From contig NZ_FNVA01000007.1 in NCBI RefSeq assembly GCF_900108185.1, positions 1 to 64,000 of the forward strand: a DNA stretch of 64,000 nucleotides. The letters are read 5' to 3'. Position numbers and translations under genes: made by a program. Source of the DNA: Bryocella elongata. Lineage in GTDB: Bacteria > Acidobacteriota > Terriglobia > Terriglobales > Acidobacteriaceae. Shown here piece after piece: positions 1 to 64,000 of this stretch. A model generated the notes under the pieces. The model saw only the letters and a program-made list of their open reading frames with translations. It was not told where the DNA came from and did not search any database. How positions within the stretch are numbered: position 1 is the stretch's first letter; every line of letters begins with the position of its first letter.

Positions 1-99
1 CAGTACAACTGGCATCGACCTCATACCAGCCTCGATCGAAAACCTCCCATCAGCCGATCTGGACTCAACGTAAATAACCTGCTGATACACCACAGGTAA
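1..99 (+). CDS. IS481-type transposase, C-terminal end (partial at window edge)
   Basis: Frame 1 is open from the first base to a TAA at 97-99 and gives 32 residues. They contain YNWHRPHTSL, then KPPISR and NNLL. This spacing is the usual C-terminal tail of integrase-core (rve) transposases of the IS481/IS3 type, where YNxxRPHxxL follows the DDE catalytic core. The catalytic domain lies outside the window, so I cannot tell whether the element is intact. No terminal inverted repeat is recognisable after the stop; the sequence passes directly into a copy of dispersed repeat family A. The family call is from the tail motif only. Confidence 0.7.
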   Translation, partial: QYNWHRPHTSLDRKPPISRSGLNVNNLLIHHR

Positions 100-170
100 A
101 GCCGCGTTGAAATGATGCCACGTGCGGCGGGACCAAAGTCCTGCCCTGACAAGACGAGAACTTGTTCAGA
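98..170. repeat. Dispersed palindromic repeat, family A copy 1 (5'-truncated)
   Basis: From the transposase stop codon onward the sequence matches the copy at 8981-9066 almost base for base: AAGCCGCGTTGAAATGATGCC, then a GGCGGGAC/GTCCTGCC hairpin, then ACAAGAC and CTTGTTCAGA. The first hairpin seen in the other copies (CAGCGGCTGAAGCCG) is missing its left arm. The transposase end therefore abuts or interrupts the repeat. Confidence 0.7.
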
Positions 171-267
171 TGTTCCATAGGCGTGACTTGGGTCACAGGG
201 AGATAGGCTTGCGGCGGATACACTGGCGGCCGCTGTCCCTATCATCCGGGGCCGCTGAGGCGCTGGC

Positions 268-3063
268 ATGGCAACCGTCTCTTTTCGTGGCCTCACGTCT
301 CGATCTGCGCGGTTCGGGGCAGCGGCTGGGATCGTTGCGCTGGTGTTTGGGCTTCAGTTTCTGCTGGTGCGACTGGTTGGGCCGCTTCCTCCTTATCTTC
401 TGTTCTATCCGGCAGTGATGCTGGCGGCCCTGTTTGCAGGGGTGTGGCCGGGGATTCTTGCTACGGGTCTCTCCGCGGTGGCCGTGGATATCTGGCTGCT
501 GCCGCCGGTTGGCCGCCTGTCGATTGTGAACCGGGCGGATGCGGTGTCCATGGTGTGTTTTGGAGGCATGGGCCTGCTGATGAGCGTGGTGGCGGAGCGC
601 TACCGGCGCGGTCAACGGAAGCTGGCGGAGTCCGCCGAGGCGCGGCTGCAGCTGTTTGTGGAGTACGCTCCGGCGGCGCTGGCGATGTTTGACCGCGAGA
701 TGCGGTACGTATGCGCCAGCGAGCGCTGGATGTCAGGCGTTGGGTTGGATGTCGCGAATCCGCGCGGCAAGTCTCACTACGAGGTCTACCCCGGCTTGCC
801 TGAGGCATGGAAGGAAGAGCATCGGCGGGGCCTTACGGGCGAGACCATCGAGCGTGAAGCGGAGAGGTTCGACAGCCCGGACGGCCGCGTGCGCTGGCTG
901 CATCGGGAGATACGGCCCTGGATCGATACGAATGGCGAGGTCGGCGGCATCATCGTCTTCAGCGAGGATGTTACGGAGCGGAGGCGGACGCAGGAGCAGC
1001 TGGAGCGACTGGGCCGGACCTATGCGGTGCTGTGCGATATCAACCAGACGATCGTGCGTGAGAAGGACCGGGGAGCGATGTTGTCTGCGGCTTGCCGCAT
1101 TGCGGTGGAGCGGGGCAACTTCGGGATGGCGTGGATCGGGGTGATCGATCTTGCCACGGGCCGGATCTCGGTGCTGACGTCCAGTGGGGATGACGACGGG
1201 TACCTGGAGCGGGTCGGCGTGGGCAAAGATGATCCACGCATGCTGGACTGCCCAGCCACGGAATCTGTTCGCACCGGGGAGCGGGTGGTGTGTAACGACA
1301 TCGCTACGGATCCTCGCTTCCGGCTGTGGAGGGACGAAGGGCTGACGAGCGGATTTGGCTCCATGGCATCGTTCCCGCTGAGGCTGAAGGATGAGGTCTG
1401 CGGCGTGTTCGTTCTCTATGCGGAGGAAGCGGGGTTCTTCGATACGCAGGAACTGGCGCTGCTGGACGAGATGGCGATGGATATCTCGTACGCGATGGAC
1501 TTGAGCCAGCGAGAAGACGAACGGCTGAAGGTGGAGGAGGAGCTGCGCTGGCGGACGACGTTCTTCGAGGCGCTGCTGGAGTCGTCGCCTGACGCCATCA
1601 GCGTGACGGATGTCGACCGGCGAGTGATCTTCCAGAACCAGCAGTTTGCGCGTGTGTGGAACCTGCCGCAGGAGGTGGCGCGTGGCGAGTCGTCGTTGCG
1701 GCGGGAGTTTGTACGCTTGAGAGCGAAGGATCCGGAGAGGCACATCCAGCGGGTAGAGGAGATCTACGCTCATCCCGAGATGGTCACGCAGGACGAGTGT
1801 GAGCTGCTGAACGGGACACTTCTGAGCCGGTTCACCTCGCCGGTGACCGACCCTTCGGGAAAGTATCTGGGCAGGATCTGGGTCTTCCAGGACATCACAC
1901 AGCAGCGACAGCTGGAGCGGCAACTGCGTCAGTCGCAAAAGATGGAGGCGGTGGGCCAGCTGACGGGCGGCATCGCGCACGACTTCAATAATCTTCTGGG
2001 GATCATCCTCGGCAACCTGGAACTTCTGGAGGTGATGCTGGCGGGCGATGAGGCGGCAAAGCAGCGTCTGCAGACGGTGCGGATGGCCTCGGAGCGCGGC
2101 GCGGATGTGACCCGGCGCCTGCTCTCGTTTTCGAGGAGCGGGGAGCTGAAGCCATCCCCCACGAAGCTTGATCGAAGCATCGCGAATGTTGTCGGTCTGG
2201 CAAGGACCATGGGGCCCGACATTGAATTTGCGATGCAGGTCGATGCATCGATTCCTCCGGTGCTTGTGGATTCTTCCGGCCTGGAGAGCGCGCTGCTGAA
2301 CCTGATTGTGAATTCTCGGGACGCGATGCCCGGCGGAGGGGTCATCACGATTGCGACCCGCTCCACGCACCTGGAGGGAACTCATCCGCTGGTGCGGGCG
2401 AGGGAGCTGAAGGAAGACACGTACGCGTGCATCCAGATCTCCGATACGGGCTTCGGGATGTCGAGCGAGACGCTGGAAAAGGTCTTCGAGCCGTTCTTCA
2501 CCACCAAGCAGCCGGGGCATGGAACCGGGCTGGGCCTTGCGATGGTGTACGGATTTGTGAAGCAATCGGGCGGCGCCGTGCGGATTTACAGCGAAGAGAA
2601 TCATGGCACAACGGTGACGGTGTATCTCCCGCTGATGGATGGGGGCACACTGCGAGAGTCGCCCGCGGTGCATTCGGCGACGGCTGCGCAGCAATGCGGA
2701 AATGTTCTGCTGGTGGATGATGAGCCGGGGCTGGTGGAGCTGGCGGAGATCTACCTGGAGGCGCTGGGCTATACCGTCTTTGCTGCTCAGACGCCGGCGG
2801 AGGCGCTGAAGATTGCTGCACAGGAGGAGAAGCTCGATCTGTTGATTACCGACATCATCATGCCGGGCGGGATGAATGGTGTGGAGCTGGCACGCGAGAT
2901 ACGGGAGCAGTTTCCGGATATTCGGGTGATTTACAGCTCGGGCTATCCGGCCAATGCCATGGCGGGCCGCGGGTTACCGACGCTGGATGGAAGCTTCCTG
3001 CGAAAGCCTTACCAGCGATCGGAGTTCGACAGGGCGGTGCGGATGGCGATGGCTGTGGTCTGA
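268..3063 (+). CDS. Membrane hybrid histidine kinase (DUF4118-like, PAS, GAF, PAS, HisKA, HATPase, REC)
   Basis: This 931-residue protein is a hybrid sensor kinase acting at the inner membrane. Residues about 10-110 hold hydrophobic segments resembling the DUF4118 sensor module. A PAS domain follows (about 125-245, ending in the [10 protein letters not shown] linker), then a GAF domain (about 265-415), then a second PAS (about 430-550). The HisKA motif [11 protein letters not shown] places the phospho-acceptor at His571. N box ([10 protein letters not shown]), G1 (DTGFGM) and G2 ([12 protein letters not shown]) are intact. A C-terminal receiver has DDE at its start and the acceptor Asp862 in TDIIMP. 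Phosphate would pass internally from His571 to Asp862 and then to an unlinked phosphotransfer protein, since no response regulator gene is adjacent. ATG at 268 has GAGG eight bases upstream. The signal sensed cannot be read from sequence. Confidence 0.9.
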
Positions 3064-3173
3064 GTGTTGGGGGGGGCTCGCGTGTTGCTGCTTGCGGCTT
3101 GTGCTGCTTTTTCGCATGAACAGAGCCTGATTGTGAATGGACCCGCGCGAGTTACTCCGGGTGGTGCGGTGTG

Positions 3174-3192
3174 CGCCGGGAGTTACCCGGCG
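3174..3192. terminator. GC-rich hairpin downstream of the histidine kinase
   Basis: CGCCGGG, a 5-base loop (AGTTA) and CCCGGCG form a perfect 7-bp stem about 110 bases after the kinase stop and about 110 bases before the next start. No U-tract follows, so intrinsic termination is uncertain. The 239-base gap holds nothing else I recognise. Confidence 0.3.
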
Positions 3193-3302
3193 AACAGCAG
3201 CGGGGGCGGCTGCGATGAACGTACAGGGTGCAAGGTGTGGCCGGTGTCAGCCGGAGTAAGATCGAGCCACCGGTTTCCACCTCTGATTTGTGAAGGTCTG
3301 CC

Positions 3303-5012
3303 ATGCGTTTGTCGCCCTGGGGTTGTGCGGTTGTACTTTTGTGTGCGCTGCCTTTGGGGGCGCAGGAGTCTGCGGCCACGACGCAGGTGTTGCATGTGGA
3401 CTCGCGGCTGGTGGTGGTGGATGTGACGGTGACGGACTCGCATGGAGCGCCGGTGCACTCGTTGCCGAAGTCCGCGTTCAAGCTGACGGAGTCAGGGCAT
3501 GCGCAGGTGTTGAGCGGTGTGGAGGAGCATACGGCTCCGAGGAGTCCGGATGCTGCGAAGGCTTTGCCGCTGCAGCCTGGGGTGTTTTCGAACGTGGTGT
3601 CCGCAACGCCCGAGTCGGCTCCGCCTACGATTCTGCTGATCGACTTTCTGAATACACCGTTGTCGAGCCAGGGCTGGGTGAAGGAGAAGCTGCTGGAGTA
3701 TCTGCGGACGGCTCCGTCAAACGGGCGAACGGCGATCTGCGTCCTGAACACGCGGCTGGTGATGTTGCAGAACCTGACGTCGGACCCGACGCTGCTGCGT
3801 GCAGCGCTGGAGAAGGCGCAGCCGAGGGCCTCGTCGACGGGCAATGGGGATGTGGACCGCGCGTTCGACAAGACGCAGATTCCGGAGGAGGCGCGGGATG
3901 CGTTCCGCGAGAATCCGGCGTGGACGGAGATCAACGAGCACCAGAGGGCTGATGTTTCGCTGCAGGGATTTCATCAGCTGGCGCTGTATCTTGCGGGGAT
4001 ACCGGGGCGCAAGAACCTGATCTGGTTTTCGTCGGCGTTTCCGTTGAACCTGCTGCCGCGATGGAACCGTAGTCGAGGGGACACGCAGTGGGAGAAGGAG
4101 TACCGCGAGACGGTGGACCTGCTGACACGGAGCCGGGTGGCGATCTACCCGGTGGATTCGCGGGGGATCGAGATTGCGCCGCTGGTGACGTCGTCGCGGA
4201 GCCGGACGGCGGTTGACTTCAGCGATGTGAACGTGGAAACACAGTCGGCCATGATGGAGATCGCGGACGATACGGGCGGCAAGGCGTTTCTGAACACGAA
4301 TGGCATTGCGCAGGCTGTAGCGAACGTGGTGGCGGCGGGGTCGGAGTACTACACGCTGACGTATGTACCGACGGATGCGGAGGCGCATGGGGAGTACCGC
4401 CCGATTCATGTGGAGGTGACGCCGTCGAACGGGTATAAGCTTTCGTATCGTCGCGGGTATGACGCGGTGGTTGCGGACCATGCTGTGAAGGCCGAAGCGA
4501 AAGAGGTTGCGGACTCAACGGTGAAGGCGGCTGCGGCGTTCCTTGCGCCGCCATCGACGCAGATCGGGTTCTTTGCGCGTGTGCTTCCGGTGGGTGGCGG
4601 CGAGGTTGGGGCTTCGCTTCGGCAGGCTACGGATTCGGGCCGGCGCGGGCCGCGCAACGGGCCGATTGAGGACGCTGAGGGAGGCGAGGGCCGGCGCTAC
4701 CGGATTGAGTACTCGACCGACCTGAGCAACCTGACGATTACGAGCGGTGAGGATGGGAAGCACATGGCGCATGTGGAGTTCCTGGCGCTGGCGTATGACG
4801 CGCAGGGCCGCGTGCTGCGGTCGTACAGCAGGCCTCTGCATATGACGTGGACGGCGGAGCAGTTTTCCACGGCGGTGCAGCATGGAGCGCGCTATGCGCA
4901 GGAGATCAACCTGCCGGGCGATGGTGCGATTACGCTGCGGCTGTTTGTGCATGACCTGACCAGCGACCACCTGGGCTCGCTGGATGTGCCGGCTTCGGCG
5001 CTGAAGCGGTAG
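3303..5012 (+). CDS. Secreted VWFA-related protein of acidobacterial type
   Basis: This 569-residue protein begins with a signal peptide (hydrophobic WGCAVVLLCALPLGA, cleavage near GAQES). Next comes the VWFA-related opening module typical of the acidobacterial family annotated as TIGR03436: VVVDVTVTDSHGAPV, then a segment like 'FKLTESGHAQVLSG'. A Rossmann-like VWA core follows, with ILLIDFLNTPLS at the position of the metal site; the canonical DxSxS is not preserved. Later segments include GRKNLIWFSSAFP and YYTLTYVP, both common in this family. The ATG at 3303 is preceded by GAAGG. It is probably a secreted or surface protein; the ligand is unknown. A second family member lies at 36971-38053, opposite strand. 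Confidence 0.85.
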   Translation: MRLSPWGCAVVLLCALPLGAQESAATTQVLHVDSRLVVVDVTVTDSHGAPVHSLPKSAFKLTESGHAQVLSGVEEHTAPRSPDAAKALPLQPGVFSNVVSATPESAPPTILLIDFLNTPLSSQGWVKEKLLEYLRTAPSNGRTAICVLNTRLVMLQNLTSDPTLLRAALEKAQPRASSTGNGDVDRAFDKTQIPEEARDAFRENPAWTEINEHQRADVSLQGFHQLALYLAGIPGRKNLIWFSSAFPLNLLPRWNRSRGDTQWEKEYRETVDLLTRSRVAIYPVDSRGIEIAPLVTSSRSRTAVDFSDVNVETQSAMMEIADDTGGKAFLNTNGIAQAVANVVAAGSEYYTLTYVPTDAEAHGEYRPIHVEVTPSNGYKLSYRRGYDAVVADHAVKAEAKEVADSTVKAAAAFLAPPSTQIGFFARVLPVGGGEVGASLRQATDSGRRGPRNGPIEDAEGGEGRRYRIEYSTDLSNLTITSGEDGKHMAHVEFLALAYDAQGRVLRSYSRPLHMTWTAEQFSTAVQHGARYAQEINLPGDGAITLRLFVHDLTSDHLGSLDVPASALKR

Positions 5013-5054
5013 AGCGAACGAAGCGGTGGGGCGTGCGCTGTATTCTTGAGGCCT

Positions 5055-6011
5055 ATGTCGACGGGTTCAGGAATTGGATTGGCGGCGGGTTCGATTGGCG
5101 TGATGCAGGGCAGGCTGGCTCCGCCAGAGGATGGACGGTTTCAGTCGTTTCCGCGGGCGGCGTGGCGCGAGGAGTTTGCGCGGGCGCAGGCGGCAGGGCT
5201 GGCGTACATCGAGTGGATCCACGATGCGTATGGGGCTGCGCCGCGAGTGGATGGGAGTGCGACGTGGGGTGGAGCGCCCGACCCGCGATGGTTGCGCGAG
5301 GCTGGGGATGCTCGGGTCTATGTGGGTGGGGCGAATCCGATCTTTAGCGAAATGGGCCTGGCGGCGATGGACCTGCTGAAGGCGGAGACGGGAATTGCTA
5401 CGCCGGCGCTGTGCGGGGACTGGTTCATGGACTTTCCGCTGATCCGTTGCACAGAGACAGAGCGCGAGGAGCGTGAGCGGCATTTGCACGAGCTGATCCC
5501 GATCGCGAAGCGGATTGGCGCGGTGAAGATGGTGCTGCCGTTTGTGGACCAGTCGCGCATGACGAACGAGGATGAGAAGCAGCAGATGATCGGTGTGCTG
5601 GAGCGGGCGCTGCCGGTGGCGGAGCGGCATGGTGTGGAGCTGCATCTGGAGGCCGACTTTGGTCCGGCGGAGTTTGCTGAGTTCCTCGCGCGGATTCCGC
5701 ATCCGATGCTGAAGGTGAACTGGGACTCGGGGAACTCGTCGGGGTTGGGGTTTGTGGCCAGCGAAGAGTTTGCGGCGTATGGTGCGCGTGTGGGTTCGGT
5801 GCACATCAAGGACCGGTACCGGAAGCCGGAGGGCGGCATTGAGACGCGGCCGCTGGGGACGGGCTCGGCGGACTTTGACGATGTGTTTCGGGCGGTGAAG
5901 TCGATTGGGTATACCGGTGGATTCACGCTGCAGGTGGCTCGTGGTGTGCCGGGCGATGAGGTGGAGTTTTTGAAGGGGCAGGCGGAGTTTGTGCGGGGGG
6001 GGCTGGAGTAA
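5055..6011 (+). CDS. Sugar phosphate isomerase/epimerase-like TIM-barrel protein
   Basis: This 318-residue protein resembles the xylose-isomerase-like TIM barrels (AP_endonuc_2 fold). It starts with GSIGVMQGRLAPP, then FPRAAWREEFARA and YIEWI. That opening is seen in TIM-barrel proteins encoded in polysaccharide and nonulosonate-type gene sets. Likely metal ligands lie in ELHLEADF, in LKVNWDSGNS (a D near a conserved N) and in GSVHIKDR. I chose ATG 5055 over a TTG nine bases upstream. Three SDR reductases follow on the same strand, which suggests a sugar-modifying pathway. The substrate cannot be told from sequence. Confidence 0.8.
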   Translation: MSTGSGIGLAAGSIGVMQGRLAPPEDGRFQSFPRAAWREEFARAQAAGLAYIEWIHDAYGAAPRVDGSATWGGAPDPRWLREAGDARVYVGGANPIFSEMGLAAMDLLKAETGIATPALCGDWFMDFPLIRCTETEREERERHLHELIPIAKRIGAVKMVLPFVDQSRMTNEDEKQQMIGVLERALPVAERHGVELHLEADFGPAEFAEFLARIPHPMLKVNWDSGNSSGLGFVASEEFAAYGARVGSVHIKDRYRKPEGGIETRPLGTGSADFDDVFRAVKSIGYTGGFTLQVARGVPGDEVEFLKGQAEFVRGGLE

Positions 6012-6104
6012 GAGGTGCTGGTAAGTGGTACGTGCTTCGTTGCTGTAGAGGGGCGAGGTGCTCAGGTCTGCAGGCACGAGGTTTTTGGGCGGGGCTGGGT
6101 TCTG

Positions 6105-6139
6105 TTGAGCGGTGAGCTTTGAGCGATTGAGGTTTGAGG
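6105..6139. repeat. Heptamer-period tandem repeat (TTGAGCG-like, 5 units)
   Basis: Five consecutive 7-bp units read TTGAGCG, GTGAGCT, TTGAGCG, ATTGAGG, TTTGAGG. They lie between the TIM-barrel gene and the first SDR gene. The repeat is degenerate but keeps an exact 7-bp period. Confidence 0.6.
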
Positions 6140-6161
6140 AAGACAGGAATCGGGGTGTGGT

Positions 6162-7022
6162 TTGGCGTTGACGCGTGAGGATCTGCAGCGAGAGTCGTTG
6201 TTCTCGCTGGAAGGCAAGACGGCGGTGTTGACGGGAGCTTCGGGGTTCCTGGGGCGGACGTTTGCGTTGGCGTTGCTGGCGAATGGAGCGCGGGTGGTGG
6301 CGCTGGGGCGCAGCGAGCGGTTGAAGATCGAAGCCGCGAAGTGGGCTGCGGAGTTTGGCGCGGACAAGATTGCGGTGGAGCAGATCGATATGTACGACCG
6401 CGAGGCGCTGGCTGGGTTGTGTGGCGAGATTGCCGCGCGGGAGAAGACCATCGATGTGCTGATCAACAATGCGCATGAGCTGGGCGCGGCGACGGGGTTC
6501 AATGTGCCGGAGGGTTCGCTGGAGAACTCGACCTTTGACCAGTGGCAACGGAACCTGCAGGGCGGTGTGTACTGGGCGGTGCAGACGACGCAGACGCTGG
6601 GCGTGAAGATGAAGGCGCAGAAGCGCGGGTCGATTGTGAACATCGCGACGATGTATGCGACGGTGGCTCCGCGGCCGCAGCTGTATGAGGGGACGGAGTC
6701 GCTGAATCCTCCGGGATATTCAGCGTCGAAGGCGGCGCTGCTGGCGTTTACGAGATATACGGCGAGTTTCTGGGGGCATAGCGGTGTGCGTGCGAACTGT
6801 ATCTCGCCGGGGCCGTTTTCTAACACGGAGGATGTGGGCATGGGGCAGAACGCGGTGCAGGAAGATTCGCCGTTTGTGCAGAAGCTGAAGGGCTATACGG
6901 TGCTGGGGCGCATTGGCCGGCCGATTGAGTTATGCGGGGCGCTGGTGTTTCTGGCGAGCGATGCGAGCACGTATGTGACGGGGCAGAATGTTGTGGTGGA
7001 TGGTGGATGGACGGCTGTGTAG
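6162..7022 (+). CDS. SDR-family oxidoreductase
   Basis: This 286-residue classical short-chain dehydrogenase/reductase uses NAD(P)H to interconvert a hydroxyl and a carbonyl group. The cofactor loop TGASGFLG, the NNAH motif (NNAG equivalent), the catalytic Ser region (SIVNIATMYA) and the YSASK active site are all present. The C-terminus ends in TGQNVVVDGGWT, as in SDRs of the 3-oxoacyl-ACP-reductase-like group. Start is TTG at 6162; a second TTG lies six bases on. The gene is the first of three neighbouring SDRs behind a TIM-barrel isomerase, so a carbohydrate substrate is more likely than a fatty-acid one. This is an inference from context. Confidence 0.85.
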   Translation: MALTREDLQRESLFSLEGKTAVLTGASGFLGRTFALALLANGARVVALGRSERLKIEAAKWAAEFGADKIAVEQIDMYDREALAGLCGEIAAREKTIDVLINNAHELGAATGFNVPEGSLENSTFDQWQRNLQGGVYWAVQTTQTLGVKMKAQKRGSIVNIATMYATVAPRPQLYEGTESLNPPGYSASKAALLAFTRYTASFWGHSGVRANCISPGPFSNTEDVGMGQNAVQEDSPFVQKLKGYTVLGRIGRPIELCGALVFLASDASTYVTGQNVVVDGGWTAV

Positions 7023-7076
7023 CAGCAGAACAGCTGAGTAGCAGAACAGCAGAACAGCTAAGAGCTAGGAACAGCA
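7021..7076. repeat. Short tandem repeat of AGAACAGC-like units
   Basis: The gap between the first two SDR genes is largely built from GCAGAACA and GCTGAGTA/GCTAAGAG-like 8-bp units. The unit is close to that of the cleaner octamer array at 21403-21482. Confidence 0.6.
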
Positions 7077-7094
7077 ACTCGGAAGTGAGTGGCG

Positions 7095-7868
7095 ATGGAT
7101 CTGGGATTGAGCGGCAAGGTTTGTTTCGTGGCGGGCAGCTCGCGGGGGATTGGGCGGGCGATTGCTGCGGCGTTGCTGGACGAGGGCGCGTGCGTGGTGT
7201 TGACGGGGCGCGATCATGAGGCGCTCGAGCTGACGTTGCGGGACCTGGCGAACGCTTCGAACTATGAGCGCATTCTGCCGATTGCGGGAGACCTCTCCAA
7301 CGCCGCGGTGATTGCGAGCGCGATGGATCGGACGGTCGCGCACTTTGGGCGGATCGATCACCTGATTGCGAACCTGGGCACGGGTGCGGGCAAGCCGGGT
7401 TGGGACCAGCCGGAAGAGGAGTGGACGCGGTTGTTCGAGGCGAACTTCTTTGCGAGCGTGCGGCTGACGCAGGCGGTGCTGCCGCACCTGAAGGAGCGTG
7501 GCGGGAGCGTGCTGTTCATCTCGTCGATTGTGGCGGTGGAGGCTACGCCGGCGCCGTTGCCTTACTCGGCGGCGAAGGCTGCGCTGAATAACTATGCGAA
7601 GAACCTCTCGCGGATGGTGGCGGTGGACAAGGTTCGCGTGAACACGATCGCTCCGGGGAATATTTTGTTTGCGGGCGGGAGCTGGGAGAAGCGGATCGCG
7701 GCGAATCGCGAGGGTGTGGAAGAGATGCTGAAGACGCAGGTGCCGCAGCAGAGGTTTGGCACGCTGGAGGAGATCGCGTCGCTGGCGGTGTATCTGTGCT
7801 CGGAGCAGGCGGGGTTTGCGACGGGGAGTTGTTACGTGATGGATGGTGGGCAGACGCGGGTGGTGTAG
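7095..7868 (+). CDS. SDR-family oxidoreductase
   Basis: This is a 257-residue SDR. It shows the cofactor motif GSSRGIGRAIAAALL, the NLGTG motif where most SDRs have NNAG, a catalytic Ser in VLFISSIVAVEATP, and YSAAK. The C-terminus is TGSCYVMDGGQTRVV. ATG 7095 is preferred over GTG 7089 because GGAAGTGAG sits five bases before it. It is separated from the upstream SDR only by a tandem repeat and probably belongs to the same transcription unit. The substrate is unknown. Confidence 0.85.
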   Translation: MDLGLSGKVCFVAGSSRGIGRAIAAALLDEGACVVLTGRDHEALELTLRDLANASNYERILPIAGDLSNAAVIASAMDRTVAHFGRIDHLIANLGTGAGKPGWDQPEEEWTRLFEANFFASVRLTQAVLPHLKERGGSVLFISSIVAVEATPAPLPYSAAKAALNNYAKNLSRMVAVDKVRVNTIAPGNILFAGGSWEKRIAANREGVEEMLKTQVPQQRFGTLEEIASLAVYLCSEQAGFATGSCYVMDGGQTRVV

Positions 7869-8108
7869 GGGCTCCGTTCTGCGTTCTACGTTCTACGAGT
7901 TTGGGGAGCGGCGGGCGAGGTGTTGGCCGGAGATGTTCTGCGAACGCGCAGCTCTTTGAGAGATGGGGCAGCCTGCGTGGATGGGTGGGAGCGAGAGAGA
8001 GCCTGTAGCTGTAGAGCGATGAGGTCGTCAGGGCGCCCGCTCGGCGGGCTGGAGGTTTGAGGGGTGCCGTGCCGGGCGGTCGCAGGCGCGGTTTGCGATA
8101 CTGCTTGC

Positions 8109-8954
8109 ATGAGTGGCAAGCAGGGACGTGTGGAACAACTCTTCGATCTGACAGGGCGTGTGGCGATCATTACGGGTGGCGCGGGGCTGTTGGGGTATCA
8201 CCATGGGGCGATTCTGGCGGAGGCTGGAGCGAGCGTGGTGCTGCTTGATCTGGCGGCGGCGAACCCTTCGCTGCGGGCGGACCAGTTGCAGGCGGCGCAT
8301 GGGCCGAAGTGCCTGGGGCTGGCGGTGGACATCACCAGCGAGCACTCGATTGAGGAGGCCTGCAAGGCGATTCTCGCGGAGTTTGGGCGCGTGGACATCC
8401 TGATCAACAACGCGGCGAACAATCCGAAGGTGGAAGATCAGAAGCCGGGCAAGCCATGGTCGCGGCTGGAGAATTTTCCGCTGAAGACGTGGAACGACGA
8501 CATTGCGGTGGGGCTGACGGGGGCGTTTCTGTGCGCGCGGATCTTCGGGCAGGAGATGGCCAAGGCCGGGGTAGGCGTGATCCTGAATGTGGCGAGCGAC
8601 CTGGCGGTGATTGCGCCGGATCAGCGGCTGTATCGGCAGGAGGGTTTGCCGGAGCATGAGCAGCCGGTGAAGCCGGTGACGTACTCGGTGGTGAAGACCG
8701 CGCTGCTGGGGCTGACGCGGTATCTGGCGACGTACTGGGTAGAGCAGGGTGTGCGGGTGAATGCGATCTCGCCGGGAGGGGTGGCGAACGGGCAACCGGA
8801 TGAGTTCACGGCGAAGCTGCACGCGCTGATCCCGATGGCGCGGATGGCGAAGAAGGATGAGTACCAGGGCGCGGTGCTGTTTCTGTGCTCGGATGCGAGC
8901 AGCTACATGACGGGGCAGAACCTGGTTGTGGATGGCGGGCGCAGCGTGTTGTAA
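8109..8954 (+). CDS. SDR-family oxidoreductase
   Basis: This is a 281-residue SDR with cofactor motif TGGAGLLGYHHGAIL, NNAANNP (NNAG motif), Ser region ILNVASDLAVI, and the YSVVK active site. The C-terminus is TGQNLVVDGGRSVL. The insertion around DQRLYRQEGLPEH before the catalytic Tyr resembles the equivalent segment of the first SDR (PRPQLYEGTESLNPP), so these two are probably paralogues with related substrates. I chose ATG 8109; an upstream in-frame GTG at 8064 would add an unconserved Cys-rich leader. No strong Shine-Dalgarno sequence is visible. Confidence 0.8.
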   Translation: MSGKQGRVEQLFDLTGRVAIITGGAGLLGYHHGAILAEAGASVVLLDLAAANPSLRADQLQAAHGPKCLGLAVDITSEHSIEEACKAILAEFGRVDILINNAANNPKVEDQKPGKPWSRLENFPLKTWNDDIAVGLTGAFLCARIFGQEMAKAGVGVILNVASDLAVIAPDQRLYRQEGLPEHEQPVKPVTYSVVKTALLGLTRYLATYWVEQGVRVNAISPGGVANGQPDEFTAKLHALIPMARMAKKDEYQGAVLFLCSDASSYMTGQNLVVDGGRSVL

Positions 8955-9278
8955 GGAAGGTCTGATCAGGACTCGAACGTTCCCTCAGCGGCTGAAGCCG
9001 CGTTGAAATGATGCCGCTTACGGCGGGACTGGAGTCCCGCAGTAACAAGACAGGGGCTTGTTCAGAGGGGCCTTCGGGGGCTTTCCGGGGGACGCCGTTT
9101 TGGTCTTAGCCTGCACGGCGTACCCATGTGGCGGTGATGGAGGTTGAGGTACCTGCACCACCAAAGCCACGGCGACTAACACAACGGTAGCGTTGCCGGG
9201 CGAGGGTTGTTGGCAGGAGCATGGGGATATTCCCAGAGGTTTGGGCATATTCCGGGCTCCAGCAGAGAAACCCTCATT
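8955..9278. other. Intergenic stretch between SDR and acyltransferase genes
   Basis: The stretch holds family A copy 2 in its first third. The remainder (about 9067-9278) is not similar to anything I recognise. It contains the upstream region of the acyltransferase gene, but I see no convincing promoter boxes or terminator. Confidence 0.5.
8981..9066. repeat. Dispersed palindromic repeat, family A copy 2
   Basis: TCCCTCAGCGGCTGAAGCCGCG forms the first hairpin (CGGCTGAAGCCG). A spacer TTGAAATGATGCC and a second hairpin GGCGGGACTGGAGTCCCGC follow, then ACAAGACAGG and CTTGTTCAGA. It lies about 25 bases after the third SDR stop. This is the fullest copy in the window and matches copy 1 (98-170) closely. 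Confidence 0.75.
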
Positions 9279-10619
9279 ATGTCTTCCCCAGCCATCAGGT
9301 GCGGGGCTTCTGTGGCGTCTTCGCCGCAGCGAGCCGCTGCCGTCGCGGATACTGCCCAGGTCTGGGTGAAGCCCCACTATGCGAGCTTTCAGGGCCTGCG
9401 TGGACTCGCGGTGCTTGCGGTGACGCTGCACCACACGCCGATGGGGCCTTTCGCGGATGTGCAGCGCGGCATGGGATGGATGGGTGTCGACCTGTTCTTC
9501 GTGCTGTCGGGGTTTCTGATTACGGGGATCCTGTTCGACTCGCTGGAGCGGCCGGGTTACTTTCGCAACTTCTATGTGCGGCGTTCGCTGCGGATCTTCC
9601 CGATCTATTACCTGGCGTTTGCGTTGCTGCTGGTGGCGACACCGTTGCTGCGGCTGCGATGGAGCTTGTGGTCGCTGGCGTACCTGGGCTATGGCGGCAA
9701 TTTTGTGGTGCCGTTTCTTGACCTTGTGCGGCACAACCCTACGCAGGTGCTGATGCAGGTGCGTGGCCACTGGACGATGGTGTGTGATCTGGGTCCGTTG
9801 TGGAGTTTGTGTGTTGAGGAGCAGTTCTACCTGGTGTGGCCAGCGGTGGTGTGGTTTGTGCGCGACAGGCGCACGCTGATGCGCCTGTGCGCGGTGATCT
9901 TTATGGTGGCTCCTGTGTTTCGTACGGCGGCGTATCTCACGGCGCCGCCTCGCGAGATCGGTGGGTTCCTGCTGTTGTGGAGCAGCTTTACGCGCTGCGA
10001 CACGCTGCTGGTGGGCGCATGGCTGGCGCTGTGGCTTCGTGGCGAGAAGCTGACGCGAAGCAAGCTGCGCGGTCTGGGTTGCGGGCTGATTGCCGGGGCC
10101 GGGCTGATGCTTGTGCCGAGCCTGCTGCAGCTGATCCAGGGCGCTCGCATGGCGGCAAATGATGGCAGGATTGGCATGGCGTGGGCGCACCCGGCGACGA
10201 ACCCCTTCACGGTCACGGTGGGCCTGTCGCTCAACGCGCTGGTGTGTGCGGGCGTGCTGCTGCTGGCGCTGGATGAGACGACGTGGCTGAGCCGGATGCT
10301 GCGGTTGCGCTGGCTCGCCGGGGTGGGAACGATCAGCTATGGGGTGTACTTCTACGCGGGTTGGCTGGGCGCTGACGGTAGGTTCCTGACGGTGCTGAAC
10401 CCGAAGCTGGCGGGTGCGGCTCCGATGTTGCACCTGCTGCTGACGCTGGTTGTTGCGGCGCTCAGCTACAGGTTGCTCGAAGCTCCGATTCTGCGGCTGA
10501 AGGAGCGATATGCTCCGGCGAGGCGATGGGACGTCAGGCCGGAGGTCGAGCAGCTTGCGGTGATCTCTGAGGCCGGTGCGGCATGGAGCCCGCAGCGTGG
10601 GCGTTCCGTTACCGCGTGA
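9279..10619 (+). CDS. OafA-type acyltransferase 3 family membrane protein
   Basis: This 446-residue integral membrane O-acyltransferase probably moves an acyl group onto an extracytoplasmic sugar or polysaccharide. It shows the family's first signature LRGLAVLAVTLHH (conserved Arg and His), then MGVDLFFVLSGFLITG, then VRRSLRIFPIYYLA, and WSLCVEEQFYLVWP with the conserved EEQFY. About ten hydrophobic helices continue to the end. ATG 9279 is chosen because the 24 residues upstream of it are unconserved. The last 11 bases overlap the 3' end of the convergent Ig-like gene. The SDR set upstream makes a surface-glycan role plausible. Confidence 0.88.
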   Translation: MSSPAIRCGASVASSPQRAAAVADTAQVWVKPHYASFQGLRGLAVLAVTLHHTPMGPFADVQRGMGWMGVDLFFVLSGFLITGILFDSLERPGYFRNFYVRRSLRIFPIYYLAFALLLVATPLLRLRWSLWSLAYLGYGGNFVVPFLDLVRHNPTQVLMQVRGHWTMVCDLGPLWSLCVEEQFYLVWPAVVWFVRDRRTLMRLCAVIFMVAPVFRTAAYLTAPPREIGGFLLLWSSFTRCDTLLVGAWLALWLRGEKLTRSKLRGLGCGLIAGAGLMLVPSLLQLIQGARMAANDGRIGMAWAHPATNPFTVTVGLSLNALVCAGVLLLALDETTWLSRMLRLRWLAGVGTISYGVYFYAGWLGADGRFLTVLNPKLAGAAPMLHLLLTLVVAALSYRLLEAPILRLKERYAPARRWDVRPEVEQLAVISEAGAAWSPQRGRSVTA

Positions 10620-13600
10620 CGTTGAGCGTGAAGCTGGCGGTATGGCTTACCGGGGCGGTGACCTGGCTGGATTGTCCGGCTGCGGTGACGGTGACCTGGT
10701 AGCTTCCGGGCTCGACGCTGTTGGGCAGGTGGTTGCTGCAGGAGCTGAGCCCTGTGACTGCGAGAGCGAGCAGGACGAGCGGCAGCAGGCGGCGCAGGCG
10801 TCGACTGCGCGAGCCGAGACACAACAAGGGTAGTGGGAAGAGCAGCGCCAGGGCGACGCGCTCGAGGGAGCGCAGCGGCTGGCGTTGTTGCGTGCGTGGA
10901 CCGGGGCCAACGGCGCCGTAGAAGTTGGGCACGCCGGAGGTGTCGACGGTCATGGTGACACTGGCCGTGCCGTTGAGCGGCAGCGTGACGGGTGGCGCGG
11001 TGCAGGTGAGGTAGGCGGGGTAGGGTTCTGTGCAGCCGATGTTGACCGTGCCGTTGAAGCCGTTGATGGAGGCGAGGCTGAGGGTGATGGTGCTCTTGTG
11101 CAGGGTCTCGATGGTGACGGAGGGCTGCGGGATGGCGACGGAGAAGTCGGGCAGGACGATGACTTCGGAGACGGGGCCTGCGGAGGAGCCGGTGAGGTCG
11201 GCGTCGCCGGCATAGACGGCCGTGACGACATCGGTTCCGGCGGGCAGCGCTGTTGTGGTGAGTGTGGCGACGTTGTTGATGATGGTCGCAGAGCCGAGGA
11301 GATTGCCGTTGGCGAGGAACTGAACCGTGCCAGTGGCTCCGATGGCGGCGGGCGGGAGGATGGCGCCGCCGGGGCCGAGGACCGGAGCTGCGTTGCCGGC
11401 GAGGGTCGCGGTGAAGGTGATGGGCTGGGTGACGTAGCCGCTTGAGGCGGAGGTCGTGAGGGTCATCGAGGAGCCCGAGGGCAGGACGATGTAGGGTGTG
11501 ACCGCGGAGGTGCTGCCGGGGAAGTTGGCGTCTCCGAGGTACTTCGCGGTGAAGGGGCAGGAGCCGGCGGGTTCGGCGATCGCGGCGCCGATGGGTGCGG
11601 TGTAGCTGCCGTTGCCGTTGGCGTCGAGCGTGACGCGGTAGGTTGCGCCGTGGCAGAAGTCGAACTCGACCTGGCCGGTGGGGACGGCGCTGGTGGGGCC
11701 GTTGGCTCCGGTGACGTGCGTGCTGAAGGTGGTGCGCTGTCCGTAGTAGGAGGGTTCCGGGGAGACCTGGGCGGTGGTGGTGGTGCTGGGCGCTGGCGTG
11801 ACGGTGATGGCGATGTTGTTGGTGTTGGAGAGCTGCAATGAGGCGGTGCCGTTGAAGGAGGCCGAGACGTTATAGATCTGGGAGTTGACTCCGGCGGCGT
11901 AGAGGCTGCTGGTGGTGTAGACGGCCTTGCCGGTGGCGTCGGTGGTGAGCTGGACGTAGGTTGCTGCGCCGCCCTGGGGGACGATCTTGAGGGTGACGGG
12001 CTGGTTGGCCACGAGGGAGGAGCCCGCGGAGGTGGTGGCGAGCTGGACGGTGAGGGTGAGCGGGGTGAGCTCGGGGAGGGTGGTGGCGCTGGGGTTGAGG
12101 GTAAGCGAAGAAGGCGAAGCGGTGATGGTGAGGGTGACGTAGTTGGAGTTGGCCTGGGCGTAGGTGGTGTCGCCCATGTAGACCGCGAGGATGTAATCTG
12201 TGCCGCCGAGGAAGCCAGTCGAGGTGAAGGTAGCGACGCCGTTGGTGAGGTCGGCGTAACCGATGAGGTTGCCGGTGACGCCCGTCTGGGCGCTGGTGTA
12301 GAAGAGGACGCGCCCGGTAGGAATAGCAGTGCTGGAGGGCGTTCCGGAGCTGACGTTGGCCGTGAGCGTGAAGCTGGTGGAGGTGGTGCCGGAGCCGGGA
12401 GTGACCGTGAGCGCGGCGACGCTGGGCAGGCCGTTGACGACCTGGTTGAGGCTGGCGCTGGAGGTGGTGAAGCCCGCGGCGGGCACGTAGACGGCGGCGA
12501 TCTGGTGGTACGCGCTGGTACCGAGATCGCTGGCGGTGAGGGTGCTGGTGGTGTAGGTGGCGCTGCCGGAGGCGTCGAGGGGAATGGTGGCGAGGGTCGT
12601 GTGGCCGTCGGAGAAGAGGATGGCGCCGGAGGGGATGGAGGTGCTTCCGGTGGCAGCGACCCTGGCGGTGAAGGTGACGGGCTGGGCGTAGGGGGAGGGG
12701 TTGGAACTGGAGGTGAGGGTGGTGGTGGTGGAGAGCTGAAGTGAATTCACGACAAGCGAGGTGCTCGTCGTTGCGGCTGTATGCGTTGCGTCGCCTCCAT
12801 AAGAGGCCTGCAAGATGTGCGTGCCCGGCAAAGCGAAGGTGGTGGTCACGCTCGCCGCGCCGTTGGACGCTGGTGTGAGGGAAGCGATTTGCGTGTTGGT
12901 AGTTAAGTCGGTGATGACGACAGGGGAGAGTATGGCGCCATCGGGTGAGGTGATTGAGGTAGAGATGGTGTCACTCTGGCCGACGGCGACTGGATTCGGT
13001 GAGGCGGCCAGGGTAAGTCCGATCGCGACCCCGGTCACGTTGATCCATGTCCGGACGGACTCATTTGGGATGTAGCTGCCTTGCCCTGGATACACGCCTT
13101 CCAATGCATGCAGTCCAGGCGTCAGCGGGGGAAGGATGAAGTTAGCGTTGCCACTCCGATCTATGACCGCGGTGCCTATCGGCTGATTATCTTCGAGCAG
13201 TGTGACTGTACCGGTGGCCGGGCCGGTCGTGAAGAAGCCGGAAGGGATGTTCAGGTACGCGTTGACTGTTATCCCGCAGATCGGCGAGGAGCCGGCTGGT
13301 TGGAAGGCTGGTGCCGTGATCTCGGAGAAGGTCCAAGATGCGGGAGCGAGGCCGCTATATTCGTATGCGCCCATGTCTGTGACCGGATATGGACGTCCCG
13401 AACCGTTCTGTACACGGGCTGTGTTATCGAGATCGAGTATAAGCGGGTCGCTGGCAGCAGAGTTATTTCCGGAATCGATGGCCGGTGAGCCTGCGGCCAG
13501 ATGAAAGTCTGCGGATGCCGTATTCCGAAAGTTCGGGTCAATGAAAAGGTTGCCGTAGGTGCCGGAGTCCGAGTCGCAAGGTATCGAACCGGAATGCGTT

Positions 13601-14724
13601 GCCGTATTGAAGATGAGATTGTGGTCCCAGATGTCGGGGAAACGGCCGGACGGAGTGCTTCCGCCGCCTTCTGCGGGGAAAATACCACAAACCATCACGG
13701 GGCCAATCGCATCGGTTCCCACAATGATATTGTTTGTCGCCTGGATAAAGACATTCGAAGTGACACTTATCTCAGTGGCGTCTGTCGCGGTGGGCACGGG
13801 CGTTGCTTGGCGGTTGCCGTAAATGGTGTCATTCGCGAGGGTAAGGTTCCCCCCGGTACCGAGCACGGCGGGACCGCCGTTCCCATAAATGAGACCGTTG
13901 GCAATGTAGACGGTGCCCGTGCCGGCCATGGCGATCCCTGCGCCATTGGCAGACGATCCGAGAGAATTGTTGCGGATGATCGTTTGTTGAATCTCGATGC
14001 CGATGCCGACGCCAGTCGACGCCGCAATGCCCCCACCGGAGTTTGCCTCGATGGTGCTGGATGAAACAGAGTTCACAATGTTGACCGGAGAATCGTTCAA
14101 AGCGAAATAGATACCCATGCCTGCCGCACATGCGCCGCCTAGCGCGGGCGAGATGGTGTTGTTCTGCACAAGGGCATTCCTGATATCTGCACCGGCCGTT
14201 AGCGCGTCGATTCCACAGGAGGCGTTGTTTTGGACGATGACGTTCTGGATGATTGCGATTCCAGTGACGACGATGCCCCCACCGTTATTCGAGGTGTCTC
14301 CGTAGCCGCCAAAGGTTGCGACAGGCACACCGTGCTGGATCGTGAATCCATAGAGGTCGGAAGGCGTCGTCGAGCTGCCGGAAGTGCCGAGGTAAACGGC
14401 CGGGCCGGTATTGTTACCGTCGATGATGGTGTTGGCTGCGCCGCCCGCGGGGGCGGGGGTGCTGGTGACCATGATCGCCTTGCCCTTGAAGTCGATGTTC
14501 TCGTAGTAGGTTCCTGGGTAGACGAGGACGGTGTCGCCGTTGGTGGAGGCGTCGATGGCGCTCTGGATGGTGGTGTAGGTCTGTCCCTGGCCGACGTTGC
14601 GGGTGGTCTGCGCGTGGAGCGCGGCGGTCGCGAGGGCGAGGGGCAGCAGGAAGGCAAGGGCGAGCAGGGTGCGCAGCTTGGGGTGCGGCTTGAAACGCGG
14701 CTTGAAACGCGGCTTGAAACGCAT
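10609..14724 (-). CDS. Large secreted protein: beta-helix head plus Ig-like repeats
   Basis: This 1371-residue surface or secreted protein starts with a positively charged leader (repeated FKPR) and the hydrophobic run LLALAFLLPLALATAALHA. Residues about 40-460 resemble a right-handed parallel beta-helix: IQSAIDASTNGDTVLVYPG, IDGNNTGPAVY and many short N/G-rich coils. Several Ig-like units of the Big_3_5 type follow, each with a pattern like 'G(T/S)VTFxDGxxxL' and 'LPAGTDVVTAVYAGD'. Near the C-terminus a hydrophobic helix, an Arg-rich segment and a lipobox-like LSSCS occur, then a last beta-rich stretch. Proteins of this plan are common and numerous in Acidobacteriota; adhesion or polysaccharide binding is inferred. 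The 3' end overlaps the convergent acyltransferase gene by 11 bases. Confidence 0.85.
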   Translation of the reverse strand: MRFKPRFKPRFKPHPKLRTLLALAFLLPLALATAALHAQTTRNVGQGQTYTTIQSAIDASTNGDTVLVYPGTYYENIDFKGKAIMVTSTPAPAGGAANTIIDGNNTGPAVYLGTSGSSTTPSDLYGFTIQHGVPVATFGGYGDTSNNGGGIVVTGIAIIQNVIVQNNASCGIDALTAGADIRNALVQNNTISPALGGACAAGMGIYFALNDSPVNIVNSVSSSTIEANSGGGIAASTGVGIGIEIQQTIIRNNSLGSSANGAGIAMAGTGTVYIANGLIYGNGGPAVLGTGGNLTLANDTIYGNRQATPVPTATDATEISVTSNVFIQATNNIIVGTDAIGPVMVCGIFPAEGGGSTPSGRFPDIWDHNLIFNTATHSGSIPCDSDSGTYGNLFIDPNFRNTASADFHLAAGSPAIDSGNNSAASDPLILDLDNTARVQNGSGRPYPVTDMGAYEYSGLAPASWTFSEITAPAFQPAGSSPICGITVNAYLNIPSGFFTTGPATGTVTLLEDNQPIGTAVIDRSGNANFILPPLTPGLHALEGVYPGQGSYIPNESVRTWINVTGVAIGLTLAASPNPVAVGQSDTISTSITSPDGAILSPVVITDLTTNTQIASLTPASNGAASVTTTFALPGTHILQASYGGDATHTAATTSTSLVVNSLQLSTTTTLTSSSNPSPYAQPVTFTARVAATGSTSIPSGAILFSDGHTTLATIPLDASGSATYTTSTLTASDLGTSAYHQIAAVYVPAAGFTTSSASLNQVVNGLPSVAALTVTPGSGTTSTSFTLTANVSSGTPSSTAIPTGRVLFYTSAQTGVTGNLIGYADLTNGVATFTSTGFLGGTDYILAVYMGDTTYAQANSNYVTLTITASPSSLTLNPSATTLPELTPLTLTVQLATTSAGSSLVANQPVTLKIVPQGGAATYVQLTTDATGKAVYTTSSLYAAGVNSQIYNVSASFNGTASLQLSNTNNIAITVTPAPSTTTTAQVSPEPSYYGQRTTFSTHVTGANGPTSAVPTGQVEFDFCHGATYRVTLDANGNGSYTAPIGAAIAEPAGSCPFTAKYLGDANFPGSTSAVTPYIVLPSGSSMTLTTSASSGYVTQPITFTATLAGNAAPVLGPGGAILPPAAIGATGTVQFLANGNLLGSATIINNVATLTTTALPAGTDVVTAVYAGDADLTGSSAGPVSEVIVLPDFSVAIPQPSVTIETLHKSTITLSLASINGFNGTVNIGCTEPYPAYLTCTAPPVTLPLNGTASVTMTVDTSGVPNFYGAVGPGPRTQQRQPLRSLERVALALLFPLPLLCLGSRSRRLRRLLPLVLLALAVTGLSSCSNHLPNSVEPGSYQVTVTAAGQSSQVTAPVSHTASFTLNVTR
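14684..14724. repeat. 12-bp in-frame tandem repeat in a signal peptide
   Basis: The first codons of the Ig-like gene are about three and a half copies of a 12-bp unit (GGCTTGAAACGC on the + strand). Each adds Phe-Lys-Pro-Arg to the n-region of the signal peptide. Unit length is a multiple of three, so changes in copy number keep the frame. Confidence 0.85.
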
Positions 14725-14864
14725 TGGGGGCCTTGAAGTGCTCAGGAATATCGTGTGCCCTGAGGATACTTCAGAAGCTGCGGATGGGGAGTGAGCTGCG
14801 GGAGCTTTTGGGAGCCCGAAAGGTTGTTGGGCGACGAAGGCTGGCTGTGAAGGTGGGAAAGAAA

Positions 14865-14892
14865 AAGGCGCGTCCCTTGCGGGGCGCGCCTT
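14865..14892 (-). terminator. Intrinsic terminator of rpoD
   Basis: On the - strand AAGGCGCGCCCC and GGGACGCGCCTT pair in a 12-bp stem (one G-T pair) around a short loop, followed by TTTCTTT. It begins about 33 bases after the rpoD stop. Confidence 0.85.
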
Positions 14893-14924
14893 GTCTTTCG
14901 AGGTTGTTGTGGAGCGGTGAGGAC

Positions 14925-16637
<1,713 letters not shown>

Positions 16638-16934
16638 AGAGGCACTCCTCGGACCCCAGGCGCACCCGGGCAGGGGTCAAAACATTCGCGGGATCACGAC
16701 GCGACGATACGGGAGCGCGTGGAAATCCCTTGGTTTCTACAGGAACGCTGGGTAGTGAGGTGCGGTCTGGGCCGCGGGCGCAGGCGAAAGCACATATGAA
16801 CACGGGACCAGCCGGTCAGGGAAGGCTTCAGCAACTCGGAGGCGCAATACTCCAGCGAAACACAGTCTATCACTAAGTTAGACGTGAAACCCAGCGGAAA
16901 GATGCAGCGGTTCCTCATCGGACAATGGCAGAAG

Positions 16935-17582
16935 TTACAGGGATTTGGCCATGACGAGGTCGCAGCACTGCTGGCTGCCGACCTGGAAGGTGCGGCGGCC
17001 GGCATCGGAGAAGCCGTTGCGGCGGTAGTAGGCGATGGCGCGGTCGTTGCCTTCATTGGTGCCGAGGAGGAGGCGGGTCTTGCCAAGGGCGCGCGCGTCA
17101 GCGACGACGGCGTCCATCAGGGCCTGGGCGACGCGGACGTCGGCGGGGGAGCCGGCGGGCGGGTTGGTGACGGGCGTGTTCTTCGAGCGGAAGCGGGAGA
17201 AGAGGTAGATGCGCTTGAGCTCGATGTCGCCTGGGCCGATTTTGAGGGTGGGGAGGTCGGGCGTGCAGAGCATGGCGTAGCCGACGGGGGTGTCGAGGCC
17301 GACGGTGGCGAGGGTGATGCGGGTCTCGGGCAGCTGGAGGTACTTCGCGTAGGCCTCGGGCGTGAGGTTCTTCGCGCAGTGGGCGATGATGTCGGCTCCG
17401 GGAAGCATCCAGGTGAAGGCTTCGAGGAAGGTGGCGGCGCTGACGAGGGCGAGCGCGGCGGCGTCGGCGGGAGTGGCGCGGCGGAGCGTGACGGGCTCGA
17501 CGGTGGGCTCGGAGGCGGGAAGGCCCGGGATGGCGGGGGCGCAGGTGGTTGTGGGATCTTGTTTTACGGGATCAATGGACAT
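16935..17582 (-). CDS. GNAT-family N-acetyltransferase
   Basis: This 215-residue protein is an acetyl-CoA-dependent acyltransferase of the GNAT fold. After about 30 Pro/Thr-rich residues the domain begins with VTLRRATPADAAAL. The acetyl-CoA-binding half contains IELKRIYLFSRFR, then VAQALMDAVVADARALG, and finally LLLGTNEGNDRAIAYYRRNGF, the usual motif B ending. A 12-residue insertion (SKNTPVTNPPAGSP) sits where motif A normally has QxxGxG, so the pyrophosphate loop looks altered. The substrate is unknown. It lies upstream of rpoD on the same strand with a gap of nearly 300 bases that probably holds the rpoD promoter. Confidence 0.8.
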   Translation of the reverse strand: MSIDPVKQDPTTTCAPAIPGLPASEPTVEPVTLRRATPADAAALALVSAATFLEAFTWMLPGADIIAHCAKNLTPEAYAKYLQLPETRITLATVGLDTPVGYAMLCTPDLPTLKIGPGDIELKRIYLFSRFRSKNTPVTNPPAGSPADVRVAQALMDAVVADARALGKTRLLLGTNEGNDRAIAYYRRNGFSDAGRRTFQVGSQQCCDLVMAKSL

Positions 17583-17610
17583 GGTGGGTTCTCTGCCTGC
17601 GATGGTAGCG

Positions 17611-17645
17611 GATTCAGGGTCCAGGGGTTAGGGCTCAGGTGTCAG
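17611..17645. repeat. Heptamer-period tandem repeat (GGNTCAG-like, 5 units)
   Basis: Units read GATTCAG, GGTCCAG, GGGTTAG, GGCTCAG, GTGTCAG, all exactly 7 bp. They lie in the divergent gap between the acetyltransferase and photolyase genes. Confidence 0.6.
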
Positions 17646-17683
17646 CGATAGTCTGCATGCTGAACGAAGGAAAAGGCATGATT

Positions 17684-17711
17684 GAGCTGCGAGTCGCGGG
17701 TTGTGAGCTAT
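17684..17711. repeat. Heptamer-period tandem repeat overlapping the photolyase start
   Basis: GAGCTGC, GAGTCGC, GGGTTGT, GAGCTAT are four 7-bp units. The last unit supplies the A and T of the photolyase ATG at 17710, so the repeat forms its translation-initiation region. Confidence 0.6.
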
Positions 17712-19209
17712 GAGTGAGAAGGATCTGACTGAGGTGCAGCAGCAGGATGCCGCGTATGCGGGGCTGGCCGAGGAGCTGGCGAAGGACGCTGCTGTGCCCG
17801 AAGCGCTGAAGGTGCTGGCCGAGGACGCGCGCGTAACGGTGCGGCGGGGTGGTGCTCCGGCGCGGGGCAAGGCGGTCGTGTACTGGATGCAGCGGGCGCA
17901 GCGGGGGCGCGATAATCATGCGCTGGATAAGGCCGTGGATGTGGCCAACGCGCTGGGGCTGCCGTGCGTGGTGTACTTCGCGTGCATCTCCAACTTCAAG
18001 AGTGCGAACCTGCGGCACTATGCGTTCATGAACGAAGGGCTGCGGGATGTGGAAGAGGAGTGCAAAGCGCGGGGTGTGGGGTTCGTGATGCGGCGGCCTC
18101 CGGATGAGGACCACCTGCGGTTCTTCGCGGATGTGGACGCGGCGATGGTGATTGGGGACGAGAATCCGATGCGCGCGCCGGAGCAGTGGCGGAAGCATGT
18201 TGCGGAGAAGCTGAAGATTCCTTTCTGGACGGTGGATGCTGACGTGGTGGTGCCTTCGAAGCTGCTGGAGAAGGCGCAGTTCTCCGCGGCGGTGGCGCGG
18301 CCGAGGCTCTATCGCGCGCTGCCGGAGTTTCTTGTGCCGTATGCGAATCCGAACGCGCAGCATGAGTGGAAGAAGCCGCGGGGATTGCTGACGGACGATC
18401 CGAAGCTGGACATCACGCGGGGTTGGGTGGACTTCGATCGCAGCGTGGAGCCGGTGGCTGCGTGGAAGGGTGGGCATCATGCGGCGGTGAAGCGGCTGAA
18501 GGTCTTCATTGCGAAGATGCTGGAGAGCTATGACCGCGACCGCAACAAGCCGGAGACGGACGGCACGAGCAAGATGAGTCCGTACCTGCACTTTGGCAAC
18601 ATCAGCACGATGACGATTCTGCTGGCGGTGGATGAGGCTGTCGAGCAGGCGGTTGGCGCGGAGAAGGCGCATCTGCAGGCGGCGCGGGACAGCTTTGTGA
18701 ACGAGATTGTGACGTGGCGGGAGCTGGCGGTGAACTTTGTGCGCTATCAGCCGGAGTATGACTCGCCGAAGTGCGCGGACAACTGGGCGCGGGAGACGAT
18801 TCGGGAGCATGACCTGGATGCGCGGGAGAGGATGTACTCGCTGAAGGTGCTGGAGGCCGGGCACACCTACGACGATCTATGGAACGCGGCGCAGCGGCAG
18901 ATGGTGGACTACGGCTGGATGCACAACTATATGCGGATGTACTGGGCGAAGAAGATCGTGGAGTGGACGCCGAATGTGTCGGTCGCTATGAAAGTGGCGA
19001 TCCATCTGAATGACAAGTACGAGCTGGATGGGCGCGATCCGAATGGGTATGCGGGGATTGCGTGGTCGATGCTGGGGAAGTTCGATCGGGCGTGGTTCGA
19101 CCGGCCGGTGTTTGGGAAGCGGCGGTATATGAGCGGGGCGAGTACAGGGAAGAAGTTTGATTCGGGGGCTTATGTGCGGCGGTGGGGTGGGTCGCAGGGC
19201 CTGTTCTGA
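17710..19209 (+). CDS. phr: Class II deoxyribodipyrimidine photolyase
   Basis: This 499-residue flavoenzyme repairs UV-induced cyclobutane pyrimidine dimers using light and FAD. The N-terminal photolyase domain opens with VVYWMQRAQRGRDNHALDKA, characteristic of class II enzymes. Downstream are GTSKMSPYLHFGNIS (FAD-binding region), EIVTWRELAVNFVRYQPEYD, YDDLWNAAQRQMVDYGWMHNYMRMYWAKKI and the C-terminal DGRDPNGYAGIAWSMLGKFD. All are class II hallmarks, and length is normal (about 450-500). The start is an ATG inside a heptamer repeat with a weak GTGAG before it. It appears to be a single-gene unit; a family B repeat follows the stop. Confidence 0.95.
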   Translation: MSEKDLTEVQQQDAAYAGLAEELAKDAAVPEALKVLAEDARVTVRRGGAPARGKAVVYWMQRAQRGRDNHALDKAVDVANALGLPCVVYFACISNFKSANLRHYAFMNEGLRDVEEECKARGVGFVMRRPPDEDHLRFFADVDAAMVIGDENPMRAPEQWRKHVAEKLKIPFWTVDADVVVPSKLLEKAQFSAAVARPRLYRALPEFLVPYANPNAQHEWKKPRGLLTDDPKLDITRGWVDFDRSVEPVAAWKGGHHAAVKRLKVFIAKMLESYDRDRNKPETDGTSKMSPYLHFGNISTMTILLAVDEAVEQAVGAEKAHLQAARDSFVNEIVTWRELAVNFVRYQPEYDSPKCADNWARETIREHDLDARERMYSLKVLEAGHTYDDLWNAAQRQMVDYGWMHNYMRMYWAKKIVEWTPNVSVAMKVAIHLNDKYELDGRDPNGYAGIAWSMLGKFDRAWFDRPVFGKRRYMSGASTGKKFDSGAYVRRWGGSQGLF

Positions 19210-19234
19210 GGAAGAGGCATTGAGACCCTGCTAA

Positions 19235-19265
19235 CCCACATCTCTTCGAGATATGGGGCACCCGG
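19235..19265. repeat. Dispersed hairpin repeat, family B (CCCAC-stem subtype), copy 1
   Basis: CCCACATCTC, loop, GAGATATGGGG then CACCCGG: a stem of about nine pairs with one mismatch, followed by the GGGGCACCCG tail shared by all family B copies. It starts 26 bases after the photolyase stop. Confidence 0.65.
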
Positions 19266-19339
19266 TTGATCGTTTGTATGGAAAGATGAGGCATCGCGCT
19301 GGTCGCAACGCGAGCGGGTTCCGTATCAGGGAGTGCTTC

Positions 19340-20101
19340 ATGCCGAGTTTTCGGTGGTTTCTGTCATCGTTCCGTTTGCGCAGTCGTATGGGCTGTGGGC
19401 TCATGGTTCTTGGGGTAAGTGCTCTATGCGCCGCGCCGGCAGGTTTGGCGCAGCAGGTCGCGTCCGTCGCGACGCCGGATACCGCGGAGGTTGCGGCGAC
19501 GCGGGCCAAGGCCATCGCGATGCGCGATGCTTTTGTGGCGAAGGTGAAGGCTGCGGGGTTTTCGTGTCCGATCGCGCCGCCGGCGATTGTGGTGACGGAT
19601 ATTCCGTCGTGGGGGAACTACAACGAGGAGACGAACACGTTGAGCACGTCGGAGTGGACGCTGTTGCAACCTCGGGAGAAGGCGTTCTTCAAGATGCTGG
19701 CCGGGCCAAATGCGACGGATGCCGAGGTGCAGGAGCTCTTTGATCGCGCGTCGCACCGGTGGATCTTCGTGCATGAGATGGGGCACTGGTGGCAGGCCTG
19801 CCGTCACCAGGACGCGAAGCCGTATGCGACGGAGTATGGGGCAGACCGGATCGCGATGGCGTACTGGCGCGAGGCGGATGCGACGGTGGTGCCGCGCATG
19901 ATGCCGGTCTTTCATGTGGTGCTGGATCACATGCCCAGCCCTGTGCCTGACGGGCAGGAGGTGGAGGCTTACTTCAACGCCAACTACCAGACGCTGGGGC
20001 CGAGCCCGGCGTATCCGTGGTTCCAGTCGCGGATGGTGGTGACGGCGTTTGAAGAGACGCCGGCCCCGACGTTTGCTATGACGCTGGGGCAGACGAAGTA
20101 G
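19340..20101 (+). CDS. Secreted protein with a zinc-metallopeptidase HEMGH motif
   Basis: This 253-residue protein has a signal peptide (basic start, then LMVLGVSALCAAPAGLAQQ). At mid-length FVHEMGHWW gives a perfect HExxH zinc-binding motif, and about 20 residues later TEYGADRIA supplies a downstream Glu in the E-x-x-A-D context of gluzincin-type peptidases. The protein is therefore probably an exported metallopeptidase or a protein derived from one; I do not recognise the family. ATG 19340 is chosen because AGGGAG lies six bases upstream and it begins the signal peptide. Monocistronic. Confidence 0.65.
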   Translation: MPSFRWFLSSFRLRSRMGCGLMVLGVSALCAAPAGLAQQVASVATPDTAEVAATRAKAIAMRDAFVAKVKAAGFSCPIAPPAIVVTDIPSWGNYNEETNTLSTSEWTLLQPREKAFFKMLAGPNATDAEVQELFDRASHRWIFVHEMGHWWQACRHQDAKPYATEYGADRIAMAYWREADATVVPRMMPVFHVVLDHMPSPVPDGQEVEAYFNANYQTLGPSPAYPWFQSRMVVTAFEETPAPTFAMTLGQTK

Positions 20102-20185
20102 GCGAGCGGGCGTAATAAGAGACCGGCGGCTTGAATTGCGGGGGCTGAAAGCGGCGAAACGTGGGTGTCGGGGCGAGCAGACAGC

Positions 20186-20243
20186 AGGTCCTTCGGCTGC
20201 GCCTCTCGCGATGAAGCTGCGAGAGGCTTCGCTCAGGATGACA
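20186..20243. repeat. Dispersed repeat, family C (CTTCGCTCAGGATGACA type)
   Basis: GGTCCTTCGGCTGCG, then a perfect 9-bp hairpin GCCTCTCGC / GCGAGAGGC, then TTCGCTCAGGATGACAA. The outer parts (GTCCTTCG...CTCAGGATGAC) also pair imperfectly. This motif is a familiar intergenic repeat in many soil bacteria. One copy is seen here, between convergent genes. Confidence 0.5.
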
Positions 20244-20292
20244 ATCTTCCGGTAAGTCAGACACCTTCGCTGAATCGCTATGCCGATGGAAC

Positions 20293-21381
20293 CTAGTCCT
20301 CTGTGGGAGCGAAGGCTGCGAGGGTCTTGTCGAGGCTGGTGGGGTCTTCTACGTTGGTGGTCGCGAGGGCTCTGTCGATCTGGCGGTTGAGGCCGGAGAG
20401 GACCTTGCCGGGGCCGACTTCGATGTAGTGGGTGGCTCCTGAGGCGGCGAGGAGCTGGATGCATTCGACCCAGCGGACGGCTCCGGTGACCTGGCGGATG
20501 AGGGCGTCGCGGATCTCCATGCCTCGGACGAGCAGGCGGGCATCGATGTTGGCGGCGACCGGGTAGGTGGGGTCGGTGAAGGCGATGGACTCGAGCGTTG
20601 CGGCGAGCTGGTCCTGCGCGGGCTGCATGAGCTTGCAGTGGAAGGGCGCGGAGACGGGCAGCATGACGGTGCGCTTGGCTCCGGCCTCCTTGCAGAGGGC
20701 GGCGGCGCGCTCGACGGCATCTTTGGAGCCGGAGATGACGGTCTGGTCGGGCGAGTTGAGGTTGGCGGGCGCGACGATGGCGGAGACCTGCGCGGCGGCC
20801 TGCGATGGCGTGTCGGCGGGGTTGGCGGGGTCGGCGATGGCGTCAGTCACGGTGGCGGACTGCGCGACGGGGCCCGTGGCGGGCGGCGCGGCGGTGAGCT
20901 CGTCGGAGACGGAGGCGCAGATGTCGTTGATGCGGTTGGCATCGAGGCCGAGGATGGCGGCCATGGCGCCGAGGCCTGCGGGAACGGCCTGCTGCATGAA
21001 CTGGCCGCGGGAGCGGACGGTGCGGACGGCGTCGGCGAAGGAGAAGGTTCCGGCGGCGACGTTGGCGGAGTACTCGCCGAGGGAGTGGCCGGCGGCGAAG
21101 GCGACTTCGAGGCCGCGGGAGGCGAGCTCGGGCGCGAGGACGCGGTGGGCCGCGATGGACATGGTGAGGATGGCAGGCTGGGTGTGCTCGGTGAGTTTGA
21201 GCTGGTCTTCGGGGCCTTCGAAGATGAGCTTCGAGAGGGCGAAGCCGAGGGCGTCGTCGGCCTCTTCGAAGACGGCGCGGGCGGCGGGAGAGGCGTCGTA
21301 GAAGGCCTTGCCCATGCCGACGGTCTGGGAGCCCTGGCCGGGAAAGAGAAGCGCGATGCGGGGAGAGGTGGGAGTACTCAT
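20293..21381 (-). CDS. fabD: Malonyl-CoA:ACP transacylase
   Basis: This 362-residue enzyme transfers malonyl groups from CoA to acyl carrier protein for fatty-acid chain elongation. LLFPGQGSQTVGMGKAFYD is the standard start. The nucleophilic Ser lies in AAGHSLGEYSA, and the catalytic His in LPVSAPFHCKLM. The C-terminus has EVGPGKVLSGLNRQI. FabD is normally about 310 residues; the extra length is an Ala/Pro/Thr-rich insertion around ELTAAPPATGPVAQSATV, just before the conserved ANLNSPDQTVISG strand. It stands alone here, away from other fab genes. An octamer array lies directly upstream. Confidence 0.96.
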   Translation of the reverse strand: MSTPTSPRIALLFPGQGSQTVGMGKAFYDASPAARAVFEEADDALGFALSKLIFEGPEDQLKLTEHTQPAILTMSIAAHRVLAPELASRGLEVAFAAGHSLGEYSANVAAGTFSFADAVRTVRSRGQFMQQAVPAGLGAMAAILGLDANRINDICASVSDELTAAPPATGPVAQSATVTDAIADPANPADTPSQAAAQVSAIVAPANLNSPDQTVISGSKDAVERAAALCKEAGAKRTVMLPVSAPFHCKLMQPAQDQLAATLESIAFTDPTYPVAANIDARLLVRGMEIRDALIRQVTGAVRWVECIQLLAASGATHYIEVGPGKVLSGLNRQIDRALATTNVEDPTSLDKTLAAFAPTED

Positions 21382-21402
21382 CGCTTGTAAGTGTAGCTAG
21401 AA

Positions 21403-21482
21403 GACAGCAGAACAGCGGAACAGCGGAACAGCGGAACAGCAGAACAGCGGAACGGCGGAACAGCGGAACAGCAGAACAGCGA
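21403..21482. repeat. Octamer tandem array, AACAGCGG/AACAGCAG, 10 units
   Basis: Ten head-to-tail 8-bp units fill 80 bases immediately upstream of the fabD start (on its 5' side). Seven units match AACAGCGG or AACAGCAG exactly and the others differ by one base. It has no spacers, so it is not a CRISPR. Confidence 0.95.
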
Positions 21483-21492
21483 GCGAATGCCG

Positions 21493-21530
21493 ATTGAGTT
21501 TCGAGCTGCGGGTCTTGAGCTGCGAGTCGC
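21493..21530. repeat. Heptamer-period tandem repeat (GAGCTGC-like)
   Basis: ATTGAGT, TTCGAGC, TGCGGGT, CTTGAGC, TGCGAGT, CGC keep a 7-bp period. They follow the octamer array directly and precede the end of the next - strand gene. Confidence 0.55.
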
Positions 21531-21565
21531 CAGATCCCAGCGCGCCAGACGCCAGTTTGGTGGGG

Positions 21566-23467
21566 TTACTCTATGACGCCGGTGACGAAGATCTGTTCGG
21601 CCTGGGGGCCGGTGAGGCGGTAGAGGGCGAACTGGCGGGAGTTCTGGGCGCGGAGTTCCATGAGGAGGCTGGCTCGGTGTTCGTTGTCGGGATCGACGAC
21701 GTCGATGGATCGCATCCAGGGGGTGCGGTTGAGGTGGTTGGCGTCGGTGACGGAGGCCAGCGCGACCTGGAACTCGCCCGAGGGGAGTTTCTGCGCAACG
21801 AGGGTGACGTAGACGGTGGGGCCCGGGGTGGTGGAGTTCTGTGTGGCCGGGGGGTTTGCGGCTGTGGTGTGTGCGGCTGTGGTGTGTGCAGTGGCGGAGT
21901 GCGTACCCGGGGCATGGGTTGTAGCCGGCTGGGCGGTAGTGACCTGCGGCGCGAGCAACTGGGCGGTCGGGACTTCGGCGGTATAGATGAAGGTGGGCAG
22001 GCCTCCGTAGCTGAGTTCATAGCCGGAGAGCTGCTCGCCGGTGAGAGCGAGCTGCGGTGGGCCGGCGAGGGCCTTCTTGCGGGCTGCTGCCCGGCGCGCG
22101 GCGGCGGCCTGGGCCGGAGCGAGGTGTGTTGCGGGTTTCGCGGCGGCTGTCGCTGGTGCTGGTGGTGCGGTTGCAGGCGCCGTGGCCGGGGTGGTGGCGG
22201 GCTTCCTGGCGGCGGCTGCCGCTGCGGCTGCCGCTGCCGCGTCGGCGGAGGCTTTGGTGCGGAGCACGGGGCGATAGGTGAGGTCGGCGTTGGAATCGCC
22301 GTTGGCGCCGGGAGTGGGGCTGGCGGCTGGCGTCATGGGCTGTCCGGGTGTCGGAGCCGTGGTGGGTGCGAAGGCCGCGCCGGGGATGCCGGGAGTGAGT
22401 TTGTTGGCGGCGAGGTACGCGGTGACGCGCGTGCGCGCCTGCGCCTGAAGGGCGGTGAGAACCTCGGTGCGCTCGGTGGGTGAGTCCCAGGCGCGGGTGA
22501 AGATGTGTGCCGGGTGGGTGACGGGGTCGGAGACGGCGACGGCCTGATGGAGCTGGGCGGGCATGCCGGTGAGGGGCGCGGTCTCATTTTCACCGGGGGC
22601 GACGCCGTGGTGAAGCCTGGGGCGGTCGGGATCGTCGTTGAGGGAGTCGGCAGGGCCGGAGACGTAGCCCTGAGGCTTGTTGTTCTTTTTCTTCTTGCCG
22701 GAGTCGTCGTCCTTGTGGCGGAGGGTGGGGCGGTCGGGATCGTAGGTGTCGGAGCTGTTGGAGGCGGTGGTGGTCGAACCGGAGCCGCTGTCGGTGCTGG
22801 GGGCAGAGGACGCCGAAGACCGGCGGGCGAGGGTCGGCCGGTCGGAGTCCGCGGCCGGGGTGGATTCGTTGGTGGACTTCGACGCGTTGGGGTCGGTGTC
22901 GGATGGGGTCTTGCTGCCTGCGGGCACGGCGGGTGGATTGCGGCGGCTCATGTGCGGGCGGGAGTCGTCGTCGGAGCCTTCGATGGAGGGTGTGACGCGG
23001 GAGGGCTTGAGCGCCTTCGGTTTGGGCTCAGCGGCGGGGAGCAGGAACTTGCCGTAGCCGTACCAGGCGCCCATGGGGTTGTCGTCGGCGATGGCGCGCA
23101 TGGTCAGGAGGTTGCGGGCGGACTCGAGATCGAGTGTGCCTTCGTGCTGTCCGGCCTTTTCGATGAAGAACTCATTGCCGGTGTCGAGGACCCAGGGAAC
23201 GGGGCGGGCGAGGTAGGCGCCGGCGTCCTCGAAGTGGCCGTTGATGAAGAGGGAGATGGGGATGAGCCGCATGGCGGAGGGCTTGCCGAGCTCGCCGGTC
23301 CACTCGTAGACGCCGATGGCGCGGGTGACCTTTTCCGGGGCTTCGACCTTGTGCATCTGCGCGTTGCTGGTAGCGGCGAGGCCCGCGAGCGCAAGGGAGA
23401 CGGCGACCTGCGCGGAGAGGGCAGACAGGCGGGCGGAGGCGAATCGGAGGCTGGGCAGGCGGGTCAT
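21566..23467 (-). CDS. Secreted low-complexity protein with repeated DPDRPTL motif (unknown function)
   Basis: This 633-residue protein starts with a signal peptide (LSALSAQVAVSLALAGLAATSNAQ). Residues about 30-150 are a conserved-looking folded part (GVYEWTGELG, LIPISLFINGHFEDAGAY). A disordered centre follows, with at least four copies of a motif like 'DPDRPTLRH' (DSRPHMSRR, DSDRPTLARR, DPDRPTLRHK, DPDRPRLHH). Then come an Ala/Pro/Lys-rich stretch and a C-terminal half with ELSYGGLPTFIYTAEVPT and VYVTLVAQKLPSGEFQVAL. I do not recognise the family. ATG 23467 is chosen because it begins the signal peptide; no strong ribosome-binding site is visible. Confidence 0.7.
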   Translation of the reverse strand: MTRLPSLRFASARLSALSAQVAVSLALAGLAATSNAQMHKVEAPEKVTRAIGVYEWTGELGKPSAMRLIPISLFINGHFEDAGAYLARPVPWVLDTGNEFFIEKAGQHEGTLDLESARNLLTMRAIADDNPMGAWYGYGKFLLPAAEPKPKALKPSRVTPSIEGSDDDSRPHMSRRNPPAVPAGSKTPSDTDPNASKSTNESTPAADSDRPTLARRSSASSAPSTDSGSGSTTTASNSSDTYDPDRPTLRHKDDDSGKKKKNNKPQGYVSGPADSLNDDPDRPRLHHGVAPGENETAPLTGMPAQLHQAVAVSDPVTHPAHIFTRAWDSPTERTEVLTALQAQARTRVTAYLAANKLTPGIPGAAFAPTTAPTPGQPMTPAASPTPGANGDSNADLTYRPVLRTKASADAAAAAAAAAAARKPATTPATAPATAPPAPATAAAKPATHLAPAQAAAARRAAARKKALAGPPQLALTGEQLSGYELSYGGLPTFIYTAEVPTAQLLAPQVTTAQPATTHAPGTHSATAHTTAAHTTAANPPATQNSTTPGPTVYVTLVAQKLPSGEFQVALASVTDANHLNRTPWMRSIDVVDPDNEHRASLLMELRAQNSRQFALYRLTGPQAEQIFVTGVIE

Positions 23468-23678
23468 TGATTCAGATAGCCGAGTAGAGGCAGCGTTGGG
23501 TCGAGAGTGCTCCCCCGGCGATGGTACGGGATAGCGCGGGTGGAGCGGAATGGCGGACGGAGTGCGATGTGGATACGCGCACGGTGGCATGCCGCTTTCA
23601 GCGGCTGCTGCAGTTAGACGCGGGTTGTGGAGGGAAGTTTTACGCGCAGGGCAGGACATGCCGAGTGGCTTAAAGGCG

Positions 23679-23707
23679 AAGGGCGGCCGATTGTTGGCGG
23701 CCGCCTT
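23679..23707 (-). terminator. Hairpin downstream of a small ORF
   Basis: AAGGCGGCCG and CGGCCGCCCTT (one bulged base) form a GC-rich stem on the - strand, starting 18 bases after the stop of the 38-codon ORF. The U-rich tail is poor, so termination strength is uncertain. Confidence 0.4.
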
Positions 23708-23725
23708 GCGTCAGTGCAGAAGGGC

Positions 23726-23842
23726 CTATTCGGCCTGATGGCGCTGCTGAGGACCCGGGGAGGGGTTCGGCCGCACCGAGACCAGCGCTGCGGTGAGCGC
23801 TGAGGTGAGCGTGAGACCGAGGATCAGCAACGGATGATGCAT
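23726..23842 (-). CDS. Possible 38-residue single-pass membrane peptide
   Basis: An ATG at 23842 opens a 38-codon frame. It encodes MHHPLLILGLTLTSALTAALV, then a Pro/Gln-rich hydrophilic tail. The hydrophobic run is long enough for one membrane helix. A GC-rich hairpin directly follows the stop on the same strand, which supports a real transcript. No convincing Shine-Dalgarno sequence is visible, and the upstream extension of the frame looks non-coding. No family recognised. Confidence 0.35.
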   Translation of the reverse strand: MHHPLLILGLTLTSALTAALVSVRPNPSPGPQQRHQAE

Positions 23843-24206
23843 GCGCAACCTATCGTCGCAAAGCGGTGGGCCTTCAGGCTTGCGATGGAGGTATTTTGCC
23901 TTTCGTATTCCGTTGTGGGAATTACGCAAAGGTATCGGTTGGGGGAGATTGGTGGGAGCGAATTGGGACGGTTGGGGGAGAGCCCTGGCCGGCTGTAGGG
24001 ACTTCCGGCATCCAATCGCGTGAGAGTGGCAGCAGCGGCGAGAACGGGAGCCCTGGAGCGCCGGAGCGTAACGCGGTGTCTGATTGCTGGCCCGGTAGAA
24101 TGGGGACTCACCCAGATTTTCGTGTTCTGTTGCGGGATGTAGTGCTGGTCTTTTACGAAGCCGTGGTGGAATGGTGCGAACACCTGGAACGAGCAAAGGG
24201 AGCCGG
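23843..24206. other. Intergenic stretch upstream of the HAD-UbiA gene
   Basis: About 360 bases between the small - strand ORF and the UbiA gene. I see no gene, repeat family member or clear promoter. It is probably a divergent promoter region. Confidence 0.4.
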
Positions 24207-25742
24207 ATGGCAGCGTCGGAGACACAATTTCAGCCCGTAGTCGCGACGGCTGAGGGCCATGGCATCCGGGCGATTGAGGTTGCCGCGGGCACGGCGATCT
24301 GCGTGGATCTGGACGGCACGCTGGTGAAGTCGGACACGCTGGTGGATTCTGTGCTGGCGATGGTGCGACAGCATCCGCAGGCTCTGGTGCGGATTCCGGG
24401 CTGGATCGCGCAGGGCAAGGCGCAGTTCAAGCGGCATGTCGCCGAGCATGTGACGCTGGATGTCGAGCATCTCCCGTGGAATCGGCCGCTGCTGGAGTGG
24501 CTGCGGATTCAGTATGGCAACGGCCGGGCGATCTACCTGGCGACGGCGAGCGAACGGGCGTTCGCGGAGCGGGTGGCGGGCTACCTGGGGATCTTTACCG
24601 GGGTGCTGGCCTCGGACGGGAAGACGAACCTGGCGGGCGGCAACAAGCTCGCCGCGTTCCGGGAGCAGTTTGGCGAGCGGTTCTGCTACATCGGGAACGC
24701 CAAGCCTGATGCGAAGCTGCTGGTGGCGTGCGAGTCGCCGATGGTGGCGAACCCGGACCGTGCGCTGAGTACGCGCCTGAAGGCTGCAGGGACGATTCCG
24801 GTAGCGACGTTTGACGATCGCGCGACGCCGCTGAAGGCGTGGCTGAAGGCGATCCGGTTGCACCAGTGGGCGAAGAACGCGCTGATCTTCGTGCCGATGC
24901 TGCTGGGGCACACGTTGCGTCTGGGAGCGATTGCCGGCGGAGTGTTTGCGTTCTTCAGCTTCGGTCTGTGCGCGTCGGCGACGTATATCGTGAACGACCT
25001 GCTGGACATTGAGGCGGACCGGAAGCATCCGCGGAAGCGGCGCAGGCCGTTTGCCGCAGGGGACCTTTCGGCGATCGCAGGTGTTACCGCTGTGGTGGTG
25101 CTGATGGCGCTGGCGGTGACGATCGCCGCGCTGCTGCTGCCGCTGATCAAGGCCGTGGACCCGGGCTACACGCTGCGGCTGCCGCATGCGTTCCTGGGCT
25201 GGCTGGCGCTGTATACGGCGAGCACGCTGGTGTACTCGTTTGTGCTGAAGCGGAAGCTGCTGCTGGATGTGTTCATGCTGAGCGGGCTGTACACGCTGCG
25301 GATCCTTGCGGGTTCGGCGGCGACGAATGTTCCGGTGAGCTCGTGGCTGGGCGGCTTCAGCGTGTTCTTCTTCCTGTCGCTGGCGTTTGTAAAGCGGTTC
25401 AGCGAGCTGGAGCTGATTCGCGAGCGCGGTGGCGCGGTGACGAGCGGTCGGGGCTACCACGTGGCCGACCTGGAGCAGGTGCGGGCACTGGGCACGGGAG
25501 CGTCCTACGCGGCGGTGCTGATCCTGACGCTGTACATCCGGGACAGTGCGACGACGCAGCTCTACAAGCACGCCTTCCTGCTGTGGCTGGTGATCCCGGT
25601 GCTGCTGCTGTGGCTGAGCCAGGTGTGGATGCTGGCCAGCCGCGGACAGATGCATGACGATCCGGTGGTGTGGGCGATCACGGACAAGCGGAGCATCGCG
25701 CTGGGTGTGGTGGTGGCGGCGGTGGTGTGGTTCGCGCTGTAG
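24207..25742 (+). CDS. HAD phosphatase-UbiA prenyltransferase fusion
   Basis: This 511-residue protein joins two domains. Residues about 15-205 are a haloacid-dehalogenase-type phosphatase, with the nucleophile motif VDLDGTLVKSDT, motif II-like LATASERAF and motif III/IV in CYIGNAKPDAKLL. Residues about 215-511 are a polytopic UbiA-family prenyltransferase: NDLLDIEADRKHPRKRRRP is its first Asp-rich motif and FFLSLAFVKRFSELEL covers the second region. The UbiA part resembles the group that includes decaprenyl-phosphate phosphoribosyltransferases, so a role in making a lipid-linked pentose is possible but not shown. ATG 24207 is chosen for the GGGAG just upstream. Monocistronic; ParDE lies convergent downstream. 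Confidence 0.85.
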   Translation: MAASETQFQPVVATAEGHGIRAIEVAAGTAICVDLDGTLVKSDTLVDSVLAMVRQHPQALVRIPGWIAQGKAQFKRHVAEHVTLDVEHLPWNRPLLEWLRIQYGNGRAIYLATASERAFAERVAGYLGIFTGVLASDGKTNLAGGNKLAAFREQFGERFCYIGNAKPDAKLLVACESPMVANPDRALSTRLKAAGTIPVATFDDRATPLKAWLKAIRLHQWAKNALIFVPMLLGHTLRLGAIAGGVFAFFSFGLCASATYIVNDLLDIEADRKHPRKRRRPFAAGDLSAIAGVTAVVVLMALAVTIAALLLPLIKAVDPGYTLRLPHAFLGWLALYTASTLVYSFVLKRKLLLDVFMLSGLYTLRILAGSAATNVPVSSWLGGFSVFFFLSLAFVKRFSELELIRERGGAVTSGRGYHVADLEQVRALGTGASYAAVLILTLYIRDSATTQLYKHAFLLWLVIPVLLLWLSQVWMLASRGQMHDDPVVWAITDKRSIALGVVVAAVVWFAL

Positions 25743-25766
25743 GGGAGTGAGGCGTCGATCACCCAG

Positions 25767-26054
25767 CTACTGAAACAGGTTCGTCAACTGTCGATTGCCC
25801 TGAACGATTCGTTCGACATACACGACGTCCTGGGCGACGCGGAAGAGGATGACATACCGACCGACGACTCCAAGCCGAGCATCGTCGCCGAGTTCAGGTC
25901 GTAGCTGATATCGCAACGGTCCATCGCCGATGCGTTGAAGTTCAGCACGAATGTCCTGCAGGAAGGTGACGGCCCGGCGTGGATTGTCGCGTGCGATGTA
26001 TTCGGCAATCGCTTCCAGGTCGGTCTCGATGGACTCAGAGAACTCGATCCGCAT
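25767..26054 (-). CDS. parE: ParE/RelE-family toxin
   Basis: This 95-residue toxin is of the ParE type, which in characterised members inhibits DNA gyrase. It shows the family layout: an N-terminal helical hairpin (SIETDLEAIAEYIARDNPRRAVTFL), a central LRPELGDDARLGVVGRYVILFRV and C-terminal YVERIVQGNRQL. Its ATG overlaps the stop of the antitoxin gene (TAATG), so translation is probably coupled. Length is normal for ParE (about 95-105). Confidence 0.88.
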   Translation of the reverse strand: MRIEFSESIETDLEAIAEYIARDNPRRAVTFLQDIRAELQRIGDGPLRYQLRPELGDDARLGVVGRYVILFRVAQDVVYVERIVQGNRQLTNLFQ

Positions 26055-26335
26055 TACTCGCCTGCTGCATCTGCCAATGTCTGATACTTGAGCTCAAGGC
26101 GTTGCAGCACATCCGCAGCCGGGACGTAGGGGCCGTTTTTCGTCCTCGCCTGCTGCCAGATGGCCCTCAGCTCTTCTATGCCGTGCTCCCGAAGCTGGCG
26201 CTTGTAGCTCCACTCACGAAGGGCCTCGCGCACTACCTCGCTCGAGGAGGCATACTCTCCGGCGTCGACGGCATCGCGAATCAGCGTGACCATCTCGGTG
26301 GGCAGTGCGATGGAAATCTTGTCGATTGCGGACAC
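26054..26335 (-). CDS. parD: ParD-family antitoxin (ribbon-helix-helix)
   Basis: This 93-residue antitoxin has an N-terminal ribbon-helix-helix DNA-binding domain (KISIALPTEMVTLIRDAVDAG, then SSSEVVREALREW) and a C-terminal tail that would wrap around the toxin. ParD proteins repress their own operon. A perfect palindrome begins 11 bases upstream of the start and is the obvious operator. The stop shares one base with the parE start. Confidence 0.9.
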   Translation of the reverse strand: MSAIDKISIALPTEMVTLIRDAVDAGEYASSSEVVREALREWSYKRQLREHGIEELRAIWQQARTKNGPYVPAADVLQRLELKYQTLADAAGE

Positions 26336-26345
26336 GGGAGCCTCC

Positions 26346-26364
26346 GGTAGGAATAATTCCTACC
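26346..26364. promoter_or_regulatory. Palindromic operator of parDE
   Basis: GGTAGGAAT-A-ATTCCTACC is a perfect 9-bp inverted repeat with a single central base, immediately upstream of parD. A ribbon-helix-helix dimer pair would fit the GTAGGAA half-sites. It sits at the promoter position, as expected for autoregulation. Confidence 0.75.
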
Positions 26365-26434
26365 TCAAATTGTAGCTCTGCGTCCATTGATCTGAAGTTG
26401 CTAAGCCGGGTCAAGTATCCTGAATAGGACCGCA

Positions 26435-27541
26435 ATGAGCAACGGAATCCCTGAACTGAAGCAGTTTGATGAGGCGTCGCTGGACGCTGCCTTCTCCCAA
26501 GTGCGTGCTGACGCTGAGCGCAGCGCGGCTGAGCCTAACCTCGATCGCGAGCAGTTTCGTCTGGACTGGCTGGGCCGCAAGCAGGGTCGGCTGAAGGCGA
26601 TCAGCGATGCGTGGCTGAAGGCCGCGCCTGTGGAGGCGAAGAAGCTCATCGGGCAGCGCTTCAACGAGCTGAAGCAGCAGGTGGAAGCGCTCGTCGATGA
26701 GAGCGCTGCGACGGCTGTGAAGGTTGAGGTCCGGTCGCTGGACATCTCGCTGCCGGGCAGTGCGCACAGGCCGGGTGCGGAGCATCCGCTGACGAAGACG
26801 ATGAACGAGCTGGTGTCGGTCTTCGAGCGGATGGGCTATTCGGTGGGCATTGGGCCGGAGGTGGAGACGGACTTCCTCAACTTCGAGAGCCTGAACTTTC
26901 CTCCGAACCACCCGGCGCGGGATACGCAGGACACGCTGGTGCTGGCGGACCAGGAGCAAAAGCCGCTGCGCGAGCGGCTGCTGATGCGTACGCATACGTC
27001 GCCGGTGCAGATTCGCACGATGCTCGCGCAGGATCCTCCGCTGCGGATTGTGATCCCGGGCAAGGTGCATCGCAACGAGGCGCAGGATGCGACGCACTCG
27101 CCGATGTTCCACCAGGTGGAAGGGCTGTGCGTGGATACGAACATCACGTTCAGCGACCTCAAGGGCACGCTGGATCATGCGATGAAGTCGCTGTTTGGTT
27201 CGAGTATGAAGACGAGGTTCTTTCCGTCGTTCTTTCCGTTCACGGAGCCGAGCGCGGACGTGCAGATCTCGTGCCCGTTCTGCAATGGCAAGGGCTGCAG
27301 GAAGTGCAAGCACTCGGGCTGGATTGAGCTGCTGGGCTGCGGCATGGTGGACCCGAATGTGTTCAAGGCCGTGGATGCGCGGCGGATCGAGCTGGGGCTG
27401 GAGCCGAAGTATGATCCCGCGAAGATCTCAGGCTTTGCGTTCGGCATGGGCATCGACCGAATGACGATGATGAAGTACAGCGTGAGTGAGATTGGGTTGC
27501 TGTTCTCGGGGGATACTCGCTTTCTCTCTCAATTCGCTTAG
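26435..27541 (+). CDS. pheS: Phenylalanine--tRNA ligase alpha subunit
   Basis: This 368-residue subunit carries the catalytic core of the alpha2-beta2 synthetase that charges tRNA-Phe. An N-terminal coiled-coil for tRNA binding covers about residues 1-100 (FRLDWLGRKQGRLK). The class II core follows: PGSAHRPGAEHPLT, then FNFESLNFPPNHPARD, motif 2 region PSPVQIRTM-like, EGLCVDTNITFSDLKG, and motif 3 GFAFGMGIDRMTMMKYS. Length is slightly above the usual 330-350. TAGGA precedes the ATG by five bases. pheT is not adjacent, as it normally is, but 4.5 kb downstream. Confidence 0.97.
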   Translation: MSNGIPELKQFDEASLDAAFSQVRADAERSAAEPNLDREQFRLDWLGRKQGRLKAISDAWLKAAPVEAKKLIGQRFNELKQQVEALVDESAATAVKVEVRSLDISLPGSAHRPGAEHPLTKTMNELVSVFERMGYSVGIGPEVETDFLNFESLNFPPNHPARDTQDTLVLADQEQKPLRERLLMRTHTSPVQIRTMLAQDPPLRIVIPGKVHRNEAQDATHSPMFHQVEGLCVDTNITFSDLKGTLDHAMKSLFGSSMKTRFFPSFFPFTEPSADVQISCPFCNGKGCRKCKHSGWIELLGCGMVDPNVFKAVDARRIELGLEPKYDPAKISGFAFGMGIDRMTMMKYSVSEIGLLFSGDTRFLSQFA

Positions 27542-27550
27542 GAGCGCTGC

Positions 27551-28060
27551 GTGGAGCTTTCTGACTTGCTGTTCTGGCTGATACCAGTAGGACTTGGTGC
27601 GGGGGCGCTGGCCGGATGGTGGGTATCACGAAGATCCAAGCGGGCATGGCTACGGTGGACGCTTCGCGTGATGGCGATGATGGTCGGATGTGCGTGCGTC
27701 GCCATCGCAGCATTCGGCTACTTCATATCTCGGTTCGATCCTTATCCCTATCCCGATCAGGTTGTCCGCTCACCGAATGGTCATAGGGTTGCGCGTCTGC
27801 GGTACGTGGCTCTTGGAGCACTTGGCGACGATATGGTGCTGTTGGATACCCGTACGAACTGGTTTTCCTCCTGGGAGCGCGTTGCGAAGTGGCCGGGCAC
27901 ACCGGCCGATGGCGACCAGATTCGATGGGGCGATGATCAGCATCTTGTGATCCGTCACAAGGCGATCTATGTTTCGACCGACCATGGGATGTCCGAATAC
28001 AAGCAAGACTCTTGCGACCTTGAAGTCGATGGGCTGAAGACTGTCTGCGAGACTTACTGA
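27551..28060 (+). CDS. Membrane protein of unknown function
   Basis: This 169-residue protein begins with two hydrophobic helices (LLFWLIPVGLGAGALAGWWV and VMAMMVGCACVAIAAFGYFI), followed by a soluble domain of about 110 residues (VVRSPNGHRVARLRYVALG, DDMVLLDTRTNWFSSWERV). The periplasmic part looks like a small beta-rich domain with a motif for 'SPNGHRVA'. Start is GTG 27551 with AGGAG eight bases upstream, and it begins only ten bases after pheS, so it is probably co-transcribed with it. No family recognised. Confidence 0.7.
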   Translation: MELSDLLFWLIPVGLGAGALAGWWVSRRSKRAWLRWTLRVMAMMVGCACVAIAAFGYFISRFDPYPYPDQVVRSPNGHRVARLRYVALGALGDDMVLLDTRTNWFSSWERVAKWPGTPADGDQIRWGDDQHLVIRHKAIYVSTDHGMSEYKQDSCDLEVDGLKTVCETY

Positions 28061-28100
28061 ACGGTATCGCGTGGACAGGTAGCTATAGCCCGCCCAAAAG

Positions 28101-28134
28101 CCCGGGTCCGAGAATCCGGACCCGGGGCACCCGA
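28101..28134. repeat. Family B hairpin repeat (GGTCCG-stem subtype), copy 2
   Basis: CCCGGGTCCG, AGAA, TCCGGACCCGGGG, CACCCGA. The stem is nearly perfect and the tail is the family B GGGGCACCCG. It lies after the pheS-linked membrane gene. Confidence 0.85.
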
Positions 28135-28177
28135 TTCGTTGTTGCGACACAGTGCTCGATGCTGAGAATGGAATGAC

Positions 28178-28205
28178 AAAGGCCACCGATTTCTCGGTGG
28201 CCTTT
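28178..28205. terminator. Strong bidirectional intrinsic terminator
   Basis: AAAGGCCACCGA and TCGGTGGCCTTT form a perfect 12-bp stem with a TTTC loop, followed by GTTCTTGCTCTT on the + strand and preceded by A residues for the - strand. It ends the pheS-linked unit and may also stop - strand transcription from yceI. Confidence 0.85.
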
Positions 28206-28219
28206 GTTCTTGCTCTTGC

Positions 28220-28298
28220 TGACGGGCGAAGCCCGCTAACGCCGCGGGCGCTAACGTAACAAGCGCGGCGCGCGAGTTACGCTAACGCGCCAGCGCTG
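28220..28298. repeat. GC-rich palindromic repeat, family D copy 1
   Basis: The hairpin CGGGCGAAGCCCG is followed by repeated GCTAACG-type words, including CGTAAC...GTTACG, and ends in AACGCGCCAGCGCTGCT. Parts recur at 40836-40867. Confidence 0.45.
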
Positions 28299-28301
28299 CT
28301 G

Positions 28302-28895
28302 TTACTTCTGTCCCAGCTCGGCGTCGATGGTGATCTTCACTTCGTCGCCGACCATTGGCGGAGCGAACTTGGGGCCGAAGCCGAAGTCGGCGCGCTTGAT
28401 GACGGTGGTGGCGGAGAGACCGCTGACGAAGCCGCCGCGCATGCCCTTCTGCGGGGGAACGGGGCCGTCGACGTCGAGGGTGACGGGCTTGGTGACGCCG
28501 GCGAGGGTGAGGAGGCCTTCGATCTTGAGGCCGCTGCCGCCCTTGTAGACCTTGGTGGACTGGAAGTGGATGGTGGGGAACTGCGCGATGTTGAAGAAGT
28601 CGGGCGACTTGAGATGCGTGTCGCGTGCGGTGACGGTGGTGTCGATGGTGGTGGCGTCGATGTCGGCGACGACGGAGTCCTTGCTGGGGTCAGCCATGTC
28701 CCAGACGACGGTGCCGGAGACCTTGCTGATGGTGCCGTGGACGTTGGAGACGCCGAGGTGGCGGATGGTGAAGCCTGCCTGGGAGTGGTTGGGATCGATG
28801 GTCCAGTTGTTGGTCTGCGCGAAGGCGGGTGCTGAAAGCAGCGCCGCGCCGAATACGGCGATCGAGAGCTTCGAAGTCATCATGGCGTAGTTCAT
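28302..28895 (-). CDS. YceI-family periplasmic lipid-binding-type protein
   Basis: This 197-residue protein has a signal peptide (MMTSKLSIAVFGAALLSAPAFA) and a single YceI domain, a lipocalin-like beta barrel that holds a polyisoprenoid or similar lipid. The domain shows WTIDPNHSQAGFTIRHLGVS at its start, GTVVWDMADPSKDSVVADID, HLKSPDFFNIAQFP in the middle and ADFGFGPKFAPPMVGDEVKI at the end. All are typical. ATG 28895 is taken as the start; ATG 28883 is an alternative that trims four residues. It is divergent from the M28 peptidase gene and sits inside the pheS-pheT gap. Confidence 0.93.
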   Translation of the reverse strand: MNYAMMTSKLSIAVFGAALLSAPAFAQTNNWTIDPNHSQAGFTIRHLGVSNVHGTISKVSGTVVWDMADPSKDSVVADIDATTIDTTVTARDTHLKSPDFFNIAQFPTIHFQSTKVYKGGSGLKIEGLLTLAGVTKPVTLDVDGPVPPQKGMRGGFVSGLSATTVIKRADFGFGPKFAPPMVGDEVKITIDAELGQK

Positions 28896-29234
28896 CCTTG
28901 TGCGAAAGATAGGGTCCGGGGCGAATCCGGCGGCGAATCGAACGGTGCGGGACCGGCGAGCTGCGCGCGTCTTCACTGTACGGGTAAAGATGCGTGGGCG
29001 TCGAGAAGGTGACAAAGAATTTCGATATCGAAACGGTTACTTGAGGGGAAGTGGTTACGTAGCGGGAACCGGGGGAGGAGCTGGTTGTTGGGTATTAGGT
29101 GTTAGGTGTTGGGCGTGGTCGAGCGCCGGTCGTCGAGGATCGTGGGATGCAATCCGCCAACGTCTTACCCAACACCTAACACCCAACAACCAACACCCGG
29201 AAACCGGTTTGCCTGCGGTAGGATCGAACGCATC
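28896..29234. other. Divergent intergenic region with an inverted heptamer array
   Basis: About 340 bases between yceI and the M28 peptidase. The main content is the inverted repeat 29083-29197. No other gene or clear promoter box is recognised. Confidence 0.5.
29083..29197. repeat. Long inverted repeat built of 7-bp units
   Basis: The left arm (29083-29113) is GGTTGTTGGGTATTAGGTGT and so on; the right arm (29167-29197) is its reverse complement with one 7-bp unit fewer. Both arms consist of GGTGTTA/GGTGTTG-like heptamers. The loop is about 53 bases. In RNA this would be a large hairpin 38 bases before the M28 start. Confidence 0.85.
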
Positions 29235-30800
29235 ATGCGAACTCTTTCCGGTGTTCTCTGCGGCGTGCTGCTGGCCGCGGCCTCTTCGTCGTATGCGCAG
29301 GAGCATCCGCGCGACGGTGCGATTCACGATGTGGACACGAAGGCGTGGTGGCATACGACGGAGGCGCTGTCGAACGATGGGATGGAGGGGCGCGATACGG
29401 GCTCGGAGGCGTACCTGCGCGCGGCGGCGTATGTGGTGAAGCGGTTTGAGGCTGCAGGGCTGAAGCCTGCGGGCGAGAGCGGCGGCTATCTGCAGAATGT
29501 GCCGTTGCACCAGGTAGAGATCGATGCGAAGACGGCTTGGATTGTGGTGAACGAGGGCGAGAAGAGCTCAAACACATTTCGACTGCGGTTTCTTGAAGAC
29601 ATCACTGCAGCGGTGAATGAGGCGACGCCGGTGGATACGACGGGGGACCTCGTCTTCCGCGGCTACTGCGGCAAGGATGCGTTGGGTGCGGATGTCGCGG
29701 GCAAGGTGGTGGTGTGCTTCGGTACCAAGCGTGAGGGGCTGCCGAGTGGAGCGGAACGGGCACGGAATGTGCAGGGCGCGGGCGGTGTCGCGATCGTGAA
29801 TGTGGATGATCCTTACTTTTCGATTGAGCCGCCGCGTTGGCCGTTTGCGTATGCGCGGTCGGTGACGATCCATGAGGCTGGGACGGCTCCGCGCGAGGGT
29901 CGTGGAGGCAAGCCGTTCGTGAGCTTCACGCTGAGTGCGGAGGCGTTCACGAAGATGCTGGCGGGCAGCGGGCAGGATGCTGCTGCGATTCTCAAAGCCG
30001 GAGGAGCGAAGCAGCCGCTGCCGAGTTTTGATCTGACGGGTCGCAGTCTGAGCGCGCACCTGGAGAAGCACGCGAAGGAGATCAGCTCGCCGAATGTGAT
30101 TGGGTTGCTGGAAGGCTCGGACCCTGCGCTGAAGGATGAGGTGCTGGTGATCGCGGCGCATCTCGATGGCTATGGCTACGGCGAGCCGGTGAAGGGCGAC
30201 AACTTGTACAACGGCACGCTGGACGATGCAGCGTACGTGGCGCTGGTGATCCAGTATGCGGATGATGTGAAGGCGGGGCGGTTGCCGAAGCCGAAGCGCA
30301 GTGTGCTGGTGTGCGCGTTCACGGGCGAGGAGAAGGGGCTGCTGGGGTCGAACTACTTTGTGGCCCACCCGACGATTGATTTCTCGAAGATCGTGGCGGA
30401 CATCAATCTTGATCAGCTAAGGCCGCTGTTTCCGCTGCATATCCTGACGGCTCCGGGTGTCGATATAACGACGCTGGGCGCGACGGCGCGGGCGGTTGGG
30501 AAGCCGATGGGCATTGAGATTCGCGATGACATGGAGCCGGAGCGTGGGCTGCTTCGGCGGGCGGATAACTTTCCGTTCCTCAATAAGGGCGTGCCGGCGA
30601 TTGGGTTCATCTTCGGCTACGACGCGGGCACGGATGCGGAGAAGCGCTATCGCGAGTGGTACCAGGTGAGGTATCACCGGCCTCAGGATGATCTGACGCA
30701 GCCGATGGACTTCGACGCGGCGACGAAGTTCGATACGTTCTTCTACAAGCTGGTGGGGACGGTGGCGGATGGGGCTCGGCCGGAGATGGTGAAGAAGTAA
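29235..30800 (+). CDS. Secreted M28-family zinc aminopeptidase
   Basis: This 521-residue exopeptidase has a signal peptide (TLSGVLCGVLLAAASSSYAQ). A PA-like insert domain (DTTGDLVFRGYCGKDALGAD) precedes the catalytic domain. The M28 zinc site is visible: His in VIAAHLDGYG, the bridging Asp in YNGTLDDAAYV, the catalytic and ligand pair in FTGEEKGLLGSNYF, Asp in DINLDQL, and the last His in VRYHRPQDD. All ligands appear present. It would remove N-terminal residues from peptides outside the cytoplasm. Start ATG 29235 lies just after the long inverted repeat. The small membrane gene downstream may be co-transcribed (20-base gap). Confidence 0.92.
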   Translation: MRTLSGVLCGVLLAAASSSYAQEHPRDGAIHDVDTKAWWHTTEALSNDGMEGRDTGSEAYLRAAAYVVKRFEAAGLKPAGESGGYLQNVPLHQVEIDAKTAWIVVNEGEKSSNTFRLRFLEDITAAVNEATPVDTTGDLVFRGYCGKDALGADVAGKVVVCFGTKREGLPSGAERARNVQGAGGVAIVNVDDPYFSIEPPRWPFAYARSVTIHEAGTAPREGRGGKPFVSFTLSAEAFTKMLAGSGQDAAAILKAGGAKQPLPSFDLTGRSLSAHLEKHAKEISSPNVIGLLEGSDPALKDEVLVIAAHLDGYGYGEPVKGDNLYNGTLDDAAYVALVIQYADDVKAGRLPKPKRSVLVCAFTGEEKGLLGSNYFVAHPTIDFSKIVADINLDQLRPLFPLHILTAPGVDITTLGATARAVGKPMGIEIRDDMEPERGLLRRADNFPFLNKGVPAIGFIFGYDAGTDAEKRYREWYQVRYHRPQDDLTQPMDFDAATKFDTFFYKLVGTVADGARPEMVKK

Positions 30801-30820
30801 GTCGGAGGAGGCAGAGCTTT

Positions 30821-31102
30821 ATGTTCCTTCATCAGGACCATCGCATCTATCGCGCGGCGATGGCGATTGTGATCGTTGGTGTTGTGGCTGGCAACTACGT
30901 CTTTCAGCGGATGATCCGTCAGGTTACGGAGAGGCGAACGGGCAAGAGAATGCGCGATCCGCTGGCGTGGAATCGGCTTTCCTACTCTGAAATCCGGAAG
31001 GAATACAGCGAGGTATTTCCGGAGGGAAGTCTTCCTCGGATCTATCGGGTGCTGATGATTTTGTCGTTTGCGGGCCTCGGCGTTGCCATCCTTGTCCGTT
31101 GA
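30821..31102 (+). CDS. Small two-helix membrane protein of unknown function
   Basis: This 93-residue protein has hydrophobic helices at about residues 11-28 (MAIVIVGVVAGNYVF) and 77-92 (MILSFAGLGVAILVR), joined by a basic/polar loop (TERRTGKRMRDPLAWNRLSYSEIRKEY). GGAGGAGG lies upstream of the ATG, which supports translation. It follows the M28 gene by 20 bases. No family recognised. Confidence 0.6.
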   Translation: MFLHQDHRIYRAAMAIVIVGVVAGNYVFQRMIRQVTERRTGKRMRDPLAWNRLSYSEIRKEYSEVFPEGSLPRIYRVLMILSFAGLGVAILVR

Positions 31103-31171
31103 GGCTGGTACATGCGGGCGATCAGGAAGAGTAAGCCGGAATAGGATGTTGTTGCTACAGCGAGGTGAGCT

Positions 31172-31786
31172 TTGAAACCTGCGATGTTGCTGCTGTCGGT
31201 CCTATGGATGTCTGTCGCCGCCGTTGGTCAATCAGCACCGCGTCTGGCATCTCCCGCACTTCCGCGCGATCCCAGGGCCTTCGTCCTAAGCCTCTATCGG
31301 ATAGTCCATCACGATAGCCCGGCGGACCTATCAGAGCCCAAGGACGTGCGGCTCTTCGGCCCCTACCTGAGCGATGATTTACGCCGCCGGACGGAGGTTT
31401 ACACTGCCTGCGAGCGCGACTGGGGCGAGTGGAATCGCGAGTGGGACAGGAAGCATCCGGGAGAGCCGGTCAAGGGCCCTTTTGGCGAAGAAGGAATGTT
31501 CTCCGGTTCTGCTGATCGCAGCTGGCCTCAGTTCTTTCACGTTGAACGCGTCGCTCCCGATGGACACGGAGGTTTTCTTGTAACGGTGCGGCTGAAGGTG
31601 CGGTATGACGGCCATCCGCCGACCTGGGATGTGTGGCGGGTAGTGGTCGAGCTGGTGAAGGAACGCGGCCGTCTCGCTGTAAACGATCTCGTTTATCTCA
31701 AGGATGAGGACAGCGGACGCGACTACCGGCTGACAGGGACCTATTCCACCAATTGCAACGGCCCGCATTTCAAGGGGTGGCAGTAG
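31172..31786 (+). CDS. Exported protein of unknown function
   Basis: This 204-residue protein has a signal peptide (MLLLSVLWMSVAAVGQS). The mature part contains PRAFVLSLYRIVHH, then RRRTEVYTACERDW, FFHVERVAPDGHGGFLVTVRL and WRVVVELVKERGRLAVNDLVY. The layout resembles NTF2-like or DUF3828-type exported proteins, but I cannot assign a family securely. Translation probably starts at TTG 31172, with GAGGTGA a few bases upstream; an ATG four codons on is the alternative. Confidence 0.65.
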   Translation: MKPAMLLLSVLWMSVAAVGQSAPRLASPALPRDPRAFVLSLYRIVHHDSPADLSEPKDVRLFGPYLSDDLRRRTEVYTACERDWGEWNREWDRKHPGEPVKGPFGEEGMFSGSADRSWPQFFHVERVAPDGHGGFLVTVRLKVRYDGHPPTWDVWRVVVELVKERGRLAVNDLVYLKDEDSGRDYRLTGTYSTNCNGPHFKGWQ

Positions 31787-31827
31787 AGCGGATGCCATCT
31801 GAGTCCGAGTCGCGTTCAACGAAAAGG

Positions 31828-31896
31828 TCCCTCAGCGGCTGAAGCCGCGTTTCTGGTGGCACTTTATGGCGGGGCTGAAGCCCCGCCCTGACAAAG
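31828..31896. repeat. Family A repeat, copy 3
   Basis: TCCCTCAGCGGCTGAAGCCGCG, a spacer, GGCGGGGCTGAAGCCCCGCC and CTGACAAAG. Both hairpins are perfect. It lies upstream of pheT, 27 bases before a family B copy. Confidence 0.8.
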
Positions 31897-31922
31897 CCCG
31901 CCCTGGCAAGGCACCTGTGTTT

Positions 31923-31963
31923 CCCACCCGTGACGATGAAGCTGTCACGGATGGGGCACCCGG
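31923..31963. repeat. Family B hairpin repeat (CCCAC-stem subtype), copy 3
   Basis: CCCACCCGTGAC and GTCACGGATGGG form a 12-bp stem with one mismatch around a 9-base loop, followed by GCACCCGG. With family A copy 3 it makes a compound repeat cluster in the pheT leader. Confidence 0.75.
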
Positions 31964-32079
31964 CATTTCTCGGCTCGAGGGGCGGCCTCGGCGCTTCCGG
32001 GCCTCTGAGACAATGGAGAGGCAATGGTCTGCGCTTGGCGTGGGCCTCTGATACTGCTTTAGAAAGCCTTTAAGCCGCA

Positions 32080-34200
32080 ATGGACATCCTGACTTCCTGG
32101 CTCCGCACGTATGTGGAGATTCCTGTTGACGACCGTCAGCTCGCTGAAGACCTAACGCTGCGTGGCATTGCCGTGGAGGGCGTGTTTGATGCGCCTGGCG
32201 GCTCGCGTTTTGAGATGGACATCACGACCAACCGCGTCGATGCGATGAACCACTATGGCGTGGCGCGGGAGGCGGCGGCGATCTATGACGTGCCGTTGAA
32301 GTCGCTGGCGGAGGTGCATGGTTTGGAACCCACGTCTCAGAAGCGAGACGTGGGGCACCCGGTTGTGGAGGGTGACGCGTATCCGGTGCGGATTGAAGCG
32401 CAGGATCTTTGCGGGCGGTTTACGGCGCGGGTGATTCGTGGCGTTACGGTGAAGCCTGCGAGCGGGAAGATTGCCGAGTACTTTGCGGCGCTGGGGCAGA
32501 AGCCGATCTCGGGCCCGGTGGATGTGACGAACTTTGGCTGGATGGCGATGGGTCAGCCGACGCACGTGTTCGATCTGGATAAGCTGTCGGGCTCGATTGT
32601 GGTGCGGCGGGCGAAGGCGGGCGAGACACTGCGGTTGCTCGACGGCAGTGAGAAGACGCTGACGGCGGATGACCTTGTGGTGGCCGATGAGAAGCAGGCG
32701 CATGGGCTGGCTGGCGTGATGGGTGGATGGGATTCGCGCGTGACCGAGGAGACGAAGAACATCCTGGTGGAGGCGGCGTGGTTTGATCCGGGTATGGTGC
32801 GTGCGAGCTCGAAGCGGCATGGACTGCATACGGATGCGAGCCATCGGTTTGAGCGGGGTGCGGACTTCAACGCGGCGCCGGTGGCGAATGCTCTGGTGAC
32901 GCGGTTGGTGATCGAGCAGGGTGGCGGCGTGGTGGTTGGGCCGCTGACGGATGTGATTGTGCCCGCGCTGCAAGCCCAGACGGCGGGGCGTGCGAGTGTG
33001 GAGCTGCGGGTGAGCGAGGTGCAGCGGCACCTGGGCACGACGCTGGAGGCGGCTGAGGGTCGCGAGTCGGGCCTGAATGCTGCGATCGTCGAGCAGTACC
33101 TGAAGGCGCTGGGTTGTGAGCTGACGCCGACGGGCGCGGGTGCGTATGCCGTGGCGCTGCCGAGCTGGCGGCTGGATCTGGAGCGCGAGATCGACCTGAT
33201 CGAAGAGGTTGCGCGGGTGTATGGCTACAACCGTTTTGCGAACACGCTGCCGGCGTTTGCGGGTGGTGTGGTGCGGTTGCCGCATGCGGAGCATGAGCGT
33301 GTGCTGCGCGAGACGCTGCGGGCGCTGGGGTACAGCGAGGCGATCTCGAGCACGTTTGTTTCGGCGGAGAGCGCGCAGCTGTTTGGTGGCGCGGCGGGTG
33401 CGGTGAAGCTGGGCAATCCGCTGAGCGAAGAGGCGGGGATGCTGCGGCCGTCGCTGGTGCCGAACATGGCGGACATGCTGGCGAACAACCTGAATCGCGG
33501 TGTGGCGCAGGTGCGGATGTTTGAGCTGGGCACGGCGTTTACGGGTTCGGCGAAGGAAGTGTTCGAGCACACGGCGGTGTCGCTGGGCGCTACCGGCGGA
33601 GCTCGTGCGACGGCGCTGTATGCGGAGAGCGATGCGTTGTTCTTCGAGGTGAAGGGCGCGCTGGAGGGGCTGCTGGCGAAGTTTGTGGGCGCGGTGAGCT
33701 TCACTGCTGAAGGGCTGCCTGCGTGGATCGCGGCGGGCCGTGGCGCGCGTGTGCTGCTGGAGGGCGCGGAGGTTGCGGTCTTCGGCGAGCTGAGTGGCGC
33801 GGAGTCGGAGCGGCGCAAGCTGAAGCAGGTGTGCGTGGCGGGTGAGATCAACGCGACGGCGCTCTATGCGCGGCCGTTGTACTCGGCGATTGCGAAGGAG
33901 CTCTCGAAGTTCCAGGCGGTGGAGCGGGACTTCTCGTTCGTCTTCCCGGCGAGCGTGCAGTGGCTTGCGGTCGAGGGCGCGGTGCGCGAGCTGGGCATTG
34001 CGGAGCTGAAGAGCGTTGCGCCGCTGGAGGTGTTTGTGCCTTCGAAGCCGGGCGGAGCCATTGCGCAGGGGAGTTACTCGATGCTGGTGAGGGTGGTGCT
34101 GCAGTCGAATGAGCGCACGCTGACCGAGGACGAGCTGAGCGCGTGGAGCTCGCAGATTGTTGCGGCGCTGACGGGCGTGGGTGGCGTGCAGAGAAGCTAG
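32080..34200 (+). CDS. pheT: Phenylalanine--tRNA ligase beta subunit, lacking the EMAP-type domain
   Basis: This 706-residue subunit forms the alpha2-beta2 synthetase with PheS. It opens with DILTSWLRTYVEI and GIAVEGV as usual, then passes directly into FEMDITTNRVDAMNHYGVAR. In standard PheT (about 790-800 residues) some 115 residues of OB-fold tRNA-binding domain lie between these two motifs; that domain is absent. The B3/B4 editing region (VDVTNFGWMAMGQPTHVFDL, HGLHTDASHRFERG), the catalytic-like B6/B7 region and the C-terminal anticodon-binding FDX-ACB domain (SKFQAVERDFSFVF) are present. A family B repeat is read in frame at residues about 84-95 (EPTSQKRDVGHPV). Confidence 0.96.
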   Translation: MDILTSWLRTYVEIPVDDRQLAEDLTLRGIAVEGVFDAPGGSRFEMDITTNRVDAMNHYGVAREAAAIYDVPLKSLAEVHGLEPTSQKRDVGHPVVEGDAYPVRIEAQDLCGRFTARVIRGVTVKPASGKIAEYFAALGQKPISGPVDVTNFGWMAMGQPTHVFDLDKLSGSIVVRRAKAGETLRLLDGSEKTLTADDLVVADEKQAHGLAGVMGGWDSRVTEETKNILVEAAWFDPGMVRASSKRHGLHTDASHRFERGADFNAAPVANALVTRLVIEQGGGVVVGPLTDVIVPALQAQTAGRASVELRVSEVQRHLGTTLEAAEGRESGLNAAIVEQYLKALGCELTPTGAGAYAVALPSWRLDLEREIDLIEEVARVYGYNRFANTLPAFAGGVVRLPHAEHERVLRETLRALGYSEAISSTFVSAESAQLFGGAAGAVKLGNPLSEEAGMLRPSLVPNMADMLANNLNRGVAQVRMFELGTAFTGSAKEVFEHTAVSLGATGGARATALYAESDALFFEVKGALEGLLAKFVGAVSFTAEGLPAWIAAGRGARVLLEGAEVAVFGELSGAESERRKLKQVCVAGEINATALYARPLYSAIAKELSKFQAVERDFSFVFPASVQWLAVEGAVRELGIAELKSVAPLEVFVPSKPGGAIAQGSYSMLVRVVLQSNERTLTEDELSAWSSQIVAALTGVGGVQRS
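32329..32362. repeat. Family B repeat inside the pheT coding sequence, copy 4
   Basis: CCCACGTCTC, AGAAGC, GAGACGTGGG (perfect 10-bp stem), then GCACCCGG. It is read in the pheT frame as PTSQKRDVGHPV, in a linker between structural domains. Confidence 0.85.
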
Positions 34201-34205
34201 TTTGG

Positions 34206-34289
34206 TAGTGAATAGTGAATAGTGAATAGTGAGTAGTGAGTAGTGAGTAGTGAGTAGCGAGTAGCGAGTGGCGGGTGGCGGGTAGCGAA
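34206..34289. repeat. Heptamer tandem array TAGTGAA/TAGTGAG, 12 units
   Basis: Twelve exact-length 7-bp units start five bases after the pheT stop and drift gradually: TAGTGAA x3, TAGTGAG x4, TAGCGAG x2, TGGCGGG x2, TAGCGAA. No spacers, so it is not a CRISPR. Confidence 0.97.
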
Positions 34290-34332
34290 GGGCAGTCGCA
34301 ATTCCTTTGGCCTATCATCAGTTCTCCTGAGC

Positions 34333-34653
34333 TTGACGCGTGACCCCGGCGCTATCGTGTCGATTCCTGGCAACATCCAGATCCTCGCTCCATGGCGTTC
34401 TCTCGAAGAGGATCGACCCAGGGCCGATCTTCTTTCCGCACAACTCCTATCGGACATCTCGCCCAGTCATCCGCTCTGCGGTGCAGAGCTCAGGGCGGTG
34501 GGTGCTCGTACGGATCGCGATGACGTGCTGTTTGAAATCACTGGAGGCGATGCGCCGCTCGCGGTTGTTCACATGACCTGGCGAAAGGAATCGGACCCGC
34601 GGTGGCCGACGACGAAGTTCTATCAGAGCTGGGAGCAGTGGTCGCAAGAGTAG
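34333..34653 (+). CDS. Small protein of unknown function
   Basis: This 106-residue protein contains DDVLFEITGGDAPLAVVHMTWRKE and PRWPTTKFYQSWEQW. Small cytoplasmic proteins with 'HLTWxxKxExxxWPxT' endings are common hypotheticals in soil bacteria. The start is uncertain: TTG 34333 is the longest option and no clear ribosome-binding site is visible. It lies between the heptamer array and the putative inversion boundary. Confidence 0.6.
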   Translation: MTRDPGAIVSIPGNIQILAPWRSLEEDRPRADLLSAQLLSDISPSHPLCGAELRAVGARTDRDDVLFEITGGDAPLAVVHMTWRKESDPRWPTTKFYQSWEQWSQE

Positions 34654-34742
34654 ATGCGCCCCAGCCATGAGGAACACTCTTCGAGCATAGGTGGGGCTCC
34701 CAGGAGCGTCCTCTCGCAAGGCCAGCGCGTACACTTAATCTC

Positions 34743-35810
34743 GTGGCTCGCCGTACGACTCCCCCCGCACAACCCGACGCGCAGCTCGACCCTGTCGAAT
34801 GGCTCAAGGGCCTTCCCAAGGCCGAGCTGCACCTGCATCTCGAAGGCTCCATCACGCCCGAGACGCTGGTTGAACTCTCCCGCCAGAACGACGCGGTGCC
34901 GCTCACGATGCAGCAGGCACGTGGCGTTTACAGCTACACGGACTTCCCCAGCTTCCTGATGAGCTTCAAGGCCGTCACTGAGCGGCTGCACAAGCCCGCC
35001 GACTACGAGACCATCACCTACAACATGCTGCGCGATCTCTCCACCCAGGGCGCGCGCCATGCGGAGGCCTACATCTCCATCGGCATCCTGCACTGGCAGA
35101 ACCGGCTGGATGTCGACCTCGTCGTCGAGGCCATGGAGCGCGGCCGCGTGCGCGGTGAGAAGGACTTCGGCGTCTCTCTGCTCTGGATCATCGACGCCGT
35201 CCGGCACTTCGGCGTCGAGGCCTGCGCGAAGGTCTTTGACAAGGCCGCGGAGCTGAGCCGGATACTTCCATCTGTTGTGGGGATTGGAATTGGCGGCGAC
35301 GAAGCCCGCGGCCCTGCCCAGGAGTTCCGCGAGGTCTACGCGAAGGCCAAAGAGGCCGGTCTGCACCTTACCTGCCACGCCGGTGAAAGCACCGGCCCGC
35401 AGAGCATCTGGGGAGCAATCAACATCGGCGCCGAGCGCATCGGTCATGCCCTTACCGCCGAGCAGGATCCCGACCTCGTCGAAGTGCTGGCCGAACGCCA
35501 AATCCCCCTGGAGCTCAACGTCACCTCGAACCTCAAGACCGGCTGCTGTCCCCCACTGCAGGACCGCCCCGACGTGCCCGACCACCCGGTCAAGCGCTAC
35601 TTCGAAGATGGCCTGATGGTTACCCTGAACTCCGACGATCCACCGTTCTTCGGCGCCAACCTGCTGGAAGAATATGTCCTCGTCCACAAGGAGTTCGAGT
35701 TCTCCCTTGAGCAGATGCGGGAGCTGGCGGCCAACTCCATCGAAGCCAGCTTTTTAAGACCTGAGCGCAAGCTGGCGCTACTCGCCGAGATCGAACACTA
35801 CGGCTGGTAA
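34743..35810 (+). CDS. add: Adenosine deaminase
   Basis: This 355-residue enzyme hydrolyses adenosine (or a related aminopurine) to inosine and ammonia in purine salvage. The zinc site is complete: AELHLHLEGS gives the two N-terminal His ligands, LTCHAGES the third His region and catalytic Glu, ERIGHAL the catalytic His, and LNSDDPPFFG the Asp ligands. Length is normal. Start is GTG 34743, which gives a Pro/Thr-rich leader before the conserved core; no clear ribosome-binding site is seen. Its third codon positions favour C, unlike + strand genes outside the reversed-skew block. Confidence 0.94.
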   Translation: MARRTTPPAQPDAQLDPVEWLKGLPKAELHLHLEGSITPETLVELSRQNDAVPLTMQQARGVYSYTDFPSFLMSFKAVTERLHKPADYETITYNMLRDLSTQGARHAEAYISIGILHWQNRLDVDLVVEAMERGRVRGEKDFGVSLLWIIDAVRHFGVEACAKVFDKAAELSRILPSVVGIGIGGDEARGPAQEFREVYAKAKEAGLHLTCHAGESTGPQSIWGAINIGAERIGHALTAEQDPDLVEVLAERQIPLELNVTSNLKTGCCPPLQDRPDVPDHPVKRYFEDGLMVTLNSDDPPFFGANLLEEYVLVHKEFEFSLEQMRELAANSIEASFLRPERKLALLAEIEHYGW

Positions 35811-35852
35811 TCCATCACGCTCGCCCCGCGGATCCGAAAGATCAGGAGGGTC

Positions 35853-36173
35853 ATGGTCCGTCTTCTCATCCTCTATGAAATGCCCCTCGACGAAGCTGCC
35901 TTCCTGAAGCACTTTCACGAGGTGCACATCCCTCTGGCGCGGAAAGTTCCAGGCATCAGGCGGCACTTCTTCGGCCACCAGCCCATGCTCATCCGCGGCA
36001 GCGTCCCCGTCTTCCTCGTGGAAGGCTTCGACTTCGACGACATGGATGCCTTCGGAGCCGCAGCACGAAGCCCACACGGCCTGGTCTCCGCCCAGGACAT
36101 CACCGACAACCTGCAGCCCTTGAGCCCCGGCATGCGCAGCATGGTCTACGAGGTCATCGAGGAGCTGGTGTAG
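35853..36173 (+). CDS. EthD-family protein
   Basis: This 106-residue protein is a ferredoxin-like alpha/beta-barrel dimer of the EthD family: VRLLILYEMPLDEAAFLKHF, then HEVHIPLARKVPGIRRH, and FDDMDAFGAAARSPHG. The HxxxHIPL motif is the family hallmark. EthD was first seen beside ethyl tert-butyl ether degradation genes, but most members have no known role. It follows add by 42 bases and may share its transcript. Confidence 0.85.
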   Translation: MVRLLILYEMPLDEAAFLKHFHEVHIPLARKVPGIRRHFFGHQPMLIRGSVPVFLVEGFDFDDMDAFGAAARSPHGLVSAQDITDNLQPLSPGMRSMVYEVIEELV

Positions 36174-36213
36174 GGCGACAGCGATACGGATAGCTATTCG
36201 CTGTTCCGCTGCC

Positions 36214-36789
36214 TCACCGCTCCGGGGGGGCCGGTACCATCAGGGCGCCCGAGTCGATCTTCGGGATCCCGAAGTGTCCACTCAGGTGCAGCAGGTCCAG
36301 CGGCTTCAGGATGCCGCTGACCTCGACGACCGTCATCTGCTTCGGCGCGCGGATGAGCACGGTCACGCCGTCCACGTTCACGCCGCTGAAGTGCAGCCAC
36401 AGGTCGGTCAGTGGCTTGCTGGGTGACGCAGAGTCCTTCGCAGGCGCGTTCTGGTCGACCAGGTGCGTCCAGCCCGCCATGTTGTAGGCATGCATCAGCG
36501 CGTGCACATTCTCGGGGATGTAGAAGGCCGGCTCATGGAAGCGATAGGTCTGGAAGGTGATGCTGTTGAGCCCGGCGATGGGCTGCGTCAGCCCGCGGCC
36601 GTTGTCGAAGGCCTGCGCGGCGGACTGGATCATGTCGCGGTCGAAGGTGAACGCCGTGTGGCTGGCGTGCTCGCTCGTGATGCCTTCCAGCGCCTCCATC
36701 GCGCCCGGAGGCTGCGGAATCTGCGCCACCGCGCTCAACGAAAACACCACACTGGCAACCATCAGCCCCAACGACACACGAGTCCTCAT
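36214..36789 (-). CDS. Exported protein of unknown function
   Basis: This 191-residue protein has a signal peptide (VSLGLMVASVVFSLSAVAQ). The mature domain includes TAFTFDRDMIQSAAQAF, HALMHAYNMAGWTHLVDQN and LWLHFSGVNVDGVTVLIRAP, and ends in PKIDSGALMVP. I do not recognise the family. ATG 36789 is chosen because it opens the signal peptide; an in-frame ATG at 36804 is possible and has GGGGTGAGG between the two. Confidence 0.6.
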   Translation of the reverse strand: MRTRVSLGLMVASVVFSLSAVAQIPQPPGAMEALEGITSEHASHTAFTFDRDMIQSAAQAFDNGRGLTQPIAGLNSITFQTYRFHEPAFYIPENVHALMHAYNMAGWTHLVDQNAPAKDSASPSKPLTDLWLHFSGVNVDGVTVLIRAPKQMTVVEVSGILKPLDLLHLSGHFGIPKIDSGALMVPAPPER

Positions 36790-36922
36790 CGCCTCACCCC
36801 GCATACAGAGATAGACCGGGATTCGCGGGAAAAAGTTGTGGCTTTGGGCGTGTGAACGGTCATTCCATCGAAAGACGTTGTCTCGCCCGCCGACGAGGGC
36901 CACCCAACTTCAGCAAAAGAAA

Positions 36923-36947
36923 GGGTCCGAGGCATAGCCCCGGACCC
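36923..36947 (-). terminator. Intrinsic terminator of the second VWFA gene
   Basis: On the - strand GGGTCCG and CGGACCC pair with further GG/CC pairs inside, followed by TTCTTTT. It starts 24 bases after the stop at 36971. Confidence 0.8.
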
Positions 36948-36970
36948 AATCCTGTTCGCTGACTCCTGAT

Positions 36971-38053
36971 TTACTCGTCCTTCGGAGCAAAGTAGCCCTT
37001 CTTCGCCCGCACGGCATAGCGCGGGTCCAGGGCCTGCAGGTAGATCGTTCGGAACGAACCATCGCGCTTGAAGTTCGCCGGTGTGTAGACCAACAGGTAC
37101 TGGCTGCGAAGCTCCTCTTCCACGTTATGGAAGCCGGTGGCTACATCTTCCATGCGCGTCGGATAGAACGCCTGGCCGCCGGTCGCGTCGGCGATCTGCT
37201 GCAGCACATCGTCGCCCTTGTCCTTCGACGGGCCAACGTTGGTCGAGATCGTGAAGACGATCGTCTCGGCGCGCTGGCACATCTTGATCGCGTCCGACTC
37301 CAGGGCGCGCGAGTAGTCGTCGTCGCCGTCCGAGACCAGCACGATCGCCTTGCGGACCGCGAAGTCCTGCTTCAGCGTCAGCATCTCATCGCGGCAGGTC
37401 TTGTACAGCGAATCGAACAACGCCGTGCCGCCACCGGGCCGCAGCTTGCGGATGCCCGTGTCCAGCATGTCGATGCGGTTGGTAAAGCCCTGCGAGACAT
37501 CCGTCTGCACGTCGAAGCCCTCGACGAAGGCGCGGTCGGCCGGGTGCAGTGTCTGCAACAGGAAGTCCGTCGCGGCCTGCTGCTCGAACTGGAAGCGCGA
37601 CCGGATGGAGCTCGACGTATCCAGCATGATGCCCACGCGAAGCGGAAGGTTCGTCTGCTGCACAAAGCGCCGCACCTTTACCGGAGGACGCCCGTCGTCC
37701 AGCAGGCCGAAGTTCTGCTGCTGCAGCCCCGTCACGAAGCGGCCCTTTTTGTCCGCCACCGTGAACACCAGGTCGACTTCGTTCACGCTGACCCTGATGG
37801 TCTGGATGTTCGGGTCGGTCGGCGCCGCTTCCTCGGGCGAACCCGTAGGGGTCTGCCCGGTGGCCGGCTGAGCGCTGGGCGCGGAGGTCGGCTGCTGAGC
37901 CGGGGTGGTCGACGAGGCAGGGGCAGCGGGTGTCTGCGCGGTCGCGGAAACAAGGCACGCCAGTGCCAGAATGCCCGCACCTGCGAGCCGGGCCGCGGGC
38001 CGGGTCACAAGACCGGACCAGCGCGCGGTTACATCAATCTTCATATCCGTCAT
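36971..38053 (-). CDS. Secreted VWFA-domain protein of acidobacterial type
   Basis: This 360-residue protein has a signal peptide (LAGAGILALACLVSATAQ), then a Pro/Ala/Gln/Thr-rich linker of about 50 residues. The family opening is IRVSVNEVDLVFTVADKKGRFV. The VWA domain has VGIMLDTSSSIRSRF, a canonical DxSxS metal site, and IVLVSDGDDDYSRAL. It ends in LLVYTPANFKRDGSFRTI. Unlike the 3303-5012 paralogue, its metal site is intact. ATG 38053 is used; ATG 38044 is nine bases on. A strong terminator follows. A surface protein-protein interaction role is inferred. Confidence 0.88.
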   Translation of the reverse strand: MTDMKIDVTARWSGLVTRPAARLAGAGILALACLVSATAQTPAAPASSTTPAQQPTSAPSAQPATGQTPTGSPEEAAPTDPNIQTIRVSVNEVDLVFTVADKKGRFVTGLQQQNFGLLDDGRPPVKVRRFVQQTNLPLRVGIMLDTSSSIRSRFQFEQQAATDFLLQTLHPADRAFVEGFDVQTDVSQGFTNRIDMLDTGIRKLRPGGGTALFDSLYKTCRDEMLTLKQDFAVRKAIVLVSDGDDDYSRALESDAIKMCQRAETIVFTISTNVGPSKDKGDDVLQQIADATGGQAFYPTRMEDVATGFHNVEEELRSQYLLVYTPANFKRDGSFRTIYLQALDPRYAVRAKKGYFAPKDE

Positions 38054-38131
38054 CGTATCAAGTTGTCCTTGGCGCTGTTCCCGCCATCCGCCGATCCACA
38101 CGCCGATTCCCGGCCGTAGCCCGACCTATCT

Positions 38132-39742
38132 CTACTGTCCGCCATGCAGGCGCTCCAGCACCTTCTCCAGCTCCAGCGGCAAAGGCGCTTCCAGCGTCAG
38201 CTCTTTCCCCGTCCGCGGATGCCGGAATACCAGCTCCGCCGCGTGCAGGAAGTTTCGCGTAACCGAGAACGACTCGTCCAGTGGGCTTTGGGTTCCTTTC
38301 GGTTCGACGCTCTTACCCGCCTTCGGAGAGCCAGCCTTTTTCGCAGAGGCCTTTGCCGCCGCAGCCTTTACCGCCGCAGACTTCTTCACTCCCGGCTTCG
38401 CCGCCTCCGGCACAATCACCGTCGCCGCGCCGTACAGCGTATCGCCCACTACCGGGTGCCCGATCGACGTCATGTGAACGCGGATCTGGTGCGTTCTCCC
38501 GGTCTCGATCTTCACCTCGACCAGCGAGAACTTGCCATACGGCCCTTCGAAGCGCTCCAGCACCAGCCAGTGCGACACCGCGTTGCGCATGTTCCCGGCG
38601 CCACGCCTGGTGGTCATGCGCGTGCGGCGAACGCTGTCGCGCCCGATCGCCAGATCCACCGTGCCTTCGTCGTCCTTCACCCAACCCTGCACCAGCGCCA
38701 GGTACGTCTTGCTCACCTGCCGCGCCGCAAACATCTCGCCCAGCTTGCGGTGCGCGACATCGTTCTTCGCCACCACGATCAGCCCGCTCGTCTGCTTGTC
38801 CAGACGATGCACGATGCCGGGCCGCAGCTCGGCAAGATGCGATTGCGGAGCCGCGACGATCTCCTCCGCTTCAACACTCTCTTCCTCGCCCTCAGCGTCC
38901 GGTTCGGCATCCGCGTCTTCGTCTTCCAGCTCACCCGCGCCGTGGCTCAGGTCGTTGCCGAAGCGGAACAGCAGCGCATTCACCAGCGTGCCCGAGTTGT
39001 GCTCGGTCGAGCCCGAACCCGCGTGCACCATCATCCCCGCCGGCTTGTTCACCACCGCCAGGTCCTGATCCTCGTAGATCACATCCAGCGGGATGTCTTC
39101 CGCCACGGCCCGCAGCGGAGGCCGCTGCGCTTCGCCCGTGATCTCGATCGTCTCGCCGCCGCGCAGCTTCAGGCTGGCCTTCTCGGACTTGCCATCGACG
39201 CGCACCAGGTCCGCGGCCACCAGCTCCTGCACACGGCCGCGGCTCACATCCGGCAACGCCTTCGCGAGGTACGCATCCAGCCGCATGCCCTTGGCCGCAA
39301 CCTCTGCCGTAAAGCTCCGGGTCTCACCCACGACCTTCAGCTTCGCCTTCGCGATGTTGCGCTCGACGACCGGAGGCTTCGCCTGCTGTGCCTGCGCTTC
39401 CGCATAGGGATTGGCATACCGCGGAGGAGCGTAGGTCTCGGCGGCGACCTTCGAACCCGAAGCTCCGCGCGTGGTGATCCAGTCGTTCTTCGCGATGCGC
39501 TCCTCGAGCGTCGGCTCGCCATCATCTTCCTCTTCGAGGAAGATGAACGTCGCCAGGCCATCGCCTTCGGTACGCTTCGCCTTTTTCTTCTTCTTGGGCT
39601 CGACCTCGAGGTCGAGAAACGCAGCAGCCAGCCTGGCCTTCTCGGCTTCGGCCTGTTCTTCGGCAATCGTGCGCTGCTTGCGATACTCCGCACGCACCGA
39701 CTGGCGTCGCTTGCCCTTGGGCAGCATGTTCTTCGACGGCAT
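38132..39742 (-). CDS. rluD: RluD-type rRNA pseudouridine synthase with long N-terminal extension
   Basis: This 536-residue enzyme of the RsuA/RluA superfamily isomerises uridines in 23S rRNA. An S4 domain (MRLDAYLAKALPDVSRGRVQ) lies at about residues 170-230. The catalytic domain has DLAVVNKPAGMMVHAG, the active-site motif HRLDKQTSGLIVVA with the nucleophilic Asp, and GRTHQIRVHMTSIGHPVVGD. RluD is normally about 320 residues. The extra length is a Lys/Glu-rich N-terminal extension of about 160 residues, an acidic insert (EDEDADAEPDAEGEEES) and an Ala/Lys insert near the end. The start overlaps the stop of the upstream Lgt-like gene (TGATG), so translation is coupled. Confidence 0.92.
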   Translation of the reverse strand: MPSKNMLPKGKRRQSVRAEYRKQRTIAEEQAEAEKARLAAAFLDLEVEPKKKKKAKRTEGDGLATFIFLEEEDDGEPTLEERIAKNDWITTRGASGSKVAAETYAPPRYANPYAEAQAQQAKPPVVERNIAKAKLKVVGETRSFTAEVAAKGMRLDAYLAKALPDVSRGRVQELVAADLVRVDGKSEKASLKLRGGETIEITGEAQRPPLRAVAEDIPLDVIYEDQDLAVVNKPAGMMVHAGSGSTEHNSGTLVNALLFRFGNDLSHGAGELEDEDADAEPDAEGEEESVEAEEIVAAPQSHLAELRPGIVHRLDKQTSGLIVVAKNDVAHRKLGEMFAARQVSKTYLALVQGWVKDDEGTVDLAIGRDSVRRTRMTTRRGAGNMRNAVSHWLVLERFEGPYGKFSLVEVKIETGRTHQIRVHMTSIGHPVVGDTLYGAATVIVPEAAKPGVKKSAAVKAAAAKASAKKAGSPKAGKSVEPKGTQSPLDESFSVTRNFLHAAELVFRHPRTGKELTLEAPLPLELEKVLERLHGGQ

Positions 39743-40770
39743 CAGCGCGTCTCCTTCAAATCAAAACTTGGTTCCTGCCGGAGTTTTCCTACATACTCCC
39801 GCAAGACCAGAAATCCCTCTGGGCCGCAATAGGCTCTCGACCCGGGAGCAGGAGGGAACTCGTTGGGAAGACTCACAAAGCGACGCTGCACTTCAAGAAT
39901 GAGTGGATCGACCACCACTGCATATTCCAACGTCTCATGTCCCCACCCTCCGGAAGTGCCATCCAGAAATTCCTCGAGGATCTCTGCGGCCTCAATGCGA
40001 GTGACACTCCAAGGCTTGGGCCTAAATCTCACAATGGCACCCGCGAGGATCGCGGCTAACGCCACATACTGCGCCGGATCAAGCCATGCCGAGCCCTGGC
40101 TCTCCACCGGCTGCCGCAGCATATCCAGCAGGAACGTCACCACGCCGCCCAGCAACAGCACCCACGCCGCAGCTTCGCCGACACGCTTGCGCTGCATCAG
40201 CACCCGCAGCGACCACGCCCCGATCGCGAGCCACAAGAGCAGCGCATAGATCTGCACCGGGTGTACCTTGCCCAGGATGTGATCGCCCGGCGTCACCACG
40301 CCCCACGGCAGCCGCGTGGGCATGCCGGCCTCGGTGCCTTCGACGAAGTGCGCCAAGGCCAGCACCGCAGCCAGCACGCAGCCGCTCGGCGCGAATGCGT
40401 CCAGTACTTCCAGCACACGCAGCTTCTTCCAGCGCAGCCACGCATACGTTGCCACGCCCGCGAGCAACAGTCCCAGCGGCGTCAGCGATGGCAGCAACAG
40501 AACCGTCATCGGAAACTTTGTAAAGGTGGGCGGAGCGGCGGCGATGAGGATCAGCCGCGAGGCCACAAAGGCCGCGACCACCACTGTCATGCCCGCATCC
40601 CACAGCAGCCCCGGAGCCACACCAACGAACCGCGCTGTGTACTGGCTCAACAGCAGCGCAGCGATGACTCCCACGGCCGCAAGCAGCCCGAAGACAGGCA
40701 CACGCATCGAGCCGACGCGCAGCATCCCCGGTATCTCAGCCAACAGTGCAGCGTGTAGTGCGTTCCCCAT
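39742..40770 (-). CDS. Lgt-like membrane protein with a degenerate active-site signature
   Basis: This 342-residue polytopic protein aligns with prolipoprotein diacylglyceryl transferases: FVEGTEAGMPTRLPWGVV corresponds to the Lgt signature region, followed by HPVQIYALL (HPSQLYE in Lgt) and LDMLRQPV (FFREP). However, the GRxGNFxNGE core is replaced by ALAHFVEGTE, so the Arg and Asn residues essential in E. coli Lgt are missing. A C-terminal soluble extension of about 90 residues (VTRIEAAEILEEFLDGTSG) is also unusual. It is probably a paralogue with a different job. Its stop overlaps the rluD start. Confidence 0.75.
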   Translation of the reverse strand: MGNALHAALLAEIPGMLRVGSMRVPVFGLLAAVGVIAALLLSQYTARFVGVAPGLLWDAGMTVVVAAFVASRLILIAAAPPTFTKFPMTVLLLPSLTPLGLLLAGVATYAWLRWKKLRVLEVLDAFAPSGCVLAAVLALAHFVEGTEAGMPTRLPWGVVTPGDHILGKVHPVQIYALLLWLAIGAWSLRVLMQRKRVGEAAAWVLLLGGVVTFLLDMLRQPVESQGSAWLDPAQYVALAAILAGAIVRFRPKPWSVTRIEAAEILEEFLDGTSGGWGHETLEYAVVVDPLILEVQRRFVSLPNEFPPAPGSRAYCGPEGFLVLREYVGKLRQEPSFDLKETR

Positions 40771-41157
40771 GCATTCACAAGGATACGCGGTCGAGCGGCA
40801 AGCTAACGGCCACGCCGCTGACGCAAAGCGCTATCCGGGCGAAGCCCGCGAACGCGCAGCGCTGCTTCAAAGAGAAGACCGACCCACGGGGCCGTACCGC
40901 GACGCGCTGGTGAACCCGTCCTAAGACGTTCGGGATTCAGCCGTGGCTCTTTAGGCTTTCCGGACTGGCGGACATAGCACACCGAGCCATATATACGAGC
41001 CAAACCCCTGGTTCAATGAATGTTGGTTCAACCAGCGAAGATCGCCATACCTGCTTTGCAGGCCGGTCTCTGGATTGGATGCTAATGTGCCGCCGTGGAT
41101 CGTGCAACTTGACAGACGTGGTAGCCTGCCTGCGTCCGGCAAAGCGCGGCCCCGCCG
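40771..41157. other. Intergenic stretch between TlpA-like and Lgt-like genes
   Basis: About 390 bases. The part near the Lgt-like start holds family D copy 2. The rest shows no gene, recognised RNA or terminator; it presumably carries the promoter of the Lgt-like/rluD pair. Confidence 0.5.
40836..40867. repeat. GC-rich palindromic repeat, family D copy 2
   Basis: CGGGCGAAGCCCGC followed by GAACGCGCAGCGCTGCTT. It shares both ends with the longer copy at 28220-28298 and looks like a compact version. Confidence 0.4.
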
Positions 41158-42285
41158 TCACTGCCCCGCCGCCGACGCAACCCCGGATGTCGTTGCCGGA
41201 TGCGCCTCACGCGCCTTGGCCAGCAGCTTCTTCAGCCGCCCTTCCACATCCGATCCCGATCCCACCATCTCCGCCGTCAGCACGCCATCGGAGTCGATCG
41301 TGAAGTAGTGCGGAATCGCATTGATGCCGAAGGCGTCGCTCAACTTGTGGTCCGCGTCCCGGTACTGCACCCACGTCATCTCGTTCTTCACGAGAAACTG
41401 CTTCCACTTCGCCTCGTCCGCATCCCAGCTCACGCTCAGGATCACCAGCGGCTGCCCCGCAAACTCCTTCGCGATCTTCTTCATGTGCGGCAGCTCTTCG
41501 TTGCACGGACCGCACCACGTCGCCCAGAAGTCGATCAGCACAACCCGCCCGCCCATCGCGTCGAGATTGAACTTCGCCCCGTCCAGCGACGTCACCTCGA
41601 ACGGCGGAGCCATCTTGTGCAGCGAAAGCTCCGGGTCTGCCGCAAAGTGCTGCGCCCGCAGCCGCGCCGGGTCTTTCGGGCTCACGCATGCCGCGCACTG
41701 CTCGAACGAGGTCTTCGCCTCGTCCATGCGATTCATCCGCGCCAGCACCCGGCCATCGCCATACAGCGCCGCCGCACTCTTCGGCTCCAGCGCAATCGCC
41801 GCCTGGAAGGCCTCGTGCGCTGCGGCCAGCTGCGCCGGCTTGGGCTTCTCTCCACCCTGGCCCACCAGGGCCTGCCCCCGCATCACCTGCGCCGCGGCCT
41901 TGCCGTCGACGCTCGGGGAGACCTGCACCAGCGTCGTCGCCGTGGCCACCGCGTCCTTCCACTCACCCATCGCGACCTGCGTGTCGTACAGCCCCATCAG
42001 GCACGCCGCACATTGCCCGCCCGAGAGCTTCACCACCTTCTTGTAATCCTCGTTGGCCTGAAGGATCTGCCGGTGCGCCAGCTCCGCCTTCGCCTTCCGC
42101 AGTATGTCCAGGAACTTCGGGTCCTGCGCATACACCGGCAAAGCAGGCGCCGCCGTAGCAGCCGGCGCGCTCGCCGCGGCCTTCGCAGGCGCAGGAGGAA
42201 CCGCTCCCGCATCGACCGCTGTCTGCGCCGAAAGGGCCACACTGCCAAGAAAGAAGACAAACGGAAGGAAGCGAGTAAGACTCAT
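41158..42285 (-). CDS. TlpA/ResA-type exported thioredoxin with N-terminal TPR region
   Basis: This 375-residue protein has a signal peptide (FLPFVFFLGSVALSAQT). Residues about 55-190 form helical TPR-like repeats (ILRKAKAELAHRQILQANED, AAHEAFQAAIALEPKSAAAL). The C-terminal thioredoxin fold has the redox motif in FWATWCGPCNEELPHMKKI. It would reduce or shuffle disulfides outside the cytoplasm, as TlpA and ResA do in cytochrome c maturation, but the partner is unknown. A further CAACVSP pair sits in the TPR region. Neighbours are the Lgt-like gene downstream and zapA upstream on the same strand. Confidence 0.88.
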   Translation of the reverse strand: MSLTRFLPFVFFLGSVALSAQTAVDAGAVPPAPAKAAASAPAATAAPALPVYAQDPKFLDILRKAKAELAHRQILQANEDYKKVVKLSGGQCAACLMGLYDTQVAMGEWKDAVATATTLVQVSPSVDGKAAAQVMRGQALVGQGGEKPKPAQLAAAHEAFQAAIALEPKSAAALYGDGRVLARMNRMDEAKTSFEQCAACVSPKDPARLRAQHFAADPELSLHKMAPPFEVTSLDGAKFNLDAMGGRVVLIDFWATWCGPCNEELPHMKKIAKEFAGQPLVILSVSWDADEAKWKQFLVKNEMTWVQYRDADHKLSDAFGINAIPHYFTIDSDGVLTAEMVGSGSDVEGRLKKLLAKAREAHPATTSGVASAAGQ

Positions 42286-42420
42286 CGGCGCTCCGGATCA
42301 AGAGGATTCGCCCTCCATCATCCCGCGATGGTCCTACCCGCGCAACCTCAATCTGTCGTTCCAGCGAACAACCTGCGGAGAAAGGTCAGCACGTCGCCGG
42401 AGCCTTCCGGTTCCGAACAT

Positions 42421-42476
42421 CCCAAGTCCCCAAGTCCCCAAGTCCCGAAGTCCCGAAGTCCCGAAGTCCCGAAGCA
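42421..42476. repeat. Octamer tandem array CCCAAGTC/CCGAAGTC, 7 units
   Basis: Three CCCAAGTC units, three CCGAAGTC units and a final CCGAAGCA lie between the thioredoxin-like and zapA genes. On the transcribed (-) strand the CCGAAGTC units read GACTTCGG and contain C-UUCG-G tetraloop sequences. Confidence 0.95.
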
Positions 42477-42505
42477 CGGCTGTCCCCGCAACGGCTCAAG
42501 ACGTT

Positions 42506-42889
42506 CTAGCCCGCTTTGCGGCCGTCCAACACCGCGTCCAGCATTCCGGCGAGGTTCCCCGCCTTGGCTCGCGCGCTCTGCGCCTGACTCGCACTGTTCG
42601 CCACGCTGCCTGCCAGCTGCTCGTACCGCGCCCGCAGCGTCGCCAGCTCGTCGGCGATGTTCAGCGCTGCCAGCACCGCCACGCGCAGCGAATCCACCGT
42701 CGCGCCCTGCGACGTCACCGCCCGCATCTTGTCGTCCACCGTGGCAGCGAGCTTCTCGATGTAAACCGGATCCGGGCCCTTGAGCTGATAGATCTGGTCG
42801 TAGATCTCGACCACGACGGCGCCAGCCTCCCGCGCCGCCAGCTCGGCGCGCGATTGCTCCGCTGCGCTCTTTTGTTGCATGTCACTCAA
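42506..42889 (-). CDS. zapA: Cell division protein ZapA
   Basis: This 127-residue protein binds and stabilises FtsZ filaments at the division ring. The N-terminal beta/alpha domain has VVEIYDQIYQLKG and DPVYIEKLAATVDDKM, followed by VDSLRVAVLAALNIADEL and a C-terminal coiled coil. Length is typical. It follows the coiled-coil gene 42951-43259, whose product resembles ZapB. In Firmicutes, zapA sits near pheT; here pheT is 8 kb away across the reversed-skew block. Confidence 0.9.
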   Translation of the reverse strand: MSDMQQKSAAEQSRAELAAREAGAVVVEIYDQIYQLKGPDPVYIEKLAATVDDKMRAVTSQGATVDSLRVAVLAALNIADELATLRARYEQLAGSVANSASQAQSARAKAGNLAGMLDAVLDGRKAG

Positions 42890-42950
42890 CTGCTGTACCT
42901 CTTCTCATCCCATCCCGCCTCACGGCTGGATGCTGCAACCTGTCATCCCG

Positions 42951-43259
42951 CTACAACAGCTCATCCATCTGGGCGAGCATCGCTTCCACGCGCTGGCGGA
43001 CACCTTCGCGCTCCCGCTTCATCGCATCGAGCTCGCCGGCCGTCTCGCTGCTCGCCGAAAGCTTGTCCTTCAGCTCCGCCACCTCGGCGACTGCCGCAGA
43101 ATGCGCGCTCACCATCTCGGCGAAGTCGTGTTGCAGCTGCTGGAGCTTCGCTTCAGCAGCTGCACGAAGCTCGCGCTCCTTCTTGATCAGCTCAACCGTC
43201 AGCAACACCTTCTGTTCCAGCGCCTGAAATTCGTCCACGCTGATCGTCGCTGCCGCCAT
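42951..43259 (-). CDS. Coiled-coil protein, ZapB-like
   Basis: This 102-residue protein is almost entirely predicted coiled coil (FQALEQKVLLTVELIKKE, LQQLQHDFAEMVSAHSAAV, AMKREREGVRQRVEAMLAQM). Size and composition fit ZapB, the ZapA partner. It is encoded 61 bases upstream of zapA on the same strand. Sequence identity in such proteins is low, so the assignment rests on context. ATG 43259 chosen. Confidence 0.7.
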   Translation of the reverse strand: MAAATISVDEFQALEQKVLLTVELIKKERELRAAAEAKLQQLQHDFAEMVSAHSAAVAEVAELKDKLSASSETAGELDAMKREREGVRQRVEAMLAQMDELL

Positions 43260-43621
43260 TGAACTGCCTCCGTACACCTAAAGTCTCTCCGAGTATAGTT
43301 TCGTTCGCCGTGGATACCTCATCGGCCCAGCCAGGGGGTACCCGATTGAATCCCTCCCACGATTTTTCAGACCATCGCAACGGCGTCGCAGGCCGACAAA
43401 CTACGCAGCGTACAGTAGGGGCCTGAGCATTTCCCTGCAGGTTGACTCCAGCTCCTCGATTGTTCATGGGCGTTTTCCCCAATGAAAACGCCACCGCACA
43501 CCGCTATTCGGGGCCCATCGACAGGGAAAATGCTCTGTCGTCCCCTGATCCGTATTGCCTCTCACGTCCCGCCCAGCGCAAGGCACGCCCGCGCAGGCGA
43601 GAAGGGCTCCTGGACCATCTC
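43260..43621. other. Divergent intergenic region between the ZapB-like and flavodoxin genes
   Basis: About 360 bases. It holds the perfect palindrome at 43469-43492 and a weak family B-like tail (GGGGTACCCGA near 43337). No gene is recognised. Promoters for both genes must lie here. Confidence 0.5.
43469..43492. promoter_or_regulatory. Perfect palindrome upstream of the flavodoxin gene
   Basis: GGCGTTTTC, CCCAAT, GAAAACGCC: a 9-bp perfect inverted repeat with a 6-base centre, 130 bases before the flavodoxin start. It could be an operator or an RNA hairpin. No U-tract follows on either strand. Confidence 0.4.
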
Positions 43622-44227
43622 ATGGCGCGTATCGCAATCGTCTATCACAGCGGGGCAGGCCACACCCGCAAGCTCGCCGAAGCCGTCGAGCGCGGCGTCC
43701 TCGCTGCCGGCGGTCAGGCCGTCCTGCTCCCTGTCGAGGCCTTCAACTCGGACGAACCCGGCCCCGCCAGCCAGGCGCGCTGGGCGCTTCTCGATGCTTC
43801 CGATGCCATCATCTTCGGCGCTCCCACGTACATGGGCGGCGTCTCTGCGCCCTTCAAAGCCTTCCTCGACGCCACCTCGCAGCGCTGGGTCCGCCACGCC
43901 TGGAAGGACAAGTTCGCCGCCGGCTTCACCAACTCCGGCAACCTCTCCGGCGACAAGCTCAACACGCTCACGACCATCATGCTCGCCGCCATGCAGCACG
44001 GCATGATCTGGATCAGCCTCGGCCTGCACCCGCCCGCCTCCGACGACCTCAACGGCCCGGGCGCGGAGACGATCAACCGCCTCGGCAGCTTCATGGGAGC
44101 GATGGCCCAGTCCAGCGTGATGCTCGTCGCCGACCTCGCCCCGCCCGCCGGCGATCTGCGCACCGGCGAGCTCCTGGGCGAACGGGTAGCCATCCTCACC
44201 GCAAGATTCCTGGGCGAGAGGAAGTAG
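43622..44227 (+). CDS. Flavodoxin-family protein (WrbA/NADPH:quinone-reductase-like)
   Basis: This 201-residue protein has the flavodoxin fold. It opens with ARIAIVYHSGAGHTRKLAEAV (FMN phosphate loop). ALLDASDAIIFGAPTYMGGVSAPFKAFLDAT is the typical WrbA/NQO-like FMN-binding segment, followed by KFAAGFTNSGNLSGDKLNTL. It probably reduces quinones or other acceptors with NAD(P)H. ATG 43622 begins the conserved domain; an open frame upstream has no conserved sequence. It converges on the catalase-like gene, and strand composition flips right after its stop. Confidence 0.9.
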   Translation: MARIAIVYHSGAGHTRKLAEAVERGVLAAGGQAVLLPVEAFNSDEPGPASQARWALLDASDAIIFGAPTYMGGVSAPFKAFLDATSQRWVRHAWKDKFAAGFTNSGNLSGDKLNTLTTIMLAAMQHGMIWISLGLHPPASDDLNGPGAETINRLGSFMGAMAQSSVMLVADLAPPAGDLRTGELLGERVAILTARFLGERK

Positions 44228-44277
44228 CTGGGGCACCGGATTCCCGCGAACACATGAGGGCGCGAGACTAAAAACGC

Positions 44278-45231
44278 TTACGCCGTTGGCGGCGCGGTTC
44301 TGCGCTTGCGGCCGCTGAGGAGGTAGGCGGCGGCGCGGAGTTCGAGGAGCGGGTCGGCGGAGGGCGCGATGCCTTCGATGCGGGGGATGGGATCGAAGAT
44401 GATCTTCTGCTGCTCGGCGGGGTTGTCGGGGACGACCCCGGTGAGTTCGAGGGTGCCGAGCGGGAGCAGGGTGCGGGACTCGGGCCAGTGCTGGGTGGCG
44501 TCGTCCGTCACGTCGCCTGCTTCGGCGAGCTGGACGAGGATGTGGAAGCGCACAGGGCCGGCGGCGAGGCGCTGCGGCAGCTCATCGTAGTGCGCGTTGG
44601 GGGCGAGGGCGGCAGCCTGCTCGCCGGTGAGGAATTGGTTGCCGGCCTCGGGCACGATGCGGTAGCGGCCGAAGGTGACCTTGCCGTCGGCGTTGGTGAA
44701 CTCGAAGGCGGTGACGCCGAAGTAGGTGTCGGTGGCGAGGGAGACGGGGAAGGGCTTGGGCGCCTGTACGAAGGCCAGCGCGGTGGGATGCGAGCCGAGG
44801 AAGAGCTCGACGGGCTTGGGCGAGGCCGTGTCCGGGCCGCTGGCGGCGATGGCCTTGAGGAGCTCGAGGAACTCGTAGCCGTCGCGCGTGGGGAAGCCGT
44901 CGGTGGAGTGGGCGACGATGTCGGTGTGGGAGTGCTCGGCGAGATAGAAGCGGATGGCGAGGCCGCGGGGGTTGGCGTTGGGATCGCTGTCGGGGATGAC
45001 GGGGACGCCGGTGGAGTTGGAGAAGCGCGCGAAGACGGGCACGGAGGGGCGGCTCAGGTGCGCGGCGCTGGAGAGCGAAGGCGCCTCGGCACTGGGCGTG
45101 AAGGTGCCCTTGAGCAGGATGCCCTTGGCGTGGGCCGGGCGGTGCCCGGGATGCGCGCCGAAGAGCTGCTCGAACTGTGCGAGAAGGTCATTGGCGAGGG
45201 CGACGATGCGTTCATCCTGCGGTAGCGGCAT
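44278..45231 (-). CDS. Catalase-family peroxidase-like haem protein (SrpA type)
   Basis: This 317-residue protein is a short catalase-fold protein. The distal His lies in HRPAHAKGILLKGTF, followed by PVPVFARFSNSTG and NPRGLAIRF. The substrate-channel segment has HSTDGFPTRDGYEFLELLKAI. Near the end, SADPLLELRAAAYLL matches the proximal haem segment, where Arg and Tyr (R-x-x-x-Y) are retained. Catalases proper are about 480 residues or more; this mini form groups with catalase-related peroxidases. Location is cytoplasmic; no signal peptide is seen. Confidence 0.88.
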   Translation of the reverse strand: MPLPQDERIVALANDLLAQFEQLFGAHPGHRPAHAKGILLKGTFTPSAEAPSLSSAAHLSRPSVPVFARFSNSTGVPVIPDSDPNANPRGLAIRFYLAEHSHTDIVAHSTDGFPTRDGYEFLELLKAIAASGPDTASPKPVELFLGSHPTALAFVQAPKPFPVSLATDTYFGVTAFEFTNADGKVTFGRYRIVPEAGNQFLTGEQAAALAPNAHYDELPQRLAAGPVRFHILVQLAEAGDVTDDATQHWPESRTLLPLGTLELTGVVPDNPAEQQKIIFDPIPRIEGIAPSADPLLELRAAAYLLSGRKRRTAPPTA

Positions 45232-45285
45232 AACGGTGTTCTCTCCGGTTGAAATGAAGGCTGCAGTGTAGCGCAGACGGATGAG

Positions 45286-45313
45286 GGGTTAGGGAACAGG
45301 GATTAGGGATTGG
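45286..45313. repeat. Heptamer-period tandem repeat (GGATTAG-like, 4 units)
   Basis: GGGTTAG, GGAACAG, GGATTAG, GGATTGG lie upstream of the catalase-like gene. Confidence 0.6.
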
Positions 45314-45407
45314 TCGAGGCGCTTGGGTTCGAGGCTAAGACCCGTTGCTGGGTCTGTGTGTCCCTCGAAGGAGTTGTGCGAGGAATCGAGATGCGGCTTA
45401 AACGAAG

Positions 45408-45441
45408 CCCGGGTCCGAAGATCCGGACCCGGGGCACCCGA
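45408..45441. repeat. Family B hairpin repeat (GGTCCG-stem subtype), copy 5
   Basis: CCCGGGTCCG, AAGA, TCCGGACCCGGGG, CACCCGA. Almost identical to copies at 28101, 54840 and 63309. It ends 14 bases before the 3' end of the BI-1 gene. Confidence 0.88.
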
Positions 45442-45454
45442 TGGTAGCCAGGCG

Positions 45455-46144
45455 TTAGCTCCAGCCGCCGCCGCGGCGGCGATCGCTGTTGCCGCCTCCG
45501 AAGATCTGGAGCAGGGCGATGAAGATGTTCAGCGCGTCGAGGTAGATGGAGAGGGCCATCTGGACGGGGCCGAAGTCCTGGCCGCGGTCTTTGAGGCGCA
45601 TGAAGTCCACCAGCAGGAGGACGCTGAAGATGCCCAGCGTGGCCCAGGCGTAGAGGCCCGGCGAGACGAAGTGCACGAACATCCCGAGCAGGCCGATGAG
45701 CACGAGGCCGATGAGCGCGAAGAAGGCGATGCGGCCGACCTTCATGTAGTTGAAGGTCGCGAACTGCGCGACGACCGCCATGATGCCCATGCCGAGCGCG
45801 GTGGTGGCCGCAGCGTTGAAGACGATGGTGGGGCCGTTGGGCGTGTGCAGGTAGCCGTTCACGATGGGGCTGATCTGGACGCCCATGAGCAGGGTGAAGG
45901 CGTAGAAGAGCGTGAGCGCGAGGGCGTTGGACCGGCGGGCGGCGTAGCTGATGGCGAAGATCATCGCCATGTTGACCAGGAAGATGGCCATGATGCCGAT
46001 GCCCAGCGAGGGCGGCGCGAGGTACGTGCCCACGGCCGTGAAGACGAAGCCGACCGTGGTGATCCAGAGGACCTTGGAGAGCAGGCTGGCCGGCGAGCGG
46101 GTGTCGAGAACTTGAATGCCCTGGCGGGCGTCGATGATCTGCAT
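45455..46144 (-). CDS. Bax inhibitor-1 family membrane protein
   Basis: This 229-residue protein has seven predicted membrane helices in the BI-1/YccA pattern: VLWITTVGFVFTAVGTYLA, YAFTLLMGVQISPIV (family motif), GMGIMAVVAQFATFNYMKVG and ALSIYLDALNIFIALLQIFG. The last, with its Asp, is the conserved C-terminal helix. Bacterial members such as BsYetJ are pH-sensitive calcium leak channels; YccA modulates FtsH. The Gly/Arg-rich tail is common. Transcribed alone. Confidence 0.93.
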   Translation of the reverse strand: MQIIDARQGIQVLDTRSPASLLSKVLWITTVGFVFTAVGTYLAPPSLGIGIMAIFLVNMAMIFAISYAARRSNALALTLFYAFTLLMGVQISPIVNGYLHTPNGPTIVFNAAATTALGMGIMAVVAQFATFNYMKVGRIAFFALIGLVLIGLLGMFVHFVSPGLYAWATLGIFSVLLLVDFMRLKDRGQDFGPVQMALSIYLDALNIFIALLQIFGGGNSDRRRGGGWS

Positions 46145-46245
46145 GGGAGCTACCCTAAATCCTCTCAGACTTCACTGTATTGGACGCGGCAGGGGAGGGA
46201 AAGTCGCGGGATGTGAGTCGTGGGGACTCAGATTGTGGCGTTGGG

Positions 46246-47169
46246 CTAACGATCCGGAAACGGCGCCAGGAGGACGCCGGGTGCGTCGTGATACTTCCGG
46301 AAGAGCGCGAAGACGTAGCGCATGCGCTCTTCGATCTTTGTCCAATCATTTGCGGCTGTTGGGGTTGCGATCCCCGGGACGTCTTCACCCACAGTCAGGA
46401 CCGTATCGCCGATCTCATAGGTCATCATGCGCTGGGTGGCGCACCGGCGAACGATGAAGGGCATCGCACCCCGGATATATGGTTCGAGGCGGATGTGTTC
46501 GTGGAAGACGATGGCGCTGTTTCCGGTGATCATCGCTTCGCGCTTCAAGGCGGGATCCTGAGTGTCGAAGGCCTCGAGATAGTTCTGGAAGGCTGTGGCA
46601 AGGCGGTCCTGTCCGCTACGTTCCGACGGGCCCGCACGAAGGCCTGCGAAGAAGCCCTCGCGGTCGGCCGAGGACGCGCCGCTTTGCAGGAGGTCCAGGA
46701 ACCGTGCGCTCTGCTCGCCGATGTCCTCCAGTACGGTTCGATTGCCTTCGAGGACGAGCCGGGCGGCCTTGGCGCGGCTCCAGATCGCGATCTGGCGGCC
46801 TGTGGCACCACCTAAAAAGCTTCCCAGCAGAGCCCCGAGAGCGCCATTTGCCAGCCCGGAATGCCAGTGCAGGAGCCGGCCACACACAAAGCCGGTGGCG
46901 AGCCCGAGGGCAAGACCGCAGAGACCGGCTGTGATGGTAGCGTTGCGGATGGCATCGCCGAGGTCTTCCTGCCGGATGGTGACGCCAGCCTTGCGCGATC
47001 CCCATACGGCCCACGAGTGGAAGTTGGGGCCGGCATCGCTTCCGAGCGCGTCAGCCAAGGCTTCCGAGAGTGAGAAATGGAGGAGGGTGATGCGCTCGTT
47101 GCAGCGAGCGGGATCCGGTTCGGCGCAGGCTTCTTCAATTCTGAGCTTCCACTCTGCGGCGGTGGTCAT
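46246..47169 (-). CDS. Protein of unknown function with a glycine-zipper membrane hairpin
   Basis: This 307-residue protein begins with a helical region (ERITLLHFSLSEALADALG, NFHSWAVWGSRKAGVTIRQED). Two hydrophobic Gly-rich helices follow (ATITAGLCGLALGLATGFVCG and LANGALGALLGSFLGG). The rest is soluble and helical (ARLVLEGNRTVLEDIGEQSA, IVFHEHIRLEPYI, WTKIEERMRYVFALFRKYH). Similar hypotheticals occur in soil bacteria, but I know no function. It might insert a Gly-zipper hairpin in the membrane. Confidence 0.7.
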   Translation of the reverse strand: MTTAAEWKLRIEEACAEPDPARCNERITLLHFSLSEALADALGSDAGPNFHSWAVWGSRKAGVTIRQEDLGDAIRNATITAGLCGLALGLATGFVCGRLLHWHSGLANGALGALLGSFLGGATGRQIAIWSRAKAARLVLEGNRTVLEDIGEQSARFLDLLQSGASSADREGFFAGLRAGPSERSGQDRLATAFQNYLEAFDTQDPALKREAMITGNSAIVFHEHIRLEPYIRGAMPFIVRRCATQRMMTYEIGDTVLTVGEDVPGIATPTAANDWTKIEERMRYVFALFRKYHDAPGVLLAPFPDR

Positions 47170-47206
47170 GCGAGCATTATCGCGCTGCGTCCGCTCAATG
47201 CGGTAC

Positions 47207-47989
47207 CTATGCAGCTGAAAGAGGCAGGTCGCTGCCGGTGTAGATCTTTACGGCGGAGCCTTCGGCGAGGAGGACGTTGTCGGCCCAGGTGTCGGTGAGG
47301 AACTCCCACTGAGGGCCGTACATCCTGGCGTAGTCGAGGTCGAGCTTCCAGTCGTGGATGGGGTAGACCTGCCAGCGGGGGTGTTCGACCTGGTAGGCGG
47401 AGGTTCGCCCGGCGGGCTTGCGGGTGGTGCGCCTGGTGTAGCCCCAGTAGTGCTCGGTGATGAACTCCTCGACGCTGGCGGGGGCGATGGGGTGTGGGGT
47501 TGGATCAGCTGCGGCGAACATGGTGTGCCAGCGGCGGCCGGTTCGCCAGCCATAGCTGACGTCGAGGGATTCGGCTGTGGAGCTGATGTTGCGGCGCATG
47601 GGGAGGGCGCGGTAGGGCTCTTCGTAGAGCTGTTTGGCGATGACGGCGACGGCGAGGTTGCGGGTGGGGACGAACTCATTGACGAAGACGACGCCGCGGC
47701 GGAGCTCGATTTGACCTGAGGGCAGCGTCTCGGTGCGCTTGACGTAGAAGCGGAGGTTGACCTCGGGAAAGCGCGTGTGGAGCGGGAAGGCGATGCCCTT
47801 GACGCGGACGCGGTCGAAGAGGAAGCCGACGAGGGAGACGAAGCACCTGGCGGGCTCTGCCGGGTTTGCGCTGTCGCGGAAGAGGTCGAGCTCGACGCCA
47901 TGGGGCAGGTAGGGCGCGAGGATGCCGGGGTCGATGGCGTACTGGACCATCATGAGCTTGCGCCACTCGGCGGTGAGGAAGACGGACAT
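47207..47989 (-). CDS. DUF2071-family protein
   Basis: This 260-residue protein shows the family's start WRKLMMVQYAIDPGILAPYLP, then SLVGFLFDRVRVKGIAFPLH, VNLRFYVKR and RRGVVFVNEFVP. The C-terminal half includes YGWRTGRRWH and ITEHYWGYT. The fold is acetoacetate-decarboxylase-like in related families, but no biochemical role is established. ATG 47989 marks the conserved start. It diverges from the Xre antitoxin gene with a 63-base gap, so the two promoters overlap. Confidence 0.85.
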   Translation of the reverse strand: MSVFLTAEWRKLMMVQYAIDPGILAPYLPHGVELDLFRDSANPAEPARCFVSLVGFLFDRVRVKGIAFPLHTRFPEVNLRFYVKRTETLPSGQIELRRGVVFVNEFVPTRNLAVAVIAKQLYEEPYRALPMRRNISSTAESLDVSYGWRTGRRWHTMFAAADPTPHPIAPASVEEFITEHYWGYTRRTTRKPAGRTSAYQVEHPRWQVYPIHDWKLDLDYARMYGPQWEFLTDTWADNVLLAEGSAVKIYTGSDLPLSAA

Positions 47990-48052
47990 GCTGATCTCAC
48001 GATACGCTCTTCTGCGATTGCCATTTGGCGGATGGAAGCGGACAATTGGCGT

Positions 48053-48487
48053 ATGACGGCTGCGGCGATAGCGACGGTGCTGGGTGGGCGGAAGACGCTC
48101 AAGCGGACGGTGAAGTCGGACATGGACCTGCGCGTGGTGACGCGCGAAGGGATACCGGTCGCGACGCTGCCGCAGCTGGCGCAGAAGCTGGGAGTGGACC
48201 TCAAGACGCTGGCGAAGGTGGTTGGGATCAGTGATCGGACCCTGAGCCGGCGGATCGCCGCCAACGCCAGGCTGACGCTGGAGGAGAGCGACCGCACGAT
48301 GCGGGTGGCGCGGGTGTTCGCGCGGGCTGAAGACGTACTGGGCGCATCGGAGAAGGCCGCACGGTGGATGCAGAGCCCGGTCCTGGCGCTGGCCGACCAC
48401 ACGCCGCTGGAGTTGCTGGATACGGACCTGGGAGCGCAGTGGGTGACGGATGTGCTCGGCCGCATTGAGTGGGGCGTGTACAGCTGA
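48053..48487 (+). CDS. Xre/MbcA/ParS-type antitoxin of a RES toxin
   Basis: This 144-residue antitoxin has an N-terminal helix-turn-helix (LPQLAQKLGVDLKTLAKVVG and SDRTLSRRIAANARL) and a C-terminal DUF2384 toxin-binding domain (AEDVLGASEKAARWMQSPV, then LLDTDLGAQWVTDVLGRIEWG). Family members neutralise RES NAD-degrading toxins and repress their operon. ATG 48053 is used; ATG 48032 is an alternative. Two direct repeats of a TTGGCGNATG word, 21 bases apart, lie at the start region and could be the operator. Confidence 0.9.
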   Translation: MTAAAIATVLGGRKTLKRTVKSDMDLRVVTREGIPVATLPQLAQKLGVDLKTLAKVVGISDRTLSRRIAANARLTLEESDRTMRVARVFARAEDVLGASEKAARWMQSPVLALADHTPLELLDTDLGAQWVTDVLGRIEWGVYS

Positions 48488-48597
48488 AGCAAATCTCCTG
48501 TCGCTGTGAAGTGGAAACGGGAGTGCGGCAACGTTTTTCTTGAGAAAAAACGTACATAAGGATCTTGGTTTCGCGGTACACCTACAGGAGATTTGCT
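48488..48597 (+). promoter_or_regulatory. mRNA inverted repeat sequestering the RES toxin ribosome-binding site
   Basis: AGCAAATCTCCTGT (48488-48501), directly after the antitoxin stop, is perfectly complementary to ACAGGAGATTTGCT (48584-48597), which contains the AGGAG of the toxin gene. Between them ACGTTTTT/AAAAACGT (48531-48538 and 48546-48553) forms an inner 8-bp hairpin. If paired, the toxin start would be closed to ribosomes unless an antitoxin-translating ribosome or another factor opens it. Confidence 0.7.
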
Positions 48598-48600
48598 CTC

Positions 48601-49071
48601 GTGCGGTTCTGGCGCATCGTGCAGGCGAAGCATGCGGCTCATGCCTTCTCCGGGGAGGGCGCGCGGCTCTTCGGCGGGAGGTGGAATTCGAGGGGCATGG
48701 CGATGGCCTATGCCTCCGAGCACCTGTCGCTGGCGGCGCTGGAGATGTTTGTGCACCTCGTCGATCGCAGTGCGCCGGACGACCTTGTCGCGGTCCAGGC
48801 GGAGTTTCCGGTCTCGGCGAAAGAGGGTGCCCGGATGCAGGGAGCCATCCGCCAGGCGGTGCCTCTATCGTGGCGCGAGGAGGTCGAGGCCACACGGCTG
48901 CTGGGCGATGCCTTTCTCGCGGCGGGGGAGTCGGCCGTCATGCTGGTCCCCTCGGCGGTCGTCGCTGTCGAGTGGAACGTCCTGCTGAATCCGGAGCACG
49001 CGGAGTTTGGGAAGTTGAAGGTGCTTGGGGCGGAGCCGTTCCGGTTCGATCCGCGGATGTTTCAGCGGTAG
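48601..49071 (+). CDS. RES-domain toxin (NAD+-degrading type)
   Basis: This 156-residue toxin belongs to the RES family, whose characterised members deplete NAD+ by phosphorolysis. The conserved Arg/Tyr/Glu pocket is visible in GEGARLFGGRWNSRGMAMAY, ASEHLSLAALEMFVHL. LGDAFLAAGESAVMLVPSAVV is the family's C-terminal core, and NPEHAEFGKLKV follows. Start is GTG 48601, at the invariant FWRI opening, with AGGAG ten bases upstream. It lies 113 bases after the antitoxin stop; most such pairs overlap or nearly do. Confidence 0.92.
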   Translation: MRFWRIVQAKHAAHAFSGEGARLFGGRWNSRGMAMAYASEHLSLAALEMFVHLVDRSAPDDLVAVQAEFPVSAKEGARMQGAIRQAVPLSWREEVEATRLLGDAFLAAGESAVMLVPSAVVAVEWNVLLNPEHAEFGKLKVLGAEPFRFDPRMFQR

Positions 49072-49112
49072 GGGCGGTTCGGGACGTGGCGTTCGTGCTG
49101 ATGCGTGGGGAG

Positions 49113-49631
49113 CTAGTCCAGTGCGGCTTCCCAGCCGTCGTAGTCGCCACCGTTGGCTTCCGCGATGGAAGAAAGCAGGCGGCGCTCGCGGGTAATCTCC
49201 GTCTCGTTTACGAGGCCGGTGCGCTCGGCGACGAGCATGTACGGGTGATCGCCTTCGGCTGTTGTGTCTCCCACACGGGTTTCGTAGTGATGGGTTTTGA
49301 GTTGGGCGGCGGCTTCAGCGCGCCCGGCCACCGTTGCGAAGTAGAGATAGTGAACGATGTGCCGCTCACGAGTGAGGTTCGCACCACGCGCCTTCAGTTG
49401 CGCGAGTACCGCTAGATCGCCCTCGTACGGCTTCGAAGAGTCGTAGGTGTCGAGTTTCTCGTAGCCTTTGCGCTTCCACGGTTGGAGGAGCCTGTTGAGC
49501 AGCGACATTTTCTGTTCTCCAGAGGGTAGGCCGTTAGCAGCGAAGGTATCTTCCAAGCGCAAGTACGCAAAAACGGCTAAACAGACAAGGGCGGCCAGAG
49601 CAACTAGCAGCGGAGCTTGTTTGCGGGTCAT
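49113..49631 (-). CDS. Membrane-anchored RraB-family protein
   Basis: This 172-residue protein has an N-terminal membrane anchor (LLVALAALVCLAVFAYL), a linker, and a C-terminal domain like RraB: NLTRERHIVHYLYFATVAGR, AAAQLKTHHYETRV and IAEANGGDYDGWEAAL. In E. coli RraB inhibits RNase E and is cytoplasmic; the ENGGEYDGW-type ending is a hallmark. Here the domain is tethered, so its role may differ. It starts six bases after the permease stop, with AAGGGG in the permease end as its ribosome-binding site: a two-gene operon. Confidence 0.75.
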   Translation of the reverse strand: MTRKQAPLLVALAALVCLAVFAYLRLEDTFAANGLPSGEQKMSLLNRLLQPWKRKGYEKLDTYDSSKPYEGDLAVLAQLKARGANLTRERHIVHYLYFATVAGRAEAAAQLKTHHYETRVGDTTAEGDHPYMLVAERTGLVNETEITRERRLLSSIAEANGGDYDGWEAALD

Positions 49632-49637
49632 CGTCAG

Positions 49638-51200
49638 TTACCCCTTGTAGAACTCGCTGCGCTTCCTTGAGTAGAAGACGTAGACGACGAGGCCGATCAC
49701 CAGCCAGATGAAGAAGCGTTCCCAGGTTCTGGCGGGGAGGCCGGCCATGAGGAGGACGCAGAAGATCACGCTGAGGACGGGGAAGACCGGGCCCCAGGGG
49801 ACGCGGAAGCCGCGGTGGCGTTCGGGCTGGCGTTTGCGGAGGACCAGCACGCCGATGCTCACGAGGACGAAGGCGAAGAGGGTGCCGATGTTGGAGAGCT
49901 CGGCGAGGGTTCCTACGTCGAAGAGGCCTGCGGGGATGGCGACGAGGATGCCTGCGACCCACGTGGCAAACGCCGGTGTGCGGAACTTCGGGTGGACCTT
50001 GGAGAAGACGTCGGGCAGCAGCCTGTCGCGGGACATTGCGAACCAGACGCGGGCCTGGCCGAGCTGGAAGACCAGGATCGAGGAGATCATGCCGATGATG
50101 GCGCCGAGGAGCACGACGAGGCGGGTCCAGTGCAGCGTGGGCGAGCCGGTCTGGATGGTGAGGCGCTTGAGCGCGTTGACCACAGGCGCAGCGTCGCCGA
50201 TGACGGACTTCCAGGGGACGATGCCGGTGAGCACCAGCGCGACAGCGACGTAGAGGATGGTGCAGATGATGAGCGTCGCGATGATGCCGGTGGGGACGGT
50301 CTTCTGTGCGTCGCGGCACTCTTCGCTGGCGGTCGAGACGGAGTCGAAGCCGATGTAGGTGAAGAAGATGATGCTGCCACCGGCGAGCACGCCGGACCAG
50401 CCGTTGGGCGAGAAGGGTGTGTAGTTGGTGGGGTGGATCCAGTGCAGGCCGACGATGACGAAGGCGAGGATCGCGACCAGCTTGATGAGCACCATGATGT
50501 TGTTGGTGCGGGCCGACTCGCGGATGCCGCGGACCAGCACCATGGTGAGCAGGATGACGATGAGGAAGGCCGGGATGTTGAAGCCGAAGTGCCAGCCCTG
50601 CTTGTAGATGTCGTTGCCGGCGAGGTCCTGCAGGCCGAGCGGGAGATAGGCGGGCGAGAGCCACTTGGGCGAGAGATGAATGCCCAGCCAGTCGAGCAGA
50701 TCGACGACGTGCGCGGCGAAGCCTACCGAGACGCTCATGTTGGAGAAGGCGTATTCGAGGATGAGGTCCCACCCGATGATCCAGGCGATGAGCTCGCCAA
50801 GGGTGGCGTAGGTGTAGGTGTACGCGGAGCCGGCGATGGGGATCATGCTGGCGAGCTCGGCGTAACAGAGGCCGGTGAAGCAGCAGACGATCGCGACGAG
50901 GATCATCGAGAGAGCAAGCGCGGGGCCTGCTCCGGGGCGTCCGCCGAGGTGTGCGAGGTCGTGATGCAGCGCGCCGACGACGATGTCGAGGATGGGGGCT
51001 TCGGAGAGCTTGCTGGTGGTGGACTGGGTTCCGCCGATGGCCGTGCCGATGACGGTGAAGATGCCCGAGCCGATGACGGCGCCGATGCCGAGCGCGGTCA
51101 GGGAGACGGGGCCGAGCGACTTGGTCAGCGCGGTCTCTGGCACCTCGCTATCGCTGATGAGCTTGTCGATCGACTTGGTGGCAAAGATCTGGCGGGGCAG
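49638..51200 (-). CDS. APC-family (cationic amino acid-type) permease, probable CTG start
   Basis: This protein of about 520 residues is a 12-helix amino-acid transporter of the APC superfamily. It shows LGIGAVIGSGIFTVIGTA (substrate-binding unwound helix 1), FTGLCYAELASMIPIAGSAYTY and FFTYIGFDSVSTASEE. The conserved family N-terminus is preserved as QIFATKSIDKL and TKSLGPVSLTAL. No ATG, GTG or TTG precedes it in frame nearby; a CTG at 51200 preceded by GGAG nine bases away is the best start. GTG 51143 would lose the conserved opening. A short insertion (about 25 residues) follows helix 1. It forms an operon with the RraB-like gene. Confidence 0.88.
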   Translation of the reverse strand: MPRQIFATKSIDKLISDSEVPETALTKSLGPVSLTALGIGAVIGSGIFTVIGTAIGGTQSTTSKLSEAPILDIVVGALHHDLAHLGGRPGAGPALALSMILVAIVCCFTGLCYAELASMIPIAGSAYTYTYATLGELIAWIIGWDLILEYAFSNMSVSVGFAAHVVDLLDWLGIHLSPKWLSPAYLPLGLQDLAGNDIYKQGWHFGFNIPAFLIVILLTMVLVRGIRESARTNNIMVLIKLVAILAFVIVGLHWIHPTNYTPFSPNGWSGVLAGGSIIFFTYIGFDSVSTASEECRDAQKTVPTGIIATLIICTILYVAVALVLTGIVPWKSVIGDAAPVVNALKRLTIQTGSPTLHWTRLVVLLGAIIGMISSILVFQLGQARVWFAMSRDRLLPDVFSKVHPKFRTPAFATWVAGILVAIPAGLFDVGTLAELSNIGTLFAFVLVSIGVLVLRKRQPERHRGFRVPWGPVFPVLSVIFCVLLMAGLPARTWERFFIWLVIGLVVYVFYSRKRSEFYKG

Positions 51201-51317
51201 GGCTGGGGTCTCCGGTGCAGAAAATTTAGCGGAATTGCAACGATTGTACGGCCTTGGCGCGGTGGCGGGCCGCGGGGCGATTGCTGAGACTGCGTGGGGC
51301 GCGTAGCCTGTTGCGCG

Positions 51318-52481
51318 ATGCGGATGATTCGGTGCGGCGTGTTGGCGGCGGCGGTTGGGGTGGGGATGTCCTGGGGCGCGGCCTTGGCGCAGGAGGAGAA
51401 GCCTGCGCAGGGCTGGGCGCCGGCCGCGAGCTGGGCTATCGCGCCGTGGACGCGGGCGGCTACGGCGCCCGTGATCCGGCCGGATGCGGCGGCGGTGTTT
51501 GTTGACCCTTTGACCCACGCGCAGGTGCACTGGGAGGCGCTGCATACGTTCAACCCGGCGGCGGTGGTGCGCGGGGGCAAGGTGTGGGTGCTGTATCGCG
51601 CGGAGGATGATTCGGGCGCGATGGCGATTGGCGGGCATGTGTCGCGGCTGGGGCTGGCGGTGAGCGAGGATGGCGTGCACTTTGTGCAGCGGCCGCAGCC
51701 GGTGTTCTATCCGGCTGATGATGCGCAGCGCAGCCGGGAGTCTCCGGGTGGGGTGGAGGATCCGCGGGTGGTGGAGTCGCCCGGCGGCGGCTACGTGATG
51801 ATGTACACGCAATGGTCGCGGGAGCGGGGGAGCTATTCGATCGGGGTGGCGACGAGCGATGACCTGGAGCACTGGACGAAGCATGGGCCGGCGTTTGCGC
51901 GGGCGCTGGGCGGGCGGTACGACGAGCTGAAGTACAAGTCGGCGGGGGTGGTGACGGAGGTCCGTGGTTCCGGCGCGGCCGCGAAGCTGGTGGCCGCGAA
52001 GATCCATGGGCACTACTGGATGTACTGGGGCGAGATTGAGGTGGGGCTGGCGTGGTCGGATGACCTGGTGCACTGGACGCCGGTGGAGGAGTCGCCGGGG
52101 AAGACGAAGGTGCTGCTGCGGGCGCGGCAAGGGAAGGCGGACAGCGGGTTTCCGGAGACGGGGCCGCCGCCGGTGCGGACGGGGCGGGGGATTGTGCTTC
52201 TGTACAACGCCAAGAACGCGGAGGGTGCGGGCGGGGATGCCCGGCTGGCGGCGGGGGCGTACAGCGTCGAGGAAGCGCTGTTTGCGGCGGACGACCCCGC
52301 GAAGATGCTGGCGCGGACCGAGGACCCGGTGTTCCGGCCGGAGCTGCCGTTCGAGCGCAGCGGGCAGTATGCGGCGGGAACGACCTTTGCGGAGGGGCTG
52401 GTGGTGTTCCGCGGGCGGTGGTGGATGTACTACGGGACGGCGGACTCGTTTGTGGGCGTGGCTACCGCGCCGATGCGGTAG
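51318..52481 (+). CDS. Secreted glycoside hydrolase, GH130-like
   Basis: This 387-residue protein has a signal peptide (IRCGVLAAAVGVGMSWGAALAQ) and a five-bladed beta-propeller resembling GH130 and related families. HTFNPAAVVRGGKVWVLYRAE is blade one, GVEDPRVVESPGGGYVMMYT carries the conserved Glu-Asp pair used by GH130 enzymes, and IHGHYWMYWGE and VVFRGRWWMYYGTADS follow. GH130 members are mannoside phosphorylases or beta-1,2-mannosidases; an exported one is more likely a hydrolase. It diverges from the permease gene and meets the next gene end to end. Confidence 0.82.
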   Translation: MRMIRCGVLAAAVGVGMSWGAALAQEEKPAQGWAPAASWAIAPWTRAATAPVIRPDAAAVFVDPLTHAQVHWEALHTFNPAAVVRGGKVWVLYRAEDDSGAMAIGGHVSRLGLAVSEDGVHFVQRPQPVFYPADDAQRSRESPGGVEDPRVVESPGGGYVMMYTQWSRERGSYSIGVATSDDLEHWTKHGPAFARALGGRYDELKYKSAGVVTEVRGSGAAAKLVAAKIHGHYWMYWGEIEVGLAWSDDLVHWTPVEESPGKTKVLLRARQGKADSGFPETGPPPVRTGRGIVLLYNAKNAEGAGGDARLAAGAYSVEEALFAADDPAKMLARTEDPVFRPELPFERSGQYAAGTTFAEGLVVFRGRWWMYYGTADSFVGVATAPMR

Positions 52482-53228
52482 CTAGCGGGGCAAAGGCATC
52501 ATGCCCATCCCGGGTTGGGCGCTGGTCCTGACGGGAGCACCGGATTCCTGCGGGATCTGGAGGGCGCGGCCGTTGGGCAGGCAAAGTCCGGGATGGAATA
52601 GGCCCGGGATGACCGGGCAGGGCAGCAGGGGATGGGTGCCAAGATCCACGTAGTCGCGCCCGTTGTAGCGCAGGTAGGCGAGGGTGGGCACCTTGCGTAC
52701 GAAGCGGAGCGTGACGAGGTCGTAGAGGCCGTTGGTCGTGACGGGCTGCACCCACAAGATGGAGGCAGTGACCTTGGCCATGATGTGGGCCTGAGGGCTG
52801 AGGTCGGCGAGGAACCAGAGACCATCTTCCCCGTTCGGGGCGGCCGTGGAGACCACGAGGTCGGATTTGCCTGCTGGAAGAAGAATGGCGCGGTAGGGAC
52901 CTGGCGATGCCGGGCTGGCTGCTTCGGCAGAACGTCGGCGGTGTGTTGCCTGGCGACGTACCTCGCGCTCGCCCTGCAGAAGCCGGCTCAGGGCGGCGAG
53001 CTGTCGCCCGACGACGTCAATGGGCTCCATGGAGAGCGCGCGCTCGGGGCCGAGCTCGATGGCTTGCCAGTCGACCTCCCGGAAGGGATGCGCGGGCGCG
53101 GCGTCATTCGAGGTAGGAGCGGTGGCTGTGGCCGCGGTTGAATCTGTGGGCTGGTGGGAGGAGATCTGTGCGGCGAGTGCGGGTGCGAGGGCCAGTGCGA
53201 GGAGGAGTTTGGGCAGGATCTTAAGCAT
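52482..53228 (-). CDS. Exported protein of unknown function
   Basis: This 248-residue protein has a signal peptide (ILPKLLLALALAPALAAQ) and a mature domain with REVDWQAIELGPERALSMEP, YRAILLPAGKSDLVVSTAA and LVTLRFVRKVPTLAYLRYNG. Beta-rich secondary structure is likely. Its stop is adjacent to the stop of the convergent GH130 gene, without a gap. ATG 53228 begins the signal peptide. No family recognised. Confidence 0.65.
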   Translation of the reverse strand: MLKILPKLLLALALAPALAAQISSHQPTDSTAATATAPTSNDAAPAHPFREVDWQAIELGPERALSMEPIDVVGRQLAALSRLLQGEREVRRQATHRRRSAEAASPASPGPYRAILLPAGKSDLVVSTAAPNGEDGLWFLADLSPQAHIMAKVTASILWVQPVTTNGLYDLVTLRFVRKVPTLAYLRYNGRDYVDLGTHPLLPCPVIPGLFHPGLCLPNGRALQIPQESGAPVRTSAQPGMGMMPLPR

Positions 53229-53282
53229 CAGGCGTGGAGCAGAAGTTTGAGGGCCCAGCGGCGAGGAGTCGCCGCAAAAACA

Positions 53283-53313
53283 TTGGGAGCTGCGCACGAG
53301 GCGCAGCTCCCAA
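53283..53313 (-). terminator. Intrinsic terminator of the small basic-protein gene
   Basis: TTGGGAGCTGCGC and GCGCAGCTCCCAA form a perfect 13-bp stem with a 5-base loop. On the - strand TGTTTTTGC follows. It starts 56 bases after the stop at 53370. Confidence 0.9.
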
Positions 53314-53369
53314 CGAGAACGGTGATGGCGATGAGGTTCCGAAGCACCGGCATCTCTTCGCCGGGGAAA

Positions 53370-53522
53370 CTAGCGCTTGGACTGGCCGCGGCTCAGCTTC
53401 TTCAGCTTCTGCTTCTTGCTGCCACGGGGGTAATCGCGCTCGCCGAGGGCGGGAGCAGCTGCACGGGCCTTGCGCTTGGCAGCCTTGCGCTCAGTCTTTT
53501 CGAGGGTCTTGGTGTTAGGCAT
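53370..53522 (-). CDS. Small highly basic protein (50 residues)
   Basis: ATG 53522 opens a 50-codon frame rich in Lys and Arg: MPNTKTLEKTERKAAKRKAR, then APALGERDYPRGSKKQKLKK and LSRGQSKR. Composition resembles small ribosome-associated or nucleic-acid-binding proteins, but no family is recognised. The strong intrinsic terminator downstream and a plausible AGAGAGAAG upstream support expression. A family A repeat lies between this gene and uvrD. Confidence 0.7.
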   Translation of the reverse strand: MPNTKTLEKTERKAAKRKARAAAPALGERDYPRGSKKQKLKKLSRGQSKR

Positions 53523-53586
53523 GATGGAGTCTTCTCTCTGTCTAAAATTGCTAAATTGTCTAAATTTGTGCCGTACAGAGGAATCG

Positions 53587-53650
53587 TCCCTCAGCGGCTG
53601 AAGCCGGATCGTAGCCAGCTCCGATGGCACGGCTGAAGCCGTGCCCTGCC
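53587..53650. repeat. Family A repeat, copy 4
   Basis: TCCCTCAGCGGCTGAAGCCGG, a spacer, then GGCACGGCTGAAGCCGTGCC. The second hairpin has a different stem sequence from copies 2 and 3 but keeps the GGCTGAAGCC core and pairing. Confidence 0.75.
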
Positions 53651-53676
53651 GTCTGTGCGTTGGCATGAAGGGAAGG

Positions 53677-56637
53677 CTACAGGCGCTCGAGCTGGGCGAA
53701 CTTCTCGACCAGCTTTTTCACACCGTGACTATTGAATTGTACTGTAACCTTTGCGTCGTCCCCATCCCCTTCGCGGGCAAAGATGATGCCTTCGCCGTAT
53801 TTGGGGTGACGGACGCGGACGCCTTTGCCGATGCCGGTCTTGCCGGTGGGGTTGGGAATGTCGAGTTTGGGGCGGGCCGGGAAGCGCTGTCCGCCGGGCT
53901 TGTAACCCGTTGAGGAGTCTGAACTGGAGCCGCCACCCTTGCCGAAGAAGCCGGCGGTGCGGTCGCCGCCGGAGGCCCTGCCGGCCCCGCCGAAGCGCTG
54001 CGAAGCGTAGCCCTGGGCCTGACGGCTGGCTCCGGGTTCCTGGCTTTCGTCTTCATAGCTGTAGCCGGAGTCGTTGGAGTAGTCGTCGCCTCCCTTCCGG
54101 CCGCCCCGCTGGGGGTAGGGCGTGGCGTAGGCGTCACCGTGGGCGAAGCCGTAGCTCCTGGGCGAGAGGTCTTCGACGAGGCGGGAGGGAATCTCTTCGA
54201 GGAAGCGGGAGGGCATGGAGCTCTCCGGCATGTCATTGCCGTAGCGGCGGCGGTAGCGCGCGCGGGTGATGAGCAGCGTGTCCATCGCGCGGGTCATGCC
54301 GACGTAGCAGAGGCGGCGTTCTTCCTCCATCTGCGTGGGGTCCTGCAGGGTGCGGGAGTGCGGGAAGAGGCCCTCTTCCATGCCGCAGAGGAAGACGAGC
54401 GGGAACTCGAGGCCCTTGGCGGCGTGGAGGGTCATCAGCGTGACGCGGGCTTCGGCCGAGTATTGATCGGCGTCGGAGACGAGGGCTGCGTGGTCGAGAA
54501 ACTCTGCGAGCGTTTCGCCGCGTGAGGTTGCGTCCTGCGCGGCGTTGGCGAGTTCCTTCAGGTTCTCGATGCGGGAGATGGCCTCGGGCGTGGCTTCATC
54601 TTCGAGGGCGCGGATGTAGCCGGAGCGGTCGTTGAGGAACTTGATGAGCTCGGGCAGGGTGGCGGGATCGCCGGGGGCGCGGAAGGCGCGGGCGTCCTCG
54701 ACGTTGGCGTCCTCGTGCGCACCGCCCTGTGCGGCGACGATGGCTGCGAGCTTCGCCTTGTTCTTCGCGCGCTCGTCGGCCTCTTCCTTGGGGGAGAGCT
54801 TCTTCGGGGCGAAGGGATTGAAGGTGGTCGCGGCGCTTTCCCGGGTCCGAGAATCCGGACCCGGGGCACCCGAATTCTCGGGGGCGATGGTGGAGATCTC
54901 TTCGCTGGGGCCAAAGTCGAAGCCGAAGTTGAAGCTGGTATCGAAGTCGGAGTTGGCGTCGTTGGCGGTGACGCTGGCGGGTGCGGGAGCGTCCGGGGCT
55001 TCGAAGCCAAAGCCGAAGTCGAAGTTGGTGGAGGCGTCGTCGGCTTCTGGGACGAAAGAATCGGGATCGAGTTGTGAGTTGTCAGCTCCGAGTTGCGGGT
55101 CAAACCCGGAGTTCGAAACTCGGAGCTCATCACTCGCTCCTTCATGTCCTTCCGCACTTGCGGTGAGGGCGCCGAGGAAGTCGGGCCCCATCATGGCGCG
55201 GGCGTCGTCGATGAGTCGCTTGAAGTTGACGAGGGCGGTGAGGGCGCGGGCTGGCAGCAGCTTGTCCGCGTTGGCGACCTTGATGGCGTCCCAGGTGCTC
55301 TTGCCGGAGGTCAGCGCGATGCGTTCCAGTGTGTCCATCGTCGTCTTGCCGATGCCGCGCGGCGGCGAGTTCACGACGCGCTGGAAGGCGATGGAGTCAT
55401 GCGGGTTCTGCACCAGCTTGAGGTAGCAGAGCATGTCCTTGACCTCGGCGCGTTCGTAGAAGCTGAAGCCGCCGACCATGTGGTACTTGATCTGGTAGCG
55501 GCGCAGCGCTTCTTCGATGAGGCGTGACTGCGAGTTGGTGCGATAGAGCACAGCGCAGCGCGGCGTCTCGGAGGGCTGTTCGGTGCCGGCGGTGACGTCG
55601 CGGAAGTACTTGGCGATGCGGTCAGCGATGAAGAGGGCTTCGTTCTCGCCGTCGGGGGCTTCGTAGTAGCCGATGAGCGAGCCGCCCTCGCGCTCGGTGA
55701 AGAGGTTCTTGCCCTTGCGCTGCGTGTTCTGCGCGACGACGGCGCTGGCGCCTTCCAGGATGACCTGCGTGGAGCGGTAGTTCTGCTCGAGGCGAATGGT
55801 CTTCGCGTCGGAGAAGTCCTTCTCGAAGTCGAGGATGTTCTTGATGTCCGCGCCACGCCAGCTGTAGATGGACTGGTCTTCATCGCCGACGACGCAGACG
55901 TTGCCATGCTTGCCGAGGAGCTTCATCAGCTCATACTGCGGGCGGTTGGTGTCCTGGTACTCGTCGATGAGGAGATAGCGGTACTTGCGGTTGTAACGCT
56001 CGCGGACTTCGGCGGAGCTCTTGAGCAGGCGCACGGTTTCGAGGAGCAGGTCATCGAAGTCGAGCGCGTTGTTCTTGGCGAGTTCCTTGCGATAGATCTC
56101 GAAGATGTGCGCGATCTTCTCTTCCATGGGATTGGAAGAGGCGAGGAAGTACTCCTGCGGGTCGATCATGTGGTTCTTCGCCCAGGAGATGCGGCCGAGG
56201 ACCACGCGCGGCTTGAGTGACTTGTCGTCGATGCCGAGGCGCTTGAGGGCCATCTTGACGACGGCCTGCTGATCGTTCTCGTCGTAGATGGCGAAGCTGC
56301 GGGTGAGACCTACGTTGCCGACGCGGAGGGCTTCGATGTCGCGCCTCAGCACGCGCACGCAGAAGCTGTGGAAGGTAGCGAGCGTGGGCTTGGCCAGCGT
56401 GCTGTGGCCAAGGATCTTTTCGACGCGCTCCTGCATCTCCTTCGCGGCCTTGTTGGTAAAGGTGACGGCGAGGATCGAGTCGGGATTCACGCCACGTTCC
56501 TGGATGAGGTACGCGATGCGATGCGTGATGACGCGGGTTTTGCCGGAGCCGGCACCGGCGAGCAGCAGCACGGCGCCGTCGACAGAGACGATGCCTTCAC
56601 GCTGCTGCGGATTCATATTGGCGAGAAGGTCAGGCAC
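53677..56637 (-). CDS. uvrD: UvrD/PcrA-type DNA helicase with a large repeat-derived insert
   Basis: This 986-residue superfamily 1A helicase unwinds DNA 3'-5' in repair and replication-conflict resolution. Motifs are intact: Q motif LNPQQREGI-like start, Walker A GAGSGKTRVITHRIAYL, Walker B DEYQDTNRPQYELM, GDEDQSIYSWRGAD, LEQNYRST, LMTLHAAKGLEFPLVFL and CYVGMTRAMDTLLI. The C-terminus has a Tudor-like tail (VRVRHPKYGEGIIFAREGD) as in PcrA, which binds RNA polymerase. Typical length is about 720-780. The excess is an insert at residues about 495-660, Asp/Phe/Pro-rich, containing a heptamer inverted repeat and a family B repeat. Helicase motifs flank it, so the enzyme is probably active. Confidence 0.95.
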   Translation of the reverse strand: MPDLLANMNPQQREGIVSVDGAVLLLAGAGSGKTRVITHRIAYLIQERGVNPDSILAVTFTNKAAKEMQERVEKILGHSTLAKPTLATFHSFCVRVLRRDIEALRVGNVGLTRSFAIYDENDQQAVVKMALKRLGIDDKSLKPRVVLGRISWAKNHMIDPQEYFLASSNPMEEKIAHIFEIYRKELAKNNALDFDDLLLETVRLLKSSAEVRERYNRKYRYLLIDEYQDTNRPQYELMKLLGKHGNVCVVGDEDQSIYSWRGADIKNILDFEKDFSDAKTIRLEQNYRSTQVILEGASAVVAQNTQRKGKNLFTEREGGSLIGYYEAPDGENEALFIADRIAKYFRDVTAGTEQPSETPRCAVLYRTNSQSRLIEEALRRYQIKYHMVGGFSFYERAEVKDMLCYLKLVQNPHDSIAFQRVVNSPPRGIGKTTMDTLERIALTSGKSTWDAIKVANADKLLPARALTALVNFKRLIDDARAMMGPDFLGALTASAEGHEGASDELRVSNSGFDPQLGADNSQLDPDSFVPEADDASTNFDFGFGFEAPDAPAPASVTANDANSDFDTSFNFGFDFGPSEEISTIAPENSGAPGPDSRTRESAATTFNPFAPKKLSPKEEADERAKNKAKLAAIVAAQGGAHEDANVEDARAFRAPGDPATLPELIKFLNDRSGYIRALEDEATPEAISRIENLKELANAAQDATSRGETLAEFLDHAALVSDADQYSAEARVTLMTLHAAKGLEFPLVFLCGMEEGLFPHSRTLQDPTQMEEERRLCYVGMTRAMDTLLITRARYRRRYGNDMPESSMPSRFLEEIPSRLVEDLSPRSYGFAHGDAYATPYPQRGGRKGGDDYSNDSGYSYEDESQEPGASRQAQGYASQRFGGAGRASGGDRTAGFFGKGGGSSSDSSTGYKPGGQRFPARPKLDIPNPTGKTGIGKGVRVRHPKYGEGIIFAREGDGDDAKVTVQFNSHGVKKLVEKFAQLERL
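54840..54873. repeat. Family B repeat inside the uvrD coding sequence, copy 6
   Basis: CCCGGGTCCG, AGAA, TCCGGACCCGGGG, CACCCGA: the same sequence as the intergenic copy at 28101-28134. On the coding (-) strand it reads in frame as NSGAPGPDSRTRE. Confidence 0.9.
55069..55138. repeat. Inverted heptamer array inside the uvrD coding sequence
   Basis: Ten 7-bp units fill exactly 70 bases: GAGTTGT, GAGTTGT, CAGCTCC, GAGTTGC, GGGTCAA, ACCCGGA, GTTCGAA, ACTCGGA, GCTCATC, ACTCGCT. The second half is largely the reverse complement of the first, giving a hairpin like that at 29083-29197. Confidence 0.8.
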
Positions 56638-56921
56638 CTTCCTATTTTAGTCGCCCGGGCCCGGTGGATGCCTGACCCATCACTGACGGATCAAAGCAGG
56701 ATGAATCTCTGACGTTGTGAGTGGTGGGAGGTCACGAGAAAAGTGATGAAGAAAAATGTTGTGTGAACGGGAACGAACCATGGAACCACTCGCACGTCTC
56801 TCGCGTAGGGAACATTGCAACGAGTGATCCGAACCATGGCGGACCGCTTGAAGCGCTCTCAAACGAAGCACAACAGCAACACTTCAACCCGAGAAATTCT
56901 GAGCACCAGAAAAGAGGATGT

Positions 56922-57260
56922 ATGAATCGTCGAATGATTGTTGGAACCATGGTGATGATGGCTTCGCTGATTGGCAGCGAGGCAGTGTATGCACAGCCGG
57001 CGGCGATCCACGTGCCGGTGCATGCGATCTTCGCAAAGACCAAGATGGTGAGATTCACGCTGCGCAATGAGACCAAGGAGATGGTTCAGGTCTCGGTGAA
57101 CGGTGGCACGGTGGATATCGCACCAGGCGCGTCGAGCAATGTGAAGGCGGCCGATGGCGAGAAGATCCTGGCGGCGAACTCGACTGCACACTATGCCGTA
57201 GGTACGGTGATTGTGGTTGCGACCAGCGCCATCTCGGATGCGAGCATCGTTCTTCGCTAA
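56922..57260 (+). CDS. Small exported protein of unknown function
   Basis: This 112-residue protein has a signal peptide (MIVGTMVMMASLIGSEAVYAQ). The mature part, about 90 residues, contains MVRFTLRNETKEMVQVSVNG, GTVDIAPGASSNV and HYAVGTVIVVATSAI, and looks like a small beta-sandwich. ATG 56922 is chosen for the GAGG just upstream and the signal peptide. The gene's last seven codons are part of a 27-bp tandem duplication. Confidence 0.7.
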   Translation: MNRRMIVGTMVMMASLIGSEAVYAQPAAIHVPVHAIFAKTKMVRFTLRNETKEMVQVSVNGGTVDIAPGASSNVKAADGEKILAANSTAHYAVGTVIVVATSAISDASIVLR

Positions 57261-57341
57261 CAGGCGGCGAGCATTGTTTTTCGCTAATAAGCAGCGAGCA
57301 TCGTTTTTCGCTAACAGCTGTGAGTATCGCTAACACCCAGG
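57240..57341. repeat. 27-bp tandem repeat including a gene's 3' end
   Basis: Units start at 57240, 57267 and 57294 with a partial fourth at about 57321. Each full unit reads GCGAGCATCGTTNTTCGCTAA plus six bases. The first copy encodes the final residues ASIVLR and the stop; the later copies repeat that sense sequence and stop beyond the gene. Confidence 0.9.
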
Positions 57342-57447
57342 AATGAATGCGCGGTCTTCAAGGGCCAGTGCAGACACAAGCAACACGAACCATGGCAACA
57401 AGGTCGCCAGCCGCCTGTAGCGGGGCGAGAGTGACCACGCGGGCAGC

Positions 57448-57475
57448 GGCGCGATGCGAAGGAAAGCATCGCGCC
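57448..57475. terminator. Hairpin downstream of trmJ
   Basis: GGCGCGATGC, an 8-base loop, GCATCGCGCC: a perfect 10-bp stem, 20 bases after the trmJ stop on the - strand. There is no U-tract on either strand. Confidence 0.5.
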
Positions 57476-57494
57476 GGGGTGTCAGGGCGGTTGC

Positions 57495-58427
57495 TTACTT
57501 TTCTTCGCGGTGATCGCGAACTGTATCCGGCTGTGCGGCCTTGAGCTGACGCAGCACCTGGCGCAAAATTCCCATCCATGTCATGGCGCGATGGTGTCCG
57601 CTCGCAAGCTGCGTTGCGAGCGCGCGCACCTCTTCGATCGAGCTGTTGTGCGGGTAGCGGCGTGTGTAGTCCGTTGCCCGCATGACGCTGTCGAGCAGCG
57701 CCGTCATGCGCTCACGGTCGGCGAAGTCGGCGGCCGTGTCGTTGACGTATGGCATCTCGCGTGAGCCTTCGAAGCCTTCGCGTGTGAGCTCATACAGGCA
57801 CACGGCGACGGACTGGCCGAGGTTCATGGAGAGATGGCGGAGCATGCGACCGTGTTCGTCCACGGGAGCGTACATGGGGATGGTGGTGAGCAGCTGGCAG
57901 TGACTGAGCTGCTCGTTGGTGAGGCCGGTCTTCTCGGAGCCGAAGAGGAGAGCGACTCGCTTTGGGGCGGGTTCTTCATCCGCGGTATTCTTCGCTTCAG
58001 CGGCAAGGGCACGCAGGGCTTCGATCATCTGCGGGACGACGTCCTTCAAGGGAAGGATTGGCAGCCGCACCTCGCGTTCGCCGATGGCTGTGGTGCCAAC
58101 GACGAGGGTGCAGCCTTCGAGCGCGGGCTCGAGCGCATCGTAACGGCGGGCGGACTGCAGGACATGCGCGGAGTGGACGGCGGACTTGGTTGCGGCGTCG
58201 AGAACGGTGGCGTCGAGAACGGTATTGGGGCCTGCATCGCTCGTGTCGGAATCGATGGCCTGTGCGGCTAGTTGTGCGGCTTCGAAGGGCGGAGCGAAGT
58301 CGTTCACGACGCGGAGGTCGGTGAAGCCGAGGTCGTGCATGGCGCGGGCTGCGGCGCCGATGTTGCCGGGATTCCGCGCACCAACGAGGATGACGGTGAA
58401 GTGTGCGCGTTCAAGAGAGCTAAGCAT
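57495..58427 (-). CDS. trmJ: TrmJ-type tRNA/rRNA 2'-O-methyltransferase (SPOUT)
   Basis: This 310-residue SPOUT-fold enzyme uses S-adenosylmethionine for ribose methylation; TrmJ modifies position 32 of tRNAs. TVILVGARNPGNIGAAARAM is motif 1 with its conserved Arg/Asn. VALLFGSEKTGLTNEQLSHC is motif 2, and LSMNLGQSVAVCLYEL is motif 3, which forms the knot. The C-terminal helical extension is typical of TrmJ. An insert of about 15 residues (AGPNTVLDATVLDAATKS) is present in the first half. Monocistronic. Confidence 0.92.
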   Translation of the reverse strand: MLSSLERAHFTVILVGARNPGNIGAAARAMHDLGFTDLRVVNDFAPPFEAAQLAAQAIDSDTSDAGPNTVLDATVLDAATKSAVHSAHVLQSARRYDALEPALEGCTLVVGTTAIGEREVRLPILPLKDVVPQMIEALRALAAEAKNTADEEPAPKRVALLFGSEKTGLTNEQLSHCQLLTTIPMYAPVDEHGRMLRHLSMNLGQSVAVCLYELTREGFEGSREMPYVNDTAADFADRERMTALLDSVMRATDYTRRYPHNSSIEEVRALATQLASGHHRAMTWMGILRQVLRQLKAAQPDTVRDHREEK

Positions 58428-58512
58428 CAGGCTTTATTCTAGGTTGGATTGCAGCGGGGATTCTGGCCCGGGTGTCAACGCGGATCTCAAACGCGGATAC
58501 AGCGCAAAGAGG

Positions 58513-58538
58513 ACGGCCGGCGATTGCTCGCCGGCCGT
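58513..58538 (-). terminator. Intrinsic terminator of the YXWGXW-protein gene
   Basis: ACGGCCGGCGA and TCGCCGGCCGT form a perfect 11-bp stem with a TTGC loop; CCTCTTTG follows on the - strand. It lies 25 bases after the stop at 58564. Confidence 0.85.
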
Positions 58539-58563
58539 TGCTTGTTGCTTAGGCATATTGCTC

Positions 58564-59928
58564 TTAGCGGTGGCCGTGTTCGCCGCCGTGTTCGGCGGGC
58601 GGGGCCTTGGGCGCGGGCCGCTGTTGCGGCGCGGGACGGGTCTGTTGTCCGTTGTGGTTCTCGTTGTAGATCTGTCGCGAGGCTCCGTTCTGCTCGCGAT
58701 TGACCTGCTGACGCTGCTGGTTATTGAGCGCTCCGCCGTTGGCTACGCGTTCGTTGTGGGTTTGGCCTGCGATGTTGGACTGCGTGTTCTGCGCGCGACC
58801 CGCTTCCGCAGAGGTCATCTGTCCAGTGCGCTGACCGTTGGCGATACGCTGCTCCTGGTTGGCTTCGCGGGTGTTGACCTGGTTCTGGCCGACGGTGGCG
58901 CCGTTGTGATTGTCGTTATAGATCTGGCGCGAAGCCCCGTTTTGCTCGCGGTTGATCTGGTTGCGCTCCTGGTTGGTGAGGGTCCCTCCGTTCGCAGCGC
59001 GGTCGCGGGCGACCTGGCTATCGATTCGGGACTGTGTGCCTTCGGCGCGGGCCGCTTCGCCGGAGGTCATCTGGCCGGACTTGAGGCCGTTCGCGATGCG
59101 CTGATCCTGATTGGCTTCGCGGGTGTTGGGGTTGTAGCTCTTACCCACCTGGCGATCCTGTGCGGAGATCGGCATGGCCTGTGCGTGCTGCTGTGCGACC
59201 GCGCGGTAGGCTCCGGGGTTGGCTGAAGCGAACGTTGCGGGACGGCCATGGTTGACCGAGGCCAGCTGCGCGCGATCCTGCGAAGCGAACTGCTGGTGCT
59301 GGGTCTGCTGGGCCGTCGGCTGGAAGTGGTTCTCATGCATCGCCTGCTGCTCCACCGGCGAGGGCTGGCGCTGGATGCCGCCGTTACCGCCGTTGAAGGA
59401 GACGTGATTGTTGTTGACGATGGTGTTGTTCACGACGACGGTGCGGTTCACGTAGACGTTGGTGATGTGAGCTCCGCCGACGTTGACGACGGCGCTGTTA
59501 TAGAAGAAGCCACCGCCGCGCCACTCGCCGCCGGCGAAGCCGATGCCGCCGTAGCCGAAGCCATAGTTCACGCCGCCATAGAAGCCGACGTGCGGGCCCC
59601 AGTAGCCGCCGTGCCAGACATAGGCGCCGCCCTCCCAGCCCCACCACGCGGGGGTCCAGAGCAGGCCCACCTGCGGGGGCTGCGACCAGTAGCCGGGGAC
59701 CCAGTAGTAGCCGGCGTCACCCCAGGCCCAGTAGCCGGGGACCCAGAGATAGCCAGGGCCAGGCAGAGGCGGTTGAGCGTACACCGGCAGCGCGGGAGGT
59801 GCAATGCCAATCGAGATGCCAACAAAGACCGGGGCTTCAGCGTGAGCCTGCGCGATTGGCATGGCAGCCAGTCCCAGCGCAGTGGCCGAAGCCAGAACCG
59901 TATTACGAATCAACTTGAGGGAAATCAT
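58564..59928 (-). CDS. Exported YXWGXW-type protein with a duplicated C-terminal region
   Basis: This 454-residue protein has a signal peptide (LIRNTVLASATALGLAAMPIAQAHA). Next is an aromatic/Gly-rich region with several 'WVPGYWAWGDAGYYW' units of the YXWGXW type, then GGVNYGFGYGGIGFAGGEW. The C-terminal 200 residues consist of two near-repeats, each with NTREANQ(D/E)QRIANG, GQMTS(G/A)EA, NREQNGASRQIYN. GGTLTNQER and GGALNNQQR show the same duplication. SD AAGGAGA fits ATG 59928 (seven-base spacing) better than the ATG at 59934. Likely a secreted or outer-surface protein; function unknown. Confidence 0.82.
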   Translation of the reverse strand: MISLKLIRNTVLASATALGLAAMPIAQAHAEAPVFVGISIGIAPPALPVYAQPPLPGPGYLWVPGYWAWGDAGYYWVPGYWSQPPQVGLLWTPAWWGWEGGAYVWHGGYWGPHVGFYGGVNYGFGYGGIGFAGGEWRGGGFFYNSAVVNVGGAHITNVYVNRTVVVNNTIVNNNHVSFNGGNGGIQRQPSPVEQQAMHENHFQPTAQQTQHQQFASQDRAQLASVNHGRPATFASANPGAYRAVAQQHAQAMPISAQDRQVGKSYNPNTREANQDQRIANGLKSGQMTSGEAARAEGTQSRIDSQVARDRAANGGTLTNQERNQINREQNGASRQIYNDNHNGATVGQNQVNTREANQEQRIANGQRTGQMTSAEAGRAQNTQSNIAGQTHNERVANGGALNNQQRQQVNREQNGASRQIYNENHNGQQTRPAPQQRPAPKAPPAEHGGEHGHR

Positions 59929-60216
59929 CTTCATTCTCCTTGATGAGGCTGACCCGCTTCTCGGCGGTCAGAGCCAGTACCCGTCCGCTTGCCGTTCGGG
60001 CTCGCGATTGTTGGAACACAGGATTCCGTGGCATGTTGCTTCGAGACGTGAGGCCCGAGTGCAGAAACTGGACATGCGTGGGGCAAAGAGGTCGCGCCGC
60101 AAGCTCTTCTGTACGAAGGATGTATGCGACGGAGTCTGAAGATACTCCCTCGGTGGGGCAACCTTCCAGTGAGGCACGTTGCGGTCGATAGACATCGTGT
60201 GGGAACGCTGTGCTGC

Positions 60217-61311
60217 TTACTTCGCGATGTGCGTGATGACTCTCGGGAGCCAGAGCATGGCGGTCGCGAGGGCGAGGATGACGAGCATGCAGATCCACGC
60301 GGCTGGTCTTGCGAAGTTGAAGGTCCAACCCCAGCCGAAGCGTTTGGGGACGAGCAGCGCGGGGTCGGCGGGATTGGCATAGAAGACGCCAGCGTGCCAG
60401 TGGCTCCAGCTGGTGGAGCTGGTAGAGCGATGCAGGGGCTGAGCACCAGGCAGGCCGGGTGCGGTGCGTATGAGGAGCCAGAGAACCATTGCGACGCTGA
60501 CCAGAATCATGCCCACGACGATGCTGCCGAGATGCGAGATGGAGAGGTCGTTATGCAGGGGCAGGAGGCTGGCGACGGCGAAGATGAGGGATAGCATCCA
60601 CGCGAGCGCGGCCAGTGGCGCAAGAGTACGCATGCGGTGACGGGAACCGCTGCCTGAGGCCAGACCCACGAGCACCGTTGCCGCGACCACGAGCAGCACC
60701 GCGGCGCTGCCGATCAAGGGTGGAAGGAAGACCGTCGCGGGAGTGCGTTCTCCCCAGCCGTCGGCGATGCCGGAGGCGTTCCAATGTTGGGGGAAGTGCT
60801 CGGGGATGGTGGGGTAGTGCGACTCGAGGATGATGGAGGCGGCCATCAGCGGAAGGAAGGCTGTGGCGGCGATGAGCAGCGGAGCGATGGGGCGGTCGGG
60901 CGTGGGCAGATCGTCTTTCCTGCCGGGCGGGAGCTCTAGGCCTTCGGTGGCGGCGAGTTCGGCGAGCTTGCCGCGAGCGGTGGCGATGTGGACGTGCTCG
61001 CGATGCCAAAGGTAGAAGCAGCCGGTGAGTTCAAGGGGAAGGCCGGTGGCGCTGAGCGCGAGCATGAGCCAGAGGGTGTCGCCGCCAAAGCGGACGCAGG
61101 TGTAGATCACCGCGAGGAGGAAGAGGGCCCACAGGATGGAGTCGCGGCGGTAGCGTGCGATGGAGCGGTCGGCCTCTCTGGAGGTCTCGAAGTTCCCGGG
61201 GACGCTGACACCGAAGAGCACGCCTGCGTGGGCGTGCCCGAACCAGGGGAGCGCGAGGCCCGCTACGGCGACAGGCCCGGCGACGACGAGGAGGACTTCG
61301 TTCTGGGTCAT
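60217..61311 (-). CDS. DUF1648/DUF5808 membrane protein (SdpI-like)
   Basis: This 364-residue polytopic protein has at least eight hydrophobic helices. SHYPTIPEHFPQHWNASGIADGWGERT is the DUF1648 motif region, found in the SdpI immunity/signal protein of Bacillus. VFYANPADPALLVPKRFGWGWTFNFARP is a DUF5808-type C-terminal motif. Function in this lineage is unknown. It diverges from dnaG with a 132-base gap. ATG 61311 chosen; the open frame upstream runs antisense to dnaG and is not coding. Confidence 0.82.
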   Translation of the reverse strand: MTQNEVLLVVAGPVAVAGLALPWFGHAHAGVLFGVSVPGNFETSREADRSIARYRRDSILWALFLLAVIYTCVRFGGDTLWLMLALSATGLPLELTGCFYLWHREHVHIATARGKLAELAATEGLELPPGRKDDLPTPDRPIAPLLIAATAFLPLMAASIILESHYPTIPEHFPQHWNASGIADGWGERTPATVFLPPLIGSAAVLLVVAATVLVGLASGSGSRHRMRTLAPLAALAWMLSLIFAVASLLPLHNDLSISHLGSIVVGMILVSVAMVLWLLIRTAPGLPGAQPLHRSTSSTSWSHWHAGVFYANPADPALLVPKRFGWGWTFNFARPAAWICMLVILALATAMLWLPRVITHIAK

Positions 61312-61443
61312 TGCGCGCCCGGTCTGCGAACTTCGCGCTGCTGAATCTGCGAGCTTGCTGCACGTGCCATGCCTCAAGTCTTGTGCAAGGAGGGGCGTCG
61401 GACAAGTGCCTGAGGCGACACCACTACACTGGAAGGAGCCCTT

Positions 61444-63222
61444 ATGGCTGAATCCTTCTCCCAGATCGTGAAGCAGCAGGCCGACATCGTCCGCATCGTG
61501 GGCGAGTATGTGAAGCTGCGCAAGTCGGGCGCGCAGAACTTCACGGGGCTGTGCCCGTTTCACAAGGAGAAGTCGGGGTCGTTTTCGGTCAACGTGGCGC
61601 ACCAGTACTACTACTGCTTCGGCTGCCACGAGAAGGGCGACGTCTTCAGCTTCGTGATGAAGATGGACTCGGTGAGCTTTCCGGAGGCAGTGCGTGCGGT
61701 GGCGACGAAGATGGGCATCGCGATCCCGGCGCGGACGTTCGATTCGCCCCAGGAGGCTGCGGAGGCGGGAATCCGCAGGCAGCTGATCGATATTCATGAG
61801 GCGGCGACGCAGTACTTCCAGCAGAGCCTGAGCTCGCCGGAGGCGGCGCGAGCGCGAGAGTATTTGACGGGCCGCGGGGTGACGCCGGAGACGATCCAGA
61901 AGTTCCGCATCGGCTATGCGCCGGAGAGCTTCAACGACATGCGCGAGCGGCTGGGCAAGTTCTTCAAGGACGATGTGCTGCGGCAGAGCGGGCTGTTCTC
62001 GTCGAAGGAGCAGGCCGACGGGAGCGCGGGGCCGATGTATGCCAAGTTCCGCAAGCGCATCACGTTTCCCATTACGAACGAACAGGGCAAGACGATTGCG
62101 TTCACGGCGCGGGCGCTGGATTCGTCCGATGTGGACCCGAAGGCGGGGCCGAAGTATCTGAACTCGCCGGAGACGCTGCTCTATACGAAGGGCAACGTGC
62201 TGTTCAATCTCGACAAGGCGAAGACTGCGATCCGCAAGCTGGAGTTTGCCCTGCTGGTCGAAGGCCAAATGGATTGCATCCGCGTGTTCACCAGCGGGAT
62301 CGAGAACGTGATTGCGACCAGCGGCACGGCGTTTACCGAAGCGCAGGTGCGGTTGCTGTCGCGTTTCGCGAAGAAGATCGTGCTCAACTTCGACCCTGAC
62401 GACGCGGGGCAGAACGCTGCCGAGAAGACGCTCACCATGCTCGTCGAAGAGGACTTCGAGGTGCGCGTCGTGACTCTCCCCGGCGGCCTCGACCCGGACC
62501 GGTTCATCCTGGAGAATGGGATTGCGGCGTACACGGAGCAGGTGCGTGGAGCGACTCGCTATGCGGACTACCTCATCGAGCGGGCTCGCGCGCAGTTTGG
62601 CACGCGTACGGGTGAGGCCAAGCAGAAGGCGCTGAACTTTCTGCTGCCGCACATCAAGCGGCTGCCCAGCGCGATTGCGCGGGCGGAGTTTGCGGAGAAC
62701 GCGGCGCAGAAGCTGGGCATTGAATCGTCGCTGGTGCGGCAGGAGTTGAAGAACGCCGCGCAGCACCGGCTGGAGAGTGTGAAGGCCGCCGAACCGCGTG
62801 CGGTGACGGAGGTCGAACGCATTCTGCTGAAGGCGCTGGTGCTGCCGGACGCGGACTCGGCGCGGGCGCTGGCTGCGGAGAAGCTGGGGGCGTATCCGGA
62901 GTGGTACTCGGACCTGGCGTCGGCGCCGGTGCTGGAGGTGCTGGCGAATGCGCCGGTGCCGGATAATCCGCTGGAGGCTGCGCCGGACCAGGCGTCGCGT
63001 GCGCTGCTGGCGAGCGCTTTGCTGACGGCGTCGGAGACTGGCGACGAGATTACAGCGGAGCGGGTGCAGCATGCGCTGGAGCGGTTGCACGCGGACTACG
63101 TCGATCGCAGGCTGCGGGAGATCCGGCAGCAGATGGCTGAGGCGCAACGTCGTGGGGATGAGGCGGAGCTGATGCGGCTGGCGCAGGAGAAGATGCGGCT
63201 GGATCGCGAGCGCAAGCGGTAG
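61444..63222 (+). CDS. dnaG: DNA primase
   Basis: This 592-residue enzyme makes RNA primers at the replication fork. The CHC2 zinc finger has Cys37, His40, Cys58 and Cys61 (GLCPFHKEKSGSFSVN, YYYCFGCHEKGD). The RNA polymerase domain follows (RGVTPETIQKFRIGYAPE, KFRKRITFPITNEQGK). The TOPRIM core has FALLVEGQMDCIRVF and LNFDPDDAGQNAAEKT, with the catalytic acidic residues. The C-terminal helicase-binding domain starts near residue 440. Length is normal (about 580-600). GGAAGGAG lies five bases before the ATG. It is not linked to rpoD or rpsU as in the classical operon. Confidence 0.97.
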   Translation: MAESFSQIVKQQADIVRIVGEYVKLRKSGAQNFTGLCPFHKEKSGSFSVNVAHQYYYCFGCHEKGDVFSFVMKMDSVSFPEAVRAVATKMGIAIPARTFDSPQEAAEAGIRRQLIDIHEAATQYFQQSLSSPEAARAREYLTGRGVTPETIQKFRIGYAPESFNDMRERLGKFFKDDVLRQSGLFSSKEQADGSAGPMYAKFRKRITFPITNEQGKTIAFTARALDSSDVDPKAGPKYLNSPETLLYTKGNVLFNLDKAKTAIRKLEFALLVEGQMDCIRVFTSGIENVIATSGTAFTEAQVRLLSRFAKKIVLNFDPDDAGQNAAEKTLTMLVEEDFEVRVVTLPGGLDPDRFILENGIAAYTEQVRGATRYADYLIERARAQFGTRTGEAKQKALNFLLPHIKRLPSAIARAEFAENAAQKLGIESSLVRQELKNAAQHRLESVKAAEPRAVTEVERILLKALVLPDADSARALAAEKLGAYPEWYSDLASAPVLEVLANAPVPDNPLEAAPDQASRALLASALLTASETGDEITAERVQHALERLHADYVDRRLREIRQQMAEAQRRGDEAELMRLAQEKMRLDRERKR

Positions 63223-63308
63223 AAGCTGAAATGTGCGCTTGGCTTCCGATGGTGTTGATCTTCACTGGAAGGATCCGGTGTCTGCCGGGGGCTGCAATCA
63301 AACTCAAG

Positions 63309-63342
63309 CCCGGGTCCGAAGATCCGGGCCCGGGGCACCCGA
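63309..63342. repeat. Family B hairpin repeat (GGTCCG-stem subtype), copy 7
   Basis: CCCGGGTCCG, AAGA, TCCGGGCCCGGGG, CACCCGA. One base differs from copy 5, at a stem position. It lies between dnaG and the flippase gene. Confidence 0.88.
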
Positions 63343-63462
63343 TGTCCGACGATAGAATCGAGCACATGGCTGTTTGGCTTGCGGCAGGCGTCTCACGTGG
63401 CATGATCTCTTTGCGAAGCGCGCAGGTTGCGTCGTGCCGGGGTGGCCTGCGGAGTGCCCTGC

Positions 63463-64000
63463 ATGGATGAGCACGTACGCAAGCGGCTGCTCGTCGGCTT
63501 CCTGACCAACATCGTCTCCAAGGCTTCGGGCACGTTGATCCAACTGGTGCAGGTTCCGGTGATGTTTCATTACTGGGGCCAGACGATGTTTGGCGTATGG
63601 GCGATCCTGACGGGCCTGCCTGCATATCTCAGCTTCTCGAACACGGGTTTTGGCACCGTTGCCGGCAACGAGATGACGATGCGCATGGCCCGTGGCGAGC
63701 AGGACGAGGCGCTGGGTGTTTTTCAGAGCTGCTGGTGGCTGATCTCGCTGATGATGGGATGCATTGGCGTGGTGTTCTGCGTGGCGATCTGGCTGCTGCC
63801 GATGGCGCACCTGCTGAACCTGGATGGCATCAGCGAGCACGATACGAGCTGGGCTCTGTTCTGGCTGGGGCTCTCGATGCTGTTCAACCAGCTGGAGACG
63901 CTGCTGCAGGCCAGCTATCGCTGCATCGCTCGGTATAGCTACGGCAATTTTCTGAAGAGCATGTTCACGATCATCGCGTTTGCGATCCAGATTGCGCCGA
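63463..64000 (+). CDS. Oligosaccharide flippase family protein (5' part, runs off the window)
   Basis: The frame is open from ATG 63463 to the window end (179 codons). It encodes VRKRLLVGFLTNIVSKASGT, VQVPVMFHYWGQTMFGVWAI and further hydrophobic helices. The layout matches Wzx/MATE-like polysaccharide flippases, which have 12-14 helices; about five are visible. GGAG lies eight bases before the ATG. It would move lipid-linked oligosaccharides across the inner membrane. The 240-base gap after dnaG contains a family B repeat. Confidence 0.8.
   Translation, partial: MDEHVRKRLLVGFLTNIVSKASGTLIQLVQVPVMFHYWGQTMFGVWAILTGLPAYLSFSNTGFGTVAGNEMTMRMARGEQDEALGVFQSCWWLISLMMGCIGVVFCVAIWLLPMAHLLNLDGISEHDTSWALFWLGLSMLFNQLETLLQASYRCIARYSYGNFLKSMFTIIAFAIQIAP

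Follow-up and report, generated by a model that had tools for sequence, protein, structure and literature searches.

The stretch of DNA analysed here (hereafter the window) comprises bases 1-64,000 of contig C15, which is 376,740 bases long and belongs to a genome of 5.67 Mb in 16 contigs. On the + strand it carries pheT (32,080-34,200; TIGR00472, 459.9 bits against a cut-off of 402.65), and a gene at 26,435-27,541 is labelled pheS from its position alone. Five bases past pheT begins a tandem array of a GTAGTGA-type heptamer (34,205-34,288, + strand), followed in the same gap by orf34333 (34,333-34,653, +; 106 aa), an ORF with no Pfam or NCBIfam match and no homologue in 100 other genomes. Next come the adenosine deaminase gene add (34,743-35,810, +; TIGR01430, above cut-off) and an EthD-family ORF (35,853-36,173, +; TIGR02118) whose counterpart is absent from the corresponding stretches of the mapped relatives. 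A run on the - strand then comprises o36214 (36,214-36,903), an ORF that has no NCBIfam match and adjoins add in relatives too; genes for a VWA-domain protein (36,971-38,101; TIGR03436, above cut-off), an RluA-family pseudouridine synthase (38,132-39,742; TIGR00005, above cut-off) and an lgt-like prolipoprotein diacylglyceryl transferase (39,742-40,770; best NCBIfam match 58 bits, under the cut-off); 6S RNA (ssrS, 40,877-41,067; RF00013, 50.4 bits against a gathering threshold of 46.4); a gene for a TlpA/ResA-like thioredoxin-fold protein (41,158-42,285; NCBIfam matches under the cut-off); zapA (42,506-42,889; PF05164, 63.3 bits); and, preceding zapA, a small ORF (42,951-43,277) that an earlier note on this DNA labelled zapB-like and that matched no Pfam family but is kept beside zapA in relatives. 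A gene for a flavodoxin-like FMN reductase (43,622-44,227, +; PF03358) is followed by a catalase-like gene (44,278-45,231, -; PF00199) and a gene for a Bax1-I family protein (45,455-46,144, -; PF01027); a DUF2071 protein is also among the Pfam matches in the region.

Base composition changes abruptly across this locus. The GC skew of the + strand is -0.126 in 34,655-44,250, compared with +0.216 over 1-34,200 plus 44,279-64,000, and none of 227 other 9.6-kb windows taken from the contig's first 120 kb goes below +0.068. C exceeds G in 129 of the 165 60-base lines that start within 34,300-44,210, and G exceeds C in 804 of the 901 that start outside. By likelihood, a block model with two change points gains 234 log units over a no-block model, placing the left change point best at 34,300 (34,280-34,370 within 3 lnL) and the right one best at 44,210 (range 44,150-44,300). 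Two-state segmentation of the whole contig returns 34,697-44,210; the two methods differ by about 400 bases on the left because the skew of orf34333 is near zero. We use 34,300-44,210 as the skew-based best edges of the block, which segmentation and synteny also delineate. The reversed-skew block described in the earlier note is thus real and sharp, and the four G and C line counts quoted there are exact on recounting. Since genes of either orientation outside the block have a G-rich + strand (the exception being a small ORF at 26,054, with a skew of -0.06), coding orientation is not the cause of the skew block.

The gene order of genus-mates gives an independent view of the same segment. In 24 of the 26 genus-mates having both genes, zapA lies downstream of pheT on the same strand and within 1.7 kb, the distance being 0.5-1.6 kb; the exceptions are G006, where zapA is on the opposite strand 42 kb from pheT, and G022, where the two are on different contigs, and G020 has neither gene. 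Gene-by-gene mapping of 15 genus genomes, picked for linkage or closeness, recovered the full order pheT, zapB, zapA, lgt, rluA, VWA and o36214 (all +) followed by add (-, that is, opposite to pheT) in eight (G010, G007, G015, G001, G024, G021, G014 and G017); G016 has the full order too, but with ~21 kb separating o36214 from add. As far as VWA the order is collinear in 11 of the 15. G002 and G023 keep it up to VWA, after which the add side is reversed; the stretch of G026 stops early, and the run is split in G025 and G009 and displaced in G006. Re-inverting the block of the window yields the order of the eight full-order genomes, just as had been proposed on the argument that flipping it back would place the zapB-like ORF and zapA on the + strand soon after pheT. 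In good agreement with this, a direct map against G007 is collinear over 20-34 kb, inverted and descending over 34.6-44.2 kb and collinear again from 47.8 kb to 53.7-56 kb: compared with the flank on either side, the block genes run in reverse order and on the other strand, and the strand-composition signal within the block is reversed as well. The window stands apart, its order not being shared by many relatives, and it becomes collinear with them once the block is flipped. In G007 and G015 the interval from pheT to zapB holds a flavodoxin orthologue (56%) on the other strand, in the orientation predicted for the state before the flip; G007 and G015 are the only two of 27 genus-mates with a flavodoxin at this position (G004 has a distant 30% match). 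PheT identity to the nearest relatives is only ~74%.

We next consider which orientation is the older one. In the named loci (the best 80 of 239, found through pheT) zapA is on the same strand downstream of pheT in 60, i.e. in 60 of the 64 where zapA was found; in the others it is on the opposite strand, downstream in three and upstream in one. Of the 16 loci in which zapA was not found, 11 offer at least 3 kb of room. On a PheT tree of 33 rows the window is nested among genomes of its genus that have the ancestral order, relatives and outgroups carry the other state, and the flip is a derived state in the lineage of this genome. The inverted state, present in six rows, needs five changes (gains or losses), each forced by well-supported branches. 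The window, in which an inversion has parted zapA from pheT, is therefore one case of an ordinary, recurring process, and the block is one example of an event common in the genus. From skew, gene order and polarity together we conclude, with a probability of about 0.95, that a segment of ~9.5-10 kb was flipped in the ancestry of this genome.

The genes place the left break between the end of pheT (34,200) and the stretch ahead of add. As the motif TACACT ahead of add (34,730-34,735) is common to five of the six relatives shown, the break is to the left of it, within 34,201-34,729. The right break is past the flavodoxin stop (44,227) and, by skew, ahead of the catalase-like gene (44,278), which gives 44,228-44,277 if the skew of that gene is counted as outside and a range up to 45,454 otherwise. 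Skew thus supports the right switch where the earlier note had put it, and the left edge is looser than was claimed. The junctions are not simple. The ends of pheT and flavodoxin are separated by 24-27 bases in G007 and G015; a large part of the window's left gap (542 bases) is therefore new, through the heptamer array, orf34333 or the two together. Six genus-mates have homologues of the catalase-like gene at 61-65%; these homologues lie elsewhere in G002, G010, G023 and G025 and adjoin Bax1 in the opposite orientation in G006 and G009. The Bax1-I family gene, for its part, adjoins add in G010. Since neither the position of the catalase-like gene nor the unmatched orf34333 is explained by a bare flip, the junctions underwent more than one change. 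A 12-base inverted match connects 34,437-34,448 in the left gap with 45,369-45,380 in the catalase-Bax1 gap; it is equalled by 9% of 3000 random pairs when the whole right-hand stretch is searched, or by 1.5% if the catalase-Bax1 gap alone is considered, which is a post hoc choice. If this match were real, the right break would lie beyond the catalase-like gene and the gene would be inside the block. The + strand skew of the catalase-like gene (+0.31) argues against such a placement, unless the gene arrived later.

An inverted segment in a 16-contig draft could also be an assembly error, with the block joined the wrong way round. We regard this as very unlikely, given that both junctions are internal to a contig of this length and that the longest inverted repeat found among pieces of the 33.9-44.8 kb region (36 bases, 72% identity, away from the edges) is too short to mislead an assembler. 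In addition, the skew of the block is weaker relative to its flanks than in five strongly skewed relatives, as expected with time, a point that G010 weakens (see below). No other inverted repeat across the block was convincing.

Still less credible is a programmed, reversible (phase-variable) inversion by a site-specific recombinase, even though the edges are sharp on both sides and GCCCCAGC is present at both in inverted orientation. This 8-base match is the longest inverted match between the skew-bounded gaps, and its length is reached by 38% of 281 random stretch pairs and 41% of a further set of 3000; the window has 14 copies of GCCCCAGC where 6.9 would be expected. We accordingly rejected it as a recombination site, and the caution with which it was first reported, that 8 bp may be chance, was well placed, ~40% of random pairs matching equally well. 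Inverted repeats of the kind that bound invertible elements were not found in the skew-bounded gaps, and the proteins scanned, 11 in the block and 19 across 29.1-48.9 kb (several of which match no family), include none named as a recombinase. Furthermore, the partly relaxed skew suggests a settled state, and other genomes show no mixture at these edges. The heptamer array was considered as one half of a broken hairpin and rejected: the right edge has no partner array, and the genome has comparable arrays at scattered positions.

That there was no inversion at all, the skew switch being a replication origin or terminus or following the coding strand, can be set aside: in G006, G007, G016 and G025 pheT is 119-186 kb from dnaA, which shows that an origin can lie in the vicinity, but in this genome dnaA sits on contig C7 rather than C15, two opposite switches spaced 10 kb apart do not represent an origin plus a terminus, genes of both strands outside the block have one skew sign, and gene order flips along with the skew, so that an origin or terminus at an edge, which the earlier note had named as a competing cause, is not needed. 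The other skew switch on C15, at ~325 kb, was considered as a possible origin; a single C15 ORF nearby has a match in G007 close to the dnaA region. In G007, a complete genome, a sharp skew switch lies at 2,149,390, 9 kb from dnaA, and both arms contain reversed skew blocks of 7 to 70 kb.

The extent to which the block has adapted to its new strand bears on the age of the inversion. At fourfold sites, read in the ancestral orientation, the skew of the block is +0.36 and that of the flanks +0.57, a ratio of 0.62 (0.53-0.73). As a yardstick we used the five of 13 relative rows with a flank skew of at least 0.5, which have block/flank ratios of 1.03, 0.89, 0.90, 0.95 and 1.01; one of the five, G006c2, contains just three block genes and two flank genes. 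The eight rows left out have weak flank skew or rearrangements of their own, and their ratios are 1.21 (G002), 2.70 (G023), 0.65 (G010), 1.13 (G007), 0.81 (G024), 2.47 (G017), 1.25 (G016) and -0.68 (G009a). Because G010, which is collinear and weakly skewed, has its low ratio (0.36-0.98) without an inversion, a low ratio alone is no proof of relaxation. Assuming simple exponential relaxation and an expected ratio of 0.96, the observed 0.62 would place the block, on a rough reckoning, ~17% (about a sixth) of the way to its new equilibrium. The inversion is therefore recent but not brand new. This retains the recency proposed in the earlier note and corrects its statement that the skew is still uncorrected, since a ratio of 0.62 against 0.89-1.03 in the yardstick rows means that it is partly relaxed.

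The event itself is best explained as follows. The inversion postdates the split from the compared genus-mates, with one break in the intergenic space past pheT, between pheT and the convergent flavodoxin gene, and the other upstream of add. The zapB-like ORF, zapA, the tlpA-like gene, 6S RNA, the lgt-like gene, rluA, the VWA gene, o36214, the EthD ORF and add moved together with their promoters, and the moved piece now bears its old skew on the wrong strand, in a region with a strong strand-specific excess of G over C and a direction of replication that we infer. Because the inverted matches between the two skew-bounded gaps do not exceed 8 bases, the ends were most likely joined by rare repeat-independent end joining or by fork-associated rejoining. 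End joining is possible since this genome encodes Ku.

The neighbourhood of pheT and zapB is intact in 61 of the 72 judged named loci, with changed orientation in four and an absent partner in seven. The other boundaries are intact in 69/72 (pheS-pheT), 64/64 (zapB-zapA), 36/43 (zapA-lgt), 35/35 (lgt-rluA), 30/31 (rluA-VWA) and 9/14 (VWA-add). A broader proposal, which we consider doubtful, is that the pheT-zapB boundary may be a recurrent break site in Acidobacteriaceae, at which heptamer arrays or hairpins past the stop would promote breaks, Ku-type joining would heal them as local inversions and strong skew would keep a datable record. In its favour are the five state changes on the PheT tree, the heptamers found past pheT both in the window (as the array at the left edge) and in G010 (as a hairpin in the corresponding position), and the presence of Ku in 19 of 28 genus genomes; against it, no Ku was seen in the other 9 of the 28, the loci were selected by pheT, the right edge has no array, and the boundary, since it separates transcription units, may just be one at which breaks are tolerated. 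With loci chosen through pheT and loose boundaries falling between transcription units, a hot spot is not shown.

Similar rearrangements are seen in Terriglobus roseus (L086), a Terriglobus MAG (L087), Granulicella bog_445 (L120) and a lichen MAG (L103), in which the zapB-zapA run is likewise turned relative to pheT. They differ from the window in their second end points and in their skew, which is weak or mixed in T. roseus, L087 and L120 and strong at pheT only in L103. In the sections considered here, Merrikh and Merrikh (2018, PMC6220195) take a segment of reversed local skew to be one that was physically inverted and has still to adapt. We read the reversed skew in the same way; in our case, however, the reading is confirmed by the gene order of relatives, which is not the main method in those sections, and we make no claim about selection. 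The corresponding sections of Liu and Zhang (2022, PMC9098844) call inversions from the orientation of orthologues with an outgroup, the derived orientation being polarised by related species as it is here, and report that skew-based and phylogeny-based calls overlap poorly; in the window, a single case, the two agree.

By itself the event is ordinary. What makes it useful is how cleanly base skew and comparative gene order converge on a single inversion and its edges. Published work disagrees on whether skew can be read as a record of inversions, as the same sections of PMC6220195 and PMC9098844 illustrate. Genomes as strongly skewed as this one could serve to calibrate the speed with which skew relaxes after a flip.

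Several short tandem arrays were found in the window and outside it. Heptamer arrays of the GTAGTGA type lie at 34,205-34,288, at loci L002-L005 and in genus-mate G010 (contig C26, 431,909-432,000); some of them stand directly 3' of stop codons, and those of L004 and G010 form inverted pairs, i.e. hairpins. The window also holds two octamer arrays, TCCCGAAG repeated 7 times (42,420-42,474) and ACAGCGGA repeated 9.8 times (21,404-21,481), as well as three copies of a 27-base unit at 57,240-57,329.

Among the genes, a 570-aa ORF (14,925-16,637) shares 91% identity with its match in the complete genus-mate genome G007, far more than the other genes compared. The catalase-like gene (317 aa, 44,278-45,231) varies among genus-mates in its position and orientation near add, the adenosine deaminase gene, and the Bax1-I family gene.

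At the right end of the window, the stretch from 57,495 to 64,000, continuing to about 68 kb of contig C15, is inverted relative to G007. Since G015, G001 and G024 share the window orientation of the genes at 57.5-63.1 kb, where these are present, G007 is probably the changed genome.

Along C15 (about 120-200 kb and 325 kb; loci L012-L015 and L022), GC skew starts at +0.3, declines gradually to zero and ends at -0.3, a change spread across about 250 kb; at about 325 kb it jumps abruptly to positive. The dnaA gene is located on contig C7, not on C15, and the sampled C7 skew around it is positive on average. In G007, skew is very strong at 1.90-2.42 Mb of contig C1, reaching about 0.3-0.4 (L154-L155, L185-L188, L215-L234), and switches sharply near dnaA, with numerous reversed blocks to either side. 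Skew segmentation shows that pheT of G007 is itself in one of these blocks, about 70 kb in length. The reversed blocks of G007 look like the record of many inversions; the gene-order comparison covered the pheT part only.
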